From Paragemmobacter kunshanensis (lineage in GTDB: Bacteria; Pseudomonadota; Alphaproteobacteria; Rhodobacterales; Rhodobacteraceae): a DNA stretch of 64,000 nucleotides. The notes under the pieces were generated by a model. That model had not been told where the DNA came from, did not search any database, and was given only the letters and a program-made list of their open reading frames with translations. Positions 1 to 64,000 of this stretch are shown here, one piece after another (within the stretch, counting starts at the first letter, position 1; the number at the start of each line of letters is the position of its first letter). Location of the stretch: NCBI RefSeq assembly GCF_011059185.1, contig NZ_JAALFE010000004.1, positions 1-64,000 of the forward strand, written 5' to 3'. Made by a program: the position numbers and the translations under genes.

Positions 1-38
1 CAGCACCCGGTGACGCGCGGAAAGCAGCTCTGAAATTA

Positions 39-54
39 CCCCTTGCGCAAGGGG
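39..54. repeat. 16-bp perfect palindrome left of the IS element
   Basis: The sequence CCCCTTGCGCAAGGGG is its own reverse complement. It lies a few bases outside the left inverted repeat of the insertion sequence. It could be part of the insertion target or the end of a hairpin from the interrupted neighbour. No T-tract follows it, so a terminator is not supported. Confidence 0.4.
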
Positions 55-65
55 CGGTTACACAT

Positions 66-77
66 GTTGCACAAATC
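66..77 (+). repeat. Left terminal inverted repeat of the IS element
   Basis: GTTGCACAAATC, the exact reverse complement of 1092-1103. It is the presumed transposase binding end. Confidence 0.75.
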
Positions 78-122
78 CGGTGAGGGATTCATCTCGTGAA
101 TTCAGCGTGGTAGCTGGGGCAC

Positions 123-1055
123 ATGAGCAGACCGACACCTCCGACCTACAAGACCAGGAACTGGCCTGAGTATAACAAGGCGCTCAAGCGCCGTGGCTCG
201 CTGACGATCCGGTTCGACCCGGCCATGACCTGGGAAGCCGCGCCGACCGGCAAGCGTGGTCGCCGGCCCGACTACAGTGATGCTGCGATCCAGACCTGCC
301 TGACGATGAAGGTGCTGTTCGGCATGGCGCTGCGGCAGACGACCGGATTCGTCGAGAGCCTTCTGCGACTGATCGGCTTGGACTGGGCCGTGCCCGACTT
401 CAGCACCCTGTCGCGTCGCCAGAAGACCCTGAAGGTGAACATCCCCTACCGCGGCTCGGACGGCCCCCTGCACCTGCTGATCGACAGCACCGGGATCAAG
501 GTCGAGGGTGAAGGCGAGTGGAACGCGCGCAAGCATGGTGGCAGCAAACACCGGGTCTGGCGCAAGATCCACATTGGGATTGACGAGAAATCACTGGAAA
601 TCCGGGCTGCCGAGTTCACCAGCAGCGACGTGGGCGACGCGCCCATGTTGCCCGAACTGCTCGACCAGATCCCGCCCGACCAGGAGATCGCCAGCGTCAC
701 AGCCGACGGCGCCTTCGACACCCGCAAGTGCCATGACGCCATCGCGGCCCGTGGCGCCGCAGCGATCATCCCGCCCCGCAAGAACGCCAAGCCTTGGAAG
801 CCTGACACCGCCGGGGCGATCGCCCGCAACGACATCCTGAGGACATCGAAGCGCGTCGGGCGGACCATCTGGCGACGATGGAGCGGGTATCACCGCCGAA
901 GCCGTGCCGAGACCAAGATGCACTGTGTGAAACTGCTGGGGCAGCGCCTGAGCGCGCGGGACTTCGACCGTCAGGTCGCAGAGTTCCAGGTCCGTGTCGC
1001 CGTGCTCAATGGCTTCACCGCACTCGGCACACCCCTCACAGAGGTCGCGGGATAA
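123..1055 (+). CDS. IS5-family transposase
   Basis: A 310-residue DDE transposase that cuts and joins the ends of the surrounding insertion sequence. It has an N-terminal DUF4096/IS5-type region (about residues 20-110) and an RNase-H-like catalytic core. The catalytic acidic residues can be placed as Asp121 (in LLIDSTGIKV), Asp195 (in TADGAFD) and Glu263 (in RRSRAETK, followed by the usual K/R positions). The length equals that of intact IS5-type transposases and there is no frameshift, so the enzyme is probably functional. The ATG lies 45 bp inside the left inverted repeat. Family assignment is secure; the IS5 subgroup was not determined. Confidence 0.93.
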   Translation: MSRPTPPTYKTRNWPEYNKALKRRGSLTIRFDPAMTWEAAPTGKRGRRPDYSDAAIQTCLTMKVLFGMALRQTTGFVESLLRLIGLDWAVPDFSTLSRRQKTLKVNIPYRGSDGPLHLLIDSTGIKVEGEGEWNARKHGGSKHRVWRKIHIGIDEKSLEIRAAEFTSSDVGDAPMLPELLDQIPPDQEIASVTADGAFDTRKCHDAIAARGAAAIIPPRKNAKPWKPDTAGAIARNDILRTSKRVGRTIWRRWSGYHRRSRAETKMHCVKLLGQRLSARDFDRQVAEFQVRVAVLNGFTALGTPLTEVAG

Positions 1056-1091
1056 GTCTGTCCGGGGAAAGGGGAGGTCCGGTCAACAGAC

Positions 1092-1103
1092 GATTTGTGC
1101 AAC
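1092..1103 (-). repeat. Right terminal inverted repeat of the IS element
   Basis: GATTTGTGCAAC, the exact reverse complement of the left repeat. It starts 36 bp after the transposase stop codon. Confidence 0.75.
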
Positions 1104-1285
1104 GGAGCCAACACGGCCTAGTACGTTTAGAAAGGAGCCCTTAGGCCAGAGAAGGTTCGACGTCAGGCCCTCTCGCTCCGCCATCAGTTGCACAGGCAAG
1201 GCATTGGTGCCGCTGCATCCCGGCGGCCTTTCCCGGAATGGCGACAGGCGGCACGGATGGCAGGCAACCCTTTGCCGACGCCCTG

Positions 1286-1918
1286 TCAGACCTTTCCCTC
1301 AGCCATCAGCTTGGCCCAGGTCGGGCGCGGCAGATCAAAGCGGTCGTGGCTGCGGATGTATTCGGATCCGAAGCTGCGCGCGACGAGGTCCAGCGCATCG
1401 GTATCTATATGGGCGCGCTCGGGGTCGTGCAGGAAACGGTCCTCGACATGCACGGCCAGAACCCGGCCGATCACCACTGTCTGGCATGGCCCTGTAACCA
1501 CGCAAGCCTGCGACCTGCACTCGAAGGCAACCGGGCTTTCGGCGATCCTCGGCGGGGCGACATGGTCGCTTGCCAGAACCTCAAGCCCGGCCAGCCGCAA
1601 TTCGTCCACGCCGCGGGGGGCATCGGCAGATGTCAGGTTCATCGCCCCGACCAACCGCTCCGGCACAAGGTTCACCACGAATTCGCCGGTCTCCATGATG
1701 TTCAGGGCCGTATCCTTGAACCCCCTGTCGGGCGCGGCCATCAGGCCAAGGGCGATCGTCGGAGGGGCGGATCCCATGACGTTGAAAAAGGAATAGGGGG
1801 CGGCATTCACGCCCTTGTCGCCCTTTGTCACCACCCAGGCAATCGGTCGCGGGATCACCGTCGCCGCCAGAAGCTTGTAGGCGATCGGTTCGGGCACCTT
1901 GTCCAGATCGAACCGCAT
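1286..1918 (-). CDS. Flavin reductase family / FMN-binding split-barrel protein
   Basis: A 210-residue protein of the flavin reductase-like, FMN-binding split-barrel family. Members reduce flavins with NAD(P)H or bind FMN as partners of monooxygenases. The conserved N-terminal block PRPIAWVVT (about 23-31) is followed by NAAPYSFFNV and, further on, EFVVNLVPE, all typical of the family. The start codon overlaps the stop of the upstream nitrilase gene by one base (TGATG), which implies translational coupling. It is the last gene of a minus-strand catabolic operon (dioxygenase, FAH-type hydrolase, nitrilase, flavin reductase). A paralogue of similar length and motif content lies at 13926. The specific partner enzyme is unknown. 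Confidence 0.85.
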   Translation of the reverse strand: MRFDLDKVPEPIAYKLLAATVIPRPIAWVVTKGDKGVNAAPYSFFNVMGSAPPTIALGLMAAPDRGFKDTALNIMETGEFVVNLVPERLVGAMNLTSADAPRGVDELRLAGLEVLASDHVAPPRIAESPVAFECRSQACVVTGPCQTVVIGRVLAVHVEDRFLHDPERAHIDTDALDLVARSFGSEYIRSHDRFDLPRPTWAKLMAEGKV

Positions 1919-2847
1919 CAGCGCTCTCGCACCGCCGGTTTCGCGCGGGTATCGACAATCAGTTCAAAGACGTCCGGACGGGCATAGTGGCCGGTCACAT
2001 CGAAATCGAACTTCGCACGGATCACCTCGGTCGGGTCGATCTCTGCGAAAAGGATCGTTTCACCGTTGAAATCCGGCCCGGCGAGAACCTGGCCAAGGGG
2101 AGAGATGATGGCAGATCCCCCCCGCATCATCACGCGGTCGGGTTCATCCCCGAGGGCACTTTCATGCCCGGCTTCATAAGCTGCCCGCGTGATGTACTGG
2201 CAAGCTGTCAGAACGAAGGTTCGCCCTTCAAGGGCGATGTGCTGCATGGTGGGCAGCCAGGTATCGCGGTCATCGGCGGTCGGCGCGCAATACAGGCTGA
2301 CGCCCTGATGATACATGTGCATCCGCAAGGCGGGCATGTAGTTTTCCCAGCAGATCACCGCCCCGATCGTGCCAAGCTCGGTCTGGAATGCGGGCAAGGT
2401 GGACCCGTCTCCGAAACCCCAGATCAGCCGCTCTCCCGCCGTCGGCATCAGCTTTCGATGCTTGCCGACCAGCCCCTTCGCCCCATCAAGATAGAGAACC
2501 GTGCAGTAAAGCGTCGCACCGTCGCGCTCGATCACGCCGATGACGGCGAATGCGCCCGTATCGGCGCAGGCCTGGGCGACACACGCGATCTCGGGGCCGT
2601 CCAGATCCACGGCTGCGGCGTGATAGCGTGCAAAGGCCGCACGCCCTTCGGGTTTGCGCATGCCGATGGGCGCGCCGAAGCTGGCACCCTTTGGATAGCC
2701 CCCGATCAACGCCTCGGGAAAGACGACCAGCCGCGCGCCCCTGGCCGCGGCTTCCCGCAGGCGGGCGGCGGCCTTCTCGGCAGTGGCCATCGGGTCCGAC
2801 GGAAGGGCGGCCATCTGCACCACGGCAGCAACAAAGGGGGGGCTCAT
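1918..2847 (-). CDS. Nitrilase-family carbon-nitrogen hydrolase
   Basis: A 309-residue hydrolase of the nitrilase superfamily, most like branch-1 nitrilases that convert a nitrile to a carboxylate and ammonia. The catalytic triad is visible: Glu45 (VVFPEALIGG), Lys132 (KHRKLMPTAGE) and Cys166 (VICWENYMP). The CWENYMP context is characteristic of true nitrilases rather than amidases, but substrate choice cannot be read from sequence. The ATG at 2847 is chosen over a longer frame because a GGAGA ribosome binding site sits just upstream. It lies between the FAH-type hydrolase gene and the flavin reductase gene in one operon and overlaps the latter by one base. Confidence 0.88.
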   Translation of the reverse strand: MSPPFVAAVVQMAALPSDPMATAEKAAARLREAAARGARLVVFPEALIGGYPKGASFGAPIGMRKPEGRAAFARYHAAAVDLDGPEIACVAQACADTGAFAVIGVIERDGATLYCTVLYLDGAKGLVGKHRKLMPTAGERLIWGFGDGSTLPAFQTELGTIGAVICWENYMPALRMHMYHQGVSLYCAPTADDRDTWLPTMQHIALEGRTFVLTACQYITRAAYEAGHESALGDEPDRVMMRGGSAIISPLGQVLAGPDFNGETILFAEIDPTEVIRAKFDFDVTGHYARPDVFELIVDTRAKPAVRER

Positions 2848-2936
2848 GACGGGTCTCCGCTTCAAATGGTGGCCGCGGGCTTGCATCCCCCGGGGCTCAT
2901 CCGGATCTCGATCCTCGGTTGGCCCATGGTGATGGG

Positions 2937-3860
2937 TCAATCCTCCGGCGTGGTATTCACGACAGGATTGCGCAGGCTGCCGATGCCCTCGACATGCCCC
3001 ACCACGACATCGCCGGGATGCAGCCATTCCTGTGGCGTCCGCCCCGCGCCCACGCCTTCGGGCGTGCCGCTTGCGATGATGTCGCCCGGCTCCAGCGTGA
3101 TCCCGGTCGAGATGTCGGCGATCAGCTCGTCAACCTTGAACAGCATGTGCCGGGTGTTCGACCGCTGCTTCTCGACGCCGTTCACCGTCAGCCAAAGGTC
3201 AAGGGTCTGGGGGTCCGGTATCTCGTCCGCCGTCACGATGACCGGCCCGAACGGGGCATAGCTGTCCATGCCCTTCGAAAAGATCCACTGCCCCGCGCGC
3301 CGGTTGTCGCGCGCCGAAACGTCGATCATCACCGAATATCCGAAGACATGGTTCAGGGCATCCTCTCGGCGGATACGGCTGGCGGTGGTGCCGATGATCA
3401 CCGCCAGTTCCACCTCCCAGTCAAGCTGTCGGGTCATCCTTGAATTGTGCCCGATCCCGTCGCCCGGACCAATCACCGCCGTTGGCGGCTTTGAAAACAC
3501 CACCGGCTGCTTCGGCAGATCCTTGGAGGTATCGAGGCTGGCCGCGCTCTCCGCGACATGCTCGACATAGTTCAACCCGATGCCGAAGATGTTCTTTCTG
3601 GGTCGGGGGATCGGTGCCAGCAGGCGCACATTCGCCAGCGCCGTCGCCGTGCCGGGCCTGTGCCGCCCCGCCGCTGCCTCCAGACAGCCCTGCAGCGCCT
3701 CAAGCCCGGGCCTGCCCAGATCAATCAACCCCAGCATCGAGGCAGGCAGGCATTCCCCCTGCGCCGCCGCCAGCCGCTCCACATCGACGACCAGATCGCC
3801 CTCGATCACCCCAAGCCGCGCCGCCCCCTCGACAGAGGCACGATAGGTTACCAGTTTCAT
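2937..3860 (-). CDS. Fumarylacetoacetate hydrolase family protein
   Basis: A 307-residue FAH-superfamily enzyme. Members hydrolyse or decarboxylate 2-oxo products of aromatic ring cleavage with a bound divalent metal. Metal ligands fit Glu149 and Glu151 in DWEVELAVIIG and Asp180 in SVMIDVSARD. The C-terminal SGTPEGVGAGRTP motif is also typical. It lies directly after a gentisate-dioxygenase-like gene (3 bp gap), so fumarylpyruvate (maleylpyruvate) hydrolase in a gentisate-type pathway is the most likely role. That role is inferred from context. The exact reaction could also belong to another meta- or homogentisate-like route. Confidence 0.88.
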   Translation of the reverse strand: MKLVTYRASVEGAARLGVIEGDLVVDVERLAAAQGECLPASMLGLIDLGRPGLEALQGCLEAAAGRHRPGTATALANVRLLAPIPRPRKNIFGIGLNYVEHVAESAASLDTSKDLPKQPVVFSKPPTAVIGPGDGIGHNSRMTRQLDWEVELAVIIGTTASRIRREDALNHVFGYSVMIDVSARDNRRAGQWIFSKGMDSYAPFGPVIVTADEIPDPQTLDLWLTVNGVEKQRSNTRHMLFKVDELIADISTGITLEPGDIIASGTPEGVGAGRTPQEWLHPGDVVVGHVEGIGSLRNPVVNTTPED

Positions 3861-3863
3861 GTC

Positions 3864-4991
3864 TTATCCCTGCAAGAGCGGCTGCCGACCGCCGTTTTCC
3901 CCGAAGGCTTCTTCCCGATACAGCCCAAGCGCCCGCATCACCGGCAGGTCATTCAGGCAGAACAGGCAGGCATCTTCGCGATCCGATCCGTTGACATGCT
4001 CATGCCAGGCCCAGGACGGCACGCAGAAGATGTCACGCTCGGCCCAGTCAAAGCGCTTGCCATTGATGATCGAATGACCCCGCCCCTTCGCGACGTGGTA
4101 AAGATAGCTGCCGGTATGGCGATGCGCCCTGGTATGTTCGCCCGGGCGCAGCATCTGCATGCTTGCACCCAGCGTCTGCATCACCGGGCCATTCGTCACG
4201 GGGTTCACATATTCCATCAGCACGCCGTCGAACGGACTGCCCGCCGTGCAGCCTGCATATTTCGACAGCGCGTCATATGTCGGCGCCCATTCGTATTTGA
4301 ACATCGGGCTATAGCCCTTGCGCCAGCTTTCGCCATAGGGGGTCAGGCCAGGATTGCCCCAGGTCTTCGTCATGTCGTCCACGGCATGTCCCACGACCTG
4401 GTTCAGATCCGGATGCACCTCGTAGAAATTCGCCTCCATCGCGTTGACAAAGGGAATGTCCAGCCCGTCCTGCCACAGGCACAGCGATCCGTCCGCGCTG
4501 ACGCCATGCTCATGCCAGGTTCCGTTCGGCGTCAGGACAAAGTCATTCGCGCCCAGGGTCATCTTGTGGCCATCCACCACCGTATAGGCCCCGCGCCCCT
4601 CCATGATGAACCGGATCGCACTGGCCGAATGGCGATGGGCGCTGGCCACTTCGCCGGGATTCATCACCTGAAGCCCCGCATAGATCCAGCCGACGGCCGC
4701 CGCCACATCCTGACGGCCCGGATTGTTCAGATAGATCACCCGACGCCCGGCCTTTTCCGGCGTCACCAGATCGACCGACCGGATCACATGATCGCGCAGG
4801 TCCCGATAACGCCAGACCACCGGCACGGACTGGCTCTTCGGCGCCCAGGGCTCGATCTTGTTCGCAACGGTCCACAGGGCACCGGCGTGAAAGCCCTCCA
4901 ACTCGTCGTAATAGGCCAGCAACTCTGGCGTATCCTCGACATTGGCCCGCCCGATCACGTCCTCACGATGGTTCTCGCGCTCGCTGGCCAT
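3864..4991 (-). CDS. Gentisate 1,2-dioxygenase-like bicupin protein
   Basis: A 375-residue bicupin of the gentisate/1-hydroxy-2-naphthoate dioxygenase family, which opens an aromatic ring between carboxyl- and hydroxyl-bearing carbons using Fe(II) and O2. The first cupin carries the presumed iron ligands His119, His121 and His160 (AHRHSASAIRF and TWHEH). The second cupin repeats the pattern as AHRHTGSYLYH and AWHEH, so both domains keep metal-like histidines. The ATG at 4991 is preceded by a strong purine-rich site (GGAGGGGAGA), which argues against the longer frame. It is the first gene of the minus-strand operon and faces a GntR regulator. Substrate specificity (gentisate or a relative) is inferred. 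Confidence 0.85.
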   Translation of the reverse strand: MASERENHREDVIGRANVEDTPELLAYYDELEGFHAGALWTVANKIEPWAPKSQSVPVVWRYRDLRDHVIRSVDLVTPEKAGRRVIYLNNPGRQDVAAAVGWIYAGLQVMNPGEVASAHRHSASAIRFIMEGRGAYTVVDGHKMTLGANDFVLTPNGTWHEHGVSADGSLCLWQDGLDIPFVNAMEANFYEVHPDLNQVVGHAVDDMTKTWGNPGLTPYGESWRKGYSPMFKYEWAPTYDALSKYAGCTAGSPFDGVLMEYVNPVTNGPVMQTLGASMQMLRPGEHTRAHRHTGSYLYHVAKGRGHSIINGKRFDWAERDIFCVPSWAWHEHVNGSDREDACLFCLNDLPVMRALGLYREEAFGENGGRQPLLQG

Positions 4992-5037
4992 GGCTCTCTC
5001 CCCTCCCTGCGGCAACGGCCCGACTATGCCTCTCCAT

Positions 5038-5068
5038 ATTTTCGATATCAACAAGGATTTTCGAAAAT
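5038..5068. promoter_or_regulatory. Candidate GntR operator between dioxygenase operon and regulator
   Basis: The 135-bp divergent intergenic region contains the perfect palindrome ATTTTCGAAAAT at 5057-5068. A second copy of its half, ATTTTCGA, is at 5038-5045, starting exactly 19 bp earlier on the same face. The region is AT-rich in a GC-rich genome. This is the expected place for autoregulation and control of the catabolic operon by the adjacent GntR protein. No binding data exist; it is an inference from symmetry and position. Confidence 0.5.
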
Positions 5069-5126
5069 TCTGGAATTGCACGACTCTCCGCCATTCACTA
5101 AGCTACCGGCAGACAAGGATCCGATC

Positions 5127-5771
5127 ATGACTCTGGCCGAAAAAGCCTATGTTTCCTTGCGCAAGGACATCGTCGAGGGTCGCTTCGCCCCCGAAAGCCC
5201 CCTGCGCCTCGCCGATCTCTCGGAACGCTATGGCATGGGCTTTTCCCCCCTGCGCGAGGCGCTGAACCGGCTCCAGGCGGAACGCCTCGTCACCGCCGAA
5301 TCCCTGCGCGGCTTCCGCGTCTCGGCCCGGTCCCCCTCGGAATTCGAAGACGCGCTTCAGGCCCGCCTTCTGATCGAAACCGAAGCCCTCCGCCTCTCGA
5401 TCCTCAAGGGCGACGATACCTGGGAGGCCTCCATCGTCGCCGCGCTCTATGCCCTGCGGCGGCAGACCGGCCGGTCGGATGGCGATGTCGATGAACTGAA
5501 GGCGCGCCACCATGCCTTTCATCGCGCGCTCCTCGCCGCCTGCGGATCGGATTGGCTCCTGGATTTCTTCGAACGCCTCTACGCCGCGACAGAGCGGTAC
5601 CGAATCCCCGCGCTCTTGGCGGCCGGCCCACAGAAGCGCGATATCGACGCGGAACATGGCGCCATCGCCGATGCCGTTCTGGCGCGGGATGCGCCCCTTG
5701 CCGAACGACTGCTGCGCGATCATTACCTGCGCACCGCCGGCACGATCCGCTCTGGCATGGCCCCGGCATAG
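5127..5771 (+). CDS. GntR-family transcriptional regulator (FCD/FadR type)
   Basis: A 214-residue regulator with an N-terminal GntR winged helix (about 1-70; motifs LRLADLSERYGM and SPLREALNRLQAERLV) and a C-terminal all-helical FCD ligand domain. FCD metal-binding positions are suggested by RHHAFHRALLAAC and by EHGAI and RDHYLRT near the end. The start at 5127 is supported by an AAGGA site upstream. It is transcribed away from the gentisate-type operon, so it probably senses an aromatic acid intermediate and controls both itself and that operon through the palindromes at 5038-5068. Confidence 0.88.
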   Translation: MTLAEKAYVSLRKDIVEGRFAPESPLRLADLSERYGMGFSPLREALNRLQAERLVTAESLRGFRVSARSPSEFEDALQARLLIETEALRLSILKGDDTWEASIVAALYALRRQTGRSDGDVDELKARHHAFHRALLAACGSDWLLDFFERLYAATERYRIPALLAAGPQKRDIDAEHGAIADAVLARDAPLAERLLRDHYLRTAGTIRSGMAPA

Positions 5772-5812
5772 CCCCTGACGGCACAGGCAAACCATCTGCG
5801 GCCGCCTCCTCC

Positions 5813-5848
5813 TTGACATCCAGTCTGATTCGTAACATCAATAGTTAC
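5813..5848 (+). promoter_or_regulatory. Promoter and operator of the Rrf2-type regulator; possible leaderless start
   Basis: A perfect -35 hexamer TTGACA lies at 5813-5818. The inverted repeat GTAAC-N7-GTTAC (5832-5848) sits where the -10 and start point would be and touches the ATG at 5849. With normal promoter spacing, transcription would begin at or next to the ATG. No Shine-Dalgarno-like sequence is present, which suggests a leaderless mRNA with an autorepressor site covering the promoter. The -10 match is weak. Confidence 0.5.
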
Positions 5849-6292
5849 ATGAAACGGGACAGCCGCCTTTCCTCCACCCTGCACGCCCTTCTGCACATGG
5901 CAGAACGGGACAGCCCGATGACATCAGAGGCCCTCGGCCAATGCCTCGGCACCAATCCGGTCGTCGTCCGGCGGACCATGGGCCACCTGCGCGAGGCGGG
6001 CCTCGTGACGGCCGACCGCGGGCCAGCGGGCGGCTGGCGCATCGCGGCCGATCTGGAGACGGTCAGCCTGCGCCGCCTGCACGAAGCCCTGGGAGAGCCC
6101 GCGATCTTCGCCATCGGCAACCGCAACGAAACGCCGGAATGCCTGGTCGAACAATCGGTGAATGCCGCGCTCGAAGATGCCTTTGCCGCGGCCGAGGCGC
6201 TGCTGCTCGACCGTTTCGCCGATGTGACGCTGGCCGATCTGGCCCGCGATTTCGCCCGCCGTCATGCGCAAAGGCGGGCCAGACAGGAGTAG
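5849..6292 (+). CDS. Rrf2-family transcriptional regulator
   Basis: A 147-residue winged-helix regulator of the Rrf2 family. Helix-turn-helix residues lie at about 24-55 (TSEALGQCLGTNPVVVRRTM), followed by the typical wing DRGPAGGWRIA. It does not show the three-cysteine iron-sulfur cluster of IscR/NsrR. Only Cys32 and Cys98 (in TPECLVEQ) are seen, resembling the thiol-only branch of the family. It lies 3 bp upstream of a CPYC flavoprotein gene, so redox or thiol stress sensing is plausible but inferred. An inverted repeat overlapping its own start suggests autoregulation. Confidence 0.85.
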   Translation: MKRDSRLSSTLHALLHMAERDSPMTSEALGQCLGTNPVVVRRTMGHLREAGLVTADRGPAGGWRIAADLETVSLRRLHEALGEPAIFAIGNRNETPECLVEQSVNAALEDAFAAAEALLLDRFADVTLADLARDFARRHAQRRARQE

Positions 6293-6295
6293 GAC

Positions 6296-7183
6296 ATGCA
6301 GGATGTGATCGTGATCGGGGGCAGCTTCGCCGGAATGGCAGCCGCCCTGCAACTGGCGCGCGCGCGCCGCAAGGTGCTGGTGATCGACGCGGGGCAGCGC
6401 CGCAACCGCTTTGCCAGCCGGTCGCATGGCTTTCTCGGGCAAGATGGCATGGACCCGGCGCAGATCTGGGCCCAGGCCAGGGATCAGTTGCTGGCCTATC
6501 CCGATCTGCGCTGGGTGAAGGGAACTGTCGCCTCCCTCTCCGGGCGAAAGGACGAATTCCGGGTTGCCACCGATCCTGGCGAAACCCACGAAGGTCGGCG
6601 CATCCTTCTGGCCACCGGCGTCAGCGATCAGCTCCCCGAAATCCCGGGCCTGGCCGAACGCTGGGGCAGGACGGTGTTCCACTGCCCCTACTGCCACGGC
6701 TTCGAACTGGATCAGGGACGGATCGGGGTCATCGCCACGGGCGCCCTCTCGGTTCATCAGGCAGAGTTGTTGCCGGACTGGGGAGAGGTCACCTTCTTCG
6801 TGAACGATGCCCTCACACTCTCCCACGATCAGCGGGCCAACCTGCACGCGCGCGGCGTCGTGGTCGAAGACACACCCCTCGCCCGCCTGTCAGGTGGCGC
6901 CGATGTCGAACTGGTCGATGGCCGCGTGCTGCGCTTCTCCGGCCTCTTCACCGCCAGCAGAACGGAACCGGCTGGGCCACTGGCCGGGCTGATCGGCTGC
7001 GAGATGATCGAAACCCCGATGGGCCGCCAGATCCGGACGGACGAGGCCAAGGAAACCAGCCGCCCCGGCATCTTCGCCTGCGGTGACGTCGCGCGCGCGC
7101 CGCATTCCGTCTCGCTCGCAGTGGCCGACGGGGCCTGGGCCGGGGCGCAACTGCATCGCTCGCTCGTCTGGCCGGAGGTCTGA
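6296..7183 (+). CDS. Thioredoxin-reductase-like NAD(P)/FAD-dependent oxidoreductase
   Basis: A 295-residue class II pyridine nucleotide-disulfide oxidoreductase. An N-terminal FAD-binding fold begins IVIGGSFAGMAAALQLARA (GGSFAG at 8-13). The redox-active pair is CPYC at 130-133, where thioredoxin reductases have CATC or CPYC. The C-terminal FAD motif GIFACGDVA is near the end. The second nucleotide-binding site reads GVIATGALSVHQ, which departs from the usual GxGxxA pattern, so the preferred electron donor is uncertain. It sits in an apparent operon after the Rrf2 regulator and before a methyltransferase, probably controlled by that regulator. Confidence 0.88.
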   Translation: MQDVIVIGGSFAGMAAALQLARARRKVLVIDAGQRRNRFASRSHGFLGQDGMDPAQIWAQARDQLLAYPDLRWVKGTVASLSGRKDEFRVATDPGETHEGRRILLATGVSDQLPEIPGLAERWGRTVFHCPYCHGFELDQGRIGVIATGALSVHQAELLPDWGEVTFFVNDALTLSHDQRANLHARGVVVEDTPLARLSGGADVELVDGRVLRFSGLFTASRTEPAGPLAGLIGCEMIETPMGRQIRTDEAKETSRPGIFACGDVARAPHSVSLAVADGAWAGAQLHRSLVWPEV

Positions 7184-7184
7184 T

Positions 7185-7865
7185 GTGACCCCCTCCCCCG
7201 CCACCGATCCCGGCGATCCTGCCAGCTATGCCGCGCGCGTCGCCCGGCATGTTCCCGGGCTGCGGGATCTGCATGTCATGGCGGGCATCCTTCTCGCCGA
7301 ACATGTGCCGGACCAGGGCAGGGTCCTGATCCTCGGTGCCGGTGGCGGGCTGGAACTGCAGGCCTTCTCCCGCGCCCATCCCGGCTGGCACTTCGACGGC
7401 GTCGACCCTTCCCCCACGATGATCGCTCAGGCGCGGCGACTGCTGGGCAGCGACACCGCCAACATCACCTTCCATCAGGGCTATATCGACGATGCCCCCG
7501 AAGGCCCCTTCGATGGCGCTGCCTGCCTTCTGACCCTGCACTTCCTGCGCCACGACGAACGCCTCCGCACGCTGCGCGCTGTCCATCGCCGCCTCAGCCC
7601 CGGCGCGCCCTTCATCGCCGCCCATCACAGCTTTCCTGCCGGGGGTGACGGGGAACCGGATCTCTGGCTGCGGCGCAACGCGGCCTGGCTGGTCGCGGGC
7701 GGCATGGACGAAGCGCAGGCCCTCGCCGGGATCGAAACCATGAAGGAACGCCTGCCCGTCCTTTCCCCGGCAGAGGATGAGCGCCTGCTGATCGAGGCAG
7801 GCTTCCACGATGTCCAGCTTTTCTACGCCGCCCTTACCTTCAAGGGCTGGGTTGCCCGGGCCTGA
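7185..7865 (+). CDS. Class I SAM-dependent methyltransferase
   Basis: A 226-residue protein with the Rossmann motif I VLILGAGGGLELQAF, an acidic post-I loop (FDGVDPSPTMIAQAR) and the methyltransferase motif FDGAACLLTLHFL. The GTG at 7185 is used as start because it lies directly after the flavoprotein stop, with GGAGG upstream of it inside the previous gene. The substrate is unknown. It is the last gene of the Rrf2-flavoprotein operon. Its linkage to a thioredoxin-reductase-like enzyme suggests a thiol or metalloid substrate, but nothing in the sequence proves it. Confidence 0.85.
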   Translation: MTPSPATDPGDPASYAARVARHVPGLRDLHVMAGILLAEHVPDQGRVLILGAGGGLELQAFSRAHPGWHFDGVDPSPTMIAQARRLLGSDTANITFHQGYIDDAPEGPFDGAACLLTLHFLRHDERLRTLRAVHRRLSPGAPFIAAHHSFPAGGDGEPDLWLRRNAAWLVAGGMDEAQALAGIETMKERLPVLSPAEDERLLIEAGFHDVQLFYAALTFKGWVARA

Positions 7866-7898
7866 AGCGGGCGCGACGGCCCAATCCCGAAGACAGGT

Positions 7899-8654
7899 TC
7901 ATCCGCGCGATATCCGCTCCGCATAGGAAGACAGCACATCCTGCACGCTCCTTGGCTTGCGTGTTTCAAGTAGCGCCCGCCCCGCGACCTGCTCGATATG
8001 ATGTTCCATCAGCTCGGCAGCCCTTTCCCCCTCGCCCGCAATCAGGGCCTCGATGATCTGGCGATGCTCATCAAGCCCGCAATCCACCGAATGCGGGCGG
8101 CCATAGATCGTCAATACAAGCGAACAGCGCGACACCGTCTCCGTCAGGTATCGGACCAGCAGCTTGTTGCCCGTCATCCCTGCAAGACGCAGGTGAAACT
8201 CCCCGGCAAGCCGGATCGCCTCGCGTTCATCGCGCGCGCCGGCAAGTTCCTCATTCACCAGCATCTGACGCAATTCTTCGATCTGCGCGGAGCTAAGCTG
8301 GCCCGCCAGTTGCAGCACCACCATCCGTTCCAACCCGCGACGAACGACGAAGATATCCCTGCCCTCGTCCAGCGTCGGGTTGGCGACAAAGGCCCCGCGG
8401 TTCGGCATCAGGTCCACCAGACCTTCCACCGAAAGCCGCAACAGCGCCTCGCGGGCAATGGTCCGGCTTGTCCCGAAGGACTCGCCGATCATGTCCTCCG
8501 GAAGCCGCGCGCCGGGTTCAAGCTGTTGTTCGATGATGGCCTGGCGCAGCGCCTCATGCACCTTTTCGGTGCGCGTCGCGGCCTTGGCCGGTTCGGCCGC
8601 CTTCCGGCCTCCGGGTGCCGTCGCAACGGGGCGCGTCTCCTTGGCCTTGGGCAT
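7899..8654 (-). CDS. GntR-family transcriptional regulator (FCD type)
   Basis: A 251-residue GntR/FCD regulator with an Ala/Lys/Arg-rich N-terminal extension of about 30 residues before the winged helix (ALRQAIIEQQLEPGARLPED, SRTIAREALLRL). The FCD domain carries the usual metal-site context (EFHLRLAGMTGN, DEHRQIIEAL, ELMEHHIEQV). The start is set by an AGGAGG site. It is divergent from the PotABCD-type operon at 8923, and TGCATGCA palindromes lie between them, so it likely controls that transporter and its catabolic genes in response to the substrate. Confidence 0.88.
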   Translation of the reverse strand: MPKAKETRPVATAPGGRKAAEPAKAATRTEKVHEALRQAIIEQQLEPGARLPEDMIGESFGTSRTIAREALLRLSVEGLVDLMPNRGAFVANPTLDEGRDIFVVRRGLERMVVLQLAGQLSSAQIEELRQMLVNEELAGARDEREAIRLAGEFHLRLAGMTGNKLLVRYLTETVSRCSLVLTIYGRPHSVDCGLDEHRQIIEALIAGEGERAAELMEHHIEQVAGRALLETRKPRSVQDVLSSYAERISRG

Positions 8655-8693
8655 CCCTCGCTCCTCCTGACATCTGCAATCGCATAGATCATC

Positions 8694-8866
8694 GCATGCA
8701 ATGCCCGGGTCAATGCCCTTTGCGCGCATCGCCGCCCGCTGCCCGCCACCTTCAGACCGAAGCGGCACCAAGGACTGCCCTTTCCCTGTGCAGAAGATCT
8801 GATTTCAGTCGAAAACCAAAGCGTCACCAATTTTTGCATGCATTAATAAAATAAAATTGCATGCAA
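8694..8866. promoter_or_regulatory. Candidate GntR operators (TGCATGCA) in divergent promoter region
   Basis: The 268-bp divergent region holds the perfect 10-bp palindrome TTGCATGCAA at 8857-8866, a TGCATGCA palindrome at 8835-8842 and a further GCATGCA at 8694-8700 close to the regulator start. The first two are separated by an AT-rich spacer and lie just upstream of a TTGACA -35 box (8869-8874) pointing toward the transporter operon. The rest of the region shows no gene. The operator role is inferred from symmetry, repetition and position. Confidence 0.55.
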
Positions 8867-8922
8867 TCTTGACATGAAATCTGATGCGGTCAACGCTGAC
8901 ACCATGGAAAAACGAGGATGAC

Positions 8923-9981
8923 ATGACCGATTCTTCCGCAGTCTCCATCAGATCCGTCAGCAAGGGCTTTGGCCGCGGCACCGCCGCCGTCCGGGTTCTG
9001 GAAAACGTCTCGGTCGAGATCGGACAGCGTGAATTCTTCACCCTCCTTGGTCCGTCAGGCTGCGGAAAGACAACGCTTCTGCGCCTGATTGCGGGCTTCG
9101 AGACGGCCGATCAGGGCAGCATCTCGATCGACGGGCAGGACGTGACGCAGGCCCCGCCCTTTCGCCGGCCGGTCAATACGGTGTTCCAGAACTACGCGCT
9201 TTTCCCGCACATGACGGTGGAACAGAACGTGGGTTTCGCCCTGGTCGAACAACAGATGCCCGCCGACAGGATCCGCGCCCGCGTGGGCGAGGCGCTCGAG
9301 ATGGTTCGCATGCAATCCTTTGCCCGCCGCCGCCCGGCCGAGCTTTCGGGCGGCCAGCAGCAGCGCGTCGCCCTTGCGCGGGCGCTGGCCCCGCGGCCCA
9401 GGGTTCTTCTGCTCGACGAACCGCTCTCGGCGCTGGATCTCAAACTGCGCAAGGAAATGCAGATCGAACTCAAGCTGCTGCAGGCCGAGGCGGGCATCAC
9501 CTTCCTCTTCGTGACCCATGACCAGGAAGAAGCGCTCACCCTGTCGGATCGCGTGGCGGTGATGCAGGGCGGCCGCATCCTGCAGATGGGCCCGCCGCGC
9601 GACATCTACGAAGCGCCAACGCACCGCTTCGTCGCCGACTTCATCGGCGACATCAACCTGATCGAGGCCGAGGCCCTTCCCGACAATGCCGTCCGTCTGC
9701 CCGGTGGGACGCAGATGTCCCTTCCCCATAAGGCCCGCGGCAGGATCACCCTGGCCATCCGCCCCGAACGCGCGCGAATCCTGGCCCCCGAGGCCGGCCA
9801 GCTGCAGGCGCAGGTGATCCATACCGCCTATCTGGGAACGGCCCTTGTCCACAAGCTGGCGCTTGCCGACGGTGGCACCTTCCTTCTGCGGCAGTCCGAT
9901 CTGGATGGCCCGCAGCCCGCAATCGGCAGCCAGGTCGGGCTTGGCCTTCCTGCCGAAGCCCTGCGCGTGCTGGCACAATGA
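8923..9981 (+). CDS. ABC transporter ATP-binding protein (PotA-like)
   Basis: A 352-residue ATPase of the spermidine/putrescine-iron importer class. Walker [10 protein letters not shown] is at 43-51, the signature LSGGQQQR at 141-148 and Walker B VLLLDEP at 161-167, followed by a switch histidine in [10 protein letters not shown]. The C-terminal TOBE domain begins around residue 275. The ATG at 8923 has GAGG upstream. It is the first gene of an operon ATPase-permease-permease-binding protein and overlaps the next gene by 4 bp. The substrate is probably a polyamine-like or other cationic nitrogen compound metabolised by the downstream amidohydrolases; this is inferred from context. Confidence 0.92.
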
Positions 9982-10859
9982 CCGGCAATCCCGCCCTCCG
10001 CCGCCTTGGTCTTCTGACCCCGGCCCTCGCGACCATCGCCCTGCTGATCGGCCTTCCCCTGATCCTGCTCATCTGGATCTCGCTTCTGCAGAAGGGTGGC
10101 AGCAGCGGGGTGGATTGGAACGCGGCCCCCTCGCTCGGCAACTACATCCGCCTTGCCTGGGAAGAGGATTTCGACGGCACGATGATCCTCAATACCAGCT
10201 ATCTGGTGATCCTCCTGCGCTCTGTCCTTCAGGCAGCGTTGACCACGGGGCTAAGCCTGCTTTTCGGCCTTCCCGTGGCGCTCTGGATGGCGGGCCTCTC
10301 GCGCGGGCAGCGCGACCTGATGCTTCTGCTGATCACCATCCCGTTCTGGACCAACCTTCTGGTGCGCAACTACGCCTGGCTGATCATCCTGCGCGAGGAT
10401 GGCTGGCTCGCGCAGGCTGTCGGTTCCGTATCGCCCATCGGTCCGATCCCCCTGCTCTACAACGACCTCGCGGTCGCCATCGGCCTGACCTATTCCTTCC
10501 TGCCCTTCATGATCCTGCCGCTCTATACCGTGTTCGAGAAATTCGACTGGCGGCTTCTGGAAGCCGCGCATGATCTGGGCGCTTCCCGGTCGCGCGCCCT
10601 GCGGCGGGTGCTGATCCCCATCGCGATGCCGGGCATCGCCGCCGGGTCCCTGCTTGTCTTCATTCCCTGCCTCGGGGCCTTTGTCACGCCCGCCCTGCTG
10701 GGCGGTGGCAAGACCCTGATGCTGGGCAACATCATCCAGATGCAGTTCGGCGCGTCGCGCAACTGGCCCTTCGGGGCGGCGCTCGCGGTGGTGCTGCTGG
10801 CGCTGATGCTGATCGTGATGGTCGCCATGGCGATCTGGCGCAACCGGAGGGTCAGATGA
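9978..10859 (+). CDS. ABC transporter permease (PotB-like)
   Basis: A 293-residue inner-membrane permease of the PotB/binding-protein-dependent transport family with about six hydrophobic segments. The EAA loop that contacts the ATPase reads [29 protein letters not shown]. It overlaps the ATPase gene (ATGA) and is overlapped by the next permease gene, which indicates a translationally coupled operon. Confidence 0.92.
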
Positions 10860-11629
10860 ACATCCGCCGCTTTCCCCTGACGCGCGAGATCTCGCTGCTG
10901 GTCCTGGTCTATCTCTATGTGCCCGTTGTGGTTCTGGTGGGATACAGCTTCAACGCCAACCGGACGGCGACCGTCTGGTCGCATGCCTCGCTGGATTGGT
11001 ATGGGCGCATTCTGGCCAACCCGACAATTCAGTCCGCCGCGAAGAATTCCCTCGTCCTGGCGCTCTGTGCCGCCACCGCCGCCACAGTGATCGCGCTTCT
11101 GGCCGCGCTGGCCACATCCCGCGCCTTTCCCGGTCGCGGCGGGGTCGAGGCGGTTCTCAACACCCCGCTGATCCTGCCCGAAATCGTCGTCGCCGTCGCC
11201 ACGCTGATGCTTTTCGTGGCGCTCGGCGTGCAGCTTGGGCTGGGGGCCATGATCCTTGCCCATACCGCCTTCTGCATTCCCTTCGCCTATCTGCCGATCC
11301 GGGCAAGGCTGGAAGGCATGAACCAGAGCTTCGGCGAAGCGGCGCAGGATCTCTATGCCAACCGCTTCCGCTGCTTCCGCCGGGTGACGCTGCCGCTTCT
11401 GTGGCCCGGCATCATGGCGGGCTTCACGCTGGCCTTCGTGACCAGCCTCGATGACTTCCTCACCTCGTTCTTCCTGTCGGGCCCCGGCACCACCACCCTG
11501 CCCGTCTACATCTTCTCGTCGATCAAGGCCGGCATCACGCCCGAGATCAACGCGATTTCCACTGTGATGCTGGTGATTTCCGTCCTGCTCGTCTCGCTTT
11601 CCTTCTTCCTCGGCCGCCTTCGGCGCTGA
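10856..11629 (+). CDS. ABC transporter permease (PotC-like)
   Basis: A 257-residue second permease subunit with about six membrane segments. Its EAA motif is EAAQDLYANRFRCFRRVTLP. The conserved block FCIPFAYLPIRARLEGM is typical of PotC-type subunits. It overlaps the PotB-like gene by 4 bp (ATGA) and pairs with it to form the transmembrane channel. Confidence 0.92.
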   Translation: MNIRRFPLTREISLLVLVYLYVPVVVLVGYSFNANRTATVWSHASLDWYGRILANPTIQSAAKNSLVLALCAATAATVIALLAALATSRAFPGRGGVEAVLNTPLILPEIVVAVATLMLFVALGVQLGLGAMILAHTAFCIPFAYLPIRARLEGMNQSFGEAAQDLYANRFRCFRRVTLPLLWPGIMAGFTLAFVTSLDDFLTSFFLSGPGTTTLPVYIFSSIKAGITPEINAISTVMLVISVLLVSLSFFLGRLRR

Positions 11630-11664
11630 GGCCGCGAACAACAATCCAACAGAGGAGTGACCCC

Positions 11665-12705
11665 ATGAAAAGAACCCTGACAGCCCTGACCCTCGCCGCG
11701 ATGACAGCCCTGCCCGCCTTCGCGCAAGACGAGGAAAAGACACTCTTCTTCTACAACTGGACGGATTACTATCCCGTCGAACTCCTCGCGAAATTCGAAG
11801 CCGAAACCGGCATCAAGGTCATCCTGGATGGCTTTGACAGCAACGATACCCTGCTGGCAAAGCTGCAATCGGGCGGGGCCGCCTATGATGTGATCGTGCC
11901 TTCGGATTACGTGATCCCCGGCATGATCAAGGACGGGCTTCTGATGAAGATCGACACCCCGTCGATGGAAAACTACGTCCACATGAAGGACGCCTTCAAG
12001 AACCCCGATTTCGACCCGACGCATGAATACACCGCCCCCTATCTCTGGGGCGTCACGGGCCTCGCCTATGACAGCGCCGCCGTCGGCGGGGCCGAGATCG
12101 AACATAGCTGGAAGGAACTGTTCGAACCGCGCCCCGAATTCGAAGGCAAGATCGCCGAACTGGATACGGCCAGTGACGTGATCCTTGCCGCATCGCTCTA
12201 TCTGGGCATTCCGCAATGCACCGAAAGCAACGATGACGCCAAGCGCATCCTTGAACTACTTGAGGCACAGGCCCCCAAGCTCAAGATGTATTCCTCCGAC
12301 AGCACGGTGGATCGCATGGCCTCGGGCGAGGTCGCGATGTATCACGTCTGGAACGGTGCCACCGCGCGCGCCACCGCCCAGCGCGATACGATCCGCTTCA
12401 TCTATCCCAAGGAAGGCACGCCGATGTTCCGCGACAACTTCGCGGTCCCGGCCAATGCGCCCCACCCCGAGAACGCAAAGATCTTCATCAACTGGATGAT
12501 GGCACCCGAAAATGCAGCGGCCGTGTCGAATGCGATTGCCTATGCCAATGCGATCAAGTCCGATGAATTCCTCGATCCGAAATGGCGCGCGATGGACGCG
12601 ATCAACATGCCCGAGGAATACGCCCCCCGCCTGGTCCCCACGATGGATTGCGGCCCCGCCGCGCGCGAATTGCGCGACAGGATCTGGACCCGCCTGAAAG
12701 GCTGA
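11665..12705 (+). CDS. Periplasmic substrate-binding protein (PotD/PotF-like)
   Basis: A 346-residue extracellular solute-binding protein. The signal peptide (about 1-20) has a KR start, hydrophobic core and AFA-Q cleavage site. The mature part begins TLFFYNWTDYYP, the hallmark of PotD/PotF polyamine-binding proteins, and continues with YDVIVPSDYVI and PYLWGVTGLAYD. It is preceded by a GAGGAG ribosome binding site and belongs to the transporter operon. PotD-like proteins also bind other amines and amino-acid derivatives, so the ligand is not fixed by homology. Confidence 0.9.
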   Translation: MKRTLTALTLAAMTALPAFAQDEEKTLFFYNWTDYYPVELLAKFEAETGIKVILDGFDSNDTLLAKLQSGGAAYDVIVPSDYVIPGMIKDGLLMKIDTPSMENYVHMKDAFKNPDFDPTHEYTAPYLWGVTGLAYDSAAVGGAEIEHSWKELFEPRPEFEGKIAELDTASDVILAASLYLGIPQCTESNDDAKRILELLEAQAPKLKMYSSDSTVDRMASGEVAMYHVWNGATARATAQRDTIRFIYPKEGTPMFRDNFAVPANAPHPENAKIFINWMMAPENAAAVSNAIAYANAIKSDEFLDPKWRAMDAINMPEEYAPRLVPTMDCGPAARELRDRIWTRLKG

Positions 12706-12760
12706 TCCCCCTGCGGCCCCTGTTCCCGGGGGCCGCAACCCACCCTTGCGGAGCATCAGG

Positions 12761-13912
12761 ATGACCACTTTCACCAATCTGCGCGACATGACCGGCGGGA
12801 CCATCGGCATCCGCTGCCAGGGCGGCCGCATCGCGGCAGTCGGCCCCGATGTCACCGCCCCCGATGCCGTCGATGGCGAAGGCCGCCTTGTTCTGCCCGC
12901 CTTCGTCGAACCGCATGTCCATCTGGACAAGACCCTGTGGGGAGAGCCGTGGCAACCCGGCAAACGCGCGGCCAGGCTGCGCGACTACATCGAAAACGAA
13001 CGGCGCGTCCTGTCGGCCAACACCACCCCGCCCGAAGATCGCGCCGCGCGCCTGCTGGCGCAGATGCTGGCCTGCGGCACCACGGCGGTCCGCTCGCATA
13101 TCGACATCGCCCCCGACATGGGGCTCACCCATGTCGAGGCGATGATGCGCCTGCGCGATGCCTGGTCAGACCGGATGGATCTGCAATTCGTGGCCTTCCC
13201 GCAGCAGGGCCTGCTCTGCCGTCCCGGCACCGCCGACCTGATCCGCGCCGCGATGGACATGGGCGTTGAAACCGTGGGCGGTCTCGATCCCGCAGGCATC
13301 GACGGCGATCCCGACGGCCAGTTGCGCTTCATCTTCGATCTGGCGGTCGAAAAGGGCGCGGGCGTCGATATCCACCTGCATGACAAGGGCGAACTCGGCG
13401 CCTGGCAGGTGGAACGCATCGCCGACTACACCCTCGCCTCGGGCCTTGCCGGCAAGGTGATGATCTCCCACGCCTATTGCCTTGGCATGATCCCCGACCA
13501 ACGGCTGGAACGCATCGGCCGCAGGCTTGCCGATGCCGGAATTTCCCTGATGACCTCCGCCCCCGCCGATGTCGCCGTTCCCCCGGTCGAGGACCTGGTC
13601 GCCATGGGCGTGACCGTCTGCTGCGGGTCTGATGGCATTCGCGACAGCTGGTCCCCCTTCGGCAATGGCGACATGCTGGAACGCGCCTTCCTCACCGCCT
13701 ATCGCTTCGACTGGAACCGGGACGAAGATTTCACCCTCGCCCTGAACTGCGCCACCCATGCCGCCGCCCGTGCCATCGGGATCAGCGACTATGGCCTCGC
13801 CCCCGGAAACCGGGCCGATTTCGTGATGATCGGGGCCAGCGGCCCGGGCGATGCCCTGTGTCGGCGGCCTTCGGACAGGCAGGTTGTCCGGCGCGGAAAA
13901 CGGGTTGTGTGA
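12761..13912 (+). CDS. Amidohydrolase, cytosine-deaminase-like
   Basis: A 383-residue amidohydrolase-superfamily enzyme resembling CodA-type cytosine deaminases. Metal-site motifs are HVHLDKT after PAFVEP (about 47-57), a histidine block RSHIDIAPDMG, VDIHLHDKGE, VMISHAY, and the C-terminal aspartate in CCGSDGIRDSWSPFG. The ATG at 12761 is preferred to a TTG 15 bp upstream because GGAG lies at the proper distance. It follows the transporter operon with a 55-bp gap. Deamination or hydrolysis of a cyclic nitrogen compound imported by the transporter is the likely job; the substrate is unknown. Confidence 0.85.
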   Translation: MTTFTNLRDMTGGTIGIRCQGGRIAAVGPDVTAPDAVDGEGRLVLPAFVEPHVHLDKTLWGEPWQPGKRAARLRDYIENERRVLSANTTPPEDRAARLLAQMLACGTTAVRSHIDIAPDMGLTHVEAMMRLRDAWSDRMDLQFVAFPQQGLLCRPGTADLIRAAMDMGVETVGGLDPAGIDGDPDGQLRFIFDLAVEKGAGVDIHLHDKGELGAWQVERIADYTLASGLAGKVMISHAYCLGMIPDQRLERIGRRLADAGISLMTSAPADVAVPPVEDLVAMGVTVCCGSDGIRDSWSPFGNGDMLERAFLTAYRFDWNRDEDFTLALNCATHAAARAIGISDYGLAPGNRADFVMIGASGPGDALCRRPSDRQVVRRGKRVV

Positions 13913-13925
13913 CAGGATCAGGCAG

Positions 13926-14582
13926 ATGGATTTCGACTTCACCACCCTTCCCCCGGCAGATCGCTACCGCCTGCTGACCAATTTCATCGGTCCCCGTCCG
14001 ATTGCCCTTGTCGGCACCCGGTCGCAGATGGGCCATAACAACGCCGCCCCCATGAGCTTCTTCAACGTCTTCTCCCACGAACCCCCGCTGGTGGTTCTGG
14101 GCATCCAGAACCGTGGCAATGGCGAAGAAAAGGACACCGTGGCGAATATCCGGCGCACCGGGGAATTCGTGGTGAACATGGTCGACATGGCCCTCGCCGA
14201 TGCGATGATCGTCTGCAGCGTCAACTTCCCCGCCGAAGTCGACGAACTCGCCTTCGCGGGCCTCACGCCGGTGCCCTGCCGCCAGATCGACGCCGCCCGC
14301 ATCGGCGAAAGCCCCTGCGCCTTCGAATGCCGCGTGGAACGGATCCTCGAATATCCCGCCCGCGTCCTCATCGTGGGCGAGGTGCTGGACATGCATGTCG
14401 AGGACCGCTGCATGGATGCCGGTCGGCGCTACGTGAACCCGGAAACCTACCAGCCCATCGCCCGCCTGCATGCCGACAACTACATCACCTCGGACCGCCA
14501 GTTCGAACTGAAGAAACCCGATGCCCTGCTGCCCTACGAACTGGCGCAGATCACGCCCCGCGCCACGGAAAGTGCCCTCTGA
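13926..14582 (+). CDS. Flavin reductase family / FMN-binding split-barrel protein
   Basis: A 218-residue member of the same family as the protein at 1286. Shared motifs are RPIALVGT, NAAPMSFFNVFS, EFVVNMVD, ESPCAFECRVE and DMHVEDRCMD. It overlaps the following racemase gene by one base (TGATG). Recurrence of this family in both catabolic operons suggests an FMN-dependent step in each pathway, although no flavin monooxygenase is present in this operon, so it may act as an enzyme in its own right. Confidence 0.85.
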   Translation: MDFDFTTLPPADRYRLLTNFIGPRPIALVGTRSQMGHNNAAPMSFFNVFSHEPPLVVLGIQNRGNGEEKDTVANIRRTGEFVVNMVDMALADAMIVCSVNFPAEVDELAFAGLTPVPCRQIDAARIGESPCAFECRVERILEYPARVLIVGEVLDMHVEDRCMDAGRRYVNPETYQPIARLHADNYITSDRQFELKKPDALLPYELAQITPRATESAL

Positions 14583-15307
14583 TGCGCATCCATGTGATCA
14601 ACCCCAATTCCACCGCCGCCATGACCCGCACCATCGCCGATGCGGCGCGGGCAGCCGCCAGCCCCGGCACCGATATCGACGCCGAAACCGGCATGGGCAC
14701 CCCCCCCTCAATCGAAGGCTACCGGGATGAGGCGATGGCCGTTCCCGCCCTGCTCGCCGCCATCCTGCGGGCCGAGGCACGCGGCGCCGATGCCCATGTC
14801 ATCGCCTGTTTCGATGATCCCGGTCTTGCCGCCGCGCGCGAGGTGGCCACAGGCCCCGTCATCGGCATCTGTCAGGCGGCCCTGCAGGTTGCCATGACGA
14901 TTTCCACCAGATTCTCGGTGATCACCACGCTGCCCCGCTCCGTTCCCGTGATCGAGGATCTGGTCGCAGCCTATGGCGCGGCCCATCGCTGCCGCAGGGT
15001 GCGCGCGGTGGACATGCCTGTTCTGGCGCTTGAGGCCGATCCGGCATCGGCCCGGGCGCGGCTCTTCGACGAAACCCGCCTCGCCATGGACGAGGACAGG
15101 GCCGAGGCGATCGTTCTGGGCTGCGCGGGCATGACCGATCTCTGCGATTGGCTGTCGCAGACGGCGGGCATTCCCGTCATTGATGGCGTCACCGCCGCCA
15201 CCCGCCTTGCCGAGGCGCTGGCAGGCGCCGGCTACCGCACGTCAAAGGCCGGGGCCTATGCCTATCCGCGAGATAAATCCGCCGACATGATCGCAGGCGC
15301 GGCATGA
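14582..15307 (+). CDS. Asp/Glu/hydantoin racemase family protein
   Basis: A 241-residue protein of the aspartate/glutamate/hydantoin racemase family, which inverts a stereocentre using two opposed cysteines. The N-terminus reads MRIHVINPNST, the signature of hydantoin-racemase-like members. Candidate catalytic cysteines are in VIACFDDPGL (about residue 78) and VLGCAGMTD (about 180). It is coupled to both neighbours by overlapping stop/start codons. Together with two amidohydrolases this points to degradation of a chiral cyclic amide such as a hydantoin derivative, which is an inference. Confidence 0.87.
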   Translation: MRIHVINPNSTAAMTRTIADAARAAASPGTDIDAETGMGTPPSIEGYRDEAMAVPALLAAILRAEARGADAHVIACFDDPGLAAAREVATGPVIGICQAALQVAMTISTRFSVITTLPRSVPVIEDLVAAYGAAHRCRRVRAVDMPVLALEADPASARARLFDETRLAMDEDRAEAIVLGCAGMTDLCDWLSQTAGIPVIDGVTAATRLAEALAGAGYRTSKAGAYAYPRDKSADMIAGAA

Positions 15308-16773
15308 CGGGCCTCGATGCGCTGACCCTCGGCCAGCGGCCCTCCGGCCGGACGGCACTGGCGGCCCGCTGGATCATCGGCCATCTGAACGGCCGCCACA
15401 AACTGTTCGAACAGGCCGAGATCGTCATCGAAGCCGATCGCGTGATCCATGTCGGCCCCGCCTTTCCCGGCCCTGTCGCACGCAGGATTGATCTGGGCGA
15501 CGTGCTGGTTTCCCCCGGTTTCATCGATCTCGATGCGCTCTCGGATCTGGATACGACCCTGCTCACCGTGGATAACGGCCCAGGCTGGGCCACGGGGCGT
15601 GTCTGGCCGCAATCCTATGTCGATCGCGGCCCGTACGAGATGTATACGCCGGAAGAACTGGCCTTCCAGAAACACTACGCCTTTGCCCAACTCCTGCGCC
15701 AGGGCATCACCTCCGCCCTGCCCATCGCCTCGCTCTTCTACCGGGAATGGGGCGAAACCACCGCCGAATTCGAAACCGCCGCCCAGGCAGCCGCCGATCT
15801 TGGCCTGCGGGTCTGGCTTGGCCCGGCCTATCGGTCGGGCGGCATGGTCTGCACGGCTCCGGGCGTTCTCGAACCCCGCTTCGACGAGGCACGCGGCCTG
15901 AAGGGACTCGACGATGCCATTGTCTTCGCCAGCCGTCACGGCGGCAGTTACGGCGGGCTGGTTCAGGCCATGCTGTCGCCCGACCGGGTGGAAACCTGCA
16001 CCCTGGCCTTGCTGGAACGCACCATGGCCGCGTCCCGCGACATGGCCCTTCCGGTGCGCCTGCACATGGCACAGGGCCGGATGGAACGGCGCACCGTGCA
16101 GGCCCTGCACGGAACCACCGCCCCGCAATGGCTCGCCCGGCATGGTCTGCTGCACGACAGGCTGATCGCCCCCCATGCCGTCGAGGCGGAACCACAGGAT
16201 CTGGCCCTCTATGCCCGTCACGGTGTCACCATCGCGCATTGCCCGCTGGTCTATGCGCGCGATGGTGAAATGCTGAAATCGTTCCGGCGCTGCCGTGACC
16301 TCGGCATCAATATCGGCATGGGCACCGATACCGCCCCCGCCGACATGGTGCTGAACATGGCCGTCGCCCTGATGATGGGCCGCGCCGCCGAAGGCGATGA
16401 TCGGGGCCTGACCACGGCCGAGGTCTTCGATGCCGCAACGATGGGCGGGGCCAATGCGCTGCATCGGCCCGATCTCGGCCGCCTGCAGCCGGGATCGAAG
16501 GCGGATATCGCGATCTTCGACATGGCCGACAGCTATTTCGCACCCCGGATCGACCCCGTGCAAAGCCTGATCTTCGGCGCAACCGGCCGGGTGACCAAAG
16601 CCGTCTTCGTGGATGGTCGCCTGTCCATGCGCGATGGCCAGGTCGCCGGGATGGACATGGCCGCCGCCCGCAGCCAGGCCCAGGCCCAGTTCGACAGGCT
16701 GCTGCAGCGCTACCCGGAACGCAGCTGGGGTCATCCCGATCTGGCCGCGATGTTCCCGCCCACCTATCCCTGA
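15304..16773 (+). CDS. Amidohydrolase (TrzN/chlorohydrolase-like) with altered metal motif
   Basis: A 489-residue protein of the amidohydrolase superfamily, closest in layout to the chlorohydrolase/TrzN/guanine-deaminase group. The N-terminal HxH metal motif expected after PGFID is replaced by DLDALSDLD. The later ligands look intact: RLHMAQG, PHAVEAE, IAHCPLVYAR and GMGTDTAPADM. The C-terminal composite sandwich strand GSKADIAIFDM is normal. The gene overlaps the racemase gene by 4 bp and ends the operon. Loss of HxH may mean a mononuclear site bound by the remaining residues or an altered reaction, so function is uncertain. Confidence 0.82.
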   Translation: MTGLDALTLGQRPSGRTALAARWIIGHLNGRHKLFEQAEIVIEADRVIHVGPAFPGPVARRIDLGDVLVSPGFIDLDALSDLDTTLLTVDNGPGWATGRVWPQSYVDRGPYEMYTPEELAFQKHYAFAQLLRQGITSALPIASLFYREWGETTAEFETAAQAAADLGLRVWLGPAYRSGGMVCTAPGVLEPRFDEARGLKGLDDAIVFASRHGGSYGGLVQAMLSPDRVETCTLALLERTMAASRDMALPVRLHMAQGRMERRTVQALHGTTAPQWLARHGLLHDRLIAPHAVEAEPQDLALYARHGVTIAHCPLVYARDGEMLKSFRRCRDLGINIGMGTDTAPADMVLNMAVALMMGRAAEGDDRGLTTAEVFDAATMGGANALHRPDLGRLQPGSKADIAIFDMADSYFAPRIDPVQSLIFGATGRVTKAVFVDGRLSMRDGQVAGMDMAAARSQAQAQFDRLLQRYPERSWGHPDLAAMFPPTYP

Positions 16774-16806
16774 ACCGGCCGGAAGGAAGGCCCCGACCAA
16801 CCCAAT

Positions 16807-18708
16807 TCAGCCGCGCCCAACAGTCCTGTCCAGGCCAAACGCCCTTTCCAGCGTCTCCGCCATCCCTGACGCGTGTTCCTCACCGTCCCGGGATGGCGCG
16901 GACACACCCCCGCCCTCTTCCGGCGCTGACCAGACGGCCAGCACAACGCGCAGGGCCGGAAACCGCCGCCGCAACTGGCGCAATCTCACCGCGACAGCCG
17001 CGCCCGCCTCCCGGTCAAGCGATGTCAGGACGATCACCTCGGCCCCGAAGGCTTGCACCGCTTCGGCCTGAACCGCCCGCCAGGACAGCACCCGCGTCTC
17101 GGCCCCCTCTGCCCGCATCACCTGCGCCAGCATCCCCGCCACCGCCTCGTCCAGCACCGTGCGCGCGCCGGTCACCACCACCCTCCGGCCCGCACCCGGC
17201 AAGGGGCTGTCGCCGTCCAGCCCGGCGGCCTCTTCGATCACGGCGTCCAGCCGCTCGACCTGGTCCAGCACGGCATCCGCCATCCGGTTGGCCTGCGCAT
17301 CGGACAAGAGCCCCGTCTCCTGATCGGCCTGCGCCATGGCCAGCGCCGGAATCGCCTTGCGATCATAGAACTCGGCAATCTCGCGCGACATGCGGGCCTC
17401 CCCCGCCGCCAGGACCGAAGCCTCGTCCAGCGCGAAGGAATGCCCGGTCAACAGCCGATCATAAAGCCGCGCCGTTTCCTCCAGAACCGGGTTGTCGCCC
17501 AGCAGGATCGAAAAGACCCGCAGACTGGGCACATGATGGCCGATCACCACCAGGCAGACGGTCAGCGGCGTGGCGATGATCAACCCCATCGGCCCCCAAA
17601 GCCAGGTCCAGAACATGGCCGAAACGATCACCGCCAGCGGGCTCAGCCCGGTCCGGCGGCCATAGAAACGCGGCTCCACGACATTCGACGTGATCAGTTC
17701 CACCCCCGCGAACAGCGCCACCGTCCACAGCACAAGCGACCAGTCCGGCGCCACCGCAAAGGCCATCACCAATGGCAGCACCACCGAAATCGCAGTGCCG
17801 ATATAGGGAACGAAGCGCAGGATCAGCGTCACGATCCCGAAAAACAGCGCGTTCGGCACACCGATCAGCCAAAGTCCCAGCCAGATCGGCACCGCATAGA
17901 CGACATTCACCACCAGCTGCGCGACCAGATAGCTGGACACCCGCGATCCGGCCTCGCCCAGCAGGCGCGAGGTGGCAAGGATGTTGCTGCCGCCGATCAG
18001 GATGACCAGACGGTCGCGCAGGGCCGCCCGCTCCAGCAGCGCAAAGACGACAACCACCGCAATCAACCCCGAAATCGCCACCGGCTCCAGCGCAGGAAGG
18101 ATGACCCCGGTCAGCCAATCCGACAGGCTGGTCGTCTCGATCAGTTCCACACGCACCGGCCCGGCATCCTGCGCGCCCTGTCCCCCCTCCGCCGCGGCAA
18201 GCCGGTCGCTGATGTCGGCCACCATGGCCTGCAGTTGCGCAACCATCCGGCTCTCCTTTCCCATCTCGAGAAAGGCATCCAGCTTCGACAGGACATTCCC
18301 CTGATAAAGCGGCAGGTTCGCCCCGATCAGGCTCAGCTGATAGGCGAAGGCCAGCACAAAGCCCCCGACAAGCGCCGCCGTGGCCAGCACGGTCAGGACG
18401 ACGGCCCAGCGCTCCGTCAGGCCGCGTCGGCGCAGGGCATTGACCAGCGGTGTCAGGACAAAGGCACAGAGCATCCCCAGCGCCAGCGGCAGGAACAGAT
18501 CCCGCGCCAGATAAAGGATCGCACAGACCACCGTGATCACCGCCAGAGTGGTCAGGGAAACGACCGACTGCCGCGCCTTGGCAGGACGCGCGCCCTCCTC
18601 TGCACCGCTGCCATCCCGGACAGCGCGCCGTTCCCCGCCCGATCCGGCACCAGACCTGTCGCCCGATACCGGCACCATCGGTGCCTGCTCTTGCCCTGTC
18701 ACCATCAT
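16807..18708 (-). CDS. AI-2E family transporter (PerM/TqsA-like) with C-terminal extension
   Basis: A 633-residue membrane protein. After a basic, low-complexity N-terminus (about 1-45) it shows eight or so hydrophobic segments in the arrangement of AI-2E/PerM exporters, including the motif LRFVPYIGTAISVVLPLVMA and the block PRFYGRRTGLSPLAVIVSAMFW. About 200 residues follow the membrane domain as a cytoplasmic extension, ending in an alpha/beta region (RRVVVTGARTVLDEAVAGML, VIVLTSLDREAGAAVAVRL). The promoter carries an exact EcfG-type motif at 18756-18780, so it is predicted to be induced by the general stress response. The transported substrate is unknown. Confidence 0.85.
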   Translation of the reverse strand: MMVTGQEQAPMVPVSGDRSGAGSGGERRAVRDGSGAEEGARPAKARQSVVSLTTLAVITVVCAILYLARDLFLPLALGMLCAFVLTPLVNALRRRGLTERWAVVLTVLATAALVGGFVLAFAYQLSLIGANLPLYQGNVLSKLDAFLEMGKESRMVAQLQAMVADISDRLAAAEGGQGAQDAGPVRVELIETTSLSDWLTGVILPALEPVAISGLIAVVVVFALLERAALRDRLVILIGGSNILATSRLLGEAGSRVSSYLVAQLVVNVVYAVPIWLGLWLIGVPNALFFGIVTLILRFVPYIGTAISVVLPLVMAFAVAPDWSLVLWTVALFAGVELITSNVVEPRFYGRRTGLSPLAVIVSAMFWTWLWGPMGLIIATPLTVCLVVIGHHVPSLRVFSILLGDNPVLEETARLYDRLLTGHSFALDEASVLAAGEARMSREIAEFYDRKAIPALAMAQADQETGLLSDAQANRMADAVLDQVERLDAVIEEAAGLDGDSPLPGAGRRVVVTGARTVLDEAVAGMLAQVMRAEGAETRVLSWRAVQAEAVQAFGAEVIVLTSLDREAGAAVAVRLRQLRRRFPALRVVLAVWSAPEEGGGVSAPSRDGEEHASGMAETLERAFGLDRTVGRG

Positions 18709-18755
18709 CCCCGCCCCCTCGCCGCCGTGTCCCGGACCTGCGCCACTCGGAAAAC

Positions 18756-18780
18756 AACGGCCGTCACCCGATCACGTTCC
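18756..18780 (-). promoter_or_regulatory. EcfG-type promoter of the AI-2E transporter gene
   Basis: On the minus strand the sequence GGAAC (18780-18776), a 16-bp spacer and CGTT (18759-18756) match the alphaproteobacterial EcfG consensus exactly. The predicted start point is about 40 bp upstream of the ATG at 18708. Confidence 0.72.
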
Positions 18781-18820
18781 CGATACCCGGGACGATTTTT
18801 CCCGCACCTGCCGCCGGGCC

Positions 18821-18845
18821 GGAACCTGACGCCGCCTCGCGCGTT
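18821..18845 (+). promoter_or_regulatory. EcfG-type promoter of the gene at 18886
   Basis: GGAAC at 18821-18825, a 16-bp spacer and CGTT at 18842-18845. It lies back to back with the EcfG-type promoter at 18756-18780 on the other strand, so both divergent genes appear to belong to the stress regulon. The predicted start point is about 34 bp from the ATG. Confidence 0.72.
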
Positions 18846-18885
18846 GCCCTCGCAATGCCTGTCCGGCCCGAAGATGGAGAACGCC

Positions 18886-19365
18886 ATGTCAGCCCCTTCC
18901 CGTCGTCCCGTGATCCTCGTGAACGATGCCGCCCTCCTCTCGCCTCAGGTCCGCGCACTGGATGCGGACAGTTGCACGGTCATCGTGGCCGGCAGCCGGG
19001 TCGTGGGCATGACCCTGGCCGAACTTGCCCTTCCCGGCGCGCAGATGATCTGGACGGACTTCCGGCAGAGCCGCGCGCTCGGCCATCTGCATCAGGAAAT
19101 CGACGCGAATGGCGGCCTCGATCACCTGATCCTTGCCGCCGACGGATCACAGGCGGAAACGGTCTTCTCGGTGATGTGCGCCATCCTCTGCCTGTTGCCC
19201 GCCCTGCGTCGGCCAGGCAAGGCGAGGATCTCGCTCGATCTCGACGATGGTCCCGCCGTCGCCGGCCTGAAGGAGTTTCTCTCCCGTCTCGCCCCGCGTC
19301 TCAACCGGCAGAACATCAGCCTTTGCCTGAACATCCGCCAGACCATCGCCGCGGGCGCGCCCTGA
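18886..19365 (+). CDS. Hypothetical protein, Rossmann/SDR-like, stress-regulated
   Basis: A 159-residue soluble protein of unknown function. Alternating hydrophobic strands and helices (RPVILVNDAALLS, SCTVIVAGSRVVGM, LDHLILAADGS, RISLDLDDG) suggest an alpha/beta Rossmann-like fold. The LDHLILAADG segment is reminiscent of short-chain dehydrogenases, but the glycine-rich cofactor loop and the YxxxK pair are absent, so catalysis by an SDR mechanism is unlikely. The start has GGAG upstream. An exact EcfG-type promoter precedes it, which places it in the general stress response. No closer assignment can be made. Confidence 0.7.
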   Translation: MSAPSRRPVILVNDAALLSPQVRALDADSCTVIVAGSRVVGMTLAELALPGAQMIWTDFRQSRALGHLHQEIDANGGLDHLILAADGSQAETVFSVMCAILCLLPALRRPGKARISLDLDDGPAVAGLKEFLSRLAPRLNRQNISLCLNIRQTIAAGAP

Positions 19366-19402
19366 CTGGCGCCCGAGCGCGCCCCACGGAAAGCCCCGCC
19401 CC

Positions 19403-19431
19403 GGCCCGGATTGCATCACCGCATCCGGGCC
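19403..19431 (+). terminator. Terminator after the gene at 18886
   Basis: A 9-bp perfect stem (GGCCCGGAT with ATCCGGGCC) with an 11-base loop, followed by CTTTCGCTT. It is 38 bp past the stop codon. Confidence 0.5.
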
Positions 19432-19464
19432 TTTCGCTTGCTGCCCGGCGCAAGGACCGGCCAG

Positions 19465-19493
19465 AAAAAAGGCTGCGACCGAAATCGCAGCCT
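19465..19493 (-). terminator. Rho-independent terminator on the minus strand
   Basis: A 9-bp perfect stem (AGGCTGCGA with TCGCAGCCT) with six A residues on its left, which read as a T-tract on the minus strand. It serves the DUF1328 gene. Confidence 0.6.
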
Positions 19494-19516
19494 GAGTTCA
19501 GAGGGAACGACGAAAT

Positions 19517-19544
19517 CCCGCAGGGCCGGGGATGGCCCTGCGGG
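19517..19544 (-). terminator. Hairpin directly downstream of the DUF1328 gene
   Basis: An 11-bp perfect stem (CCCGCAGGGCC with GGCCCTGCGGG) and a 6-base loop, 13 bp after the DUF1328 stop. It lacks a strong T-tract and may stabilise the 3' end or act together with the terminator at 19465. Confidence 0.45.
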
Positions 19545-19557
19545 CAGGGCAGACAGA

Positions 19558-19722
19558 TCAGCCGCGCCGCATGAGGCGGCCGATCAGGGACAGCACGAAA
19601 AGCACCAGGAAGATGAAGAACAGGATCTGCGCGATACCGGCCGAGGTGCCGGCAATACCGCCAAAGCCGAGAACGCCCGCGATCAGCGCGATGATGAGGA
19701 AAGTGACAGCCCAACCAAGCAT
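19558..19722 (-). CDS. DUF1328 small membrane protein
   Basis: A 54-residue hydrophobic protein with two membrane segments ([22 protein letters not shown] and [21 protein letters not shown]) and a basic tail. The sequence and length match the DUF1328/YtjA family. The internal ATG at 19722 is chosen because AAGGAG lies 7 bp upstream. The longer 61-residue frame would start upstream of that site. An EcfG-type promoter lies about 65 bp upstream, consistent with the stress induction reported for relatives. The molecular function is unknown. Confidence 0.85.
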
Positions 19723-19785
19723 GGCAATGCTCCTTTTTTTCATGTCCCGGGCGCCACCTTGCGCCCTGTTGAGATCTGCCAGACC

Positions 19786-19811
19786 AACGCGCGACCATGC
19801 GGAACGGTTCC
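19786..19811 (-). promoter_or_regulatory. EcfG-type promoter of the DUF1328 gene
   Basis: On the minus strand GGAAC (19811-19807), a 17-bp spacer and CGTT (19789-19786). It is oriented toward the DUF1328 gene. Confidence 0.7.
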
Positions 19812-19839
19812 CCCGGATCCCGGAAAAACCGCCCGCCCG

Positions 19840-21522
19840 TCAGATCCCGCCGCGCGGAAAGACCAGTTCCACCACCGACCGCGCGCCGTCGGTCCGCGTC
19901 GAGACGCGCCCCCGCAACTGGGCAGCAAAGCGCGCCAGCATCCGCTTTGGCAGGGCCGCCATGCCTGTCGTGGTGTCAGCCAGGAACTCCGGCACGGCCG
20001 GGCCTTCTATCGACAGCCGGATGTCCTGCCCCTCTTCGGTCAGCGCCACCTCGATCCCGCGATCCATGCCCGCCCTTGCCGCGAAAAGGCACCCCACGGC
20101 CTCGGCCACCGCCAGGGCCAGGGGCACCGCCGCCTCGGGGGTCAGCCGGATCGGATCCAGCCTGTAGCGCGCCGATCCGATCGCGATGCCGTGGATCTCC
20201 TTCAATCGCCGCACCACCCCGCCCAGCACCTCATCCATCGGCACATCGCGGCGGCCGTCCAATCCGTAAAGGCTGGTATGGGTCGAGGACAGCGCGATGA
20301 CGCGATAGATCAGCCCGTCCAGCACCCCCCGCAGGGCCGGATCGCCTGCCTCGCGCCGATACATCCGCATGACCGAAGCGATGATCTGCAGGCTGTTGCC
20401 GCTGCGATGGTGAACCTCGCGCAGCAGCCGTTCCCTGTCCACCAGCAGGTTCTGCAACTCTGCTTCGTCCTGCTCCAGATCGCGGATCAGCTTTTCATAG
20501 ACGGCATGCAGCTTCTGGATCTCTGTCGGGGCCTCGGCGATATCCGGAATCGCCACCCGCGCGCGCGCCTCGCTATAGGCCATCATCGCGCGTGACAGCG
20601 CCCGCACATGCCGCACCACCAGCCGCCCCGAGGCCAGCGCCGCCGCGATCAGCGCCGCCGCCCAGGTCAGCGCCGGCAGCAGATAGGGCGCCATGGCACT
20701 GGCCGCCCAGGAACTTGCCTCGCCCTGTTCCCAGATGGCCAGCAGAAACAGGTCTTCGGCGACATTCACCACCGACACGATCCGCTCCGAACCGTCCGCC
20801 CCTTCGACAAAGGCCGGACGCCCGGCAAGCCGGGCCGCCCCGTCCAGGCCCATGCCGGGGGGCAGCAATGCCAGGGCGTCGCGCGCCTCATCCGACCGGG
20901 CCAGTTCCGTGCCATCCGCCGTAAAGGCGACGATCACACCCGGCTCCCACTCGACATAGTCGGCCGTATAGGGGCTGGGCGTCACCGCCTGATTGGGGAT
21001 CGACACCGAAACCACCCCCGTCTGTCGGCCGCTTCCGTCCACCACCGGATGCACCGCCCCGATCACCGCCCCCCCCGAAACCGGGCCGCGCGGATTGAAA
21101 ACGAGCATCGGTTCCGGGCGTGCCATCATCCGCTCAAAGGCGGCATTCCCGGAAAAGTCGAACGGCTCCCCGGTCGAGGCACAGGTCATCCGGCCCGACA
21201 TCGGGATATAGGCGACAAGCGATGCTTCGGGGATGCCCTCGGCTACCGCCCGCATCCGCGCCATGCATTCCGCATCCTCCGGAATGCCCGGCGACAGGCT
21301 CTGTGCCAGAACCTTCGCCGTGGTCTGGCTGGCGCGGATCAGGTCGATCTGGGGCTGCACGGCCGCCAGCGACGCGCCACCGATGCCTTCCAGCGTCGAT
21401 TGGTGGAACTGTTCGCGCGTCACCTGCGTCTGAACAACCGAAAGCACGCCAAGCGGCAACAACGCCAGCACAAGCGTCGACCCAAGCCGAAAGCCCAGGG
21501 TGCTGGTCGCCAGAAACTTCAT
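19840..21522 (-). CDS. HisKA_2-type sensor histidine kinase-like protein, possibly catalytically degenerate
   Basis: A 560-residue membrane sensor. Two membrane segments (about 14-32 and 278-298) flank a periplasmic sensory region, followed by a HAMP-like linker and a HisKA_2 dimerisation segment with the phosphoacceptor candidate His371/His372 (LLREVHHRSGNSLQII). The ATPase domain is unusual. Where an N-box Asn is expected (E-x-x-x-N) the sequence is AEAVGC, and the DxGxG and GxG boxes read IEGPAVP and TGMAALP. It may therefore be a pseudokinase or a phosphotransfer/phosphatase partner. It lies 31 bp downstream of ecfG in the same operon, so a role in PhyR signalling is likely. Confidence 0.8.
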   Translation of the reverse strand: MKFLATSTLGFRLGSTLVLALLPLGVLSVVQTQVTREQFHQSTLEGIGGASLAAVQPQIDLIRASQTTAKVLAQSLSPGIPEDAECMARMRAVAEGIPEASLVAYIPMSGRMTCASTGEPFDFSGNAAFERMMARPEPMLVFNPRGPVSGGAVIGAVHPVVDGSGRQTGVVSVSIPNQAVTPSPYTADYVEWEPGVIVAFTADGTELARSDEARDALALLPPGMGLDGAARLAGRPAFVEGADGSERIVSVVNVAEDLFLLAIWEQGEASSWAASAMAPYLLPALTWAAALIAAALASGRLVVRHVRALSRAMMAYSEARARVAIPDIAEAPTEIQKLHAVYEKLIRDLEQDEAELQNLLVDRERLLREVHHRSGNSLQIIASVMRMYRREAGDPALRGVLDGLIYRVIALSSTHTSLYGLDGRRDVPMDEVLGGVVRRLKEIHGIAIGSARYRLDPIRLTPEAAVPLALAVAEAVGCLFAARAGMDRGIEVALTEEGQDIRLSIEGPAVPEFLADTTTGMAALPKRMLARFAAQLRGRVSTRTDGARSVVELVFPRGGI

Positions 21523-21553
21523 GCCCGCCCTGTCCTCACAGGATGTCCGGTCG

Positions 21554-22141
21554 TCAACAGGCCGCCGTCGCGCCGCGCAGCACAACCGCCTGCGTCGCAC
21601 CATCCGTGCCCGAGAACATGTCCTCGCCCTCGGCCAGATGCAGCAACTCCGCCAGTCGCCTGCGCGCCCGGCTGGCCCGGCTCTTCACCGTGCCGACGGC
21701 CACGCCCATCATCTCGGCGGCCTCCTCGCAGGAAAATCCGGAAGCACCGACCAGGATCAGCACCTCGCGATGCTCGGGGCTCAGCTGATCGAAGGCGCGC
21801 TGGAAATCGCCAAAGGCCAGCCGCCCGTCATGCGCGGGCCGCTCCGACAGCGTCGCCGCAAAGGCCCCGTCACTGTCCTGCACCTCGCGCCGGGTCTTGC
21901 GCAGCGCGGAATAAAAGGCATTGCGCAGGATGGTGAACAGCCAGGCGTCGAGGTTTGTCGCCGGATCGAACTTGTCGATATTGGACCAGGCCTTCAGGAT
22001 CGTCTCCTGCACCAGATCGTCGGCCTTGGACACATCGCGCGTCAGGCTGATCGCAAAGGCCCGCAGGCGGGGGATCGCCCCGGCCAGCCGGTCGCGCGGG
22101 TCGGCACTGCCCGCCTCGGCCAGAACCGATGCGGCGGTCAT
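21554..22141 (-). CDS. ecfG: RNA polymerase sigma factor EcfG
   Basis: A 195-residue ECF sigma factor of the EcfG group that directs the alphaproteobacterial general stress response. Region 2 is seen in KADDLVQETILKAWSNIDKF and NLDAWLFTILRNAFYS. Region 4 is LSPEHREVLILVGASGFSCEEAAEMM followed by VGTVKSRASRARRRL. A short non-conserved tail of about 25 residues follows. The start overlaps the nepR stop by 4 bp. NepR holds EcfG inactive until phosphorylated PhyR titrates NepR. The operon has an EcfG-type promoter, implying positive autoregulation. Confidence 0.93.
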   Translation of the reverse strand: MTAASVLAEAGSADPRDRLAGAIPRLRAFAISLTRDVSKADDLVQETILKAWSNIDKFDPATNLDAWLFTILRNAFYSALRKTRREVQDSDGAFAATLSERPAHDGRLAFGDFQRAFDQLSPEHREVLILVGASGFSCEEAAEMMGVAVGTVKSRASRARRRLAELLHLAEGEDMFSGTDGATQAVVLRGATAAC

Positions 22142-22317
22142 GATGTCCCACCCTTGCCCGTGCCGCCCTCCGCAGCCTTCAGTTGCGCCAGCAACTCGCG
22201 GAACCGGTCGGGCAATTCCTCGTTCAGGGCGGCTGAATAGACCCGCTTCAGATTCTCGTCGATCTGCGCGCGCATCGCCTGGCGCCGCGGCGTCTCTTCA
22301 TCCCGATCGCTCGACAT
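22138..22317 (-). CDS. nepR: Anti-sigma factor NepR
   Basis: A 59-residue NepR protein. The core helix-helix motif IDENLKRVYSAALNEELPDRFRELLAQLK matches the family consensus, with variable charged ends. It binds EcfG in unstressed cells and switches to the sigma-like domain of phosphorylated PhyR under stress. The ATG at 22317 is the only sensible start for a normal-length NepR, although its ribosome binding site is weak. It overlaps ecfG by 4 bp and is divergent from phyR. Confidence 0.92.
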   Translation of the reverse strand: MSSDRDEETPRRQAMRAQIDENLKRVYSAALNEELPDRFRELLAQLKAAEGGTGKGGTS

Positions 22318-22344
22318 TTTTTCTGCATTCCCGGTTTCATTCAC

Positions 22345-22376
22345 GGAACCAAACGTCCTCCGCCGCGTTTGGTTCC
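22345..22376. promoter_or_regulatory. Bidirectional EcfG-type promoter (nepR-ecfG and phyR) on one palindrome
   Basis: The arms GGAACCAAACG (22345-22355) and CGTTTGGTTCC (22366-22376) form a perfect inverted repeat around a 10-bp centre. Each strand therefore carries GGAAC, exactly 16 bp, then CGTT. The -35 of one promoter overlaps the start region of the other. Plus-strand transcription leads to phyR (ATG 22408) and minus-strand transcription to nepR (ATG 22317). Confidence 0.8.
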
Positions 22377-22407
22377 CGCAAGACCGAAAATTTTTGGAGC
22401 TTTCTTC

Positions 22408-23217
22408 ATGATCGCACAGGACGCGAACGATCTTTCGGCCCGGGTCGCCCGGCACCTGCCCTACCTGCGCCGTTACGCCCGTGCCCTGACCGGGAACCAG
22501 ACCAGCGGCGACAACTATGCCATCGCGGTTCTCGAGGCCGTGATCACCGATCCCGGGCTGGTTGCCGACCATCCCGATACCAGGATCGCCCTCTTCGCCG
22601 TGTTCCATTCCATCTGGGCCAGTTCCGGCGCCCCCGTGGCCGAGGCCGAGGGTGGCAGCTCCTCGCGTGCCCAGGCGCATCTCGCGGCCCTCACGCACAA
22701 TTCGCGCGAAGCGCTGCTTCTGAACTCCATCGAAGGATTTACGCCGGACCAGGTCGCCACGATCATGGGCACCGACCGCGCCGAGGTGGATCACCTGATC
22801 GACATGGCCCTGCGCGAGATGGAATCCTCCGTCCATGGCGCGGTTCTGGTGATCGAGGATGAAGCGATCATCGCGATGGACATCGCGGATATCGTCGAAG
22901 GCATGGGCCACCGCGTCACCGGCAATGCCCGCACCCATGCCGAAGCCGTCCGACTGGCCGCCGAGGATCGCCCTGATCTGATCCTGGCCGATATCCAACT
23001 GGCCGACAATTCCTCCGGCATCGACGCGGTGAAGGAGATCCTCTCCCAGTTCGGCGAAGTTCCCGTGATCTTCATCACCGCCTTCCCCGAGCGGCTGCTG
23101 ACGGGCGAACGCCCGGAACCGGCCTTCCTGATCAACAAACCCTATACCGAAGAGCAGGTGCGTTCCGCCGTGAGTCAGGCGATGTTCTTCTCCTCGAAGA
23201 AAAAGATTCCGGCCTGA
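22408..23217 (+). CDS. phyR: Response regulator / anti-anti-sigma factor PhyR
   Basis: A 269-residue PhyR. An N-terminal sigma-like domain mimics EcfG (regions resembling sigma 2 at about 10-70 and sigma 4 at about 90-138: LTHNSREALLLNSIEGFTPD). It is followed by a receiver domain with Asp195 (ILADIQLAD) as phosphoacceptor, Thr224 and Lys244 (LINKPY). On phosphorylation the sigma-like domain is exposed and binds NepR, freeing EcfG. The start has GGAG upstream. It is divergent from nepR-ecfG and shares a palindromic EcfG-type promoter with it. Confidence 0.95.
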   Translation: MIAQDANDLSARVARHLPYLRRYARALTGNQTSGDNYAIAVLEAVITDPGLVADHPDTRIALFAVFHSIWASSGAPVAEAEGGSSSRAQAHLAALTHNSREALLLNSIEGFTPDQVATIMGTDRAEVDHLIDMALREMESSVHGAVLVIEDEAIIAMDIADIVEGMGHRVTGNARTHAEAVRLAAEDRPDLILADIQLADNSSGIDAVKEILSQFGEVPVIFITAFPERLLTGERPEPAFLINKPYTEEQVRSAVSQAMFFSSKKKIPA

Positions 23218-23238
23218 TCCGGAAACCTGCAGGCGGCC

Positions 23239-24936
23239 CTACCGGCGCCGCCTGCGCCTTTCTTCGGGCCGTGCCGCCACCTTCGGAACCAGGTCCGGAT
23301 TCATCGCGAACCGGATCCGGATATGCAGGCCATCGGCGCTGAAGTCCCGGCTGATCGTTCCCGACAGTTCCCCCTTCAGGCTGGCCTCGATCAGTCGCGA
23401 TCCGAACCCACCACCCGCAATGGCCGTCGCCGCCGGGGCCGGGGCCGGGGCCTCCGACGGGCCGGGAAACCGCTCGACCCAGTCCAGCGCGACGACAGGC
23501 GCAGCGCCCGCCGTCTCGGGCGGATCAAGCTGCCAGTTCACCCGCAGCCGCCCGCCCTCTCCTGAAAGCCCGCCATATTTCATCGCATTCGTCACCAGTT
23601 CATGCGCCACCATGGCAAAGGCATGGGCCTGACGCTCGTCCAGAACCACGGGCGGTCCCGCCATCAGGTGATCGACGGCGGCCGTGTCCAGACATTGCTG
23701 CAACTCCTTCCGCAGGATTTCGCCCAGATCGGCCTGCGCCGACAGGGTGCCCGCCAGAATTTCCTGCACCGCCGCCATGGCCTGCAAACGGGAATCAAAG
23801 GCCGTCGTGAAGGCCTTCACATCGGAAGCCCCCCGCGCGCTTTGCCGGGCAATCGACTGGATGCGCGCGATGTGGTTCTTGATCCGGTGCTTCATCTCCT
23901 GCAGCAAGAGCCCCCGATATTCGGACTCGCGCTTCGCCGCCGCGGCAAGTTCGCGCGCCTGCCCCGCCTCTTCCTGCCGCGCGGAAATCGCCAGCGCCGC
24001 CGTGGCGGCAAACAGGATCGACACCAACCCCACCAGCAGACTGCCCAGATGCCTGTGCCAGGGCACCGTCCCCGTCTGCCAGAGGTCGAACCGCCAGGTC
24101 CGGCCCAGCACATCCACCCTTCGCGACAGATCCGGTCCCCCCTCCCCCACCACGGGATCCGCATGGATGGGCAGATCGGGCATCGCCTCATCCATGATCC
24201 TCATCCCCGGCTGCGTGCCATGCGCGCCCGACAGGGCGGCCCGGATCAGATCCCCCCCCCGGAACGGCGCATAGACAAAGCCCACCTGCGCCGACAGGCC
24301 CCCGCCCGCCCCGGCCGACCGCCCGCCATAGGCCAGATAGACAAGGAACCCCGTCTGCCGGTCGACCTCCGTTTCCTGCACCAGCATGACCGGGCCGCTC
24401 ATCTGCGGCTCACCCGTCGCCAGCGCGCGATCCATCGCCGCCCGGCGGACCGGCTCGACATACATGTCATAGCCAAGCGCGTTCATGTTGCGCGGGTTGT
24501 CCGGCTCCAGCAGCACGATCGGCACGCGCCAGGGCTGATCCGTCTCCGGCCTGATCTCGACATCGACGCCATATTGCGCGGCAATCTCGGCCCGCGCCCC
24601 GGCACCCTGATCCGGGGGAAAGGCCCGCGCGAACCCCACACCCTGCACCCCGGACAGATCCCCGACGATATCGACCGCCTCGATGAACCGCAGGAATTCG
24701 TCGCGGGCCACCTTGCCCCGTGACGCAGCAAAAAGCCCCTTGGCCGCCCTCAGGACGACCACATGCTGTTCCAGCCGTGACGTGATCAGGTCCACCGCCA
24801 GATCGGCAGACCGCTCGAACTCGGCCTCCAGCCGCCGCTCCTCGGCACTGTAGACGGCGAATGTCATCACTGCGCCCAGACCAAGGCCCGCCATCAGCGC
24901 CACCTGCGGCATGATGCGGACAAGAAGCGCCCTCAT
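23239..24936 (-). CDS. CHASE-domain HWE-family sensor histidine kinase
   Basis: A 565-residue membrane kinase. There is an N-terminal membrane segment (about 8-28), a periplasmic CHASE sensory domain (about 35-290, including AAKGLFAASRGKVARDEFLRF and VQGVGFARAFPP), a second membrane segment near residue 300 and a cytoplasmic HWE kinase core. The phosphoacceptor is in LQEMKHRIKNHIARIQSIARQ. The N-box HELVTNAMKYGG, the WxE motif (LDWVERF) and the G-box GGGFGSRLIEASL are intact. It lies beside phyR and ends 21 bp from its stop, so it is a candidate PhyR kinase. The start is uncertain: no strong ribosome binding site was found and upstream ATGs exist. Confidence 0.85.
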   Translation of the reverse strand: MRALLVRIMPQVALMAGLGLGAVMTFAVYSAEERRLEAEFERSADLAVDLITSRLEQHVVVLRAAKGLFAASRGKVARDEFLRFIEAVDIVGDLSGVQGVGFARAFPPDQGAGARAEIAAQYGVDVEIRPETDQPWRVPIVLLEPDNPRNMNALGYDMYVEPVRRAAMDRALATGEPQMSGPVMLVQETEVDRQTGFLVYLAYGGRSAGAGGGLSAQVGFVYAPFRGGDLIRAALSGAHGTQPGMRIMDEAMPDLPIHADPVVGEGGPDLSRRVDVLGRTWRFDLWQTGTVPWHRHLGSLLVGLVSILFAATAALAISARQEEAGQARELAAAAKRESEYRGLLLQEMKHRIKNHIARIQSIARQSARGASDVKAFTTAFDSRLQAMAAVQEILAGTLSAQADLGEILRKELQQCLDTAAVDHLMAGPPVVLDERQAHAFAMVAHELVTNAMKYGGLSGEGGRLRVNWQLDPPETAGAAPVVALDWVERFPGPSEAPAPAPAATAIAGGGFGSRLIEASLKGELSGTISRDFSADGLHIRIRFAMNPDLVPKVAARPEERRRRRR

Positions 24937-25154
24937 GCCGCCACCACGCCGCGATCTTGCCCCGTCCCCCGGCATTCGCTGCCTGGCCTGTCTGACCTCA
25001 CTGGCGTAATTCCTGCCTCCATCGGGCGGTTCTTGTGGCTGCGACAACACCGCAGGCAATGGGACAGCACAGGATGATGTTTCAGCCAAGGCGATGGGCA
25101 GGTCAATGCACTTGCAGACGGCCCGCCGCCAGCCTGCGCAAAGCCGCCACAGAA

Positions 25155-25188
25155 CGGAAAGGGGCCGCACCCTTCCGGGTGCGGCCCC
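25155..25188 (-). terminator. Rho-independent terminator after the secreted protein gene
   Basis: A 12-bp perfect stem (GGGGCCGCACCC with GGGTGCGGCCCC, 25161-25188) and a TTCC loop. On the minus strand it is followed by TTTCCG. It separates the gene at 25231 from the kinase gene downstream. Confidence 0.7.
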
Positions 25189-25230
25189 ACCGTCATCGCC
25201 CGTATCCTTACGGACGGTCCGCCGCCTTCA

Positions 25231-25719
25231 TCACTTCAGACGCGTCACCACGCCATCGGCGAAGGTGTCGATCAGCTTGCGATAGGCTTCATCCGTATCC
25301 GTCGTGCTCAGCATCAGCATTTCACCTTCCGCCAGCACGATCTGCGCATTCTCGACCGAAATGCCCAGCTCATAGGCGTCATAGTTGCCGTTGTCGGTCT
25401 CGTCATTGATGTTGACCTGGCCCACCAGCACGGCATCGCCCAGATTCAGGCCGCGCTCAAAGGCATTGGCCAGCTCGACCTCGCGGATGTCGACAAGGAT
25501 CTCGGCCCCGTCATCGCCCAGCCGCTCGGTCACGCGCGCGCCGATGGCGGCCTCGAGATCGGCCTCGATGCTGCCCCAGTATTTCGCCGCTTCCTCGTTC
25601 TGGATGGCCGAAAGGTCCACCGTCACATCGACCGTCTTGATCTGGTCAACCGCCGCAAAGGCGGTGCTGCCCATGGTGGTGGCAAGCAGGACGGCGGCAA
25701 GGGTCTTGGTGCGAAGCAT
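25231..25719 (-). CDS. Secreted hypothetical protein, stress-regulated
   Basis: A 162-residue protein with a clear signal peptide (MLRTKTLAAVLLATTMGSTAFA, cleavage after about residue 22). The mature part is acidic and mixed alpha/beta, with no cysteines and no recognised catalytic motif. A repeated pattern of strand-turn residues (VDVTVDLSAIQ, AEILVDIREVELA, GQVNINDETDNG) suggests a small beta-rich periplasmic domain. GGAG lies upstream of the ATG. An exact EcfG-type promoter precedes it and it is divergent from csbD, so it is predicted to be a periplasmic stress protein. I do not recognise the family with certainty. Confidence 0.72.
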   Translation of the reverse strand: MLRTKTLAAVLLATTMGSTAFAAVDQIKTVDVTVDLSAIQNEEAAKYWGSIEADLEAAIGARVTERLGDDGAEILVDIREVELANAFERGLNLGDAVLVGQVNINDETDNGNYDAYELGISVENAQIVLAEGEMLMLSTTDTDEAYRKLIDTFADGVVTRLK

Positions 25720-25766
25720 GTTGTATCTCCATTCCTGAAGGCCATGTCTGGCCGGTATGAGGAAAC

Positions 25767-25791
25767 AACGCCAACCCTGGCGCCCGGTTCC
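25767..25791 (-). promoter_or_regulatory. EcfG-type promoter of the secreted protein gene
   Basis: On the minus strand GGAAC (25791-25787), a 16-bp spacer and CGTT (25770-25767). The predicted start point is about 40 bp from the ATG at 25719. Confidence 0.72.
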
Positions 25792-25872
25792 CGCCAATCA
25801 GTCAGATTTCTTCCAATACATGCAATTTTTCTTTTTAATTCTGTTACTTGCACAGAAACTCGCAGAAATTTC

Positions 25873-25898
25873 GGAACCACTCTCCACCGCCGGGCGTT
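25873..25898 (+). promoter_or_regulatory. EcfG-type promoter of the csbD-like gene
   Basis: GGAAC at 25873-25877, a 17-bp spacer and CGTT at 25895-25898. The predicted start point near 25905 rules out the ATG at 25744 as the start of the CsbD-like protein. Confidence 0.7.
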
Positions 25899-25935
25899 GG
25901 CTTTCCATACCAACCCAAGGAAAAGGGAGACCACC

Positions 25936-26133
25936 ATTAACTGGGATCAGGTCGAAGGAAAATGGCTGCAACTCAAGGGTCAGGCCAAGGAAAAGTGGGG
26001 CCAGCTGACGGATGACGATCTGGATGTCGCCGCCGGCCGGCGCGACCAGCTGGCAGGCAAGATCCAGCACCGCTACGGCGTCGCCAAGGAAGAGGCAGAA
26101 CGCCAGCTGGATGACTGGTCGCGCAAGCTGTGA
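25936..26133 (+). CDS. CsbD family stress protein with apparent ATT start codon
   Basis: A 65-residue CsbD-like protein. The pattern NWDQVEGKWLQLKGQAKEKWG, then AAGRRDQLAGKIQHRYG and EEAERQLDDW, is the standard CsbD fold of two helices and matches the family length. The usual first residue Met before NWDQ is encoded here by ATT (25936-25938). A good ribosome binding site (AAAAGGGAG) lies 6-7 bp upstream. There is no ATG, GTG or TTG in frame between the predicted transcription start and this codon. ATT initiation or a recent start-codon mutation is therefore implied. It is predicted to be EcfG-dependent. Confidence 0.8.
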   Translation: MNWDQVEGKWLQLKGQAKEKWGQLTDDDLDVAAGRRDQLAGKIQHRYGVAKEEAERQLDDWSRKL

Positions 26134-26361
26134 CGCGGGCCCGCCGGCCCGACGGGCCAGCACAACAGGGGCCGTCGTGACGGCTCGCCAGACTGGGGGG
26201 CCGGGCACATGCCCGGCCCCCTTGTCCTTGCCCGGATCCACCGCCTTGCGGCCCACTGCCCCCCCTTCTGCAGTGCCACACGCCCCCCTTCGCGACACGC
26301 GGCGACAAGGCCGCGCGAAGAGGCCGCGCAAAGACGCCGGGGGGAAAATCCGCAAAGGAAC

Positions 26362-26386
26362 GGAACCGAAAGGCCCCCGCCGCGTT
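26362..26386 (+). promoter_or_regulatory. EcfG-type promoter of the PLDc_N gene
   Basis: GGAAC at 26362-26366, a 16-bp spacer and CGTT at 26383-26386, about 30 bp upstream of the ATG at 26417. It probably also serves the two following genes. Confidence 0.72.
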
Positions 26387-26416
26387 GACCCCCGAACCGT
26401 CCCAACGGAGCGTGCC

Positions 26417-26623
26417 ATGAACGAACTCTCGATGTTTTCCCTCTCCGGCCTCAGCGGCCTCGTGATCCTTGCCCTCGATCTCTGGGCGATCATCTCGGTG
26501 ATCAACTCCAATGCCTCGACCGGGGCAAAGGTCGGTTGGTCGCTCCTGATCATCGTGCTGCCGATCCTGGGCTTCCTGATCTGGCTGCTCGCCGGTCCGC
26601 GCAGCCGCCGCACCAGCCTGTAG
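26417..26623 (+). CDS. PLDc_N domain small membrane protein
   Basis: A 68-residue protein with two membrane segments (about 10-28 and 42-58). The arrangement LDLWAIISVINSNAS-KVGWSLLIIVLPILGFLIWLLAGPR matches the PLDc_N (phospholipase D N-terminal-like) family of small envelope proteins, in which no enzymatic domain is present. GGAG is upstream. It is the first gene of a short plus-strand operon under an EcfG-type promoter. The molecular role is unknown. Confidence 0.85.
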   Translation: MNELSMFSLSGLSGLVILALDLWAIISVINSNASTGAKVGWSLLIIVLPILGFLIWLLAGPRSRRTSL

Positions 26624-26632
26624 GACAGCCCG

Positions 26633-26971
26633 ATGTCCAGTCCCTCGCCCGGGCCCACCCTTTGGCAGCTGGCGCGCGTCGGCATCGCGGCTCAACAGTC
26701 GCTGCGCCTGCGCCTTGCCCTGATCCGCGTCGAAGCGCGGGACAGGGGCCGCCATGTGCGGCGCGGCCTCGCGCTGGCCATCCTCGGGCTCGTCCTTGCA
26801 TCGGCGGCGATCCTCATGGGCCTTGCCGCCCTCGCGATGCTGCTGATGTCCCACGGCTTCACCCCCCATGCTGCCCTCGGGCTCGTGGCGGGCGGGGCCA
26901 CGGCGCTGGCGCTGCTCCTGCTGCTGCTGGGTCGCAGCGCCCTTCTCCGCGCCACCTCATCCCGATCCTGA
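26633..26971 (+). CDS. Holin-superfamily III / YqjE-like membrane protein
   Basis: A 112-residue protein with a basic amphipathic N-terminus, then two strongly hydrophobic segments (about 42-68 and 76-98) and a short basic tail. The layout resembles YqjE/DUF1469 phage-holin-like proteins, which often lie next to YqjD/DUF883-type and PLDc_N stress proteins. It follows the PLDc_N gene by 9 bp and is likely co-transcribed with it. The family call is moderate because composition dominates the signal. Confidence 0.65.
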   Translation: MSSPSPGPTLWQLARVGIAAQQSLRLRLALIRVEARDRGRHVRRGLALAILGLVLASAAILMGLAALAMLLMSHGFTPHAALGLVAGGATALALLLLLLGRSALLRATSSRS

Positions 26972-27058
26972 CATCCGGTCCCGACAGGCCGGACAGGTCG
27001 GACAATCCGTCTTCCGTTACCCGCCGGGCCCAGGCCCGACGCCAGAAGGAGATTTGCC

Positions 27059-28114
27059 ATGTTCTTCCAATCCTCCACCCGCAACCTGAAATCCGCCATC
27101 ACCGCGCAGGATGCCGCCCTCGGCCAGTCGCTGACCGATCTCGCCCGTTCGCTCGGCCTCGACACTGCGGGCAGCATGGCCTCCCGGGCCGGGGTCAAGG
27201 CCGTGGGTCTTGCCCGCAACCATCCCCTGCCCGTGGCTCTGGCCGGTGCGGGCCTCGCCTGGCTCATCCTGCGCCCGCGCGGCTCCGGCCCGCAGCCCGG
27301 CATGGAGGCCCTCTCCCGCTGGGAAGACGAGGGCGGCCAGGTCCTCGACCCCGCCGATGTCATCGACAGGATGGACGCGACCGAGCGTGAATGGCTGAAT
27401 GCCGCCCGCGCCGCCCGCGATGCCGCCCGCGACCGGCTGCTCGATCTCTACGAACGCGGCGTCGCGACGGCCGAAGCCAAGGCTGCCGTTGCAACCGATC
27501 AGGCCGAAGCCCTCGCCCAGGCATTCCGCAAGAACCTTTCCCATCTGGAGGCCGAGGCCGCGGATCGCACCGCCGAAGCCCGCCGCCGCATCTGGGAGGC
27601 CCTCGAAACCGGCGGCAGGATGGCCGAGCGCGGCTTTGACCAGGGCAGGCAGATGGCCAAGGAACACCCGGTTGCAACCTCGGTTGCCGGCTTGGCCGTG
27701 GGGGCCGGGGCGCTCGCACTGGCCCTGCGTGGCCGGGGTCTGCTGAAGGTGATCGCCCCGGTCGCCCTGTCCGCCGTGCTGGCCGAGGCCGCCCTGCGCC
27801 TGCGCCGCAGCCCGGCCGAAAAGGCGGCGGATGCCGTGAAGGACACAGCCGAGGATATCGCCGAGACGGCCGCCTCCACCGCCCGCAAGGCCACCCGCGC
27901 TGCGCGCTCTGCCGCGAAGAAGGCCGATAGCGCCGTGACGGGGGCAACCCGCACGGCAAAGGCCGGCGCGAACCGCGCGGCCAAGGCGGCGGGCAAGGCC
28001 ACGCGTCCGTCGCGCACGGCCACGGGCAAGGCATCCGCCGTGGCGCGCAAGGCGCGCGACGCTGCGGCAGCCGCGGCCGGATCCGAAGTGCCGAATGGTG
28101 CCGCCAAGCACTGA
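27059..28114 (+). CDS. Membrane-associated protein with histone-H1-like basic tail
   Basis: A 351-residue protein. Two short hydrophobic stretches (about 60-75, PVALAGAGLAWLILRPR, and about 212-240) surround a helical, charged middle region. The last 90 or so residues are an Ala/Lys/Arg-rich low-complexity tail (repeats such as KATRAARSAAKKA and AKAAGKATRPS) like the C-terminus of histone H1 or bacterial AlgP-like proteins. This could bind DNA or polyanions. The N-terminal part resembles YqjD/DUF3618-type proteins. It is the third gene of the EcfG-controlled operon and ends at a strong terminator. The function is unknown. Confidence 0.7.
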   Translation: MFFQSSTRNLKSAITAQDAALGQSLTDLARSLGLDTAGSMASRAGVKAVGLARNHPLPVALAGAGLAWLILRPRGSGPQPGMEALSRWEDEGGQVLDPADVIDRMDATEREWLNAARAARDAARDRLLDLYERGVATAEAKAAVATDQAEALAQAFRKNLSHLEAEAADRTAEARRRIWEALETGGRMAERGFDQGRQMAKEHPVATSVAGLAVGAGALALALRGRGLLKVIAPVALSAVLAEAALRLRRSPAEKAADAVKDTAEDIAETAASTARKATRAARSAAKKADSAVTGATRTAKAGANRAAKAAGKATRPSRTATGKASAVARKARDAAAAAAGSEVPNGAAKH

Positions 28115-28176
28115 TCGGGTCGCCCGTCCCCCTTTCGGGAACCCTCACCCCCGGATCTTCGCCATGGCTCATGCAA

Positions 28177-28204
28177 GGGGGCCGCGCCTTTCGGCGCGGC
28201 CCCC
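28177..28204. terminator. Bidirectional terminator between convergent genes
   Basis: A 12-bp perfect GC stem (GGGGGCCGCGCC with GGCGCGGCCCCC) and a TTTC loop, between the plus-strand gene ending at 28114 and the minus-strand BCCT gene ending at 28223. Confidence 0.6.
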
Positions 28205-28222
28205 TCAGGATGAAACCCTGCC

Positions 28223-29860
28223 TCACTCGGCCGGGAGGCCCGCCTTGGCCCGCATGGCGTCGCGGATCAGGGCCTTGATCAGGGCAACGCCCATCAGCGC
28301 CAGCACAAAGCTGAACGGCAGCGCGCCGATGATCATCGCCGTCTGGATGGCCGACAGACCGCCCGCCACCAGCAGAACCGAAATCACCAGCGTCAGCGCC
28401 GCCCCCCAGACCAGGATATGGACCTTGCCCTTCGGCGTCTCGTCACCTGCGGCGTTGATCGTGTTGATGATCAGGATCGCGGAATCAGCCGAGGTCACCA
28501 GATAGGTCAGCAGCAGCACGACAAGCAGCGCCGACATGACCACCGCCAGCGCGGGCGAAAGCAGCTGGTTCACCGTGGCGAACAGCTGGCTGGAAAGCCC
28601 GGCATCCAGAATGGCGCGGTTTGCACCGCCATTCAGTTCCAGATCCATCGCGGTTCCACCCGCCATTGCAAACCAGATGAAGCACATGACCGACGGCACG
28701 ATCATCGCCCCCATGACATATTCCCGCAGCGTCCGCCCGCGCGAGATGCGTGCCAGGAACAGCCCGACAAAGGGCACGAAGGCAATCCACCAGGCCCAGT
28801 AGAAGATGGTCCACCCCCCCTGCCAGGCCGCCAGCGCATCGCCTGTCTCGGTGCCGTCGGCATGCCAGACGGTGAACATCATGCCGGGCAATGCACCAAG
28901 ATAATCCCCGATCCCCACAAACAGCGCCGTCAGCGAAAACAGCGTCGATCCAAAGACAAGCAGGAAGGCCAGAAAGAAGAATGTCAGCCCCATGTTCATG
29001 TTGGACAGCCACTTGATGCCCTTTCCCACCCCCGACAGCGCCGAAAGCGTGGACAGCCCCATCACCACCACAAGCGACAGGATCATCGCCGTATTGCTCG
29101 GTGTGGTGCCATCCTCCTGCATCAGCCAGTCCGCCCCGGTGATGTTGTAGAAACCGCTGGCAAATTGCGACACGCCGAACCCGATGGTGACGGCAACCCC
29201 CAGAACCGTGGCGATGACGGCCACGATGTCGATCGCATGGCCCAGCGGGCCGGTCAGGCTGCTGCCGAAAAGCGGCGTCAACCCCGAGCGGATGGTCAGA
29301 GGCAGCCCCCGGCGATAGCTGAAGAAGGCCAGCGCCAGCCCCGTCAGCGCATAGCAGCCCCAGGCCGTCAGGCCCCAATGCAGGAAAGACCATTTGAAGG
29401 CCGACCGCACCACCTCGGCGCTTTCGGCAGCAACCAGTCCAGTGATCACGTCAGGATTGGTCGAGAAGTGATAGATCGGCTCTCCGGTCGAATAGGTCAG
29501 CATGCCGATGCCGATCCCCGCACCGAACATCATGGAAAACCAGGAAAATGTCGAAAACTCAGGCGCCTCGCCATCCAGGCCAAGCCGGATGCGGCCCGTG
29601 GCGGGCCACAGGGCCAGGGCAAGGCAGGTGATCAGGTAGAAGGCCATGACATAGATGTACCACGTCCCGAACGCGCCAAGCAGAAACCCGTTCAGCGCCG
29701 AAAGCGCGGCACCTGCATTCTCCGGAAAGGCAGCCGCCCAGATGATGAGCAGGCCCACAAGCAGCTTGGATCCGATCGTGACAATCGTGTTGAACCCTTC
29801 ATAGAAACCGCTGCTCGCCGTTGAAATCGGCAAGTCCGTAAGTGGTGGTTTGATCGACAT
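28223..29860 (-). CDS. BCCT family transporter (betaine/carnitine/choline type)
   Basis: A 545-residue inner-membrane transporter with about twelve hydrophobic segments. The family signature is clear: GWTIFYWAWWIAFVPFVGLF followed by LARISRGRTLREY. Gly-rich MMFGAGIGIGM in segment 3 is also typical. It probably imports a quaternary ammonium compound such as glycine betaine, coupled to Na+ or H+. The ATG at 29860 has a GGGAGGGAG site directly upstream. It follows the stress island, where osmoprotection would fit, but no EcfG-type promoter was found for it. Confidence 0.92.
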   Translation of the reverse strand: MSIKPPLTDLPISTASSGFYEGFNTIVTIGSKLLVGLLIIWAAAFPENAGAALSALNGFLLGAFGTWYIYVMAFYLITCLALALWPATGRIRLGLDGEAPEFSTFSWFSMMFGAGIGIGMLTYSTGEPIYHFSTNPDVITGLVAAESAEVVRSAFKWSFLHWGLTAWGCYALTGLALAFFSYRRGLPLTIRSGLTPLFGSSLTGPLGHAIDIVAVIATVLGVAVTIGFGVSQFASGFYNITGADWLMQEDGTTPSNTAMILSLVVVMGLSTLSALSGVGKGIKWLSNMNMGLTFFFLAFLLVFGSTLFSLTALFVGIGDYLGALPGMMFTVWHADGTETGDALAAWQGGWTIFYWAWWIAFVPFVGLFLARISRGRTLREYVMGAMIVPSVMCFIWFAMAGGTAMDLELNGGANRAILDAGLSSQLFATVNQLLSPALAVVMSALLVVLLLTYLVTSADSAILIINTINAAGDETPKGKVHILVWGAALTLVISVLLVAGGLSAIQTAMIIGALPFSFVLALMGVALIKALIRDAMRAKAGLPAE

Positions 29861-29940
29861 GGCTCCCTCCCTTGTTTTTGCCGGACAACCCCGAAGGCAT
29901 CCGGTCGGGAGAAAAAGCATGGCCCATTCATCAATATGAC

Positions 29941-29950
29941 GTGACGTCAC
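29941..29950. promoter_or_regulatory. Palindrome GTGACGTCAC upstream of the BCCT gene
   Basis: A perfect 10-bp palindrome preceded by another TGACG, 81 bp upstream of the BCCT start. It could be a regulator site. The support is symmetry and position only. Confidence 0.3.
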
Positions 29951-30058
29951 GGCGACCCTGACGGGCGAAAAGCGACACGCGCCGGGAATCTTGCCGTCGC
30001 AGTTCCGATCCGGCGCCGATCCGTCCCGACCGGGCGACAGGGCCGCATGGTCCCGCGG

Positions 30059-30499
30059 CTAGCACTCTGTCAGCGTCAGCAAGACCGAATTGGCGATCCG
30101 CTGCCCGGATGTCAGATACAGGCTGCGGTTCAGCGCGTCATGTTCGGGGGCCGATGTCTCCAGCCGGATCACGGTGCGGAAATAGATCCGCCCCTGATCG
30201 ACGGCGTCGCCCCGCTGCAGCGCGGCCAGAACCTCGGGCGGTCCATGGCGCAGACCCTGGCTGTCCACCCGCACCAGCGCGCCATCCTCCAGCCGGATCA
30301 CATAACGCGCATGGATCCGCGTCAGCCCGTCGGCGCGGACGCGCTGTTCATCCGCCCCCCCGGGCAGGATGATCCCCGCCATGGTCCGGCCCGTGACGGT
30401 GCCGCCCAGGATCGGCACGATCCGCGCCAGCCCGAAACCGTCGTCACCCAGGCTGACCGGCGCACCCACATCGACACGGAACTCGGCAAAGACGGTCAT
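30059..30499 (-). CDS. DUF3237 family protein
   Basis: A 146-residue protein of the DUF3237 family, a lipocalin-like beta-barrel of unknown biochemical function common in aromatic and terpenoid catabolic clusters. Typical features are GRTMAGIILPGGADEQ, RIHARYVIRLEDGALVRVDSQG and YFRTVIRLET near the end. It overlaps the FAD monooxygenase gene upstream by 4 bp and ends the operon. A second DUF3237 protein is encoded two genes upstream (31771), so the operon carries a pair. Confidence 0.85.
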   Translation of the reverse strand: MTVFAEFRVDVGAPVSLGDDGFGLARIVPILGGTVTGRTMAGIILPGGADEQRVRADGLTRIHARYVIRLEDGALVRVDSQGLRHGPPEVLAALQRGDAVDQGRIYFRTVIRLETSAPEHDALNRSLYLTSGQRIANSVLLTLTEC

Positions 30500-31755
30500 G
30501 CCCGCACGCCTTCCAACGCGCCGATGATCGGCGGCTGGGCATTCAGCACCTCGATGGAAAAGCCCGACAGGCGCTTGTAATGCTCGGCATGCGCCGCCAG
30601 CTCGGCGCGGGGAATGACCGTCTCGATATCGTCGAAGACGCCGCCACAGCGATCCTCGACCATCTGCATCACGGCATCCGGCCCCTTGCCGCGATTGGCC
30701 CGCAGGATCCCTTCGGCCCGGGGGCGCATCTCGGCCTCATAGGCCAGCAGGGCCGCCCGGGTGACCCCATGATCGCGGAACGCACGGCCCAGCTTGCGCG
30801 CATCAATGATCGCCTGCGTCGCCCCGTTCGATCCGACAGGATAGGTCGCATGGGCCGCATCGCCCATCAGCGTGACACATCCCACGGTCCAGCCGGGCAA
30901 GGGATCGCGGTCCACCATCGGATATTCATGGACAAGGCCCGATGCCCGGATCATCCCCGGGCAATCGACCCAGCCGAAATCCCATCCCTCGAAGGCGGGC
31001 AGGAAATCGGCCTTCTCCGCCGGACGGTTCCAGTCCCCCTTGGCAAGGGCGCGGGCCGGATCCACCCGCATTTCGGCAATCCAGTTGATCGTGGCCAGAC
31101 CCGTCACCGGATCCTCCGGCGTCAGCGGATAGGCCACGAAGCGCTGGCTGTCATGCCCGGCAAGGAACATCGCATTGCCGCCCAGGAAATGGCGGCCCGG
31201 GCTGGTGCCACGCCACATGATCGCGCCGTTCCAGATCGGCTCCCCCTCGTCGGGAACCATCTGTCGGCGGATCGCGGAATGGATGCCATCGGCGGCAATC
31301 GCGACACGCCCCTCGATCCGCCGCCCATCCGTCAGGATCAATGCAGCCCCCGCCTCCGTCGTCTCGAAGGCCGCGACAGCCGCCCCCGTCATCACCGCAC
31401 CCTCCCCCGCGCGACGGCGCAATTCCTCAAGCAGCAGCATCTGCAACTTGCCCCGATGCACCGAAAACTGCGGCCAGGCATAGCCCGCCGCAAGGCCGCG
31501 CGGCTCGACCCAGATCTCGCGTCCCGACTTGGTATAGAACCCGTATTGCCGGGTCCGGATGCCGATGCCATCCAGCAGCGGCTCCAGCCCCAGATCCATC
31601 AACTCGCGCACCGCGTTGGGCTGCAGGTTGATCCCCACGCCCAGGGGCTTCGGTTCGCTCACGCGCTCCAGGATGCGGAACGGCAGGCCAAGCTGGTGCA
31701 GGGTCAGCCCCATCACCAGCCCCGCGATCCCACCGCCCGCAATCAGTATGGTCAT
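30496..31755 (-). CDS. FAD-dependent aromatic monooxygenase (PhzS/salicylate-hydroxylase-like)
   Basis: A 419-residue group A flavoprotein monooxygenase. The dinucleotide motif is ILIAGGGIAGLVMGLTLHQLG at the N-terminus, the DG motif AIAADGIHSAIRRQMVP lies at about 150-166 and the second FAD motif TLMGDAAHATYPVGSNGATQ at about 292-311. The overall layout resembles PhzS and 3-hydroxybenzoate/salicylate hydroxylases. It is translationally coupled to the DUF3237 gene downstream and 15 bp from another upstream. It probably hydroxylates the ring-containing substrate of this cluster; the identity is unknown. Confidence 0.87.
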   Translation of the reverse strand: MTILIAGGGIAGLVMGLTLHQLGLPFRILERVSEPKPLGVGINLQPNAVRELMDLGLEPLLDGIGIRTRQYGFYTKSGREIWVEPRGLAAGYAWPQFSVHRGKLQMLLLEELRRRAGEGAVMTGAAVAAFETTEAGAALILTDGRRIEGRVAIAADGIHSAIRRQMVPDEGEPIWNGAIMWRGTSPGRHFLGGNAMFLAGHDSQRFVAYPLTPEDPVTGLATINWIAEMRVDPARALAKGDWNRPAEKADFLPAFEGWDFGWVDCPGMIRASGLVHEYPMVDRDPLPGWTVGCVTLMGDAAHATYPVGSNGATQAIIDARKLGRAFRDHGVTRAALLAYEAEMRPRAEGILRANRGKGPDAVMQMVEDRCGGVFDDIETVIPRAELAAHAEHYKRLSGFSIEVLNAQPPIIGALEGVRA

Positions 31756-31770
31756 CCCTCTTCCGCCGGA

Positions 31771-32250
31771 TCAGACCGGCGCCTCCCAAAGCTCGATATA
31801 GACATGATCGGCATCGCCCGGCTCGGCCAGGGCCGTGCCGAAATAGACCGCGTCGCCCAGCGCCCGATGCGGCCCCTCCGGCACCTCCAGTGCCGCCCGC
31901 GTCCGGCCGAGATAGCTGCCGTCGGGCTGCGGCACCATGCGCCCGGCATTGGTGATCATCACGGGCGTCCCGTCCTCGATCTCAAGGCAATAGCGGGCCT
32001 CGATCGCATAGGATCCATCAGGCAGGCCGATGGCAAAATCCGCCCCGCCGGGCAGGATGCGCGCCCTCCAGCCCGCCCCCTGCGCCGCACCGCCGATGAT
32101 CGGGAACATCGCCCGGACAGGGCCCTGGCTTGTTTGGAACTCGACCGCCGCCCCCAGATCGGCCCGGATCACCATGGCGCGCCGCAGCATCGGCTGGCCC
32201 AAGGCGCGCCCGGCGCCCAGCGCCTGAATGGTCAGGTCATCAGCTTTCAT
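31771..32250 (-). CDS. DUF3237 family protein
   Basis: A 159-residue second DUF3237 protein. Shared landmarks with the copy at 30059 are ARILPGGADF, YAIEARYCLEIEDGTPVMITNAGRM and the late DAVYFGTALAEP block. Sequence divergence between the two is large, so this is not a recent duplication. The ATG at 32250 lies inside the end of the amidohydrolase gene (11-bp overlap). The role is unknown. Co-occurrence with a flavin monooxygenase suggests ligand binding or a small-molecule step. Confidence 0.83.
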   Translation of the reverse strand: MKADDLTIQALGAGRALGQPMLRRAMVIRADLGAAVEFQTSQGPVRAMFPIIGGAAQGAGWRARILPGGADFAIGLPDGSYAIEARYCLEIEDGTPVMITNAGRMVPQPDGSYLGRTRAALEVPEGPHRALGDAVYFGTALAEPGDADHVYIELWEAPV

Positions 32251-33889
32251 GGGTGATCCGCCCGTCACAAATCGTCATCGCGATGCCCAGACTGGCGATC
32301 TCTTCCTGCGGCACCGCCTCGATATCGCCTGCCAGCAGCACCAGATCGGCCAGCATCCCGGCCCGGATCCGGCCCGTGCGTGCCTCGGCAAAGCCGGCAT
32401 GGGCGCCGTTGCAGGTAAAGGCCTTCAACACCTCCATGAGGCCCAGCCGCTGATCCGGCAGGCCGGGCAGATGCGGCTGCCGTGTCAGCGCGGTCTGGAT
32501 CCCCAGAAGCGGGTCCACCGGCACGATCGGCCAGTCCGAGGAAAAGGCAATCCGCGCCCCCGCCTCCTGCAGCGCCCGCCAGGCATAGGCATGGCGCGCC
32601 CGCTCCGGCCCGATGCTGCGTGTGGTCGGACTTTCGCCCTGCGGGGCGTGCAAGGGCTGGAACGAGGCGATCACCCCCAGTTCCGCAAATCGCGGAATAT
32701 CGGCAGGGTCGATCATCTCGACATGTTCGATCCGGTGGCGGCTGTCGCGCGGCCCGTTGGCCCGCCGCGCCGCCTCGTATCCATCCAGCGCGATCCGCAC
32801 CGCCCTGTCGCCGATGGCATGAACCGCGATCTGCATCCCGCGCCGGTCGATCTCGACCGCGGCTTCGGCAAAGCTTGCCGCATCGAAGATCGGCTCGCCC
32901 AGATGCCCCGGCCGATCGGCATACTCCGCCAGCATCGCCGCAGTGCCGCTTTCGATCACCCCGTCGACAAAGATCTTGACGCGATTGCTCGTCAGCCAGT
33001 CGCCGGTGAAATCCGCCGCCATGGCGCTGGCGCGGTCCAGTTCCGCAAGCGGCATGGACCGGGTGTAATGGAACGGAACCGACACGCGGGCGATCAGATC
33101 ACCCTCCTCCTCGACCGTCCGCAAAAGCTCCAGCAGATGCCGGTTGCCATCCATGTTGTGCATCGCGGTGATGCCCCGCGCCGCGCAGAAGCGCAGGCCC
33201 GCCTTCAGCACCTCGACATCCTCGCGCCATTCCGCCGCCGTCGGCGGAGCCAGTGGCTCGATCCCCGACATGCCCAGCATTTCCCGCCCGCCCGATGTGC
33301 GCAGATCCAGAACCGGCAGCAGGGCGAATTTCTCGCGCAACTCCCCCGTGGCAAGCCCGTCCGGCCCCATCACCACTTCGCTGCCCGCCGGCAGATCCCG
33401 ACCCCGCAACAGCCCGGCCGCCTTCAGCGCCGCCGTATTCGCGAACAGCGTATGGAAATCATAGGCCATCACCGCAAGCGGTCGATCCGGGCACATCCGA
33501 TCCAGGACATGCCGGTCCAGCCGCGTCTGCGGACCCAGAATCTCGTAATCCGCGCCTTGCGCGAACAACAACCCCTCGTCCGGGCGCGCCGCGGCAAAGG
33601 CGCGAACCGCCGCTTCCATCGCGGCCGCGCCGCTGATGCCGCCCAGTTGCAGCAGGGTCTGCCCATAGGCCCCTGAAAACAGGTGCAGATGCGATTCCAC
33701 GAAACCCGGCAGCAGGCTGCCGCCCCGCGCGTCCACGATCCGCGCCCCCGGCCCCGCCAGCGCGCGCATCTCCGCGCTGCCCCCCAGCGCCAGGATATGC
33801 CTGCCCCGGATCGCCACGGCCCCGGCCCGCGGCGCGGCCTCGTCCATCGTCAGGACGCGCGCATTCACGATCACCAGATCGGCGGTCAT
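32240..33889 (-). CDS. YtcJ-like metal-dependent amidohydrolase
   Basis: A 549-residue amidohydrolase of the YtcJ/amidohydrolase_3 group. The HxH motif is in LLPGFVESHLHLFSGAYGQ (about 66-84). Further metal-site residues fit IAVHAIGDRAV, SRHRIEHVEM and the C-terminal aspartate FSSDWPIVPVDPLLGIQTAL. The GGAAGGGGA site upstream supports the ATG at 33889. It overlaps the TetR gene by 4 bp (ATGA) and is followed by the DUF3237 and monooxygenase genes. The substrate (an amide or lactam imported by the divergent ABC transporter) is inferred. Confidence 0.87.
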   Translation of the reverse strand: MTADLVIVNARVLTMDEAAPRAGAVAIRGRHILALGGSAEMRALAGPGARIVDARGGSLLPGFVESHLHLFSGAYGQTLLQLGGISGAAAMEAAVRAFAAARPDEGLLFAQGADYEILGPQTRLDRHVLDRMCPDRPLAVMAYDFHTLFANTAALKAAGLLRGRDLPAGSEVVMGPDGLATGELREKFALLPVLDLRTSGGREMLGMSGIEPLAPPTAAEWREDVEVLKAGLRFCAARGITAMHNMDGNRHLLELLRTVEEEGDLIARVSVPFHYTRSMPLAELDRASAMAADFTGDWLTSNRVKIFVDGVIESGTAAMLAEYADRPGHLGEPIFDAASFAEAAVEIDRRGMQIAVHAIGDRAVRIALDGYEAARRANGPRDSRHRIEHVEMIDPADIPRFAELGVIASFQPLHAPQGESPTTRSIGPERARHAYAWRALQEAGARIAFSSDWPIVPVDPLLGIQTALTRQPHLPGLPDQRLGLMEVLKAFTCNGAHAGFAEARTGRIRAGMLADLVLLAGDIEAVPQEEIASLGIAMTICDGRITHES

Positions 33890-34572
33890 GCCATCCCCTT
33901 CCGGCGAGGGCTTGCCGCGCATTCCTCGGTGAACAGCAGCGCCACCAGCGGCGCGAACCGCGCCCGCAAGGCCACCTCATGCTCGACCAATGTCTCCTCC
34001 TCCTCGATGATCAGCCGGATGAAGCAGGGCATCCAGACATCATGCAGGATCCCGGCCAGCCAGTCCGGCGGACAGGCGCCCCCCGCGCGCGTCGTCAGCT
34101 CCAGCCCCGCCAGGAAATCCCGCACCACCTCGACCAGCGCCGCCGAGACGGCGGCATACTGGCGCGACAGGTCGGCATCGGGATGCCGGATCGCCGCCGC
34201 CTCGGCATAGCGCCAGACCCGCTTCCCCGCGATCTCCAGCGTCCGCGATGAAACCCGCAGGAACAGCCCGGTGATCAGCCCGGCAAGATCCGCCCCCTCG
34301 CGCCAATGCAGCGCCCGGTCACCCTCGCGCGCCGCCATCGTGCCTTCGGTGATCATCGCGATCAGGATGCCATCCTTCGATCCGAAATAGTTGAACACCG
34401 TCGGCGCAGAGATCCCGGCCGCCGCCGCGATATCGGCCATGGTCGTGGCGTCGATCCCCTGCCGCGCGAACAGATCCTTCGCCGCGGCGATGATCTCGTC
34501 CCGCCGACGGGCCTTCTTGCGGTCGCGCAGGCCGGGTTCGGCAGGGGCATCACTCATCGGCAGGGCATTCAT
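33886..34572 (-). CDS. TetR/AcrR-family transcriptional regulator
   Basis: A 228-residue TetR-type repressor. The helix-turn-helix is IIAAAKDLFARQGIDATTMADIAAAAGISAPTVFNYFGSKDG (about 30-70), followed by a helical ligand domain. The start codon is ambiguous among three nearby candidates; the ATG at 34572 is used. It is the first gene of the minus-strand catabolic operon and divergent from the PotABCD-type transporter. A 7-bp inverted repeat between the two is a good operator candidate, so it probably controls both units. Confidence 0.88.
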   Translation of the reverse strand: MNALPMSDAPAEPGLRDRKKARRRDEIIAAAKDLFARQGIDATTMADIAAAAGISAPTVFNYFGSKDGILIAMITEGTMAAREGDRALHWREGADLAGLITGLFLRVSSRTLEIAGKRVWRYAEAAAIRHPDADLSRQYAAVSAALVEVVRDFLAGLELTTRAGGACPPDWLAGILHDVWMPCFIRLIIEEEETLVEHEVALRARFAPLVALLFTEECAASPRRKGMA

Positions 34573-34608
34573 CTGGAGATCCAAATTTCTTATCTGAGTA
34601 AAATTTTT

Positions 34609-34634
34609 TATTGACTAAAATCTTTTTGTCAATA
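34609..34634. promoter_or_regulatory. Candidate TetR operator in the divergent promoter
   Basis: The perfect inverted repeat TATTGAC-N12-GTCAATA lies in an unusually AT-rich 91-bp divergent region between the TetR gene and the transporter ATPase gene. Its left arm contains a TTGAC -35-like element for the plus strand, so binding would block transcription. The role is inferred from symmetry and location. Confidence 0.55.
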
Positions 34635-34663
34635 CGCCTAGAACGCACCGGGGGTGAAATCCG

Positions 34664-35728
34664 ATGCTCGACCTGCACAGACTGACCAAAAGCTTCGGCA
34701 AGGGCGACAGCGCCGTCACCGCGCTGCATGAAGTGTCCTTCTCCATCGCCGAAGGCGAATTCTTCACGCTGCTCGGCCCCTCGGGCTGCGGCAAGACCAC
34801 CCTTCTGCGCCTGATCGCGGGCTTCGAACCGCCCAGCGGCGGCGCCCTTGTGCTGGACGGGCGCGACATCGCCCATGTCCCGCCCAACCAGCGCCCCGTG
34901 AACACGGTCTTCCAGAACTACGCGCTCTTTCCCCACATGACCGTGGCCGAGAATGTGGGCTTCGCCCTTGGCGCACAGGGCCGCCCCCGGGCCGAGATCG
35001 CCGCAACCGTAGAGCGGATGCTCGCGCTCGTGAAGCTTTCCCACCTCGCCGGGCGCAAGAGCGCCGCACTTTCGGGCGGCCAGCAGCAGCGCGTGGCGCT
35101 GGCCCGGGCGCTCGCGGCCCGCCCCCGCATCCTGCTTCTCGATGAACCGCTCTCCGCGCTCGACATGAAACTCCGCAAGGAGATGCAGGTCGAACTGAAG
35201 CGCCTGCAGCAGGAAACCGGGCTGACCTTCATCTTCGTCACGCATGATCAGGAAGAGGCGCTCACGATGTCGGACCGGATCGCCGTCATGGCAGGCGGCC
35301 GCATCCAGCAGATCGCCAGCCCGCGCGACCTTTACGACCAACCCGCGAACCGCTTCGTCGCGGGTTTCATCGGCGAGACGAACTTCCTTCCCGCCCATTG
35401 CACGGCAGGAAGGCTGACCCTGCCGCAGGCGGCGGCCCCCTTGCCCGTCCCGCATGCCGACGGTCCGGTCACCGTGATGATCCGCCCCGAACATGTGGCG
35501 CTCGGCCAGGCACGGCCCGATGCGCTGGTGCTGACCGCGCAGGTCGACAGGCTGGTCTATTTCGGCACCGATACGCATGTCCATCTCCACCTTTCCGATG
35601 GCAGCCCGCTGGTCGCCCGGGTGCAGAACGCCCTGCGCGGCGGGCAACCCTGCGCGGCTGGCCAGACGATCCCCGTCTCCCTGCCCGGCGAGGCCCTGCG
35701 CCTTCTGCCCTGCGACGAGGCCGCCTGA
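34664..35728 (+). CDS. ABC transporter ATP-binding protein (PotA-like), second cluster
   Basis: A 354-residue ATPase closely parallel to the one at 8923. Walker [10 protein letters not shown] is at 38-46, signature LSGGQQQR at 136-143 and Walker B ILLLDEP around 156-162, then [10 protein letters not shown]. The C-terminal TOBE domain is present. The stop overlaps the start of the first permease gene by one base. It heads a transporter operon in the order ATPase-permease-permease-binding protein, divergent from the TetR-amidohydrolase-monooxygenase operon whose substrate it probably imports. Confidence 0.92.
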
Positions 35729-36633
35729 TGGATGCCGAAACCCTTGCCGCCCGCGCCGATGCCCGCCGCCGCTGGGGCCTTGCCGCCCCCGCCGTCGCGA
35801 TCATAACGCTCTTCTCGATCCTGCCGCTGGGCGTGGTCCTCGTCTATTCCTTTCTCGCCCCCGGCGACTTCGGCAATGTGCGGTGGCAGTTGTCCTTCGA
35901 GGGCTGGTTCTCGGTCCTGTTCGAACGCGACATCTTCGATGACACGATCAGCCTGTCCGATGCGCATCTCACGATCCTCGGCCGCTCCGTCGCCCTGTCA
36001 CTGGCCACGACACTGATCACGCTGGTCCTCGGCCTGCCGACGGCCTGGTTCATCGCCACCCGCCCGCTACATCAGCGCGCCTTCTGGCTCTTCCTGATCA
36101 CCATCCCCTTCTGGACGAACCTCCTCGTCCGCACCATCGCCGTGCAGGAGATGATCCGCTCCGAAGGCGTGTTCAACCGCCTCTTCCTCTGGCTTGGCCT
36201 GATCGACGCGCCGATCCAGATGATGTTCACCAATTTCGCGGTGCTGGTCGGCATGGCCTATGTCTTCCTGCCGCTGATGGTCCTGCCCGTCTATTCCGCC
36301 ATCGAGAAATTCGATTTCCGCCTGGCCGAGGCGGGCTACGATCTCTATGCCTCGCGCGCCTATTGCCTGCGCAGGGTCATCCTGCCGATGGTCCGGCCGG
36401 GGATCATCGCAGGCTCGATCCTCGTCTTCGTGCCCTCGCTCGGCGCCTATGTCACGCCCCGCATCATGGGCGGCGGTAAATCCATGATGCTGGGCAACCT
36501 GATCGAGATGCAGTTCGGCCAGGGCCGGAACTGGCCGCTCGGCGCGGCGCTCTCGCTCACGCTCACGGCCTTGGTCCTTGCAGCCCTGATCTGGTACACG
36601 CGCCTCACGTCCGGGGGGCGGCGCAATGGCTGA
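35728..36633 (+). CDS. ABC transporter permease (PotB-like), second cluster
   Basis: A 301-residue permease with about six membrane segments. The EAA loop is EAGYDLYASRAYCLRRVILP. The block [16 protein letters not shown] is shared with the PotB-like protein at 9978 ([16 protein letters not shown]), showing the two systems are paralogous. It overlaps the ATPase gene by one base and the next permease gene by 8 bp. Confidence 0.92.
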   Translation: MDAETLAARADARRRWGLAAPAVAIITLFSILPLGVVLVYSFLAPGDFGNVRWQLSFEGWFSVLFERDIFDDTISLSDAHLTILGRSVALSLATTLITLVLGLPTAWFIATRPLHQRAFWLFLITIPFWTNLLVRTIAVQEMIRSEGVFNRLFLWLGLIDAPIQMMFTNFAVLVGMAYVFLPLMVLPVYSAIEKFDFRLAEAGYDLYASRAYCLRRVILPMVRPGIIAGSILVFVPSLGAYVTPRIMGGGKSMMLGNLIEMQFGQGRNWPLGAALSLTLTALVLAALIWYTRLTSGGRRNG

Positions 36634-37429
36634 TCGCGCCTTCGACACCCGCCGTCTGCCGGGGGCCACCGTCCTGGCGCTGGCCTGCTTCGTCATCCTC
36701 TACATCCCCATGGTCATCCTCGTGGCCAATTCCTTCAACACCGGCAAGGTCATCGGCCAGTGGGAGGGCGTCTCGCTGCACTGGTATGCCCGCGCCCTGC
36801 AGAACGACGCCTTCCTCGCTGCCGCGCGGACCTCGCTGATCCTTGCCAGCCTCGCCGCCCTGATCGCCACGATCACCGCCACCATGGCGGCCCTCGCCAC
36901 CACCCGCAGCCGCGGTTTCCGGGGCGAAGGCACCATCCATATCGTGCTGAACCAGCCGATCATGGTGCCCGAGATCGTCCTCGCCATCGCACTTCTGATC
37001 ATCATCGCGCAGATCAAGCAGGCCACCGGCTATACCGGCCTCGGCTATCTCGTCATCGCCCACAGCGCCTTCTGCATCCCCTTCGCCTACATGCCGATCC
37101 GCGCCCGTCTCGAAGGCATGGACCTCACCCTCGAAACCGCCGCCGCCGATCTCTATGCCGGCCGCCTCTACACCTTTCGCAAGGTCACCCTGCCGCTTCT
37201 CGCCCCGGGCATCCTCGCGGGGTTCATGCTGGCCTTCGTCATCTCGCTCGATGACGTGGTGATCTCCGATTTCCTCAAATCCCCCGGGCAGGACACCCTG
37301 CCCACCTACCTGCTGGGCGAGTTGCGGCGCAACCTCACCTCTGAAATCTACGCCATTTCCTCGCTCCTGCTGCTGATCAGCGTGCTGATCGTCGCGGGGT
37401 CATGGCTGCTCACCCGCAAGAAGACCTGA
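36626..37429 (+). CDS. ABC transporter permease (PotC-like), second cluster
   Basis: A 267-residue permease with about six membrane segments. The EAA-type loop is ETAAADLYAGRLYTFRKVTLP, and FCIPFAYMPIRARLEGM matches the PotC-like protein at 10856. It overlaps the preceding permease gene by 8 bp. Confidence 0.92.
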   Translation: MADRAFDTRRLPGATVLALACFVILYIPMVILVANSFNTGKVIGQWEGVSLHWYARALQNDAFLAAARTSLILASLAALIATITATMAALATTRSRGFRGEGTIHIVLNQPIMVPEIVLAIALLIIIAQIKQATGYTGLGYLVIAHSAFCIPFAYMPIRARLEGMDLTLETAAADLYAGRLYTFRKVTLPLLAPGILAGFMLAFVISLDDVVISDFLKSPGQDTLPTYLLGELRRNLTSEIYAISSLLLLISVLIVAGSWLLTRKKT

Positions 37430-37448
37430 CCCGATGAAGGAGACTGCC

Positions 37449-38471
37449 GTGCAACGCCTGACCCTGACCACCGCCCTTGTCACCCTCGCCCTGCCCGCCT
37501 GGGCCGAGGGAACGCTGAACATCTACAATTTCGGCCTCTACACGCCCCCCGACCTGATCGAGAAATTCGAACAGACCTACGGCGTCGATGTCACGCTCAC
37601 CGAATATGACAGCAACGAAACCGCCATGGCCAAGATCGAGGCCGGCGGCCACGGCTTCGATATCGTCGTGCCCTCGGCTGCGGTCGTGCCGATCTACATC
37701 GAAAAGGGGCTGCTTCTGAAATCCGACCCCAACCAGATGGAAAACTTCGCCAATGTCGATCCGGCCTGGGTGGATGTCGCCTGGGATGCCGGGCGCGCCT
37801 ATACCGTGCCCTGGGTCTGGGGAACGACGGGGGTGATGGTCAACACCGATGTCTACAAGGGCGACATCAACACCACCGCCATCTTCCTCGACCCGCCGGA
37901 AGAGCTGAAGGGAAAGATCAACGTCGTCCCCTCCATGAACGATGTGATCGACATGGCCCTCTGGTCCGTCGGCGGCGAAGCCTGCACCACCGACAAGGAC
38001 ATGCTCAAGGCCGCCCGCGACAAGCTTGTCGCCGCCAAACCCTTCTGGGCCTCGATCGACTATGCCAGCTTCGAGAAATTCATCAACGAAGACCTCCAGG
38101 CCTCGGTCTTCTGGAGCGGTGCCGCCATGCGCATCCGGGCCGAGAATTCCGGCTTTGCCTATGGCTACCCGAAAGAGGGCTTCCCCCTCTGGCAGGACAA
38201 TGTCGCCATCCTCGCCGATGCCCGGAATGTCGAAAACGCCCGGCTGTTCCTGAACTTCATCATGGATCCGGAAAACGCCGCGATGATCTCGAACTATACG
38301 GGCTACGGCAACTCGATCACGGGCAGCGCGGCCTACATGACGGCCGACCTGCTCGCCGCGCCGGAAATGACGATCCCGGACTCCGCAGCCGCCGCCGCGC
38401 ATTTTCAGCAGACCTGCCCGCCCGAGGTTCAGGATCTCTACACCCGCATCTGGACGGATCTCACGAAATAG
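37449..38471 (+). CDS. Periplasmic substrate-binding protein (PotD-like), second cluster
   Basis: A 340-residue solute-binding protein. The GTG at 37449 is chosen because AAGGAG lies 7 bp upstream; an in-frame ATG 15 bp earlier precedes that site. The signal peptide (about 1-19) ends LPAWA. The mature protein begins GTLNIYNFGLYTPPD, where most PotD/PotF proteins have YNW, and has DIVVPSAAVVPIYIEKGLL. It is 20 bp after the permease gene and completes the transporter. The altered first binding segment suggests a ligand different from the PotD-like protein at 11665. Confidence 0.88.
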   Translation: MQRLTLTTALVTLALPAWAEGTLNIYNFGLYTPPDLIEKFEQTYGVDVTLTEYDSNETAMAKIEAGGHGFDIVVPSAAVVPIYIEKGLLLKSDPNQMENFANVDPAWVDVAWDAGRAYTVPWVWGTTGVMVNTDVYKGDINTTAIFLDPPEELKGKINVVPSMNDVIDMALWSVGGEACTTDKDMLKAARDKLVAAKPFWASIDYASFEKFINEDLQASVFWSGAAMRIRAENSGFAYGYPKEGFPLWQDNVAILADARNVENARLFLNFIMDPENAAMISNYTGYGNSITGSAAYMTADLLAAPEMTIPDSAAAAAHFQQTCPPEVQDLYTRIWTDLTK

Positions 38472-38554
38472 CGCCAACCAGGGCCACGGCGGGCCAACCC
38501 GGCCTGCCGCCCCGATCCGTGGGCGCCATTGCCCGATATCTGCCGGATGGAAAC

Positions 38555-38628
38555 TGGAGCGGGCGGCGGGAATCGAACCCGCGTCTCCTGCTTGGAAGGC
38601 AGGGGTCTTACCATTACACAACGCCCGC
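38555..38628 (-). tRNA. tRNA-Gly (anticodon TCC)
   Basis: A complete cloverleaf on the minus strand. The acceptor arms are GCGGGCG and CGCCCGC. The anticodon stem CCTGC/GCAGG encloses the 7-base loop CTTCCAA with anticodon TCC. The T-arm has GGTTCGATTC. A genomically encoded CCA follows the discriminator base. Confidence 0.95.
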
Positions 38629-38741
38629 GCTGTGGCCTGTTCTTTACCCCTCCCGCCGTCGGGTTGCAACCCGTCCCGCAGCCTGCGCTCCGCGCACCAG
38701 ACAGCCCCCGCCTTCGGCAAAGGTCCGGCCTCCCGCCCGGT

Positions 38742-39392
38742 TCAGGCAATCAGCGGCTCGATCAATGCGGCCCCCTCGGCCCGGTTCGAATTCACCGCCA
38801 CATCCACCCGATGGCAGCGCAACACCCCTTCCGCCGAGGCCTTCATCAACACCGCCGCCCCATGCCCCGCCTCGCCCAGCCACAAGGGCCAGTCCGCCCG
38901 CTCCAGCACCACAGCCTCGCGGTGATGTAGCCCCCGCATCCCCGGCCCCGCCTCGGTGGAAACGATGGCCACCGTGTCGATCTCGCCCCAGCGCTGCCAG
39001 ACCCCGGCAAAGGCCATGGGCTGCCCGTCCGTCCGGGTGAAATACCAGGGCAGCTTGCGCCCCTCCACCGTCTCCCATTCATAAAATCCCGTCGCGGGCA
39101 CGATGCAGCGGCGGCTGCGCACCGCCTCGCGGAAGGCGGGCTTCGTGGCCACCGTATCGGACCGCGCATTGATGATCAGCGGCCCGTCATTCGGCGCCTT
39201 GTACCAATGCGGAATGAACCCCCAGCGCATCGCGCGCAACCGCCGCGCCCCACCGTCCGAGGTCACCACAGCCACCTGCGTCGTGGGGCAGACATTGAAG
39301 CGCGGCACCGTCGGCAGGTCATTGCCGATCACGGCATCGAACAGCCGCGCGATGGCCTCGTCGGGATGGGTGATGGTGAACCGTCCGCACAT
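38742..39392 (-). CDS. SOS response-associated peptidase (SRAP, YedK/HMCES-like)
   Basis: A 216-residue SRAP protein, which crosslinks to abasic sites in single-stranded DNA through its N-terminal cysteine. Catalytic Cys2 is in MCGRFTI. Asn and Glu of the active site fit INARSDT and ATGFYEW, and the late His is in RGLHHREAVVL. The length is normal. It stands between the tRNA and a terminator and appears to be monocistronic. Confidence 0.9.
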   Translation of the reverse strand: MCGRFTITHPDEAIARLFDAVIGNDLPTVPRFNVCPTTQVAVVTSDGGARRLRAMRWGFIPHWYKAPNDGPLIINARSDTVATKPAFREAVRSRRCIVPATGFYEWETVEGRKLPWYFTRTDGQPMAFAGVWQRWGEIDTVAIVSTEAGPGMRGLHHREAVVLERADWPLWLGEAGHGAAVLMKASAEGVLRCHRVDVAVNSNRAEGAALIEPLIA

Positions 39393-39417
39393 GCACCGAT
39401 CCTACGCCGTCACGCCC

Positions 39418-39450
39418 AAAAGAAAAGGCCGCCCCCCGCAAGGGACGGCC
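39418..39450 (-). terminator. Rho-independent terminator of the 5'-nucleotidase gene
   Basis: On the minus strand GGCCGTCCC, a short loop, then GGGGGGCGGCC is followed by TTTTCTTTT. It starts about 20 bp after the stop at 39470. Confidence 0.65.
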
Positions 39451-39469
39451 CGGCCCTGGAAAGGCCCTC

Positions 39470-41068
39470 TTACTTCCGCGTGATGCGCCCATCCGTGAAC
39501 GGGGTATAGGGCTGCATCTTCGCCAGATACTCCGCCGTCACATCCGCCAGATCCGGGCCAAAGTCATAGGCATTCGCGGCGTCGCGGAACATCGCATAGC
39601 CATCGCCGCCACCCCGCACATAGTTGTTCGTCACCGCCAGATAGACGGTCGCCGGATCAATGGGCACCCAGTCCTCGCCTGCCTTCACCATCACCTCCGA
39701 CACGCGCGATCCCGAGGGCGCCGCCGGATCGAAGGTGTATTTCAACCCCGCCACCTGCGGGAACCGCCCCGCCCCTTCCTCGACCTGGCTCACGCCATTC
39801 TCCAGCGCGGCAACGATCACCTCGCCCGTCACCTCGAAGGTCGACAGCGTGTTCTGGAAGGGCAGCACCGTCAGCACCTCGCCCATGGTCACCGGACCCG
39901 CGTCGATGCTGGCGCGCAGGCCCCCGCCATTGGCAATCGCGATGGTCACCCCCTGATCCGCCACGCGGTCCAGCATGGCCTCGGCCACCAGATTGCCCAT
40001 CGCGCATTCCACCGCGCGGCAGGTCTCGCGGCTGCCGTCGATCTCGGCCGCCGTCTCGGCCACGACCCGCGCCTTCAACTCCTCGATCGGCCCCGCCAGT
40101 TCCTTCACCCGCGCCTCGATCTCTGGATCGGGCGTCACCGATCCATCCAGCACGATCGTGTTGCCCCCGGCATAGATCAGCTTGCCCGCATCATCGAAGG
40201 TCAGTTCCAGATGCCCCAGATACTTGGAATAGGCATAGGCCTGCACCACCGGCACCAGATCGCCCTCGGCCCGCGTCACCCAGGTCGGATAGGGCCCGTG
40301 CCTGTCCGGATCGGTCGCCGACAGATAGGTATGCGAATGCCCGCCCACCACGGCATCAATCCCCGGCACCGCCGCCGCCACCGCCAGATCGCGCGGCAGC
40401 CCCAGATGCGTCAGCGCGATGATCTTCGTCACCCCCTCCGCTTCCAAAGCCGCGACATCCGCCTTCAGGCTGTCGATATCGTCCTGAAAGATCACGCTTT
40501 CCCCGGGGCTCGACGTTTCCGGCGTGTCCATCGCCAGGGCCGAGATGATGCCGATCTTCTCGCCCCCCACCTCCAGCACGACATGGTTCTGCACCCGCCC
40601 GGCCAGCACATTCGACTGGCTCACGTCGATATTGCCGGAAATCACCGGAAAGGTGATCTTGTCCAGAAAGGCCGAAAACCCCTCCGGCCCGTCATCGAAT
40701 TCGTGGTTGCCCACCGCCATGGCATCAAAGCCGATCTTCTCCATCATCTCGGCTTCCACGGCGCCCTTGTAGGTCGTGTACATCAGGCTGCCCTGAAACT
40801 GGTCGCCCGCATCCAGAACGATCACATTCTCGCCCGCCGCCGTCAGGCTGTCGCGCAATTCGCGAATCTTCGTGGCCACCCGCGCCACGCCGCCAAAACA
40901 CTTGTTCTCTGCCGCATCCTCGGCGGAACAGGTGGAATCAAAGGCATTGATCGCCTCGATCCGGCTGTGAAAATCGTTGATATGCAGGACATGCAGCCGA
41001 TATTCCGCCGCCGCCATCCCGGCCGAGATCGCAAGAAACCCGACCGATCCAAGGAAAACACCCTTCAT
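39470..41068 (-). CDS. Periplasmic 5'-nucleotidase / metallophosphoesterase (UshA-like)
   Basis: A 532-residue secreted phosphohydrolase that salvages nucleotides in the periplasm. The signal peptide (about 1-21, GFLAISAGMAAA) is followed by the calcineurin-like metal motifs VLHINDFHSR, VLDAGDQFQGS, VGNHEFDDG and VVGGHSHTYL. The C-terminal 5'-nucleotidase domain has IANGGGLRASIDAG and AVTNNYVRGGGDGY. GGGAGA lies upstream of the ATG. It is divergent from the DUF952 gene. Confidence 0.92.
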   Translation of the reverse strand: MKGVFLGSVGFLAISAGMAAAEYRLHVLHINDFHSRIEAINAFDSTCSAEDAAENKCFGGVARVATKIRELRDSLTAAGENVIVLDAGDQFQGSLMYTTYKGAVEAEMMEKIGFDAMAVGNHEFDDGPEGFSAFLDKITFPVISGNIDVSQSNVLAGRVQNHVVLEVGGEKIGIISALAMDTPETSSPGESVIFQDDIDSLKADVAALEAEGVTKIIALTHLGLPRDLAVAAAVPGIDAVVGGHSHTYLSATDPDRHGPYPTWVTRAEGDLVPVVQAYAYSKYLGHLELTFDDAGKLIYAGGNTIVLDGSVTPDPEIEARVKELAGPIEELKARVVAETAAEIDGSRETCRAVECAMGNLVAEAMLDRVADQGVTIAIANGGGLRASIDAGPVTMGEVLTVLPFQNTLSTFEVTGEVIVAALENGVSQVEEGAGRFPQVAGLKYTFDPAAPSGSRVSEVMVKAGEDWVPIDPATVYLAVTNNYVRGGGDGYAMFRDAANAYDFGPDLADVTAEYLAKMQPYTPFTDGRITRK

Positions 41069-41200
41069 CGCAAATCTCCCATGCTGGTTATTGCCCCAGC
41101 CTGCCGCCATCCTCCCTTCCTGTCAAACCTCGCCCCCCGCCGGACCATCTCCGAACCGTCCCCATTGACCCCGGCCCCCGCCCCAGTGCATGAACCGCGC

Positions 41201-41539
41201 ATGCTGATCTACAAGATCTTCCGCCGCCCCGAATGGGATGCCTTCCGCGCCGCCGGTGAAACCACCGGCGCGCCCATCGACGTGGCCGACGGCTTCATCC
41301 ACTTCTCCACCGCCGCCCAGGTGGCCGAAACCGCCGCCAAATGGTTCTCCACCGAAAGCGATCTGGTCCTCGTCGCCTTCAACGCCGAAACGCTGGGCCC
41401 CTCGCTGAAATGGGAAGCCTCGCGCGGCGGCGCGCTATTTCCGCATCTCTACCGCAAGCTCGCGCTGGCCGAGGTCGTCTGGGACAAGTCCCTCCCCCTT
41501 GGCGCGACCGGCCACATCTTCCCCGAAGGCGTCTGGTGA
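41201..41539 (+). CDS. DUF952 family protein
   Basis: A 112-residue DUF952 protein. The pattern [20 protein letters not shown] followed by [19 protein letters not shown] is characteristic. No enzymatic activity is established for the family. Its stop overlaps the GTG start of pyrD, so the two are translationally coupled. No good ribosome binding site was seen at the ATG, but the family length supports it. Confidence 0.85.
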
Positions 41540-42597
41540 TCCTGCTCGAACGCCCAGCCCTCGCCCTCCTCCACCGCCTCGATCCCGAGGTGGCCCATGG
41601 CCTCTCGCTTCGCGCGCTGCAATCGGGCCTCGCCCCCCTGCCCGGCCCCGTCACCTCGCCCCGGCTGGAAACCACCCTCGCCGGCCTGACCCTGCCCAAC
41701 CCCGTGGGCCTCGCCGCAGGCTATGACAAGAACGCCACCGCCCTGGCCCCCCTCTCCCGCGCAGGCTTCGGCTTCATCGAGGTCGGCGCCGCCACCCCGC
41801 GCCCGCAACCGGGCAACCCCAAACCCCGCCTCTTCCGCCTGACCGAAGACCGCGCCGCCATCAACCGCTTCGGCTTCAACAATGACGGGATGGACGCCAT
41901 CGCCGCCCGCCTCGCCACCCGCAGGCGCGGCGCGGTCCCCGTCGGCCTGAACCTCGGCGCGAACAAGGACAGCCCCGACCGCGCCGCCGATTTCGCCCGC
42001 GTGCTGGCCACCTGCGGCCCGCATGTCGACTTCGCCACCGTCAACGTCTCCTCCCCCAACACGGAAAGGCTGCGCGATCTGCAGGGCCGCGCCGCCCTCA
42101 CCGCGCTGCTGAACGGCGTGATGGACACCCGCGCCCAACTCGCCCGCCCGATCCCCGTCTTCCTCAAGATCGCCCCCGACCTGACGCCCGACGACCTCGC
42201 CGACATCGCCGAAACCGCCCTCGCGACCGGCATCGCAGGCATCATCGCCACCAACACCACCCTGTCCCGCGACGGCCTCTCCAGCCCGCACAAGGCCGAA
42301 ACCGGCGGCCTTTCCGGCGCGCCGCTCTTCGAGAAATCGACCCGCACCCTCGCCCGCCTGTCGCAACTGACGGGCGGCAGACTCCCCCTCATCGGCGTGG
42401 GTGGCATCAGCACCCCCGAACAGGCCTGGGAAAAGATCTGCGCGGGCGCCACCGCCGTGCAGGTATACACCGCGATGGTCTATGAAGGCCTCTCCCTCAT
42501 CCCCCGCATCGCCAAGGGCCTCGACGCGCTGGCCGCCCGGAACGGGTTCGCCCGCGTCTCCGACGCCACCGGCACCGGCCGCGACCGCTGGCTCTGA
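41536..42597 (+). CDS. pyrD: Dihydroorotate dehydrogenase (quinone), class 2
   Basis: A 353-residue membrane-associated flavoenzyme that oxidises dihydroorotate to orotate in pyrimidine synthesis, passing electrons to quinone. The class 2 N-terminal helical extension ([21 protein letters not shown]) is present. FMN and substrate motifs include [39 protein letters not shown] with the catalytic Ser, [14 protein letters not shown] and LIGVGGIS. The GTG at 41536 overlaps the DUF952 stop (GTGA). Confidence 0.95.
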
Positions 42598-42609
42598 CCG
42601 CCCCTTCGT

Positions 42610-42690
42610 CCTGGCCGAAATACCCCGAGGGGTGAGGAGCGCAAGCTCCGAGGGGGCGAGCAGCCCCCTGATTTTTCGCAGAAAAATCGC
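42610..42690. repeat. Intergenic repeat with GATTTTTC hairpin
   Basis: The pyrD downstream region contains a GGCCGAAATACCCC-like stretch similar to one at about 51005-51020, a GAGG/CTCC-rich hairpin, and the hairpin GATTTTTC-gca-GAAAAATC at 42670-42688. It resembles dispersed intergenic elements of Rhodobacterales. It may help terminate pyrD. No coding potential is seen. Confidence 0.45.
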
Positions 42691-42702
42691 CCCTTCCGGC
42701 GG

Positions 42703-42939
42703 TCAGAACGCCTTGAACGTCATCGTGGTCAGCGTCCGCACGATCCCCGGAATATCGAACAGCCGCGACGAAAGGTAATGCCCCACATCCTCATCCTCGG
42801 GGATATAGACCTTGGCGATCAGGTCATATTCCCCGCTGGTGGAATAAAGCTCGCTCACCACCTCGCGGTCATAGATGGCATCGGCAACCTCATAGGTCTT
42901 GCCGGGGGTGCAGCGGAACTGGACGAATACGCAGCGCAT
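42703..42939 (-). CDS. Stand-alone Lrp/AsnC ligand-binding (RAM) domain protein
   Basis: A 78-residue protein consisting only of the RAM/AsnC ligand-binding fold (VFVQFRCTPGKTYEVADAIYD, SGEYDLIAKVYIPEDEDV, IPGIVRTLTTMTF), without the helix-turn-helix half. The second of two adjacent ATGs is used because AGGAGG lies 7 bp upstream. Such proteins bind amino acids or related ligands and oligomerise. The role here is unknown. It lies downstream of the helicase gene on the same strand, separated by two palindromes. Confidence 0.85.
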   Translation of the reverse strand: MRCVFVQFRCTPGKTYEVADAIYDREVVSELYSTSGEYDLIAKVYIPEDEDVGHYLSSRLFDIPGIVRTLTTMTFKAF

Positions 42940-42989
42940 CATGGGCCTCCTGATCTTGGTGCCACCCTAGCCAACCCGCCTGTCCGAAA

Positions 42990-43030
42990 CAATTTTCTTC
43001 GAAGAAAATTGCAGATTCCTTCGAAGGAAT
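42990..43030. repeat. Two adjacent TTCGAA-centred palindromes
   Basis: A 22-bp perfect palindrome at 42990-43011 (arms CAATTTTCTTC and complement) and a 16-bp one, ATTCCTTCGAAGGAAT, at 43015-43030. They occupy the short gap between the helicase stop and the RAM-domain gene. Strong hairpins are expected in RNA from either strand. They may act as a terminator or stabiliser; there is no T-tract. Confidence 0.5.
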
Positions 43031-43034
43031 TTGA

Positions 43035-44579
43035 TCACTCCGCGCCGCTCAACGTCAGCGCCGCAGGCCCCTTGCGCAGATCCTCCACCGACAGCGGCCC
43101 CTGCGGCCGCGCCAGCCGATAGCGCGTCACCCAATGCAGCCGCTGCTCTGCCCGCGTGATCGCCACATAGGCCAGCCGCTTCCACAAGGGCACCCCCGCC
43201 TCGGACCGCCCGGCCTGGGCCGCGGCCCAGATGTCAGGGGCGAAGACCTGCACCTCGTCCCATTGGCTGCCCTGCGCCTTGTGGATCGTCACCGCCGCCC
43301 CATGCAGGAAGGCCGCCCCCATCGTCGCGGCCGAGGGGATGAAGGGCTCCTCCTCCTCCGGCTTCTCGATCTTGATGATCGAGGCGGCCGAGACCTGCGG
43401 CTCCTCCGCCCCCACCACATGCAGCTTGGCAAATCCCGGCTTCGATCCGGGGCCAAGGTAAATCACCTGCGCCCCCTTGATCAGCCCCCGCGCCTCCAGA
43501 TCAATCCGCTTCTTGCGATGCTTCAGCGGCAGTTCGATCCCGTCGCAGACCAGCGGCTCCCCCGGCAGCAATGCATCCTCCGGCGCGCCGAAGGCCCCGC
43601 GAAAGGCCTGGATCAGCCGGATCCGCGTCGCATTGCGCCAGACCAGCACGGGCGAGCGGGCCATCATGTCGGCATCCACCCGCTCGGCCATCACCACCCG
43701 CCCGTCGCGCCGCGCCGCATCCTCCACCATCCGCTCGAACTGCTCGAACCGCAGGCTCTCATCCCCCAGCGCATGCGCCAGGTCGAGGATCGGGTTATCC
43801 GCCGTCTGCCGATGGATCCGGTTCAGCACCAGCTTCCGCGACCCGCCCAGCCGGTCGAAGACCATCTCCCCCGACAGCCCCACCGGCGCAAGCTGGGCCG
43901 GATCGCCAAACAGCACCAGCGTCGGAAAGATCTCGCGCAGATCCTCAAGCTGCCGCTCGTCCAGCATCGAGGATTCGTCGATGAACCCCACATCCAGGGG
44001 CTCTTCCCGCCGCTTCCATCCCTTGATGAAATCCGATCCCTTCAACCCGGCTGCCGCCAGCGCCCCGGGCACCGAGGCAACCTGCTGGTAAAAGGCGAAT
44101 GCCCGGTCCAGCGCCAGATCCGTCAGCCCCTCCACCACCGGCCGCTCGCCCTGCCCCGTCAGCCATTCCGCGATGCGTTCGTATTCCGGGTCATAGACCG
44201 GCGTGTAAAGGATGCGGTGGATCGTCGTCGCGGGCACCCCCCGCAGGCGCAGCACGCTGGCCGCCTTGTTCGTCGGGGCCAGAATGGCCAGCGTGCGGCG
44301 ATCCTTGCGCCGCCGCCCCTCGTAATCGCCCGACACCACCTCGACACCGGCCGCCACCAGCGCCTTCGTCAGGCTGGCCAGCAGCATGGTCTTGCCCGAT
44401 CCGGCCTTTCCCACCACCGCCAGAACCGAAGCCTTGCCCTCGGCGCGCGGGGTCAGCATCCCCTCGGCCAGATCAATGCCCTGCCCGGCCAGTTCGGCCG
44501 CCACACGGTCATAGGCTTCGGCCTGATCTTCGGAAAATATCAGCGAGGGGGCAGGGGCAACTTGCATGGCGGCGACCAT
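43035..44579 (-). CDS. RecD-like superfamily 1 DNA helicase
   Basis: A 514-residue ATP-dependent helicase of the RecD/UvrD-C-like superfamily 1B group. Walker A is VVGKAGSGKTML (about 56-67). Motif Ia-like APTNKAASVL, motif II DVGFIDESSMLD, motif III FGDPAQLAPV, and the C-terminal IHKAQGSQWDEV and YVAITRAEQRL motifs are all intact. It lacks RecB/RecC partners nearby, so it is a stand-alone form of unknown repair role. The ATG at 44579 has a purine-rich site upstream. Confidence 0.88.
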   Translation of the reverse strand: MVAAMQVAPAPSLIFSEDQAEAYDRVAAELAGQGIDLAEGMLTPRAEGKASVLAVVGKAGSGKTMLLASLTKALVAAGVEVVSGDYEGRRRKDRRTLAILAPTNKAASVLRLRGVPATTIHRILYTPVYDPEYERIAEWLTGQGERPVVEGLTDLALDRAFAFYQQVASVPGALAAAGLKGSDFIKGWKRREEPLDVGFIDESSMLDERQLEDLREIFPTLVLFGDPAQLAPVGLSGEMVFDRLGGSRKLVLNRIHRQTADNPILDLAHALGDESLRFEQFERMVEDAARRDGRVVMAERVDADMMARSPVLVWRNATRIRLIQAFRGAFGAPEDALLPGEPLVCDGIELPLKHRKKRIDLEARGLIKGAQVIYLGPGSKPGFAKLHVVGAEEPQVSAASIIKIEKPEEEEPFIPSAATMGAAFLHGAAVTIHKAQGSQWDEVQVFAPDIWAAAQAGRSEAGVPLWKRLAYVAITRAEQRLHWVTRYRLARPQGPLSVEDLRKGPAALTLSGAE

Positions 44580-44629
44580 AATCCGCCCCCCGCCAAGATG
44601 CGAGGGGGCATCTCCCTGCCCCGTCCGCC

Positions 44630-44863
44630 CTATTGCCCGGCGCGCCCCGGACCACCTCGTCCCGGGCCACCTCCGCCCAGCCCGCCCCTGCCCGGCCCGC
44701 CAGCCACCTCTGCCCCGCCATCGCCCCCGGCGCCAAGGCCGGAAATCTCCTCGCGCGCCACGGCCAGCGTCTCATCCGCCTTGCGCGCCAGACGGCACAG
44801 GCCGTTGCGATCCGCATACTCGGCCAGATCGGCCAGAACCTCGAACACCCATTCATGCCCCAT
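44630..44863 (-). CDS. Hypothetical protein with Gly-rich tail
   Basis: A 77-residue protein. The N-terminal 42 residues (MGHEWVFEVLADLAEYADRN, then ADETLAVAREEIS) form two amphipathic helices and resemble a small conserved Rhodobacterales protein. The rest is a Gly/Arg/Pro-rich tail of simple sequence (GRGGLGGGGPGRGGPGR). It precedes the helicase gene on the same strand by 50 bp. The function is unknown. Confidence 0.6.
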   Translation of the reverse strand: MGHEWVFEVLADLAEYADRNGLCRLARKADETLAVAREEISGLGAGGDGGAEVAGGPGRGGLGGGGPGRGGPGRAGQ

Positions 44864-44965
44864 GCGGCGCTACCTTGAACCATTCCGTCACCGCCCTGAT
44901 GTTATCCGCGCGGGTCCCGGCCCATCAAGGCGCGCCGCACTCCCGGGGCGGGCGGATCCACGCAA

Positions 44966-44994
44966 ATGCCCCGGCCCTTGCGGGACCGGGGCAT
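44966..44994 (-). terminator. Terminator hairpin after ccr
   Basis: ATGCCCCGG pairs with CCGGGGCAT around an inner CCC/GGG, and the minus strand continues with TTTGCG. It is 26 bp beyond the ccr stop codon. Confidence 0.5.
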
Positions 44995-45019
44995 CGCACC
45001 GACGCGCGGGCTTGCGCGA

Positions 45020-46312
45020 TCACATCTTCCGGCTGGCCTCCAGCGTATCCTCGAAGGTCCGCAGCCCGGTATGCGGGGCCTGCACCAGAACCGCCATATT
45101 GCCCGGCTTGTGCTGGTTTCTCAGCATCTTCACATGGGCCTGCGGAATCTCGGCCCAGGGGAACACCTCCGACATGCAGGGATCCAGCCGCCGCTCGATC
45201 ATCAGCTTGTTCGCCGCGCTCGCCTGTTTCAGATGCGCGAAATGGCTGCCCTGCAGGCGCTTCTGGTGCATCCACATGTAGCGCACGTCGAAGGTGCAGT
45301 TGAACCCGGTCGTGCCCGCACAGATCACCACCATGCCGCCCTTCTTGCAGACAAGGCTCGATACCGGGAAGGTCGCCTCGCCCGGATGTTCGAAGACCAT
45401 GTCGACATTCACACCCTTGCCGGTGATGTCCCAGATCGCCTTGCCGAACTTGCGCGCCTCTTTCAGCCAGTCGTTGTATTCGGGGCTGTTCACCTTGGGC
45501 AACTGCCCCCAGCACTTGAAATCGTTGCGGTTGATCACGCCCTTCGCGCCCAGCCCCAGCACGAAGTCGCGCTTGCTCTCGTCGCTGATCACCCCGATCG
45601 CATTCGCCCCCGCCGTGTTGATCAGCTGGATCGCATAGGATCCAAGGCCCCCCGAAGCACCCCAGACCAGCACATTCTGCCCCGGCTTCAGGTCATGCGG
45701 ATGATGGCCGAACAGCATGCGATAGGCCGTGGCCAGCGTCAGCGTGTAGCAGGCGCTTTCCTCCCAGGTCAGGTGCTTCGGGCGCGGCATCAACTGCTGC
45801 GCCTGCACCCGCGTGAATTGCGAGAAAGACCCGTCCGGCGTCTCGTATCCCCAGATGCGCTGCGTGGGCGAAAACATCGGATCGCCGCCGTTGCATTCCT
45901 CGTCGTCGCCGTCATCCTGGTTGCAGTGGATCACGACCTCGTCGCCCACCTTCCAGCGCTTCACCTTGTCACCCACCGCCCAGACGATGCCCGCCGCATC
46001 GGACCCTGCGATGTGATAGGGCTGCTTGTGGCCGTCAAAGGGGCTGATCGGCTGGCCAAGTCCGGCCCAGACGCCGTTGTAATTCACCCCCGCCGCCATC
46101 ACGAGGACAAGCACCTCATGGCTGTCGATGGCCCAGGTATCGACCACCTCGACCTCAAAGGCCTTGTCCGGCTCGCCATGCCGCTCGCGCCGGATCGCCC
46201 AGGCGTACATCTGCTTGGGCACATGGCCCAGCGGCGGCATCTCGCCGATTTCATAGAGGTCTTTCCTGGGCGCGTCATATGCGACGATCTGCTCTTGCGT
46301 ATCCAAAGCCAT
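45020..46312 (-). CDS. ccr: Crotonyl-CoA carboxylase/reductase
   Basis: A 430-residue medium-chain reductase that converts crotonyl-CoA, CO2 and NADPH to ethylmalonyl-CoA, the defining step of the ethylmalonyl-CoA pathway for acetate assimilation. Family landmarks are VMAAGVNYNGVWAGLGQP, YHIAGSDAAGIVW, VIHCNQDDGDDEECNGGDPM and the cofactor motif VLVWGASGGLGSYAIQL. The length is standard. The ATG at 46312 has GGAGG upstream. The promoter region shares a 14-bp inverted-repeat motif with ecm (48447), which encodes a later step of the same pathway. Confidence 0.95.
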   Translation of the reverse strand: MALDTQEQIVAYDAPRKDLYEIGEMPPLGHVPKQMYAWAIRRERHGEPDKAFEVEVVDTWAIDSHEVLVLVMAAGVNYNGVWAGLGQPISPFDGHKQPYHIAGSDAAGIVWAVGDKVKRWKVGDEVVIHCNQDDGDDEECNGGDPMFSPTQRIWGYETPDGSFSQFTRVQAQQLMPRPKHLTWEESACYTLTLATAYRMLFGHHPHDLKPGQNVLVWGASGGLGSYAIQLINTAGANAIGVISDESKRDFVLGLGAKGVINRNDFKCWGQLPKVNSPEYNDWLKEARKFGKAIWDITGKGVNVDMVFEHPGEATFPVSSLVCKKGGMVVICAGTTGFNCTFDVRYMWMHQKRLQGSHFAHLKQASAANKLMIERRLDPCMSEVFPWAEIPQAHVKMLRNQHKPGNMAVLVQAPHTGLRTFEDTLEASRKM

Positions 46313-46428
46313 CCTCCGGCCTCCCTGAACCACGATGCCGCGCCGCAGAATCGGCGCCATGGCTCACAGATAGAGGATGCCCGCGCAACATTGCAATAGC
46401 GACGCGCGCAATTTTGTAATTTTATGTC

Positions 46429-46442
46429 CGCCGCGTTGCGGC
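46429..46442 (-). promoter_or_regulatory. Inverted repeat shared by the ccr and ecm promoter regions
   Basis: On the ccr coding strand the sequence is GCCGCAACGCGGCG, an inverted repeat (GCCGC-AAC-GCGGC) 117 bp upstream of the ATG. The identical 14-mer occurs in the same orientation upstream of ecm. A common regulator of the ethylmalonyl-CoA pathway is a possible reading. The match could also be chance in GC-rich DNA. Confidence 0.4.
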
Positions 46443-46494
46443 GCATCATGTCGCAGGCGCAAAATCCGGCGCAGCGCGCCGGATCAGGCCAGCA

Positions 46495-47847
46495 TCACAC
46501 CACCTCCAGCCGCTGCCGGACAGAGGCCGCATAGAAGGCCATCACCTGCCGCCGCGCCTCGGGGATCGCGAAATCCTCGCCCACCATGCCGCGCCGCCGC
46601 AGATGGACCAGCGCCTCCTCCACCGTCGGCTCCAATCCCTGCGGATGCAGCCGCAGCACCGCGTCCCGGGCCGTCAGCGCCTCGACCAGCCGTCGCACCT
46701 CTGCATCCAGTCCCGCGCGCGACGCCACCCCCGCCTCCAGCGCCGCAGCAACCAGTGGCACCGGCAGGATCGGCACCGCCCGCGCCACCCGCGCCATCAG
46801 CACCCGCCCCAGATCCTCGGTCGGATCGGCCTGCGCCTCGGCCAGAAAGGCGCGCAAGGACACCGGCGCACCGAACCCCGCGGCCGTCGCACCAAAGCCG
46901 GGGAAGTTCCCCCGCAGCGCCCGCCATCCCATGCGCAGGACGAAGGCAATCACCCCCGTCACCCTGGGCCGGAACCGCCGCACCCCCGTCCGCGCCGCTT
47001 CCGTCAGCAGCCGATCCTCCAGCACCCGGTCATAGGCCAGCCCCACCGGCACGAACAGGATATCCCGCCCGCCCGGATCGAAACCCGCCACGAAATAGGA
47101 CAAGAGCCCCAGCTTCGCCTCGCCCACCCGCCCGTCCAGCGACAACCCGCCTTCGGGAAAGATCGCCTGCGCCACCCCCTCGGCCGCCGCCATCTGGACA
47201 TAGCGCGCCAGCACCCGGCGATAGAGCGCGTTGCGCGACCCGCGCCGGATGAAATAGGCCCCCATCCCCCGGATCAGCCGCGACAGGGGCCAGACCCGGG
47301 CCCATTCCCCCACGGCATAGGAAATCGCCGACCGATCCGCGATCAGCCAGGTGACCAGCACATAATCCATGTTGCTGCGATGGTTCATCACGAAGACCAC
47401 CGTCGCCCGGTCATCCACCTGCCCCAGGGCGGGGTCGATCCGCCCGATCCGCACCCGATAGAAGACCCGCGTCAGCCACCGCGCCAGCTGCACGGCAAAA
47501 CCGAAATACATCGTCGCCGAAAAGGCCGGCACGATCTCGGCCGCATAGGACCGCGCCTCCTGCATCGCCACCGTGGGCGGCACGCCGGTCGCGGCGGCAT
47601 GTTCCGCCACCGCTTCCATCACCTGCCGGTCATAGGCCAGCCGCAGGATCATGTCATGCCGCTGGGCCAGCTTGAACGGCGCGATGGGCCGCTCCAGCCG
47701 CTCGTTCAGCCGCGCCACCGCGCGCTCCATCCGGCGGCGAAAGAACCACCGCACGCTGGGCGCCAGGATGCGGTCCAGCGCGGCAATCGCCGCCAGCGCC
47801 AGCACCAGCACCACAAGCCAGATGGGAAGTTCGACCATGCCCGTCAT
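46495..47847 (-). CDS. Glycerol-3-phosphate/1-acylglycerol-3-phosphate acyltransferase (PlsB/PlsC-like)
   Basis: A 450-residue membrane-associated acyltransferase of the glycerolipid acyltransferase family. One N-terminal membrane segment (about 5-25) is followed by the acyltransferase block I VVFVMNHRSNMDYVL (HxxxxD), block III-like AIFPEGGLSLDG and the intervening GAYFIRRGSRNALYR. The size is larger than PlsC and closer to the PlsB-like group. It probably acylates glycerol phosphate in phospholipid synthesis. The start is ambiguous between two ATGs 9 bp apart. Confidence 0.85.
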   Translation of the reverse strand: MTGMVELPIWLVVLVLALAAIAALDRILAPSVRWFFRRRMERAVARLNERLERPIAPFKLAQRHDMILRLAYDRQVMEAVAEHAAATGVPPTVAMQEARSYAAEIVPAFSATMYFGFAVQLARWLTRVFYRVRIGRIDPALGQVDDRATVVFVMNHRSNMDYVLVTWLIADRSAISYAVGEWARVWPLSRLIRGMGAYFIRRGSRNALYRRVLARYVQMAAAEGVAQAIFPEGGLSLDGRVGEAKLGLLSYFVAGFDPGGRDILFVPVGLAYDRVLEDRLLTEAARTGVRRFRPRVTGVIAFVLRMGWRALRGNFPGFGATAAGFGAPVSLRAFLAEAQADPTEDLGRVLMARVARAVPILPVPLVAAALEAGVASRAGLDAEVRRLVEALTARDAVLRLHPQGLEPTVEEALVHLRRRGMVGEDFAIPEARRQVMAFYAASVRQRLEVV

Positions 47848-47887
47848 CCGGGCAGGTTAACGGGCCGCAAGCCCGCCTGCAAAGGGA

Positions 47888-48199
47888 TCAGTTATAGGTG
47901 ACCGAGGTGACCGAGCAGACGTCGATATCCTGGATCGCCTCGTCGCCATCGTCAAAGACGGCGCGGAAGGAATAGGTGCAATCCCCGCTATCGGCAAAGT
48001 TCACCGTGGCGCTCTGCCCCGAACCCACGGCCTGCCCGCCCAGCACGTCTTCCTGCCAATCCGCGGCCCCCAGGGTCGAGGCATAGAAGCTCACGATGGT
48101 GAAGCCGGACTGGTTCACGATCTGGACGGATTTTTCCTGCGCCATGGCCGGCACGGCCAGCATCAGGGGAAGGGCAGCAAGCGCAAGCATGGCGCGCAT
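47888..48199 (-). CDS. Small secreted protein with cysteine pair
   Basis: A 103-residue protein with a signal peptide (MRAMLALAALPLMLAVPAMA, about 20 residues). The mature domain of about 80 residues is beta-rich (VQIVNQSGFTIVSFYAST, QSATVNFADSG) and has two cysteines (DCTYSF and DVCSVTS) that could form a disulfide. Similar small periplasmic proteins are common in Rhodobacterales but have no assigned function. AAGGA lies upstream of the ATG. Confidence 0.72.
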   Translation of the reverse strand: MRAMLALAALPLMLAVPAMAQEKSVQIVNQSGFTIVSFYASTLGAADWQEDVLGGQAVGSGQSATVNFADSGDCTYSFRAVFDDGDEAIQDIDVCSVTSVTYN

Positions 48200-48310
48200 C
48201 GTCGTCAGGTCCTTCGACCATCGGCCCCCCTTGTTGATGCCGCGATCCGGCAGGGGCCTTCGCACAGAATATAGAAAGGGCGAAGGCAAATGTTAAGGGG
48301 GGCGGCGAAA

Positions 48311-48420
48311 GCGAAGTCTGACACAGACTTCGCGCCGATTTCTGGCACAGAAATCGGGCCCCCACGTTGCCCCCCGGAATTTGCGCCAAATTCCGGCGCG
48401 GATTTTGTGTCAAAATCCGC
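48311..48420. repeat. Array of four uniform 23-bp hairpins
   Basis: The 337-bp gap before ecm contains no gene but holds four consecutive perfect hairpins at 48311-48333, 48335-48357, 48374-48396 and 48398-48420. Each has a 10-bp stem, a 3-base loop and a G-loop-C closing pair. The stem sequences differ (arms GCGAAGTCTG, CCGATTTCTG, CCGGAATTTG, GCGGATTTTG) but follow one plan, so structure rather than sequence is repeated. They lie between the divergent secreted-protein gene and the ecm promoter. The function is unknown. Confidence 0.7.
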
Positions 48421-48446
48421 CCTCCCCCCGCGCCGCAATGCAAAAT

Positions 48447-48491
48447 GCCGCAACGCGGCGAATTGACATTGAATGATTCTGTCCTCTATTC
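48447..48491 (+). promoter_or_regulatory. Promoter of ecm with upstream inverted repeat
   Basis: A consensus -35 TTGACA at 48463-48468 and a -10-like CTATTC at 48486-48491 (17-bp spacer) lie 45 bp upstream of the ecm start. The inverted repeat GCCGC-AAC-GCGGC(G) at 48447-48460 ends 2 bp before the -35 box, a typical activator position. The same 14-mer occurs upstream of ccr. Confidence 0.5.
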
Positions 48492-48536
48492 AGGTCATCG
48501 CGAAATATTATTGCCGAACCGCCGCAGGAGGCCCCG

Positions 48537-50504
48537 ATGACCCAGAAGCAGAAAGAGTCCCCCTGGCTCTTCCGCACCTATGCGGGCCATTCCACCGCGC
48601 GCGCCTCCAACGCGCTCTACCGCACCAACCTGTCCAAGGGGCAGACGGGCCTTTCCGTCGCCTTCGACCTGCCCACCCAGACGGGCTATGACAGCGACCA
48701 CGAGCTTTCGCGCGGCGAGGTGGGCAAGGTCGGCGTGCCCGTCGCCCATCTGGGCGACATGCGCACCCTGTTCGATCAGATCCCTCTCGAACAGATGAAC
48801 ACCTCGATGACGATCAACGCCACCGCGCCGTGGCTCCTAGCCCTCTATATCGCCGTAGCCGAAGAACAGGGCGCCGACATCTCTGCCCTGCAAGGCACGG
48901 TGCAGAACGACATCATCAAGGAATACCTCTCGCGCGGCACCTATATCTGCCCGCCGAAACCGTCCCTCCGCATGATCACCGACGTCGCGGCCTATACGCA
49001 GAAGCACCTGCCGAAATGGAACCCGATGAACGTCTGTTCCTACCACCTGCAAGAGGCAGGCGCGACGCCGGAACAGGAACTCGCCTTCGCGCTGGCCACC
49101 GCCTGCGCCGTGCTGGACGACCTGAAAGGGAAAGTCAGCGCGGAAGACTTTCCCAACATGGTGGGCCGCATCTCCTTCTTCGTGAACGCAGGCATCCGCT
49201 TCGTCACCGAAATGTGCAAGATGCGCGCCTTCGTCGACCTCTGGGACGAAATCTGCGAAACCCGCTATGGCGTCACCGATCCGAAATACCGCCGCTTCCG
49301 CTATGGCGTGCAGGTCAACTCCCTGGGCCTCACCGAACAGCAGCCCGAAAACAACGTCTACCGCATCCTGATCGAGATGCTGGCCGTCACCCTGTCCAAG
49401 AAGGCCCGCGCCCGCGCCGTCCAGCTTCCCGCCTGGAACGAGGCGCTGGGTCTCCCCCGCCCGTGGGACCAGCAATGGTCGCTCCGGATGCAGCAGATCC
49501 TCGCCTATGAAACCGACCTTCTGGAATATGACGATCTCTTCGACGGCAACCCCGCCGTGGACCGCAAGGTCACTGAGCTGAAAGAAGGCGCGCGGGCGGA
49601 ACTGGCCACCATCGACGCAATGGGCGGGGCCGTCGCCGCCATCGAACACATGAAGGGCCGTCTGGTCGAGTCGAACTCCGAACGGCTGGCCAGGATCGAA
49701 ACCAAGGAAACCACCGTCGTCGGCGTGAACCGCTGGACCGAGGCCGCGCCCTCCCCCCTCACCGCAGGCGACGGCGCGATCATGGTGGCCGATGCTGACG
49801 CGGAACGCGACCAGATCGAACGCCTGCACCAATGGCGCGCCACGCGGGATGAGGCAAAGGTCAAGGCCGCCCTCGACGCCCTCCGCCAGGCCTGCGCCAC
49901 GGGCACCAACGTCATGCCCGCCTCCATCGCCGCCGCCAAGGCGGGTGCGACGACGGGCGAATGGGGCGCCGTGGTGCGCAGCGCCTTCGGCGAATACCGC
50001 GCCCCCACCGGCGTCTCGCGCAACCCCTCCAACCGTACCGAAGGCCTGGACCCCATCCGCGACGCCGTGGCGCAGGTCAGCACGAAACTCGGCAAGCCCC
50101 TGAAATTCCTCGTCGGCAAACCCGGCCTTGACGGCCATTCCAACGGCGCCGAACAGATCGCCGCCCGCGCCCGCGACTGCGGCATGGACATCCACTACGA
50201 AGGCATCCGCCTGACCCCCGCCGAAATCGTCGCCGCCGCGCAGGAACAGCAGGCCCATGTCGTGGGCCTCTCCATCCTCTCCGGCAGCCACATCCCACTC
50301 ATCTCCGAAACGATGGACCGCATGCGCGCCGCGGGCCTCTCCGACATCCCCGTCGTCGTCGGCGGCATCATCCCCGAGGAAGACGCGACCCGCCTCCGCG
50401 CCATGGGCGTCGCCGCCGTCTACACGCCCAAGGATTTCGAACTCAACCGCATCATGATGGATATCGTGGGTCTGGTGGACCGCCAATCCGTCGCCGCCGA
50501 ATGA
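48537..50504 (+). CDS. ecm: Ethylmalonyl-CoA mutase (MeaA-like, B12-dependent)
   Basis: A 655-residue adenosylcobalamin-dependent acyl-CoA mutase converting (2R)-ethylmalonyl-CoA to methylsuccinyl-CoA in the ethylmalonyl-CoA pathway. The TIM-barrel substrate domain (about 1-510) begins with the typical TYAGHSTARASNALYRTNL and GLSVAFDLPTQTGYDSDH. The C-terminal B12 domain has the base-off motif GKPGLDGHSNGAEQIA (DxHxxG, about 530-545), then ILSGSH and VGGIIP. It acts with ccr (2.2 kb away, divergent). AGGAGG precedes the ATG. Confidence 0.95.
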   Translation: MTQKQKESPWLFRTYAGHSTARASNALYRTNLSKGQTGLSVAFDLPTQTGYDSDHELSRGEVGKVGVPVAHLGDMRTLFDQIPLEQMNTSMTINATAPWLLALYIAVAEEQGADISALQGTVQNDIIKEYLSRGTYICPPKPSLRMITDVAAYTQKHLPKWNPMNVCSYHLQEAGATPEQELAFALATACAVLDDLKGKVSAEDFPNMVGRISFFVNAGIRFVTEMCKMRAFVDLWDEICETRYGVTDPKYRRFRYGVQVNSLGLTEQQPENNVYRILIEMLAVTLSKKARARAVQLPAWNEALGLPRPWDQQWSLRMQQILAYETDLLEYDDLFDGNPAVDRKVTELKEGARAELATIDAMGGAVAAIEHMKGRLVESNSERLARIETKETTVVGVNRWTEAAPSPLTAGDGAIMVADADAERDQIERLHQWRATRDEAKVKAALDALRQACATGTNVMPASIAAAKAGATTGEWGAVVRSAFGEYRAPTGVSRNPSNRTEGLDPIRDAVAQVSTKLGKPLKFLVGKPGLDGHSNGAEQIAARARDCGMDIHYEGIRLTPAEIVAAAQEQQAHVVGLSILSGSHIPLISETMDRMRAAGLSDIPVVVGGIIPEEDATRLRAMGVAAVYTPKDFELNRIMMDIVGLVDRQSVAAE

Positions 50505-50510
50505 CGCGGG

Positions 50511-50539
50511 CGGCCTGACGAAACCTCGTCAGGCCGTTT
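50511..50539 (+). terminator. Rho-independent terminator of ecm
   Basis: An 11-bp perfect stem (CGGCCTGACGA with TCGTCAGGCCG) with a 4-base loop, followed by TTT, 7 bp after the ecm stop. Confidence 0.7.
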
Positions 50540-50611
50540 GCGCCAGATCAAGGCCACCCCCCGCCCTCGCGCGCATGGTTCCTGCAATCCAACCCTTGCA
50601 GGAAGAAACCC

Positions 50612-50971
50612 ATGCTTACCCGCCTCCGCGCCCTTCTCGACCGCTGGCAGCAACTGAAAACCGTCGAAGCCCTCACCGACCGCGATCTCGACGATCTCGG
50701 CATGACCCGCGCCCAGGTTCTGGCCTTCGTCACCATGCCCGCCGACGTGCCCGACCGCGTGGCCCGCATGGCCGCCATCTTCGGCATCCCCGAGGCAGAG
50801 CTGAAGGCGAATTACGCCGACTACCTCGAACTCCTCGGCACCTGCGGCCACTGCCCCGACCGCGCGGCCTGCTCGCTCCTCTTGCACAAGGGCGATATCG
50901 CCCGCCCACAGGACGCGACCTTCTGCCCCAACGCGCCGATCTACGCCGAACGCGCCCGGACAGCCGCCTGA
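50612..50971 (+). CDS. DUF6455 family protein
   Basis: A 119-residue protein with an N-terminal DUF1127-like helical stretch (WQQLKTVEALTDRDLDDLGM) and a C-terminal cysteine motif (LGTCGHCPDRAACSLLL and DATFCPNAP) typical of DUF6455 proteins of Rhodobacterales. The four cysteines suggest metal binding or disulfides. The start is preceded by CAGGAAGAAA. The function is unknown. Confidence 0.8.
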   Translation: MLTRLRALLDRWQQLKTVEALTDRDLDDLGMTRAQVLAFVTMPADVPDRVARMAAIFGIPEAELKANYADYLELLGTCGHCPDRAACSLLLHKGDIARPQDATFCPNAPIYAERARTAA

Positions 50972-51004
50972 ACCCTCGGTCAAGGAGCGGACCCGCCCCT
51001 TCAT

Positions 51005-51105
51005 CTTGGCCCAAATACCCACCCGCACCGCTTCCATCCCGAAAACGCCCCCACGCATCGCGCCCCTCCCTCTCCCCTCGGGGGAGAGGGCCGGGGTGAG
51101 GGGAC
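51005..51105. repeat. Intergenic repeat region with GGGGAGAGGG hairpin
   Basis: The 192-bp gap contains a TTGGCCCAAATACCC stretch similar to one after pyrD and a 10-bp hairpin CCCTCTCCCC-TCG-GGGGAGAGGG (51068-51090) followed by GGGGTGAGGGG. This last unit is a widespread REP-like intergenic element in proteobacteria. No gene is seen. Confidence 0.5.
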
Positions 51106-51163
51106 CCCTTCCCCCCGCCTCCCCCATCGCCTACCCTCGCGCCAAACGCAGCAAGAGGCCCCC

Positions 51164-51874
51164 ATGACAGTCCATATCGGCGCGAAACCCGGCGACATCG
51201 CCGAAACCGTCCTCCTTCCGGGCGATCCCTACCGCGCCCGCTGGGCGGCCCAGACCTTCCTCGAAAACCCCGTCCTCGTGAACGAGGTGCGCGGGATGCT
51301 GGGCTTTACCGGCACATGGAAGGGCCACCGCGTCACCATCCATGGCACCGGCATGGGGATGCCCTCGCTCTCCATCTATGCCAACGAACTGATCCGCGAC
51401 TACGGGGCCAGGACGCTGATCCGCATCGGCTCGGCAGGCGCGCTGCAACACCATGTCAAGGTCCGCGACATCGTGCTGGCACAGGCCACCACCACGCTCG
51501 GCTCCCCCTCCCGCTCCATCTTCAAGGAACTGAACTTCGCCCCCGTGGCCGATTTCGGCCTGCTCTCCGCCGCCCATGCGGCCGCGACACAGCGCAAGAT
51601 CCCCACCCATGTCGGCGGCATCTATTCCTCCGACACATTCTACGACGAACGCCAAGACCTGTCCGACCAGCTCCAGCGCCACAACTGCCTCTGCGTGGAA
51701 ATGGAGGCAGCCGAGCTTTACACCCTCGCTGCCCGCCACGGCGCGCGGGCGCTGGCGATTCTGACCATCTCCGACCACATCCTCACGCATGAGGCGCTTC
51801 CCGCCGACCAGCGCGAACGCAGCTTCGGCGACATGGTGGAAATCGCCCTTCAGGCCGCCTTCACCACCGCGTGA
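51164..51874 (+). CDS. deoD: Purine-nucleoside phosphorylase, DeoD type
   Basis: A 236-residue hexameric-type nucleoside phosphorylase that cleaves purine nucleosides with phosphate for salvage. Conserved blocks are [40 protein letters not shown], the ribose-binding [10 protein letters not shown] and the base-contacting ISDH near the end. The length is typical. It is probably followed by the reductase gene in the same transcript (67-bp gap). Confidence 0.93.
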
Positions 51875-51941
51875 GGGGGGCTGGCCCCCCGCCGCCAAAG
51901 CGCATAGGTCCGCCCTCCCGCCAAAGGGAAAGGACCCGATG

Positions 51942-52877
51942 ATGAAAGCCGCCCGCATCCACGCCTATGGCACCCCCGACGTGATCCGCGTCGAGGATGC
52001 CCCCCTGCCGAAGATCGGCCCCGACGACGTGCTGGTCCGCAGCATCGCCGCCTCGATCAACCCCGTCGACTGGAAGATCCGCCGCGGCTACCTTGCCCAG
52101 ATGATCCCCTACGAGATGCCCCTGACCCTTGGCTGGGACGTGTCAGGCATCGTCGAACAGATCGGCGCCAACGTCACCACCTTCAAACCCGGCGACGCCG
52201 TCTATTCCCGCCCCGACATCCGCAGGAACGGCACCTATGCCGAATACGTGGCCATCGCGGCCCGCGAACTCGCCCCCAAACCCACCACCATCAGCCATGT
52301 GGAGGCCGCCTCCCTCCCCCTCGTCTCCATCACTGCGTGGGAGGCGCTGATCACCACCGCGCAGATGCAGCCCGGCCAGCGCGTCCTGATCCATGCCGGC
52401 GCGGGCGGCGTCGGCTCCATCGCCATCCAGCTTGCCAAAGCCAAAGGCGCCCATGTCACCGCCACCGCCTCTGCGGCCAAGGCCGCCCTCGTCCGCTCCC
52501 TCGGCGCGGATGAGGTGGTGGATTACCGCGACCCCGCCGCCTTCGCCGCCGCCCGCGACCTCGACATCGTCTTCGACACCATCGGCGGCGACACGCAAGA
52601 GGCGTCGTGGAACATGCTGAAACCGGGTGGCTTCCTCGTCTCCATCACTCAAGCCCCGAACCCCGAACGCGCCACAGCCGAAGGCAAACGCGCAGGCTTC
52701 GTCTTCATCGACCCGAACGCCGCCATCCTGCGCGACCTCGCCACCATGGTGGATGCCGGACAGATCCGCCCCCTGATCGGGGGCGAATTCCGGCTGGATC
52801 ACGCCGCCCGCGCCCATGAGGCGAGCGAGACAGGCCGCACCACCGGCAAGATCGTCCTCTATACCGGCCAGCCCTGA
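51942..52877 (+). CDS. NADP-dependent quinone-oxidoreductase-like MDR enzyme
   Basis: A 311-residue zinc-free medium-chain dehydrogenase/reductase like quinone oxidoreductases. The GroES-like N-terminal domain has VEDAPLPKIGPDDVLVRSIAASINPVDWKIRRG. The nucleotide motif is VLIHAGAGGVGSIAIQLAKAKG (about 138-159). The second of two close ATGs is preferred because GGAAAGGA is at the proper distance. The end overlaps the convergent chaC gene by 19 bp. The substrate is unknown. Confidence 0.88.
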   Translation: MKAARIHAYGTPDVIRVEDAPLPKIGPDDVLVRSIAASINPVDWKIRRGYLAQMIPYEMPLTLGWDVSGIVEQIGANVTTFKPGDAVYSRPDIRRNGTYAEYVAIAARELAPKPTTISHVEAASLPLVSITAWEALITTAQMQPGQRVLIHAGAGGVGSIAIQLAKAKGAHVTATASAAKAALVRSLGADEVVDYRDPAAFAAARDLDIVFDTIGGDTQEASWNMLKPGGFLVSITQAPNPERATAEGKRAGFVFIDPNAAILRDLATMVDAGQIRPLIGGEFRLDHAARAHEASETGRTTGKIVLYTGQP

Positions 52878-53560
52878 AGGCCCTCGATCTCTTCCGCGAC
52901 CATCCTCTGCAGGGCCCAGAGGTATCGGTCGCGGATCCCCAGTTCCTCCAGATGCCGCACGGTGTTGTGCAGATAGGCCGCGCAACTGCCCATATGGCCC
53001 GCCGCCCGCGCAATCCGCCGCGCCTGCTCCTCCAGCGGCAGGCAGAGATGGATGGCCGGGTCCAGCGGCGCGGCATAAAAGACCAGCGCCCGCATCGGCC
53101 CCCGTTCCCCCCGCACCTTCAACCAGCGGACCGAGGCCAGATCGACCTCATAGCCGATTTCCCGCCGCAGCAGCGCCTCCATCGCCTCCATCCGCCCGGC
53201 ATCGGGCAGCCGATAGGCCATCCCCCGGCAACTTCCGCCCCGCGCCAGGGCCAGCATCAACCCCGGCTCCTCGGGCGTCGCGCGCCAGCTTTCCAGATGG
53301 ATGCAGAAGGACCGCCGCCAGCCATGCAGCACCGCAGGCACGGCCTCCGCCGGATCGAAGGCGGGCTTCCAGATCAGCGACCCATAGGCAAAGGTCCAGA
53401 TCGGCCCCTGCCCCGCCTCCTCCAGCAGCCGTGCCGCATGGCGGGGAAAGGCCTCGTCCGCGATCCACGGCACGCCCCGCCCGCCGTCGCATTCCGGCTC
53501 CTGCCGTTCCACGCGGGCCACCAGCGCCTCGGTCAGATGCAACGCACGCCCCGGCTTCAT
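52859..53560 (-). CDS. chaC: Glutathione-specific gamma-glutamylcyclotransferase (ChaC-like)
   Basis: A 233-residue ChaC-family protein that cleaves glutathione to 5-oxoproline and Cys-Gly. The substrate-binding motif is WTFAYGSLIWKPAFDP (about 55-70). Features shared with ChaC include FCIHLESWRATPEEPG, LMLALARGGSCRGMAYRL and the late YLHNTVRHLEELGIRDRYLW. The catalytic Glu is likely in the RREIGYE segment. It overlaps the DUF1989 gene upstream by 4 bp and is convergent with the MDR gene. Confidence 0.9.
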   Translation of the reverse strand: MKPGRALHLTEALVARVERQEPECDGGRGVPWIADEAFPRHAARLLEEAGQGPIWTFAYGSLIWKPAFDPAEAVPAVLHGWRRSFCIHLESWRATPEEPGLMLALARGGSCRGMAYRLPDAGRMEAMEALLRREIGYEVDLASVRWLKVRGERGPMRALVFYAAPLDPAIHLCLPLEEQARRIARAAGHMGSCAAYLHNTVRHLEELGIRDRYLWALQRMVAEEIEGLQGWPV

Positions 53561-54420
53561 GGGCGGCCATGCGTCCGGTCATAGCCATTGACCCCCGGCG
53601 ACACCCACCCCACAGGCGGGGCCACAGGCGCGAACACCTCCACCAGCAGCGGATGACAGGCCGCCGCATCCGACGAATGCTCCGCCGAACAATCCCCGCC
53701 CGGACAGGCCGACAGGCCCCCCAGCAGATCGATCTCTGCAAAGAACTCGATGTAATCCCCCGGCCTGACGGGGGATGCCTTCATGAAATACTGCCCCGTA
53801 TCCCGCGTGAACCCCGTGCACATGAAGACGTTCAGCACGTCATGCACATGCCCCTCCGCCTCGCGCAGCGGCAGCCCCGTCCAATCGGCCAGGGCACGCG
53901 TCAGGTTGGAATGGCAGCAATGATGATACTGCCCCCCACCCGACAGCAGGTTATGCGTGTAAGGGTCACAGCGCGTCCCGATCACGTCATGCACTGCGCC
54001 GCCGAAATCGTCGAACCCGTACCAGTCCAGCGTATCCTCCGTGATCAGCGCCATCCGCCGCAGGGTGGGAAAGGACGACCACATCCCATCCCCCGCCGAC
54101 AGATGCGTGCCATGCAGCGCCCGCGTCTTGCCAGAATAGAACCGCTCCCGCAGATCGCCCGCCGCCCACAGGTTCAGATCGCCCACCTGCGGCCCCTCGA
54201 TAGAGGTGATGCGGAAGAACTGCCCCGCCGCCACGGCGAAACACCGCGCCTCGCGCGCCGGCACCACCACCTCCGACAGCTTCCGCCACCCCTCCCGCGC
54301 CGCGCGATAGGGGGCAAGGTCGGGCCGCGCCAAGCCCTCCACCGGATAGCAGATCACGGGGGCAAGCCCCTTGCGCGCCGCAGCATCGGCAGGCGCGGGA
54401 TGGTCATGGGCAAGTTTCAT
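53557..54420 (-). CDS. DUF1989 (urea carboxylase-associated) family protein
   Basis: A 287-residue DUF1989 protein. Related proteins accompany urea carboxylase/allophanate hydrolase or act on carboxyguanidine-type compounds. Conserved parts are QFFRITSIEGPQVGDLNLW, FYSGKTRALHGTHLSAGDGMW, GTRCDPYTHNLLSGGGQYHHCCHSNL and DVLNVFMCTGFT. Cys and His clusters suggest a metal site. No urea carboxylase genes are nearby. It overlaps chaC by 4 bp. Confidence 0.87.
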   Translation of the reverse strand: MKLAHDHPAPADAAARKGLAPVICYPVEGLARPDLAPYRAAREGWRKLSEVVVPAREARCFAVAAGQFFRITSIEGPQVGDLNLWAAGDLRERFYSGKTRALHGTHLSAGDGMWSSFPTLRRMALITEDTLDWYGFDDFGGAVHDVIGTRCDPYTHNLLSGGGQYHHCCHSNLTRALADWTGLPLREAEGHVHDVLNVFMCTGFTRDTGQYFMKASPVRPGDYIEFFAEIDLLGGLSACPGGDCSAEHSSDAAACHPLLVEVFAPVAPPVGWVSPGVNGYDRTHGRP

Positions 54421-54448
54421 GGCAAGGCACCTCTCTGCCCTGACCCTA

Positions 54449-54646
54449 TCAGCCCCGCTCCCGCAGGCAATGGCGCGGCGTCTTCGCGCCTTCCGTCACC
54501 GCCCCGCAGACGGCACAGCTCCAGACCTCCGGCCCGGCGGCCCGGTCCAGCCGCCACCGGCAGGCCCGCCCCAGCGTCGACCCGCGCCGCGAAAGCCACA
54601 GCACCAGAAAGACCGCGATCAGCAGAAGGGGAACCAGAATCGGCAT
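54449..54646 (-). CDS. Small membrane protein with cysteine (zinc-ribbon-like) motif
   Basis: A 65-residue protein starting at the inner ATG (54646). One N-terminal membrane segment (MPILVPLLLIAVFLVLWLS) is followed by a basic region and a WSCAVCGAVTEG segment, with one further Cys near the end (RHCLRERG). The CxxC plus Cys arrangement suggests a partial zinc ribbon facing the cytoplasm. It lies 28 bp upstream of the DUF1989 gene. The function is unknown. Confidence 0.65.
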   Translation of the reverse strand: MPILVPLLLIAVFLVLWLSRRGSTLGRACRWRLDRAAGPEVWSCAVCGAVTEGAKTPRHCLRERG

Positions 54647-54688
54647 GCCCCCGCATAGCACCCCCACCGCAAGGGGACGAGCGGCCGC

Positions 54689-57600
54689 CTAGAGAAACAG
54701 GAAATCCTCCGCCCCCAGATCCGCCAGCAGCACCCCTTCCAGCCGGATCACATGCCCCCTCACCACGATCTCCGCCGCCCGCTGGCCATCCACCACGGCC
54801 TCGCGCTGCACCAGCGCGCCCATTCCCGACAGCGCATGGAATTCCAGCCGGTCAAGACCGGGGGTGAAATCGGTGATCAGGTCGCGCTCCCCGGCGCGAT
54901 AGGCGGCAAAGACAAAGGCATCCGCCCCTTCGCCGCCCGCCAGCGTGTCGCGCCCCGCGCCGCCATAAAGCACGTCATTCCCCGCCCCCCCGAAGAGCCG
55001 GTCATTCCCCTCCTGCCCCGAAAGCCGGTCCTCCCCATCCCCGCCGAACAGCGCGTCATTCCCCACGCCGCCCCCGATCCCGTCATTCCCCGCCTCGCCG
55101 AGGATCGAGTCATCCCCCAGCCCCGCCCAGATCACCTCATTCCCCGCCCCGGAAAGGATCGTGTCATTCCCCGCCCCATCCCGGAACTGGTCCAGCCCAT
55201 CCCCGCCTTCCAGCAGGTCATGCCCCGCGCCGCCATTCAGCATGTCATTCCCCGCCCCCCCGAAGAGCCGGTCATTCCCCTCCTGCCCCCACAGCCGATC
55301 CTCACCATCCCCGCCGAACAGCGCGTCATTCCCCGCGCCGCCCCCGATCACGTCATTGCCCGCCTCGCCAAGGATCGAGTCGTCCCCCAGCCCCGCCCAG
55401 ATCACTTCATTCCCGGCCCCGGCCAGGATCGTGTCATTCCCCGCCCCATCCCGGAACAGGTCCAGCCCGTCGCCGCCTTCCATCAGGTCATGCCCCGCGC
55501 CGCCGTTCAGCACGTCATTCCCCGCCCCTCCGAAGAGCCGGTCATTCCCCTCCTGCCCCCACAGCCGATCCTCCCCATCCCCACCGAACAGCGCATCATT
55601 CCCCGCGCCGCCGCCGATCCCGTCATTCCCCGCCTCGCCAAGGATCGAGTCGTCCCCGATCCCCGCCCAGATCACCTCATTCCCCGCCCCGGCCAGGATC
55701 GTGTCATTCCCCGCCCCGTCGCGGAACAGGTCCAGCCCATCACCGCCTTCCAGTAGGTCATGGCCATCCCCGCCATACAGCCGATCATCGCCCAGCCCGC
55801 CGATCAGCCGGTCATCGCCCGCATCCCCCGACAGCAGGTCATTCTCCCCCCCCCCATCCAGCACATCATTCCCCAACCCGCCGAACAGCCTGTCCCGCCC
55901 CAGCGCGGCCAGGATCACATCCGCCCCCTCGCCCCCGATCAGCAGATCGTTCCCCGCCCCGTCAAGCAGACGGTCATCCCCATCCCCACCGTCGAGCGTG
56001 TCATTCCCCTCGCCCCCGGTCAGCAGATCCCGGCCTGCGCCGCCCTCCAGCAGATCCGCGCCCAACCCGCCTTCCAGCGAGTCATCCCCGTCCCCGCCGC
56101 GCAGCAGATCATTGCCATCCGTCGCGGCCAGACTGTCATTTCCCACCCCGCCCGACAGCGTGTCATTCCCCGCCCCGTCCGAGATGGCATCCTCCCCGTC
56201 GCCACCCTCGAGCCAGTCATCGCCATCCCCCCCGATCAGCCGGTCAGTGCCCGCCCCGCCGAACAGCCGGTCATTGCCCACCCCGCCCTCGAGCGAGTCA
56301 TTGCCCGCATTCCCCTCCAGCAGGTCATTGCCAAGGCTCGCCAGCAGGCGATCATCCCCCAGCGCCCCGAAGAGGGAATCGTTGCCCGCTCCGTCATAGA
56401 TCAGGTCGGCCCCCTCTCCCCCGTCGATCAGGTCATCCCCATCGCCGCCCGACAGCCGGTCATTCCCGTCCCCGCCGAACAGCGCATCCGCCCCCGCGCC
56501 CCCTTCCAGCGTGTCATTGCCCGCCTCGCCCAGCAGCCGGTCATTCCCGTCCGAGGCCTGCAGGATGTCGTTCCCCGCCCCGCCGATCAGCCGGTCATTG
56601 CCCAGCCCATCCGACAGGACATCCGCCCCCTCGCCGCCCTCCAGCCAGTCATCGCCATCCCCCCCGGCCAGCCGGTCATCGCCCTCGCCCCCGAACAGCC
56701 GGTCATTGCCCACGCCGCCCTCCAGCGTGTCATTCCCCGCCTCGCCCAGAACGGAATCATCCCCCAGCGTCGCCAGGATCCGCTCATCACCCGCCCCGGC
56801 GCGGATCGTGTCATTCCCGGCCCCGTCAAAGAAAAGGTCCACCCCATCGCCGCCATCGAGAAGGTCATCCCCGTCCCCGCCCGTCAGCCGGTCATTTCCC
56901 GCCCCGCCGTAAAGACTGTCCGCCCCCGCGCCCCCCTCCAGCGTGTCATTGCCGTCTTCCCCATCCAGCCGGTCATTCCCGTCCGAGGCCTGCAGCAGAT
57001 CGTTCCCCACCCCACCGATCAGCCGGTCATTGCCCAGCCCATCCGACAGGGCATCCGCCCCCTCGCCGCCCTCAAGCAGGTCATCGCCGTCCCCGCCCGC
57101 CAGCCGGTCATCCCCCGCGCCGCCATAAAGACTGTCCGCACCCGCCCCACCCTCCAGCGTGTCATTGCCGTCATCCCCATCCAGCCGGTCATTCCCGTCC
57201 GAGGCCTGCAGGATGTCGTTCCCCACCCCACCGATCAGCCGGTCATTGCCCAGCCCATCCGACAGGGCATCCGCCCCCTCGCCGCCCTCCAGCCAGTCAT
57301 CCCCATCCCCGCCCGTCAGCCGGTCATTTCCCGCCCCGCCGTTGAGACTGTCCGCCCCCGCCCCACCCTCCAGCGTGTCATTGCCGTCTTCCCCATCCAG
57401 CCGGTCATTCCCGTCCGAGGCCTGCAGCAGATCGTTCCCCGCCCCGCCGATCAGCCGGTCATTGCCCAACCCGTCCGACAGGACATCCGCCCCCTCGCCG
57501 CCCTCAAGCAGGTCATCCCCATCCCCGCCCGCCAGCCGGTCATCCCCTGCGCCGCCATAAAGACTGTCCGCCCCCGCGCCCCCTTCCAGCGTGTCATTGC

Positions 57601-59530
57601 CGTCATCCCCATCCAGCCGGTCATTCCGGTCCGCGGCCTGCAGCAGATCGTTCCCCGCCCCGCCGATCAGCCAGTCATCCCCATCGCCCCCGGCCAGCCG
57701 GTCATCGCCCGCCCCGCCGTAGAGACTGTCCGCCCCCGCCCCACCCTCCAGCGTGTCATTTCCGTCATCCCCATCCAGCCGGTCATTCCCGTCCGCGGCC
57801 TGCAGCAGATCGTTCCCCGCCCCGCCAATCAGCCGGTCATTGCCCAGCCCGTCCGAGAGGACATCCGCCCCCTCACCGCCCTCCAGCAAGTCATCCCCAT
57901 CCCCGCCCGCCAGCCGGTCATCCCCCGCCCCGCCGTAAAGACTGTCCGCCCCCGCGCCCCCTTCCAGCGTGTCATTGCCTGCCTCGCCCCGCAGCACATC
58001 CGCCCCGCCGAGGCCCGCCAGGCTGTCATTCCCGGCGCCCCCGGTCAGGCTGTCATCGCCCTCGGTCGGGCCGGTCGGCGGCGGCGGGTCTTCGCCGCCG
58101 CCATCATCCTCCGCCTGTCCCGCATCCAAAAGCAGCCGGCCATTCGGCGCCAGCGGCATCGCCATCACCTCGGCCACCGTCAGTGGCCGCCCCGCCGCGG
58201 TGCGGATCTCCAGCACCTCATCCAGATAGGTCAGGATCGCCCCCGTGGCCGTGGGCGTCACCGTCAGCGCCCCCGTGCCGCGGAAGAAGGGCCAACCCGT
58301 CAGGTCGATCCGGTCCTGCGCCGGGTCGAAATCCGCGATCACGTCGCGCTGCCCATCCGCCCGCAGCACGAAGAGATCCGCCCCCGCCCCCCCGCTCAGC
58401 ACATCCGCCGCCGCGCCATCCAGGATCACGTCCCGCCCTGCACCGCCCGCCGCCACGCCGCCCTGCGCCCGCAGCACCCCGCCCAGCCCCGCCAGCGGCA
58501 CCGCCAGCAGCGTCACCCCCGCCTCTGCCGCCGACAGCACCGCCACCTGCAACTGCCCTTCGGCCACCACCGCCCGCAGCCCGCTCACATTGGCCAGCCC
58601 CAGATCCACCGCATCCGCCAGCGTGGCCAGATGCACCAGCCGCCCCCCGGGCAGCATCGCGAACAGCGTCACGCCGTCATCCGCCCCCGCCGCCAGCACA
58701 AAGACCCAGTCCTGATGCGTCACCACCTCCAGCACCACCGCCCCGGCAAAGCGCGTGCCCAGTTCGTCCAGCACATGATCGACCGGCACCACCACACCCG
58801 TGGCATCGACCCGCAGCACCGTCAGGCTCGACGATCCCGCCGCCGCGACGATGGCCCATGTCTCGCCAAAGGCGGTGACCGTCTCGATCGCCGTGATCCC
58901 CTGCACGTAAAGCCCCTGCGCCGGCCCCGCCACCGACAGCCGCGTCAGCGCCCCGCTTGCCCCCACGGACAGGACCGTGATCGCATCCTCCGCCGAGGAT
59001 CCGGCCAGAACCAGCATCCGCCCGCCCACCTCGGCCGTGGCCAGCGCCACCACCCCCATCAGGGCGAATGCCACCGAATCCACCGCCACAGATACCGGCG
59101 TCAGGGCCTGCCCCGGCCCGATGCGGAAGGATTCTACCCCGCTGCCCGCATGGCGCGCCGCCAGCAGATAGCGCTCTCCGCCGATCTCAACCGCCGCGAT
59201 CTCCACCGCCTGCGCCTGCAGGGCCGTCGTCGCCTGCAGATAGGCCGTGATCCCCCCCGCCCCGGCCAGTTGCGCCGCGGCGATCATGTCCGTGGCCAGA
59301 CTTCCCGCCATGCCCCCCACCGTCACCGGCACCCGCGCATTGCCCTGCACCGCAAAGGACTGCACCACCGCGCCCTGCGCGCCCAGACCCAGCAGCACCG
59401 TCTCGTTCAGCACCGGATTGAAAAGCCGGATCAGCGGCGTGCCGCCGGGCACGACCACCATCTCCCCCTGTGCCAGAGGCTGCGCGAAACGCGCGCCAAG
59501 GGTCACCCCAACCCTCAGGAAACCGAACAT
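54689..59530 (-). CDS. Giant RTX (hemolysin-type Ca2+-binding repeat) protein
   Basis: A 1613-residue acidic protein predicted to be secreted by a type I system. There is no N-terminal signal peptide. Residues of about 1-365 form a repetitive beta-rich region with propeller-like strands (for example AVEIGGERYLLAARHAGSGVESFRI). A first RTX motif block with a DVIADFDPAQDRIDL segment lies at about 370-410. A Pro/Gly-rich linker (GGGEDPPPPTGP) leads to roughly 115 GGxGxDxxx nonapeptides. The C-terminus has DLITDFTPGLDRLEF and ends EDFLFL, as in type I secretion signals. Calcium-dependent folding outside the cell is expected. No type I transporter genes are in the window. Confidence 0.88.
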   Translation of the reverse strand: MFGFLRVGVTLGARFAQPLAQGEMVVVPGGTPLIRLFNPVLNETVLLGLGAQGAVVQSFAVQGNARVPVTVGGMAGSLATDMIAAAQLAGAGGITAYLQATTALQAQAVEIAAVEIGGERYLLAARHAGSGVESFRIGPGQALTPVSVAVDSVAFALMGVVALATAEVGGRMLVLAGSSAEDAITVLSVGASGALTRLSVAGPAQGLYVQGITAIETVTAFGETWAIVAAAGSSSLTVLRVDATGVVVPVDHVLDELGTRFAGAVVLEVVTHQDWVFVLAAGADDGVTLFAMLPGGRLVHLATLADAVDLGLANVSGLRAVVAEGQLQVAVLSAAEAGVTLLAVPLAGLGGVLRAQGGVAAGGAGRDVILDGAAADVLSGGAGADLFVLRADGQRDVIADFDPAQDRIDLTGWPFFRGTGALTVTPTATGAILTYLDEVLEIRTAAGRPLTVAEVMAMPLAPNGRLLLDAGQAEDDGGGEDPPPPTGPTEGDDSLTGGAGNDSLAGLGGADVLRGEAGNDTLEGGAGADSLYGGAGDDRLAGGDGDDLLEGGEGADVLSDGLGNDRLIGGAGNDLLQAADGNDRLDGDDGNDTLEGGAGADSLYGGAGDDRLAGGDGDDWLIGGAGNDLLQAADRNDRLDGDDGNDTLEGGAGADSLYGGAGDDRLAGGDGDDLLEGGEGADVLSDGLGNDRLIGGAGNDLLQASDGNDRLDGEDGNDTLEGGAGADSLNGGAGNDRLTGGDGDDWLEGGEGADALSDGLGNDRLIGGVGNDILQASDGNDRLDGDDGNDTLEGGAGADSLYGGAGDDRLAGGDGDDLLEGGEGADALSDGLGNDRLIGGVGNDLLQASDGNDRLDGEDGNDTLEGGAGADSLYGGAGNDRLTGGDGDDLLDGGDGVDLFFDGAGNDTIRAGAGDERILATLGDDSVLGEAGNDTLEGGVGNDRLFGGEGDDRLAGGDGDDWLEGGEGADVLSDGLGNDRLIGGAGNDILQASDGNDRLLGEAGNDTLEGGAGADALFGGDGNDRLSGGDGDDLIDGGEGADLIYDGAGNDSLFGALGDDRLLASLGNDLLEGNAGNDSLEGGVGNDRLFGGAGTDRLIGGDGDDWLEGGDGEDAISDGAGNDTLSGGVGNDSLAATDGNDLLRGGDGDDSLEGGLGADLLEGGAGRDLLTGGEGNDTLDGGDGDDRLLDGAGNDLLIGGEGADVILAALGRDRLFGGLGNDVLDGGGENDLLSGDAGDDRLIGGLGDDRLYGGDGHDLLEGGDGLDLFRDGAGNDTILAGAGNEVIWAGIGDDSILGEAGNDGIGGGAGNDALFGGDGEDRLWGQEGNDRLFGGAGNDVLNGGAGHDLMEGGDGLDLFRDGAGNDTILAGAGNEVIWAGLGDDSILGEAGNDVIGGGAGNDALFGGDGEDRLWGQEGNDRLFGGAGNDMLNGGAGHDLLEGGDGLDQFRDGAGNDTILSGAGNEVIWAGLGDDSILGEAGNDGIGGGVGNDALFGGDGEDRLSGQEGNDRLFGGAGNDVLYGGAGRDTLAGGEGADAFVFAAYRAGERDLITDFTPGLDRLEFHALSGMGALVQREAVVDGQRAAEIVVRGHVIRLEGVLLADLGAEDFLFL
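54974..55783. repeat. 270-bp tandem supra-repeats in the RTX gene
   Basis: Three copies start at 54974, 55244 and 55514, exactly 270 bp apart (ten nonapeptides each), with near-identical DNA. They encode the C-terminal RTX blocks containing EVIWAG, SILGEAGND and DLFRDGAGNDT (DQFRDG in one copy). The high identity implies recent duplication or gene conversion. Confidence 0.8.
56081..57986. repeat. 216-bp supra-periodicity in the RTX gene
   Basis: Landmark GTCATT units recur at 56081, 56297, 56513, 56729, 56945, 57161, 57377, 57593, 57755 and 57971. The spacing is 216 bp (eight nonapeptides) except for one 162-bp unit (57593-57755) that has lost two nonapeptides. Similarity is highest in 56945-57971. 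Confidence 0.8.
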
Positions 59531-59644
59531 GCCACACCCACATTTGCCCGAAGGCCCCGGGGTCAGGTTGCGGGTTTCGCGGTTAGCGATGCCTTAGGGA
59601 ATGCGGGCAGTTTCATGGCATTCGGCCGGGATTTTACCCAGCCC

Positions 59645-60559
59645 TCACAGCGTCGTCTCCGCCTCGGCCGGGGTCACGCGCCGCCGCTTGATCATCGCCT
59701 CGCGCCAGGTGATGTAGCTGATCGCCCCGATGATCACCGCGCCGCCCAGCAGCACGAAAAGATCCACCCCCTCGCCAAAGACCAGCGCGCCCAGCGCCGT
59801 CGCCCAGACCAGCTGCAGGAAGGTCACCGGCTGCGTCACGGCCAAAGGCGCGGCGCCGAAGGCCCGCGTCATGCAGTAATGCCCCGCCGTCGCGAACCCC
59901 GCCACCAACCCCAGCCAGAGCCATTGCGACAGGCTCATCGGCACCCAGACCCAGATCGCAAGTGGCAAGAGGCCGACCGTCACCGTGGCCGACATCATCG
60001 CCACCACCGTCCCCGCCGGGGCCAGCTGGCTCAGCCGTTTCGCGAAAAGATAGGACGCGGCAAAGAAACAGGCCGCGCCCAGTTGCGCCAGATGCCCGTC
60101 CGTCACCTCCCGCAGCCCCGGCCGGATCACGATCAGCGCCCCGATCAGCGCCACCCCTACCGCAAGGATGCGCCGCATCGCCAGCACCTCGCCAAAGAAC
60201 AGCGCCGCCCCCAGCGTCACCAGAACCGGGTTCAGATAGCCGATCGCCGTCACCTCGGCGACCGGGATCCGCGCCATGGCGTGAAACCACAGGATCACGG
60301 CGACGGTATGCACCACGCCCCGCCAGCCGAACAGGCGCCACGTCCCCGCAGGCAGGCCCTGCCGTGCCAGCGCCCACAGGCTCGGCAGCAGGAACAGCAC
60401 GCCCCAGCCAAAGCGCACAAAGGCCGATTGCGCGGCGGGCAGGTCGGTGCCCAGATAGCGCACGATGCCCGTCACGCCGACAAAGCACAGCCCCGTCGCC
60501 AGCATCCACAATGCGCCCTCGACGGGCCGCCCCAAATCGCTCTGATCCGCGCCGCTCAT
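59645..60559 (-). CDS. EamA/DMT-family transporter (RhaT/YdcZ-like)
   Basis: A 304-residue inner-membrane protein with ten hydrophobic segments arranged as two EamA repeats (the first about 15-140, the second about 150-285). Typical parts are VRYLGTDLPAAQSAFVRFGWGVLF, PVAEVTAIGYLNPVLVTLGAALFFGE and the equivalent second-repeat PVTFLQLVWATALGALVFGE. It probably exports a metabolite; the substrate is unknown. The start at 60559 lacks a clear ribosome binding site. Confidence 0.87.
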   Translation of the reverse strand: MSGADQSDLGRPVEGALWMLATGLCFVGVTGIVRYLGTDLPAAQSAFVRFGWGVLFLLPSLWALARQGLPAGTWRLFGWRGVVHTVAVILWFHAMARIPVAEVTAIGYLNPVLVTLGAALFFGEVLAMRRILAVGVALIGALIVIRPGLREVTDGHLAQLGAACFFAASYLFAKRLSQLAPAGTVVAMMSATVTVGLLPLAIWVWVPMSLSQWLWLGLVAGFATAGHYCMTRAFGAAPLAVTQPVTFLQLVWATALGALVFGEGVDLFVLLGGAVIIGAISYITWREAMIKRRRVTPAEAETTL

Positions 60560-60614
60560 GCCCGCGACCAAAGCCGAACCCCGCGCCCCCCGCAAGGGCC
60601 GTGGGGCCGATTTC

Positions 60615-61226
60615 TCAGGCCGTCAGCGCAAGCTTCGCCGCAATCGCCCACATCGTGCAGCCCACCACCACCTCCAGCACGACCCAGGCCCGCGGCCGCG
60701 CAAAGACCGGCCCCAGCAGCCGCGCCCCGAAGCCCAGCGCCGAAAAGAACACCAGCGACCCCATCGCCGCCCCGATGCCAAAGGACAGCCCATGCGGCGC
60801 ATATTGCGCGCTGATCGACCCCAGCAGCACAACCGTATCCAGATAGACATGCGGGTTGGCCCATGTCAGCACGAGACAGGTCGCCAGCACCTTGCCCAAA
60901 GGGGCCGCCCCCCCCGGCGCGGGCATCAAGGCCTCGCCCCCCGCCCAGGCGGCACGGAACCGCATCGCGCCATAGACGACCAGAAAGGCCACGCCCCCCC
61001 ACAGCATCACATCCGCCAGCCACGGCACCGCGCCCGAGACAAGGCCGAACCCGCCCACCCCCGCTGCGATCAGCACCGCATCCGACAGCGCGCAGGTGGC
61101 AACCACCGCCAGCACATGCTCGCGCCGGATGCCCTGCCGCAGCACAAAGGCATTCTGCGCCCCGATGGCCGCGATCAGGCTGATCGCCACCAGAAATCCC
61201 GAACCAGCCGCGAAACCTGCCGTCAT
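60615..61226 (-). CDS. argO: LysE/ArgO-family amino acid exporter
   Basis: A 203-residue membrane protein of the LysE/ArgO family, exporting arginine or lysine analogues. It has six hydrophobic segments. The N-terminal signature is FLVAISLIAAIGAQNAFVLRQGIRREH, and ATCLVLTWANPHVYLDTVVLLGS contains the conserved NPHVYLD motif. It is divergent from an ArgP-type LysR regulator, the classical arrangement for argO control. Confidence 0.9.
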   Translation of the reverse strand: MTAGFAAGSGFLVAISLIAAIGAQNAFVLRQGIRREHVLAVVATCALSDAVLIAAGVGGFGLVSGAVPWLADVMLWGGVAFLVVYGAMRFRAAWAGGEALMPAPGGAAPLGKVLATCLVLTWANPHVYLDTVVLLGSISAQYAPHGLSFGIGAAMGSLVFFSALGFGARLLGPVFARPRAWVVLEVVVGCTMWAIAAKLALTA

Positions 61227-61289
61227 TCCGTCCCCCACACGCCCACAGAGACCACGCGCCCCGGCTTTCCGCCGGACGTGACTTTCCGC

Positions 61290-61344
61290 TTGACCTATGG
61301 CCAGCCCCTGCAACAATCCAGTTAATCTTCCTGCGCCAAGATTA
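61290..61344. promoter_or_regulatory. argO/argP divergent promoter and operator
   Basis: The inverted repeat TAATCTT-N8-AAGATTA (61323-61344) lies 9 bp before argP and fits an LysR-type site. A plus-strand promoter TTGACC (61290-61295) with AACAAT (61312-61317, 16-bp spacer) lies just upstream. The argO start is 97 bp away on the other strand. Confidence 0.5.
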
Positions 61345-61353
61345 GAGAAACTT

Positions 61354-62241
61354 ATGCTCGACCCCGCCCAGCTCGCCGCCCTCGCCGCCGTGCATCGCCG
61401 CGGCTCCTTCGATCTTGCCGCGGCGGAACTGCATGTCACGCCCTCGGCCATCTCCCAACGCCTCAAGGCGCTGGAGGAACGCATCGGCACCCTTCTCATC
61501 CGGCGCGGCACGCCCTGCAGTGCCACCGAAACCGGCCTGCGCCTGATCCGTCACCATGACGAGGTGGTGCTTCTCGAACAGGCCCTCGCCACCGAACTGC
61601 CGGGCATTTCCCCCGGCCCCGTCACCCTGCGCATCGCGGTCAATGCCGACAGCCTCGCCACCTGGATCATCCCGGCGCTCGCCACCTGCACCGACTTCCT
61701 CTTCGACATCGTCATCGACGATCAGGACGTCTCGCAGGACTGGCTCCGCCGGGGCGAGGTGTCGGCCGCCGTCACCGCCCATCCCGGCCCGCTGCAGGGC
61801 TGCGATACCCTGCCGCTCGGGCGGCTGCGCTATCGCGCCACCGCCTCGCCCGCCTACCTCGCCCGCTGGATGCCCCATGGCCCGACGCCCGCCGCCCTGT
61901 CCCGCGCCCCGGCGCTCACCTTCTCCGACAAGGACAGGCTGCAGCATATCTGGGTGGATCGCCTGACCGATGGGCAGGCCAGCCGCGCGGGCTTTCCCGG
62001 CCACCGCCTCGCCTCGTCGCAGGGCTTTGTCGATGCCTGCCTCGCGGGCCTCGGCTGGGGTCTGAACCCCGAACCACTGGTCGCATCCCACCTCGCCACG
62101 GGCCGCCTGATCGACCTCGCCCCCGACCAGCCGCTCGATACCGCGCTGCACTGGCAGTTCGCCCGCCTCACCGCCCCGGCCATCGCCCCGCTCACCCGCG
62201 CGATCCAGACGGCAGCCCGCGCCGCCCTCCTTCAGCCGTGA
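61354..62241 (+). CDS. argP: LysR-family regulator ArgP (IciA-like)
   Basis: A 295-residue LysR-type regulator. The N-terminal helix-turn-helix reads LDPAQLAALAAVHRRGSFDLAAAELHVTPSAISQRLKALEERIG, which matches the ArgP/IciA subgroup (LDYAQL...VTQSAVSQRIK). The effector domain follows (GPVTLRIAVNADSLATWIIPAL, typical of ArgP). It senses lysine/arginine and activates the divergent exporter gene. The end overlaps the convergent gene at 62232 by 10 bp. Confidence 0.92.
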   Translation: MLDPAQLAALAAVHRRGSFDLAAAELHVTPSAISQRLKALEERIGTLLIRRGTPCSATETGLRLIRHHDEVVLLEQALATELPGISPGPVTLRIAVNADSLATWIIPALATCTDFLFDIVIDDQDVSQDWLRRGEVSAAVTAHPGPLQGCDTLPLGRLRYRATASPAYLARWMPHGPTPAALSRAPALTFSDKDRLQHIWVDRLTDGQASRAGFPGHRLASSQGFVDACLAGLGWGLNPEPLVASHLATGRLIDLAPDQPLDTALHWQFARLTAPAIAPLTRAIQTAARAALLQP

Positions 62242-62804
62242 CGCAGCACGCGGAAAAAGGTCATCGCCGCCAGCAGCACCAGCACCAGCCCGGCCATGTC
62301 GGCCGCCGCAGCCTTCAGGAACGGCTCCGCGCGCGCCAGCATCGGCATCTCGCCGCAGCAGGGCCCGATCAGCACGCGCGGCACATTCCCGATCAGCGAT
62401 CCGGCCAACCCCACCAGCAGGATCGCCTTCCAGTTCGCATCCTGCCCCTCGCCCCGCGCATCCATGCCCAGCACCCGGAACAGCGCAAAGGCCACCGGCA
62501 CCGCCAGAACCTTGGCCACCAGCACCACCAACAGCAGCGCCGTCATCCCCTCCAGCCCGACGATCATCCCCGTCGACAGGATCGCCGCCGGCAACACCAT
62601 CAGCATCGCCACCCAGCCATAGACCCAGACCATCAGCACCGTCACGCCAAAGGGCAGGAACACCGCATGCATCCGCGATTGCATCGCCCCGTTCCCGAAG
62701 ATCCGGCTCAGATCATGTAGCCCCTGACACAGCAGAAAGGCCAGGACCATCAGCCCCGACGCGATGCAGAAATGCAGCGCCACCTGGCGCAGATCCCTCA
62801 GCAT
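62232..62804 (-). CDS. Hypothetical integral membrane protein
   Basis: A 190-residue protein with about six hydrophobic segments (around 9-27, 48-68, 70-90, 92-112, 128-146, 165-186). Notable is GNVPRVLIGPCCGEMPML near the C-terminal third, with adjacent cysteines at a predicted membrane edge. I do not recognise the family. GGAGG precedes the ATG. It is convergent with argP and follows the winged-helix gene at 62847 on the same strand (42-bp gap), so the two may form an operon. Confidence 0.65.
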   Translation of the reverse strand: MLRDLRQVALHFCIASGLMVLAFLLCQGLHDLSRIFGNGAMQSRMHAVFLPFGVTVLMVWVYGWVAMLMVLPAAILSTGMIVGLEGMTALLLVVLVAKVLAVPVAFALFRVLGMDARGEGQDANWKAILLVGLAGSLIGNVPRVLIGPCCGEMPMLARAEPFLKAAAADMAGLVLVLLAAMTFFRVLRHG

Positions 62805-62846
62805 CCTCCGCTCTCCCCCCGGGCAGGTTCCGCCCGGCGCCGCCCG

Positions 62847-63152
62847 TCACAGCCGGCCATTTGCCGACAGGACATACTGCCCCGCCCGGGTATCGGGCGC
62901 ATGGGCCACCAGCCCCCGCTGCACCAGGCTCTTCAGCGCCCGATGATAGGTCGCCTGCGGGATCGCCGCGGCCAGGGGATGATTGCGGATCGCCTCCGAC
63001 CGCGCCGCCCGCTGCGATCCGTTGCACACCTCGTTGATGGCATAAAGCACATCGCGCTCATTGGGGGAAAGCTCCACCAGCCCAAGCGAGCTTTCCATCT
63101 CGAACAACAACGACCGAAGCTGTGCAACGCTCTTTATATTCAATCGGATCAT
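62847..63152 (-). CDS. Winged-helix (MarR-like) DNA-binding protein
   Basis: A 101-residue protein. The region ELSPNERDVLYAINEV through AIPQATYHRALKSLVQRGLVAHAPDTRAGQYVLS forms a helix-turn-helix with a wing, as in MarR-type or phage-like regulators, without a larger effector domain. It probably works as a dimeric regulator of its own operon with the membrane protein gene. The start is an ATG followed by IRLNIK and the ribosome binding site is weak. Confidence 0.65.
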   Translation of the reverse strand: MIRLNIKSVAQLRSLLFEMESSLGLVELSPNERDVLYAINEVCNGSQRAARSEAIRNHPLAAAIPQATYHRALKSLVQRGLVAHAPDTRAGQYVLSANGRL

Positions 63153-63478
63153 CCCCGAGCCGGCCCCCGGACGGGCAAGGCAGCCACGTCCTGTTAACCA
63201 TTATTAAAGCGTAGATACCCCCGTCAGGCAACGCTCCTCGCAAGGCGGGGCGAAGATTGGCATGAAGTTTGCTGCAAGGATTGCGCAACCGCATCGGCCA
63301 CTCGCAGAGAAAACTTTCATGCCCAGCAGCAAAGCCCTTGACAGCCCCTCTTGCAGCAACAACTTTTACGTGTATTAAGAAATTGATTCACGACCTATTG
63401 GTTATCCGGTTTCCTGTGCCTTGCCAGTGACCAGCTCTTCGGACCCCCCGCCGTTCGCAAAGATTGTCCCGCCCCAAG
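63153..63478. other. 326-bp divergent intergenic region with CtrA-like half-site
   Basis: No gene is seen. TTAACCAT at 63194-63201 followed by TTAA at 63204-63207 resembles a CtrA recognition sequence, but the spacing is 6 rather than 7 bp. A TTGACA box at 63338-63343 points toward the partial gene on the plus strand, without a clear -10. The region is more AT-rich than its surroundings. Confidence 0.35.
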
Positions 63479-64000
63479 ATGAACATCCTTCCCGACAGCA
63501 TCAGCATGGCCCCTGCCAAGGACGCGTCCCCCGCCTGCTGCCCGCCCGGAGTGGCGCAGATGCCCCGCCCCGCGCAAATCGTCGCCGTCTGCGAACGTCC
63601 CGGTCCGCTGGACCCGCTGCTTGACTGGCTCGCCGAAAAGGGCGCGCAGATCGTGCATGTGCCGCTGCGCCGCCTGCCGCTCGACTGGTTCGATGCCAAT
63701 GCCCATCGCCATGACGTCGCCCTCGTCGATGCCGATTTCCTGGGCGATGAAGGGGCGATGATAGATTTCGGGATGCGCCTGCGCCGCTTCAGCCCGGGCA
63801 TGCCGGTGATCATGGCGACAAAGCGCGTCACCGCCTCGGATTTCTCGACCGAACGCATGGCCATCTGCGATGTCACGCTGCGCATGCCCATCACCCGCGG
63901 CGACCTGCTCGAGGCGCTTTCCGCGGCGCTGGAAAACCATGCCCACTGGACCGAAATCCGTCATCAGGGTCGTCCCCTGATCGCCGAGGCACACCCCCCC
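63479..64000 (+). CDS. Receiver-like hypothetical protein, truncated by window end
   Basis: An open frame of 174 codons running off the window edge with no stop. After an N-terminal stretch of low conservation, the segment RPAQIVAVCERPGPLDPLLDWL begins an alpha/beta domain like a response-regulator receiver (HDVALVDADFLGDEGAMIDFGMRLRRFSPGMPVIMAT, then VTLRMPITRGDLLEALSAAL). The Asp in VDAD occupies the phosphoacceptor-like place and the usual Lys near the end is replaced by Arg/Met (LRMP). It may be a pseudo-receiver. The start codon is uncertain and the missing C-terminus may carry an output domain. Confidence 0.6.
   Translation, partial: MNILPDSISMAPAKDASPACCPPGVAQMPRPAQIVAVCERPGPLDPLLDWLAEKGAQIVHVPLRRLPLDWFDANAHRHDVALVDADFLGDEGAMIDFGMRLRRFSPGMPVIMATKRVTASDFSTERMAICDVTLRMPITRGDLLEALSAALENHAHWTEIRHQGRPLIAEAHPP

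Follow-up and report, generated by a model that had tools for sequence, protein, structure and literature searches.

Do the regulators, sensor kinases and probable targets of an EcfG-type sigma factor lie together in Paragemmobacter kunshanensis by accident, or do they form one functional module? We addressed this question in a 64-kb stretch of DNA (GCF_011059185.1, contig NZ_JAALFE010000004.1, forward strand, positions 1–64,000; the window). The initial annotation had placed regulators, sensors and targets together in a locus ending at 26971. Their proximity was borne out, within about 11 kb, and the locus itself was found to extend over ~11.3 kb (16807–28114), since the unit of the PLDc_N gene probably runs on to 28114. 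The locus as a whole is best explained as a module of the PhyR-NepR-EcfG general stress response that carries a core of its own regulon alongside, a reading that we consider very likely.

Regulators and sensor kinases

The gene phyR (22408–23217, plus strand) encodes an anti-anti-sigma response regulator with a sigma-like N-terminal part and a receiver domain (PF22029, PF22233, and PF00072), which matches NF006623 with 359.8 bits (cut-off 240). On the minus strand, nepR (22138–22317), encoding the anti-sigma factor (PF18557), precedes ecfG (21554–22141) with a 4-bp overlap. The best NCBIfam model of the sigma factor above its cut-off, NF009198, is named merely "RNA polymerase sigma factor," and no EcfG-named model is among the matches listed (25 of 86); its identity as EcfG therefore follows from the sigma domains (Sigma70_r2 and r4_2), NF009198, and the position of the gene between nepR and a kinase gene.

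This kinase gene (19840–21522, minus strand) is probably the third of the nepR-ecfG operon, cotranscribed with ecfG. Its product scores 160 bits against the PhyK model NF051872, whose cut-off is 750, and homologues are present in 39 of 40 phyR loci. A second kinase gene (23239–24936, minus strand), encoding a CHASE-domain protein (PF03924 and PF07536), lies beyond phyR, with neither an exact nor a one-mismatch promoter site upstream. Both kinases are of the HWE/HisKA_2 type (PF07568/PF07536) and carry the HRXXN motif, as HRSGN and HRIKN, respectively; near phyR, their homologues in the 40 loci have no exact site of their own (0/39 and 0/25). We infer that the two are membrane kinases acting on PhyR. 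They would phosphorylate PhyR, PhyR~P would withdraw NepR from EcfG, and the RNA polymerase carrying EcfG would then fire the eight exact promoters of the locus described below.

The same three regulators and HRXXN kinases, a divergent arrangement of phyR and nepR-ecfG, autoregulation through EcfG promoters, and csbD as a shared target are described for the alphaproteobacterial systems of Methylobacterium, Caulobacter, Sphingomonas, and Sphingopyxis (PMC4814048, PMC8103513, PMC7083833). Unlike in those systems, in one of which (Sphingopyxis) the regulon is given as 79 transcriptional units, much of the recognisable exact-consensus promoter set here adjoins the regulators, whose own two promoters form an overlapping palindrome. 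Closer in gene order is Rhodobacter sphaeroides, where RSP_1271–1274 encode a kinase, a sigma factor, a NepR-like protein, and a divergent PhyR (PMC5830050); GGAAC does not occur in the main text of that study, and no list of EcfG targets was noticed there.

EcfG-type promoter sites

An EcfG-type site was defined as an exact match to GGAAC-N16/17-CGTT, and the scan was for this consensus rather than with a weight matrix. The window holds nine such sites, every one inside 18756–26386, where chance predicts 0.56 ± 0.72 per 64 kb, with a maximum of three among 100 shuffles. Eight of the nine stand on the correct strand 30–63 nt ahead of a start codon, as counted from the −10 box. These are the eight promoters that had been read in the initial annotation, all of which exist with exact boxes, 16- or 17-bp spacers, and the strands and sensible distances given there.

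Leftmost, a divergent pair of sites serves the gene for an AI-2E family transporter (633 aa, PF01594; 16807–18708, minus strand; site 18756–18780, 47 nt) and the 18886 gene (159 aa; 18886–19365, plus strand; site 18821–18845, 40 nt), both probable targets. The gene for the DUF1328 small membrane protein (PF07043; 19558–19722, minus strand) follows its site (19786–19811) at 63 nt. The promoters of phyR (22345–22369, plus strand, 38 nt) and of the nepR-ecfG-kinase unit (22352–22376, minus strand, 34 nt) lie between phyR and nepR. Further on are the sites of the gene for an exported protein of 162 aa (25231–25719, minus strand; site 25767–25791, 47 nt), of csbD (PF05532; 25936–26133, plus strand, with ATT as apparent start codon; site 25873–25898, 37 nt), and of the gene for the PLDc_N small membrane protein (PF13396; 26417–26623, plus strand; site 26362–26386, 30 nt). 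The last is followed, 9 bp past its stop, by a gene for a Phage_holin_3_6 family membrane protein (PF07332; 26633–26971, plus strand), a probable member of the same operon, and by a gene for a 351-aa protein without Pfam match (27059–28114, plus strand), probably the last of the unit.

The ninth exact site (22200–22224, plus strand) was missing from the initial annotation and is not counted as a target promoter. It lies antisense within nepR, on the codons of the NEELPDRF motif, and a site of this kind was found elsewhere only in the genomes G048 (loci L053/L104) and G322 (L319); it is thus likely a coding coincidence and was rejected as a promoter.

In the genome as a whole, the consensus occurs 57 times and the reversed-pattern control 83 times, so that the pattern has no genome-wide enrichment. 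The density in the locus, in contrast, stands far above this background, with nine sites in 7.63 kb versus 48 elsewhere (Poisson P about 4e-16, an order of magnitude only, as the stretch was picked after the cluster was noticed). A chance origin of the cluster was rejected on the shuffles, the genome background, and the Poisson test. Among the 48 outside sites, 39 score as coding, and a genome-wide regulon drawn from the exact consensus was accordingly rejected. Of the nine non-coding ones, seven were examined closely and the two at L083 have no gene. Just three of the 48 look like placed promoters, each with a well-placed gene; we take these genes to encode an OsmB-like lipoprotein, an exported protein, and a superoxide dismutase. 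The exact consensus undercounts the regulon, because EcfG promoters differ in their −10 boxes and, in another species, often have GCAAC as their −35 box as well (PMC7083833).

Conservation of the sites and association with PhyR

The clustering of sites around phyR is not peculiar to this genome. Across 40 related phyR-centred loci the exact sites reach about 14 times the background density, and 39 of the 40 fetched family loci hold at least one (median 4.5); clustering is thus a habit of the family, with the island described here at the upper end. Such a habit may simply be inherited, and the clustering could be ordinary gene order around a regulator, functionally meaningless. We regard this as improbable, since the same families (DUF1328, CsbD, PLDc_N, DUF883-like, and Dps-like) recur beside the sites and several of them sit with phyR on plasmids.

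How often targets occur far from phyR was measured for csbD and DUF1328 within the genus. A natural experiment covered 28 genomes; here as in the other comparisons, the counts rest on the exact consensus and come from related genomes, and are thus not independent. An exact site precedes csbD in eight of eight copies in PhyR-positive genomes versus none of eight copies in PhyR-negative ones. The DUF1328 gene is present in 7/8 PhyR-positive genomes, always with the site, and in 0/20 PhyR-negative genomes. These contrasts bear on whether the sites serve another ECF sigma factor, for example of the RpoE/ChrR type, with the proximity of phyR-nepR-ecfG being incidental. An AAC core is common to ECF −35 boxes (PMC7083833) and PhyR moderately affects RpoE activity in R. 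sphaeroides (PMC5830050), but a csbD site and a DUF1328 gene that follow PhyR would be unexpected for another ECF factor, and we consider this explanation extremely unlikely.

Putative targets

Together with the site density and the family assignments, the PhyR contrast and the sites conserved at homologues would link several proteins of unknown function to EcfG, as had been proposed in the initial annotation, although not all with the same strength. Judged from sequence, the link is strong for DUF1328, csbD, PLDc_N, phyR, and nepR, whose homologues near phyR in the 40 loci carry an exact site in 18/23, 12/15, 13/17, 33/40, and 27/38 cases, respectively. For the exported protein, which has no Pfam or NCBIfam match, the link is fair: the site is present at 7/8 homologues near phyR, and at 16 of the 20 scored in PhyR-positive genomes versus 0/2 in PhyR-negative ones (P 0.065, not significant). 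Its model predicts an alpha-beta fold, for which the matches, of PelC/LptE type, are weak.

For the AI-2E and 18886 genes the link is weak. A site is found at 4 of 10 AI-2E homologues near phyR in other genomes, and a divergent site pair of the same type is present in L319, at 2452 (minus strand) and 2508 (plus strand). The 18886 protein has no Pfam or NCBIfam match and one relative among the 198 family genomes searched, whose site is kept (L288); its model (pLDDT 82, built on two sequences) predicts a Rossmann/SDR-like fold, the nearest folds being FabG and other SDR proteins, including BdcA. No homologue of the holin-like gene (0/1) or of the last gene of the unit (0/6) has its own exact site near phyR; in pSC52_2, the gene following the holin gene is annotated as DUF3618.

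Apart from the regulators, the targets mostly encode small membrane or exported proteins (DUF1328, PLDc_N, the holin-like protein, AI-2E, and the exported protein), and a role in protecting the envelope is suggested. A phyR mutant of R. sphaeroides is described as impaired in membrane stress only, and not in oxidative, heat, or osmotic stress (PMC5830050), so that the label "general" may not fit this family.

A palindromic, putative two-way promoter

The promoters of phyR and nepR-ecfG overlap almost fully as a palindrome (22345–22376, both strands), with the −35 box of either promoter lying directly against the other's −10 box. This geometry is conserved: the best promoter pair overlaps at an offset of 6–8 in 40 of 44 phyR loci of the family, this one included, compared with 1/21 phyR loci of other families under the same routine. 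Twenty-six of the 40 pairs are exact on both strands, and the 16 mismatches among the 40 are all in −10 boxes, with GGAAC unchanged. Across 84,980 species genomes scanned, at least 118 palindromic stretches are among the matches listed: 113 separate a divergent phyR from nepR/ecfG, with two beside phyR/nepR/ecfG in one orientation, one beside nepR alone, and two elsewhere.

Many loci have a perfect 11-bp inverted repeat around a variable centre of 10–11 bp, as might the operator of a dimeric repressor or activator that merely resembles two EcfG promoters. We find this very unlikely. GGAAC is constant across the 40 overlapping pairs, against 16 changes in −10 boxes, which is the pattern of variation described for EcfG promoters elsewhere (PMC7083833). 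At L050, L052, and L059 the half-sites are 10 instead of 11 bp, with the 16/17 spacers kept, in a search that accepted only those spacers. Moreover, EcfG promoters are expected at both genes (PMC4814048), and exact GGAAC-N16/17-CGTT promoters are present at both here.

As a pair of promoters, then, with each −35 box abutting the opposite −10 box, the palindrome should be bound by polymerase in one direction at a time, as judged from the geometry, and the anti-anti-sigma factor would thereby be coupled in its output to the sigma and anti-sigma factors. Bidirectional promoters of housekeeping sigma factors, in which one DNA element drives transcription both ways, are known in bacteria; the present case differs in being an ECF pair with abutting −35 and −10 boxes, and in that transcription either way leads into genes of the same switch. 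We found no mention of overlapping or palindromic phyR/nepR promoters in the literature searched, namely in passages of PMC8103513, PMC4814048, PMC7083833, and PMC5830050; subscription papers were outside its scope, and this is no proof of novelty.

History and possible mobility of the module

The history of the regulator genes differs from that of the genome core, as represented by one core gene, rpoB. PhyR and EcfG group with those of G322, a genome of another genus, away from seven loci of the same genus; a single clade of the genus is rejected for PhyR and EcfG (p-AU 2.9e-76), and the grouping of G000 with G322 is rejected for RpoB (p-AU 0.016). Vertical inheritance of old duplicates, followed by loss, could also produce this grouping in place of transfer. 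The search for PhyR was negative in 11 of the 19 genomes of the genus (some of them incomplete), and G322 is close by RpoB (95.2%), falling within the genus in the RpoB tree with moderate support. Both copies, however, would have had to be retained for long and then reciprocally lost, no genome of the genus set has two matches at E 1e-20, and the plasmid location of the regulator locus in several named relatives offers a possible route of transfer. We consider vertical inheritance unlikely.

At the locus itself, no deviant base composition was found (island G+C 0.64–0.71, like the flanks). The 262,677-bp contig has one tRNA gene and no match to a ParA-type Walker motif, searched with one regular expression. 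The left flank is common to the PhyR-less genome G164 (82.7% DNA identity) up to the stop of an amidohydrolase gene at 16773, which is 34 bp short of the AI-2E stop (16807); a clean empty site in G164 was rejected, as its next bases match nothing on this contig.

A close parallel on a named extrachromosomal replicon is the 153-kb pDSHI02 of Dinoroseobacter shibae, which carries kinase, sigma factor, and NepR genes, a divergent PhyR gene, and DUF1328, PLDc_N, and Dps genes, with seven exact sites within 22 kb and regulator promoters overlapping at offset 8. The gene order is different, and no CsbD or AI-2E gene is annotated in the stretch examined, whose table of genes has gaps. In light/dark versus dark starvation, the 153-kb replicon shows a joint rise of a kinase gene, a sigma factor gene, and a hypothetical gene (PMC4373377); these are equated with kinase-ecfG-nepR by their replicon and the order of the genes rather than by matching locus tags. 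The same study describes many downregulated genes of this replicon in dark starvation and, for four replicons, all except the 72-kb one, no vital function under the tested conditions (PMC4373377).

We tentatively propose, as a possibility still open to real doubt, that the general stress switch of the Rhodobacterales centres on one palindromic two-way EcfG promoter, a single binding element for the holoenzyme. Its forced choice of direction would fix how much PhyR is made relative to NepR-EcfG, and with it the partner switch's gain. The switch would also move from one lineage to another, in many cases by plasmid, together with a starter regulon of its own. If so, a switch entering a new host would bring the sigma factor, its control proteins, its sensors, and matching target promoters together. 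How a partner switch keeps sigma, anti-sigma, and anti-anti-sigma factors in proportion becomes a question that changing a few bases of a promoter could address. DUF1328, PLDc_N, the family of the 162-aa exported protein, and the 18886 protein gain a regulon in which they may be tested as stress proteins. The separate history of the regulators, and a module not found in 11 of 19 genomes of the genus, suggest that a single step may suffice to acquire or lose a global response.

Exact EcfG-type sites in the island and in the genome

The window contains nine exact matches to the EcfG-type promoter (GGAAC-N16/17-CGTT, with GGAAC as the -35 and CGTT as the -10 box), all within 18756–26386, compared with 0.56 expected per whole window from dinucleotide shuffles. 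Eight of them are the sites read in the initial annotation, whose observation of clustering at the PhyR-NepR-EcfG stress locus (the island) is correct. The distance from -10 box to start codon is 47 nt for AI-2E, 40 nt for the gene of a 159-aa protein at 18886–19365 (+; the 18886 gene), 63 nt for DUF1328, 34 nt for nepR, 38 nt for phyR, 47 nt for the gene of a 162-aa exported protein (25231–25719, -), 37 nt for csbD, and 30 nt for PLDc_N. The ninth site, at 22200 (+ strand), is antisense in nepR; it may act as a second promoter for phyR or have arisen by coincidence. The exact consensus there covers the codons of the NEELPDRF motif (22200–22224), as it also does in G322, a genome of another genus (locus L319, 7898–7922), and in G048.

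The comparison of the island with the genome background, for which a weight matrix had been proposed, was made with the exact consensus instead. Scanning the genome (4.46 Mb, 117 contigs) gave 57 exact sites, and 83 for a reversed-pattern control, so the exact pattern as such is not enriched genome-wide. The codon-usage score was at most 2.4 at all nine window sites and coding-like (≥7.4) at 39 of the 48 outside. Three of the nine remaining outside sites precede a plausible gene, at 34, 27, and 109 nt, which we take to encode an OsmB-like lipoprotein, an exported protein, and a superoxide dismutase, respectively. Outside the island, the superoxide dismutase site (contig C74:151543–151567) and the sites C33:45465 and C55:8870 therefore mark candidate targets. 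By codon usage and gene placement, eight of the 11 plausible exact promoters of the genome are inside the island. The regulon beyond it is probably larger than this count, because in another species EcfG -10 boxes are variable and GCAAC is frequent as the -35 box (PMC7083833, in part).

Genes of the island

Searches of Pfam and NCBIfam identified AI-2E, DUF1328, a HisKA_2/HWE kinase, an ECF sigma factor, NepR, PhyR, a CHASE-HWE kinase, CsbD, PLDc_N, and a holin-like protein. Both kinases carry the HRXXN motif (HRSGN and HRIKN) given for kinases of this pathway in part of PMC8103513. The first kinase starts 31 bp past ecfG and is taken as belonging to a putative nepR-ecfG-kinase unit; no site, whether exact or with one mismatch, was found upstream of the CHASE kinase.

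The 18886 and exported proteins matched no Pfam or NCBIfam family. Among 198 family genomes searched, the former has one relative, in a locus ordered AI-2E, orf, DUF1328, kinase, ecfG, nepR, phyR, with sites at equivalent places. Its predicted model (pLDDT 82, built from two sequences) resembles short-chain dehydrogenases, with TM 0.52–0.71 on the query in the top ten of the list. The model of the exported protein (pLDDT 78) gave weak structural matches, first to Cj1090c and PelC and after these to DUF330 and LptE (three at E ≤0.001; TM 0.34–0.56 across the top twenty).

The apparent start codon of csbD is ATT (25936–25938), with no ATG, GTG, or TTG in frame between it and the promoter. Among 16 copies compared, 12 begin ATGAA(C/T)TGG and three others have ATG with different residues. 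The ATT may be a rare start codon, an assembly error, or the mark of a silent gene.

Site clustering around phyR in other genomes

Of 149 family genomes, 66 gave a clear PhyR match by hand count, with 62 of the matches near full length; within the genus, eight of 19 genomes did. Forty phyR-centred stretches chosen from other genomes, 20 kb long in all but two cases (11.2 and 16.7 kb), contained 184 exact sites in 0.788 Mb, or 234 per Mb, against a background of 16.1 per Mb over 39 of those genomes, calculated with rounded genome sizes and including the island itself. The stretches held 0–9 sites (median 4.5), and the window's nine equal the maximum. The clustering of regulators and targets is real here but not peculiar to this genome: it is habitual in the family, and this island is a rich example.

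A simple script was used to call the ORFs that follow the sites; when clustered, they recurred as PhyR/EcfG, DUF1328 (15 loci), CsbD (10), PLDc_N (9), the exported family (7), and AI-2E (4), with two further families that are presumably DUF883-like (10 loci) and Dps-like (7); 23 were singletons, several clearly spurious. When homologues were scored for an exact site on their own strand, in a region reaching from 350 nt upstream of the start to 30 nt into the gene, it was present for DUF1328 (18/23), csbD (12/15), PLDc_N (13/17), the exported protein (7/8), AI-2E (4/10), nepR (27/38), phyR (33/40), and ecfG (25/40), and absent for the first kinase (0/39), the CHASE kinase (0/25), the holin (0/1), and the last gene (0/6). 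The 18886 gene had no homologue in these stretches.

The csbD sites and the DUF1328 gene also follow the presence of PhyR. Among 28 genomes, eight with PhyR and 20 without, CsbD was present in 14, with an exact site 29–122 nt upstream in 8/8 copies from PhyR-bearing genomes and 0/8 from the others. DUF1328 was found in seven of the eight PhyR-bearing genomes, every time with an exact site 34–63 nt upstream, and in none of the 20. Fisher tests gave 1.6e-4 for csbD and 6.8e-6 for DUF1328, values that overstate independence because the genomes are related. For the exported family (24 of 30 loci scored, 22 giving a match), an exact site was present in 16/20 from PhyR-bearing and 0/2 from PhyR-less genomes, a difference that was not significant (P 0.065), and one of the two PhyR-less loci had a one-mismatch site. 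Four PhyR-less csbD copies, in genomes of the genus (L125–L128), have the one-mismatch form GGAAC-N16/17-CCTT 132–243 nt before the gene, which may reflect a promoter for a different sigma factor, a decayed site, or chance. The conserved sites and the contrast between genomes give good support to the link of the island genes with EcfG suggested in the initial annotation.

A palindromic, predicted two-way promoter

Two features are of more interest than the clustering: the promoter pair of phyR and nepR, conserved and predicted to work both ways, and the distinct history of the module. At 22345–22376, which reads GGAACCAAACG TCCTCCGCCG CGTTTGGTTCC, the phyR (+) and nepR (-) promoters overlap except for seven bases at each end. 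In a set of 44 family phyR loci selected through protein matches, to which the present locus belongs, the best site pair overlaps at an offset of 6–8 in 40, with 26 pairs exact on both strands; over the 40 pairs, GGAAC has 0 mismatches and the -10 boxes 16. When all pairs whose sites have no more than two mismatches each are counted, the overlap is found in 43 of the 44. The same routine found it in one (L282) of 21 phyR loci from other families of the class. Five of these (L268, L269, L273, L278, and L280) have separate back-to-back sites 31–33 bp apart, and in three of the five the site of phyR deviates from the consensus at one position; others have wider-spaced sites or none recognised. 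The nearly constant 31–33 bp is another fixed geometry.

When 84,980 species genomes were scanned, the palindrome was found in at least 118 stretches. Among the 118 matches listed, 113 separate a phyR gene from divergently oriented nepR/ecfG, two are beside these genes arranged in one orientation, one at a contig end adjoining nepR, and two elsewhere, with identical 32 bases, in MAGs labelled Rhizobiaceae. The last two (L221, 4699–4730; L222, 6792–6823) have no phyR within 400 bp; that in L221 sits between two divergent ORFs, presumably transglutaminase-like and ParB-like. Divergent EcfG control of phyR and nepR-ecfG is already known (PMC4814048, in part), and no description of the overlapping form was found in the available portions of PMC8103513, PMC4814048, PMC7083833, and PMC5830050.

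Separate history and possible role of the module

The RpoB of this genome (1141 aa) shares 94.4%–98.0% identity with that of the eleven genus members used for comparison and 95.2% with that of G322. The genome's PhyR and EcfG are 79% and 83% identical to those of G322, and its PhyR only 60%–63% to the seven other genus loci, which form a clade of their own. The genus as one clade was rejected for PhyR+EcfG (p-AU 2.9e-76), and the grouping with G322 was rejected for RpoB (p-AU 0.016), in a tree with three of the seven PhyR-bearing genus members; the conflict rests on PhyR+EcfG versus RpoB. That tree placed G322 inside the genus with moderate support, making it a near rather than a distant relative. 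No PhyR match was obtained in G151 and G149, the nearest genomes by RpoB. In one long stretch of G322, DUF1328 and AI-2E are 79% and 61% identical to the window proteins. The base composition of the island is not distinctive.

At E 1e-40, PhyR also matched 23 plasmid records, of which 15 are from Rhodobacterales, including Gemmobacter fulvus p2, G. aquarius, D. shibae pDSHI02, SC52, and R. litoralis. Plasmid p2 of G. fulvus carries DUF1328, PLDc_N, holin, CsbD, kinase, EcfG, NepR, and PhyR together, adjoining a flavin reductase/racemase/amidohydrolase cluster that resembles the left flank of the window, where the racemase is our assumption. The catabolic cluster to the left of the island (7921–16773) resembles that of a PhyR-less genome, G164 (82.7% over 8834–16773), and the likeness ends at the stop codon at 16773.

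In D. shibae, according to part of PMC4373377, three genes on the 153-kb replicon, for a kinase, a sigma factor, and a hypothetical product, are up in light/dark versus dark starvation, many genes of this replicon are downregulated in dark starvation, and all replicons except the 72-kb one were without vital function under the conditions of that study. PhyR of R. sphaeroides is needed in membrane stress and not in oxidative, heat, or osmotic stress (PMC5830050, in part), and the mostly membrane-associated targets of the island would fit such a narrower, membrane-stress role.
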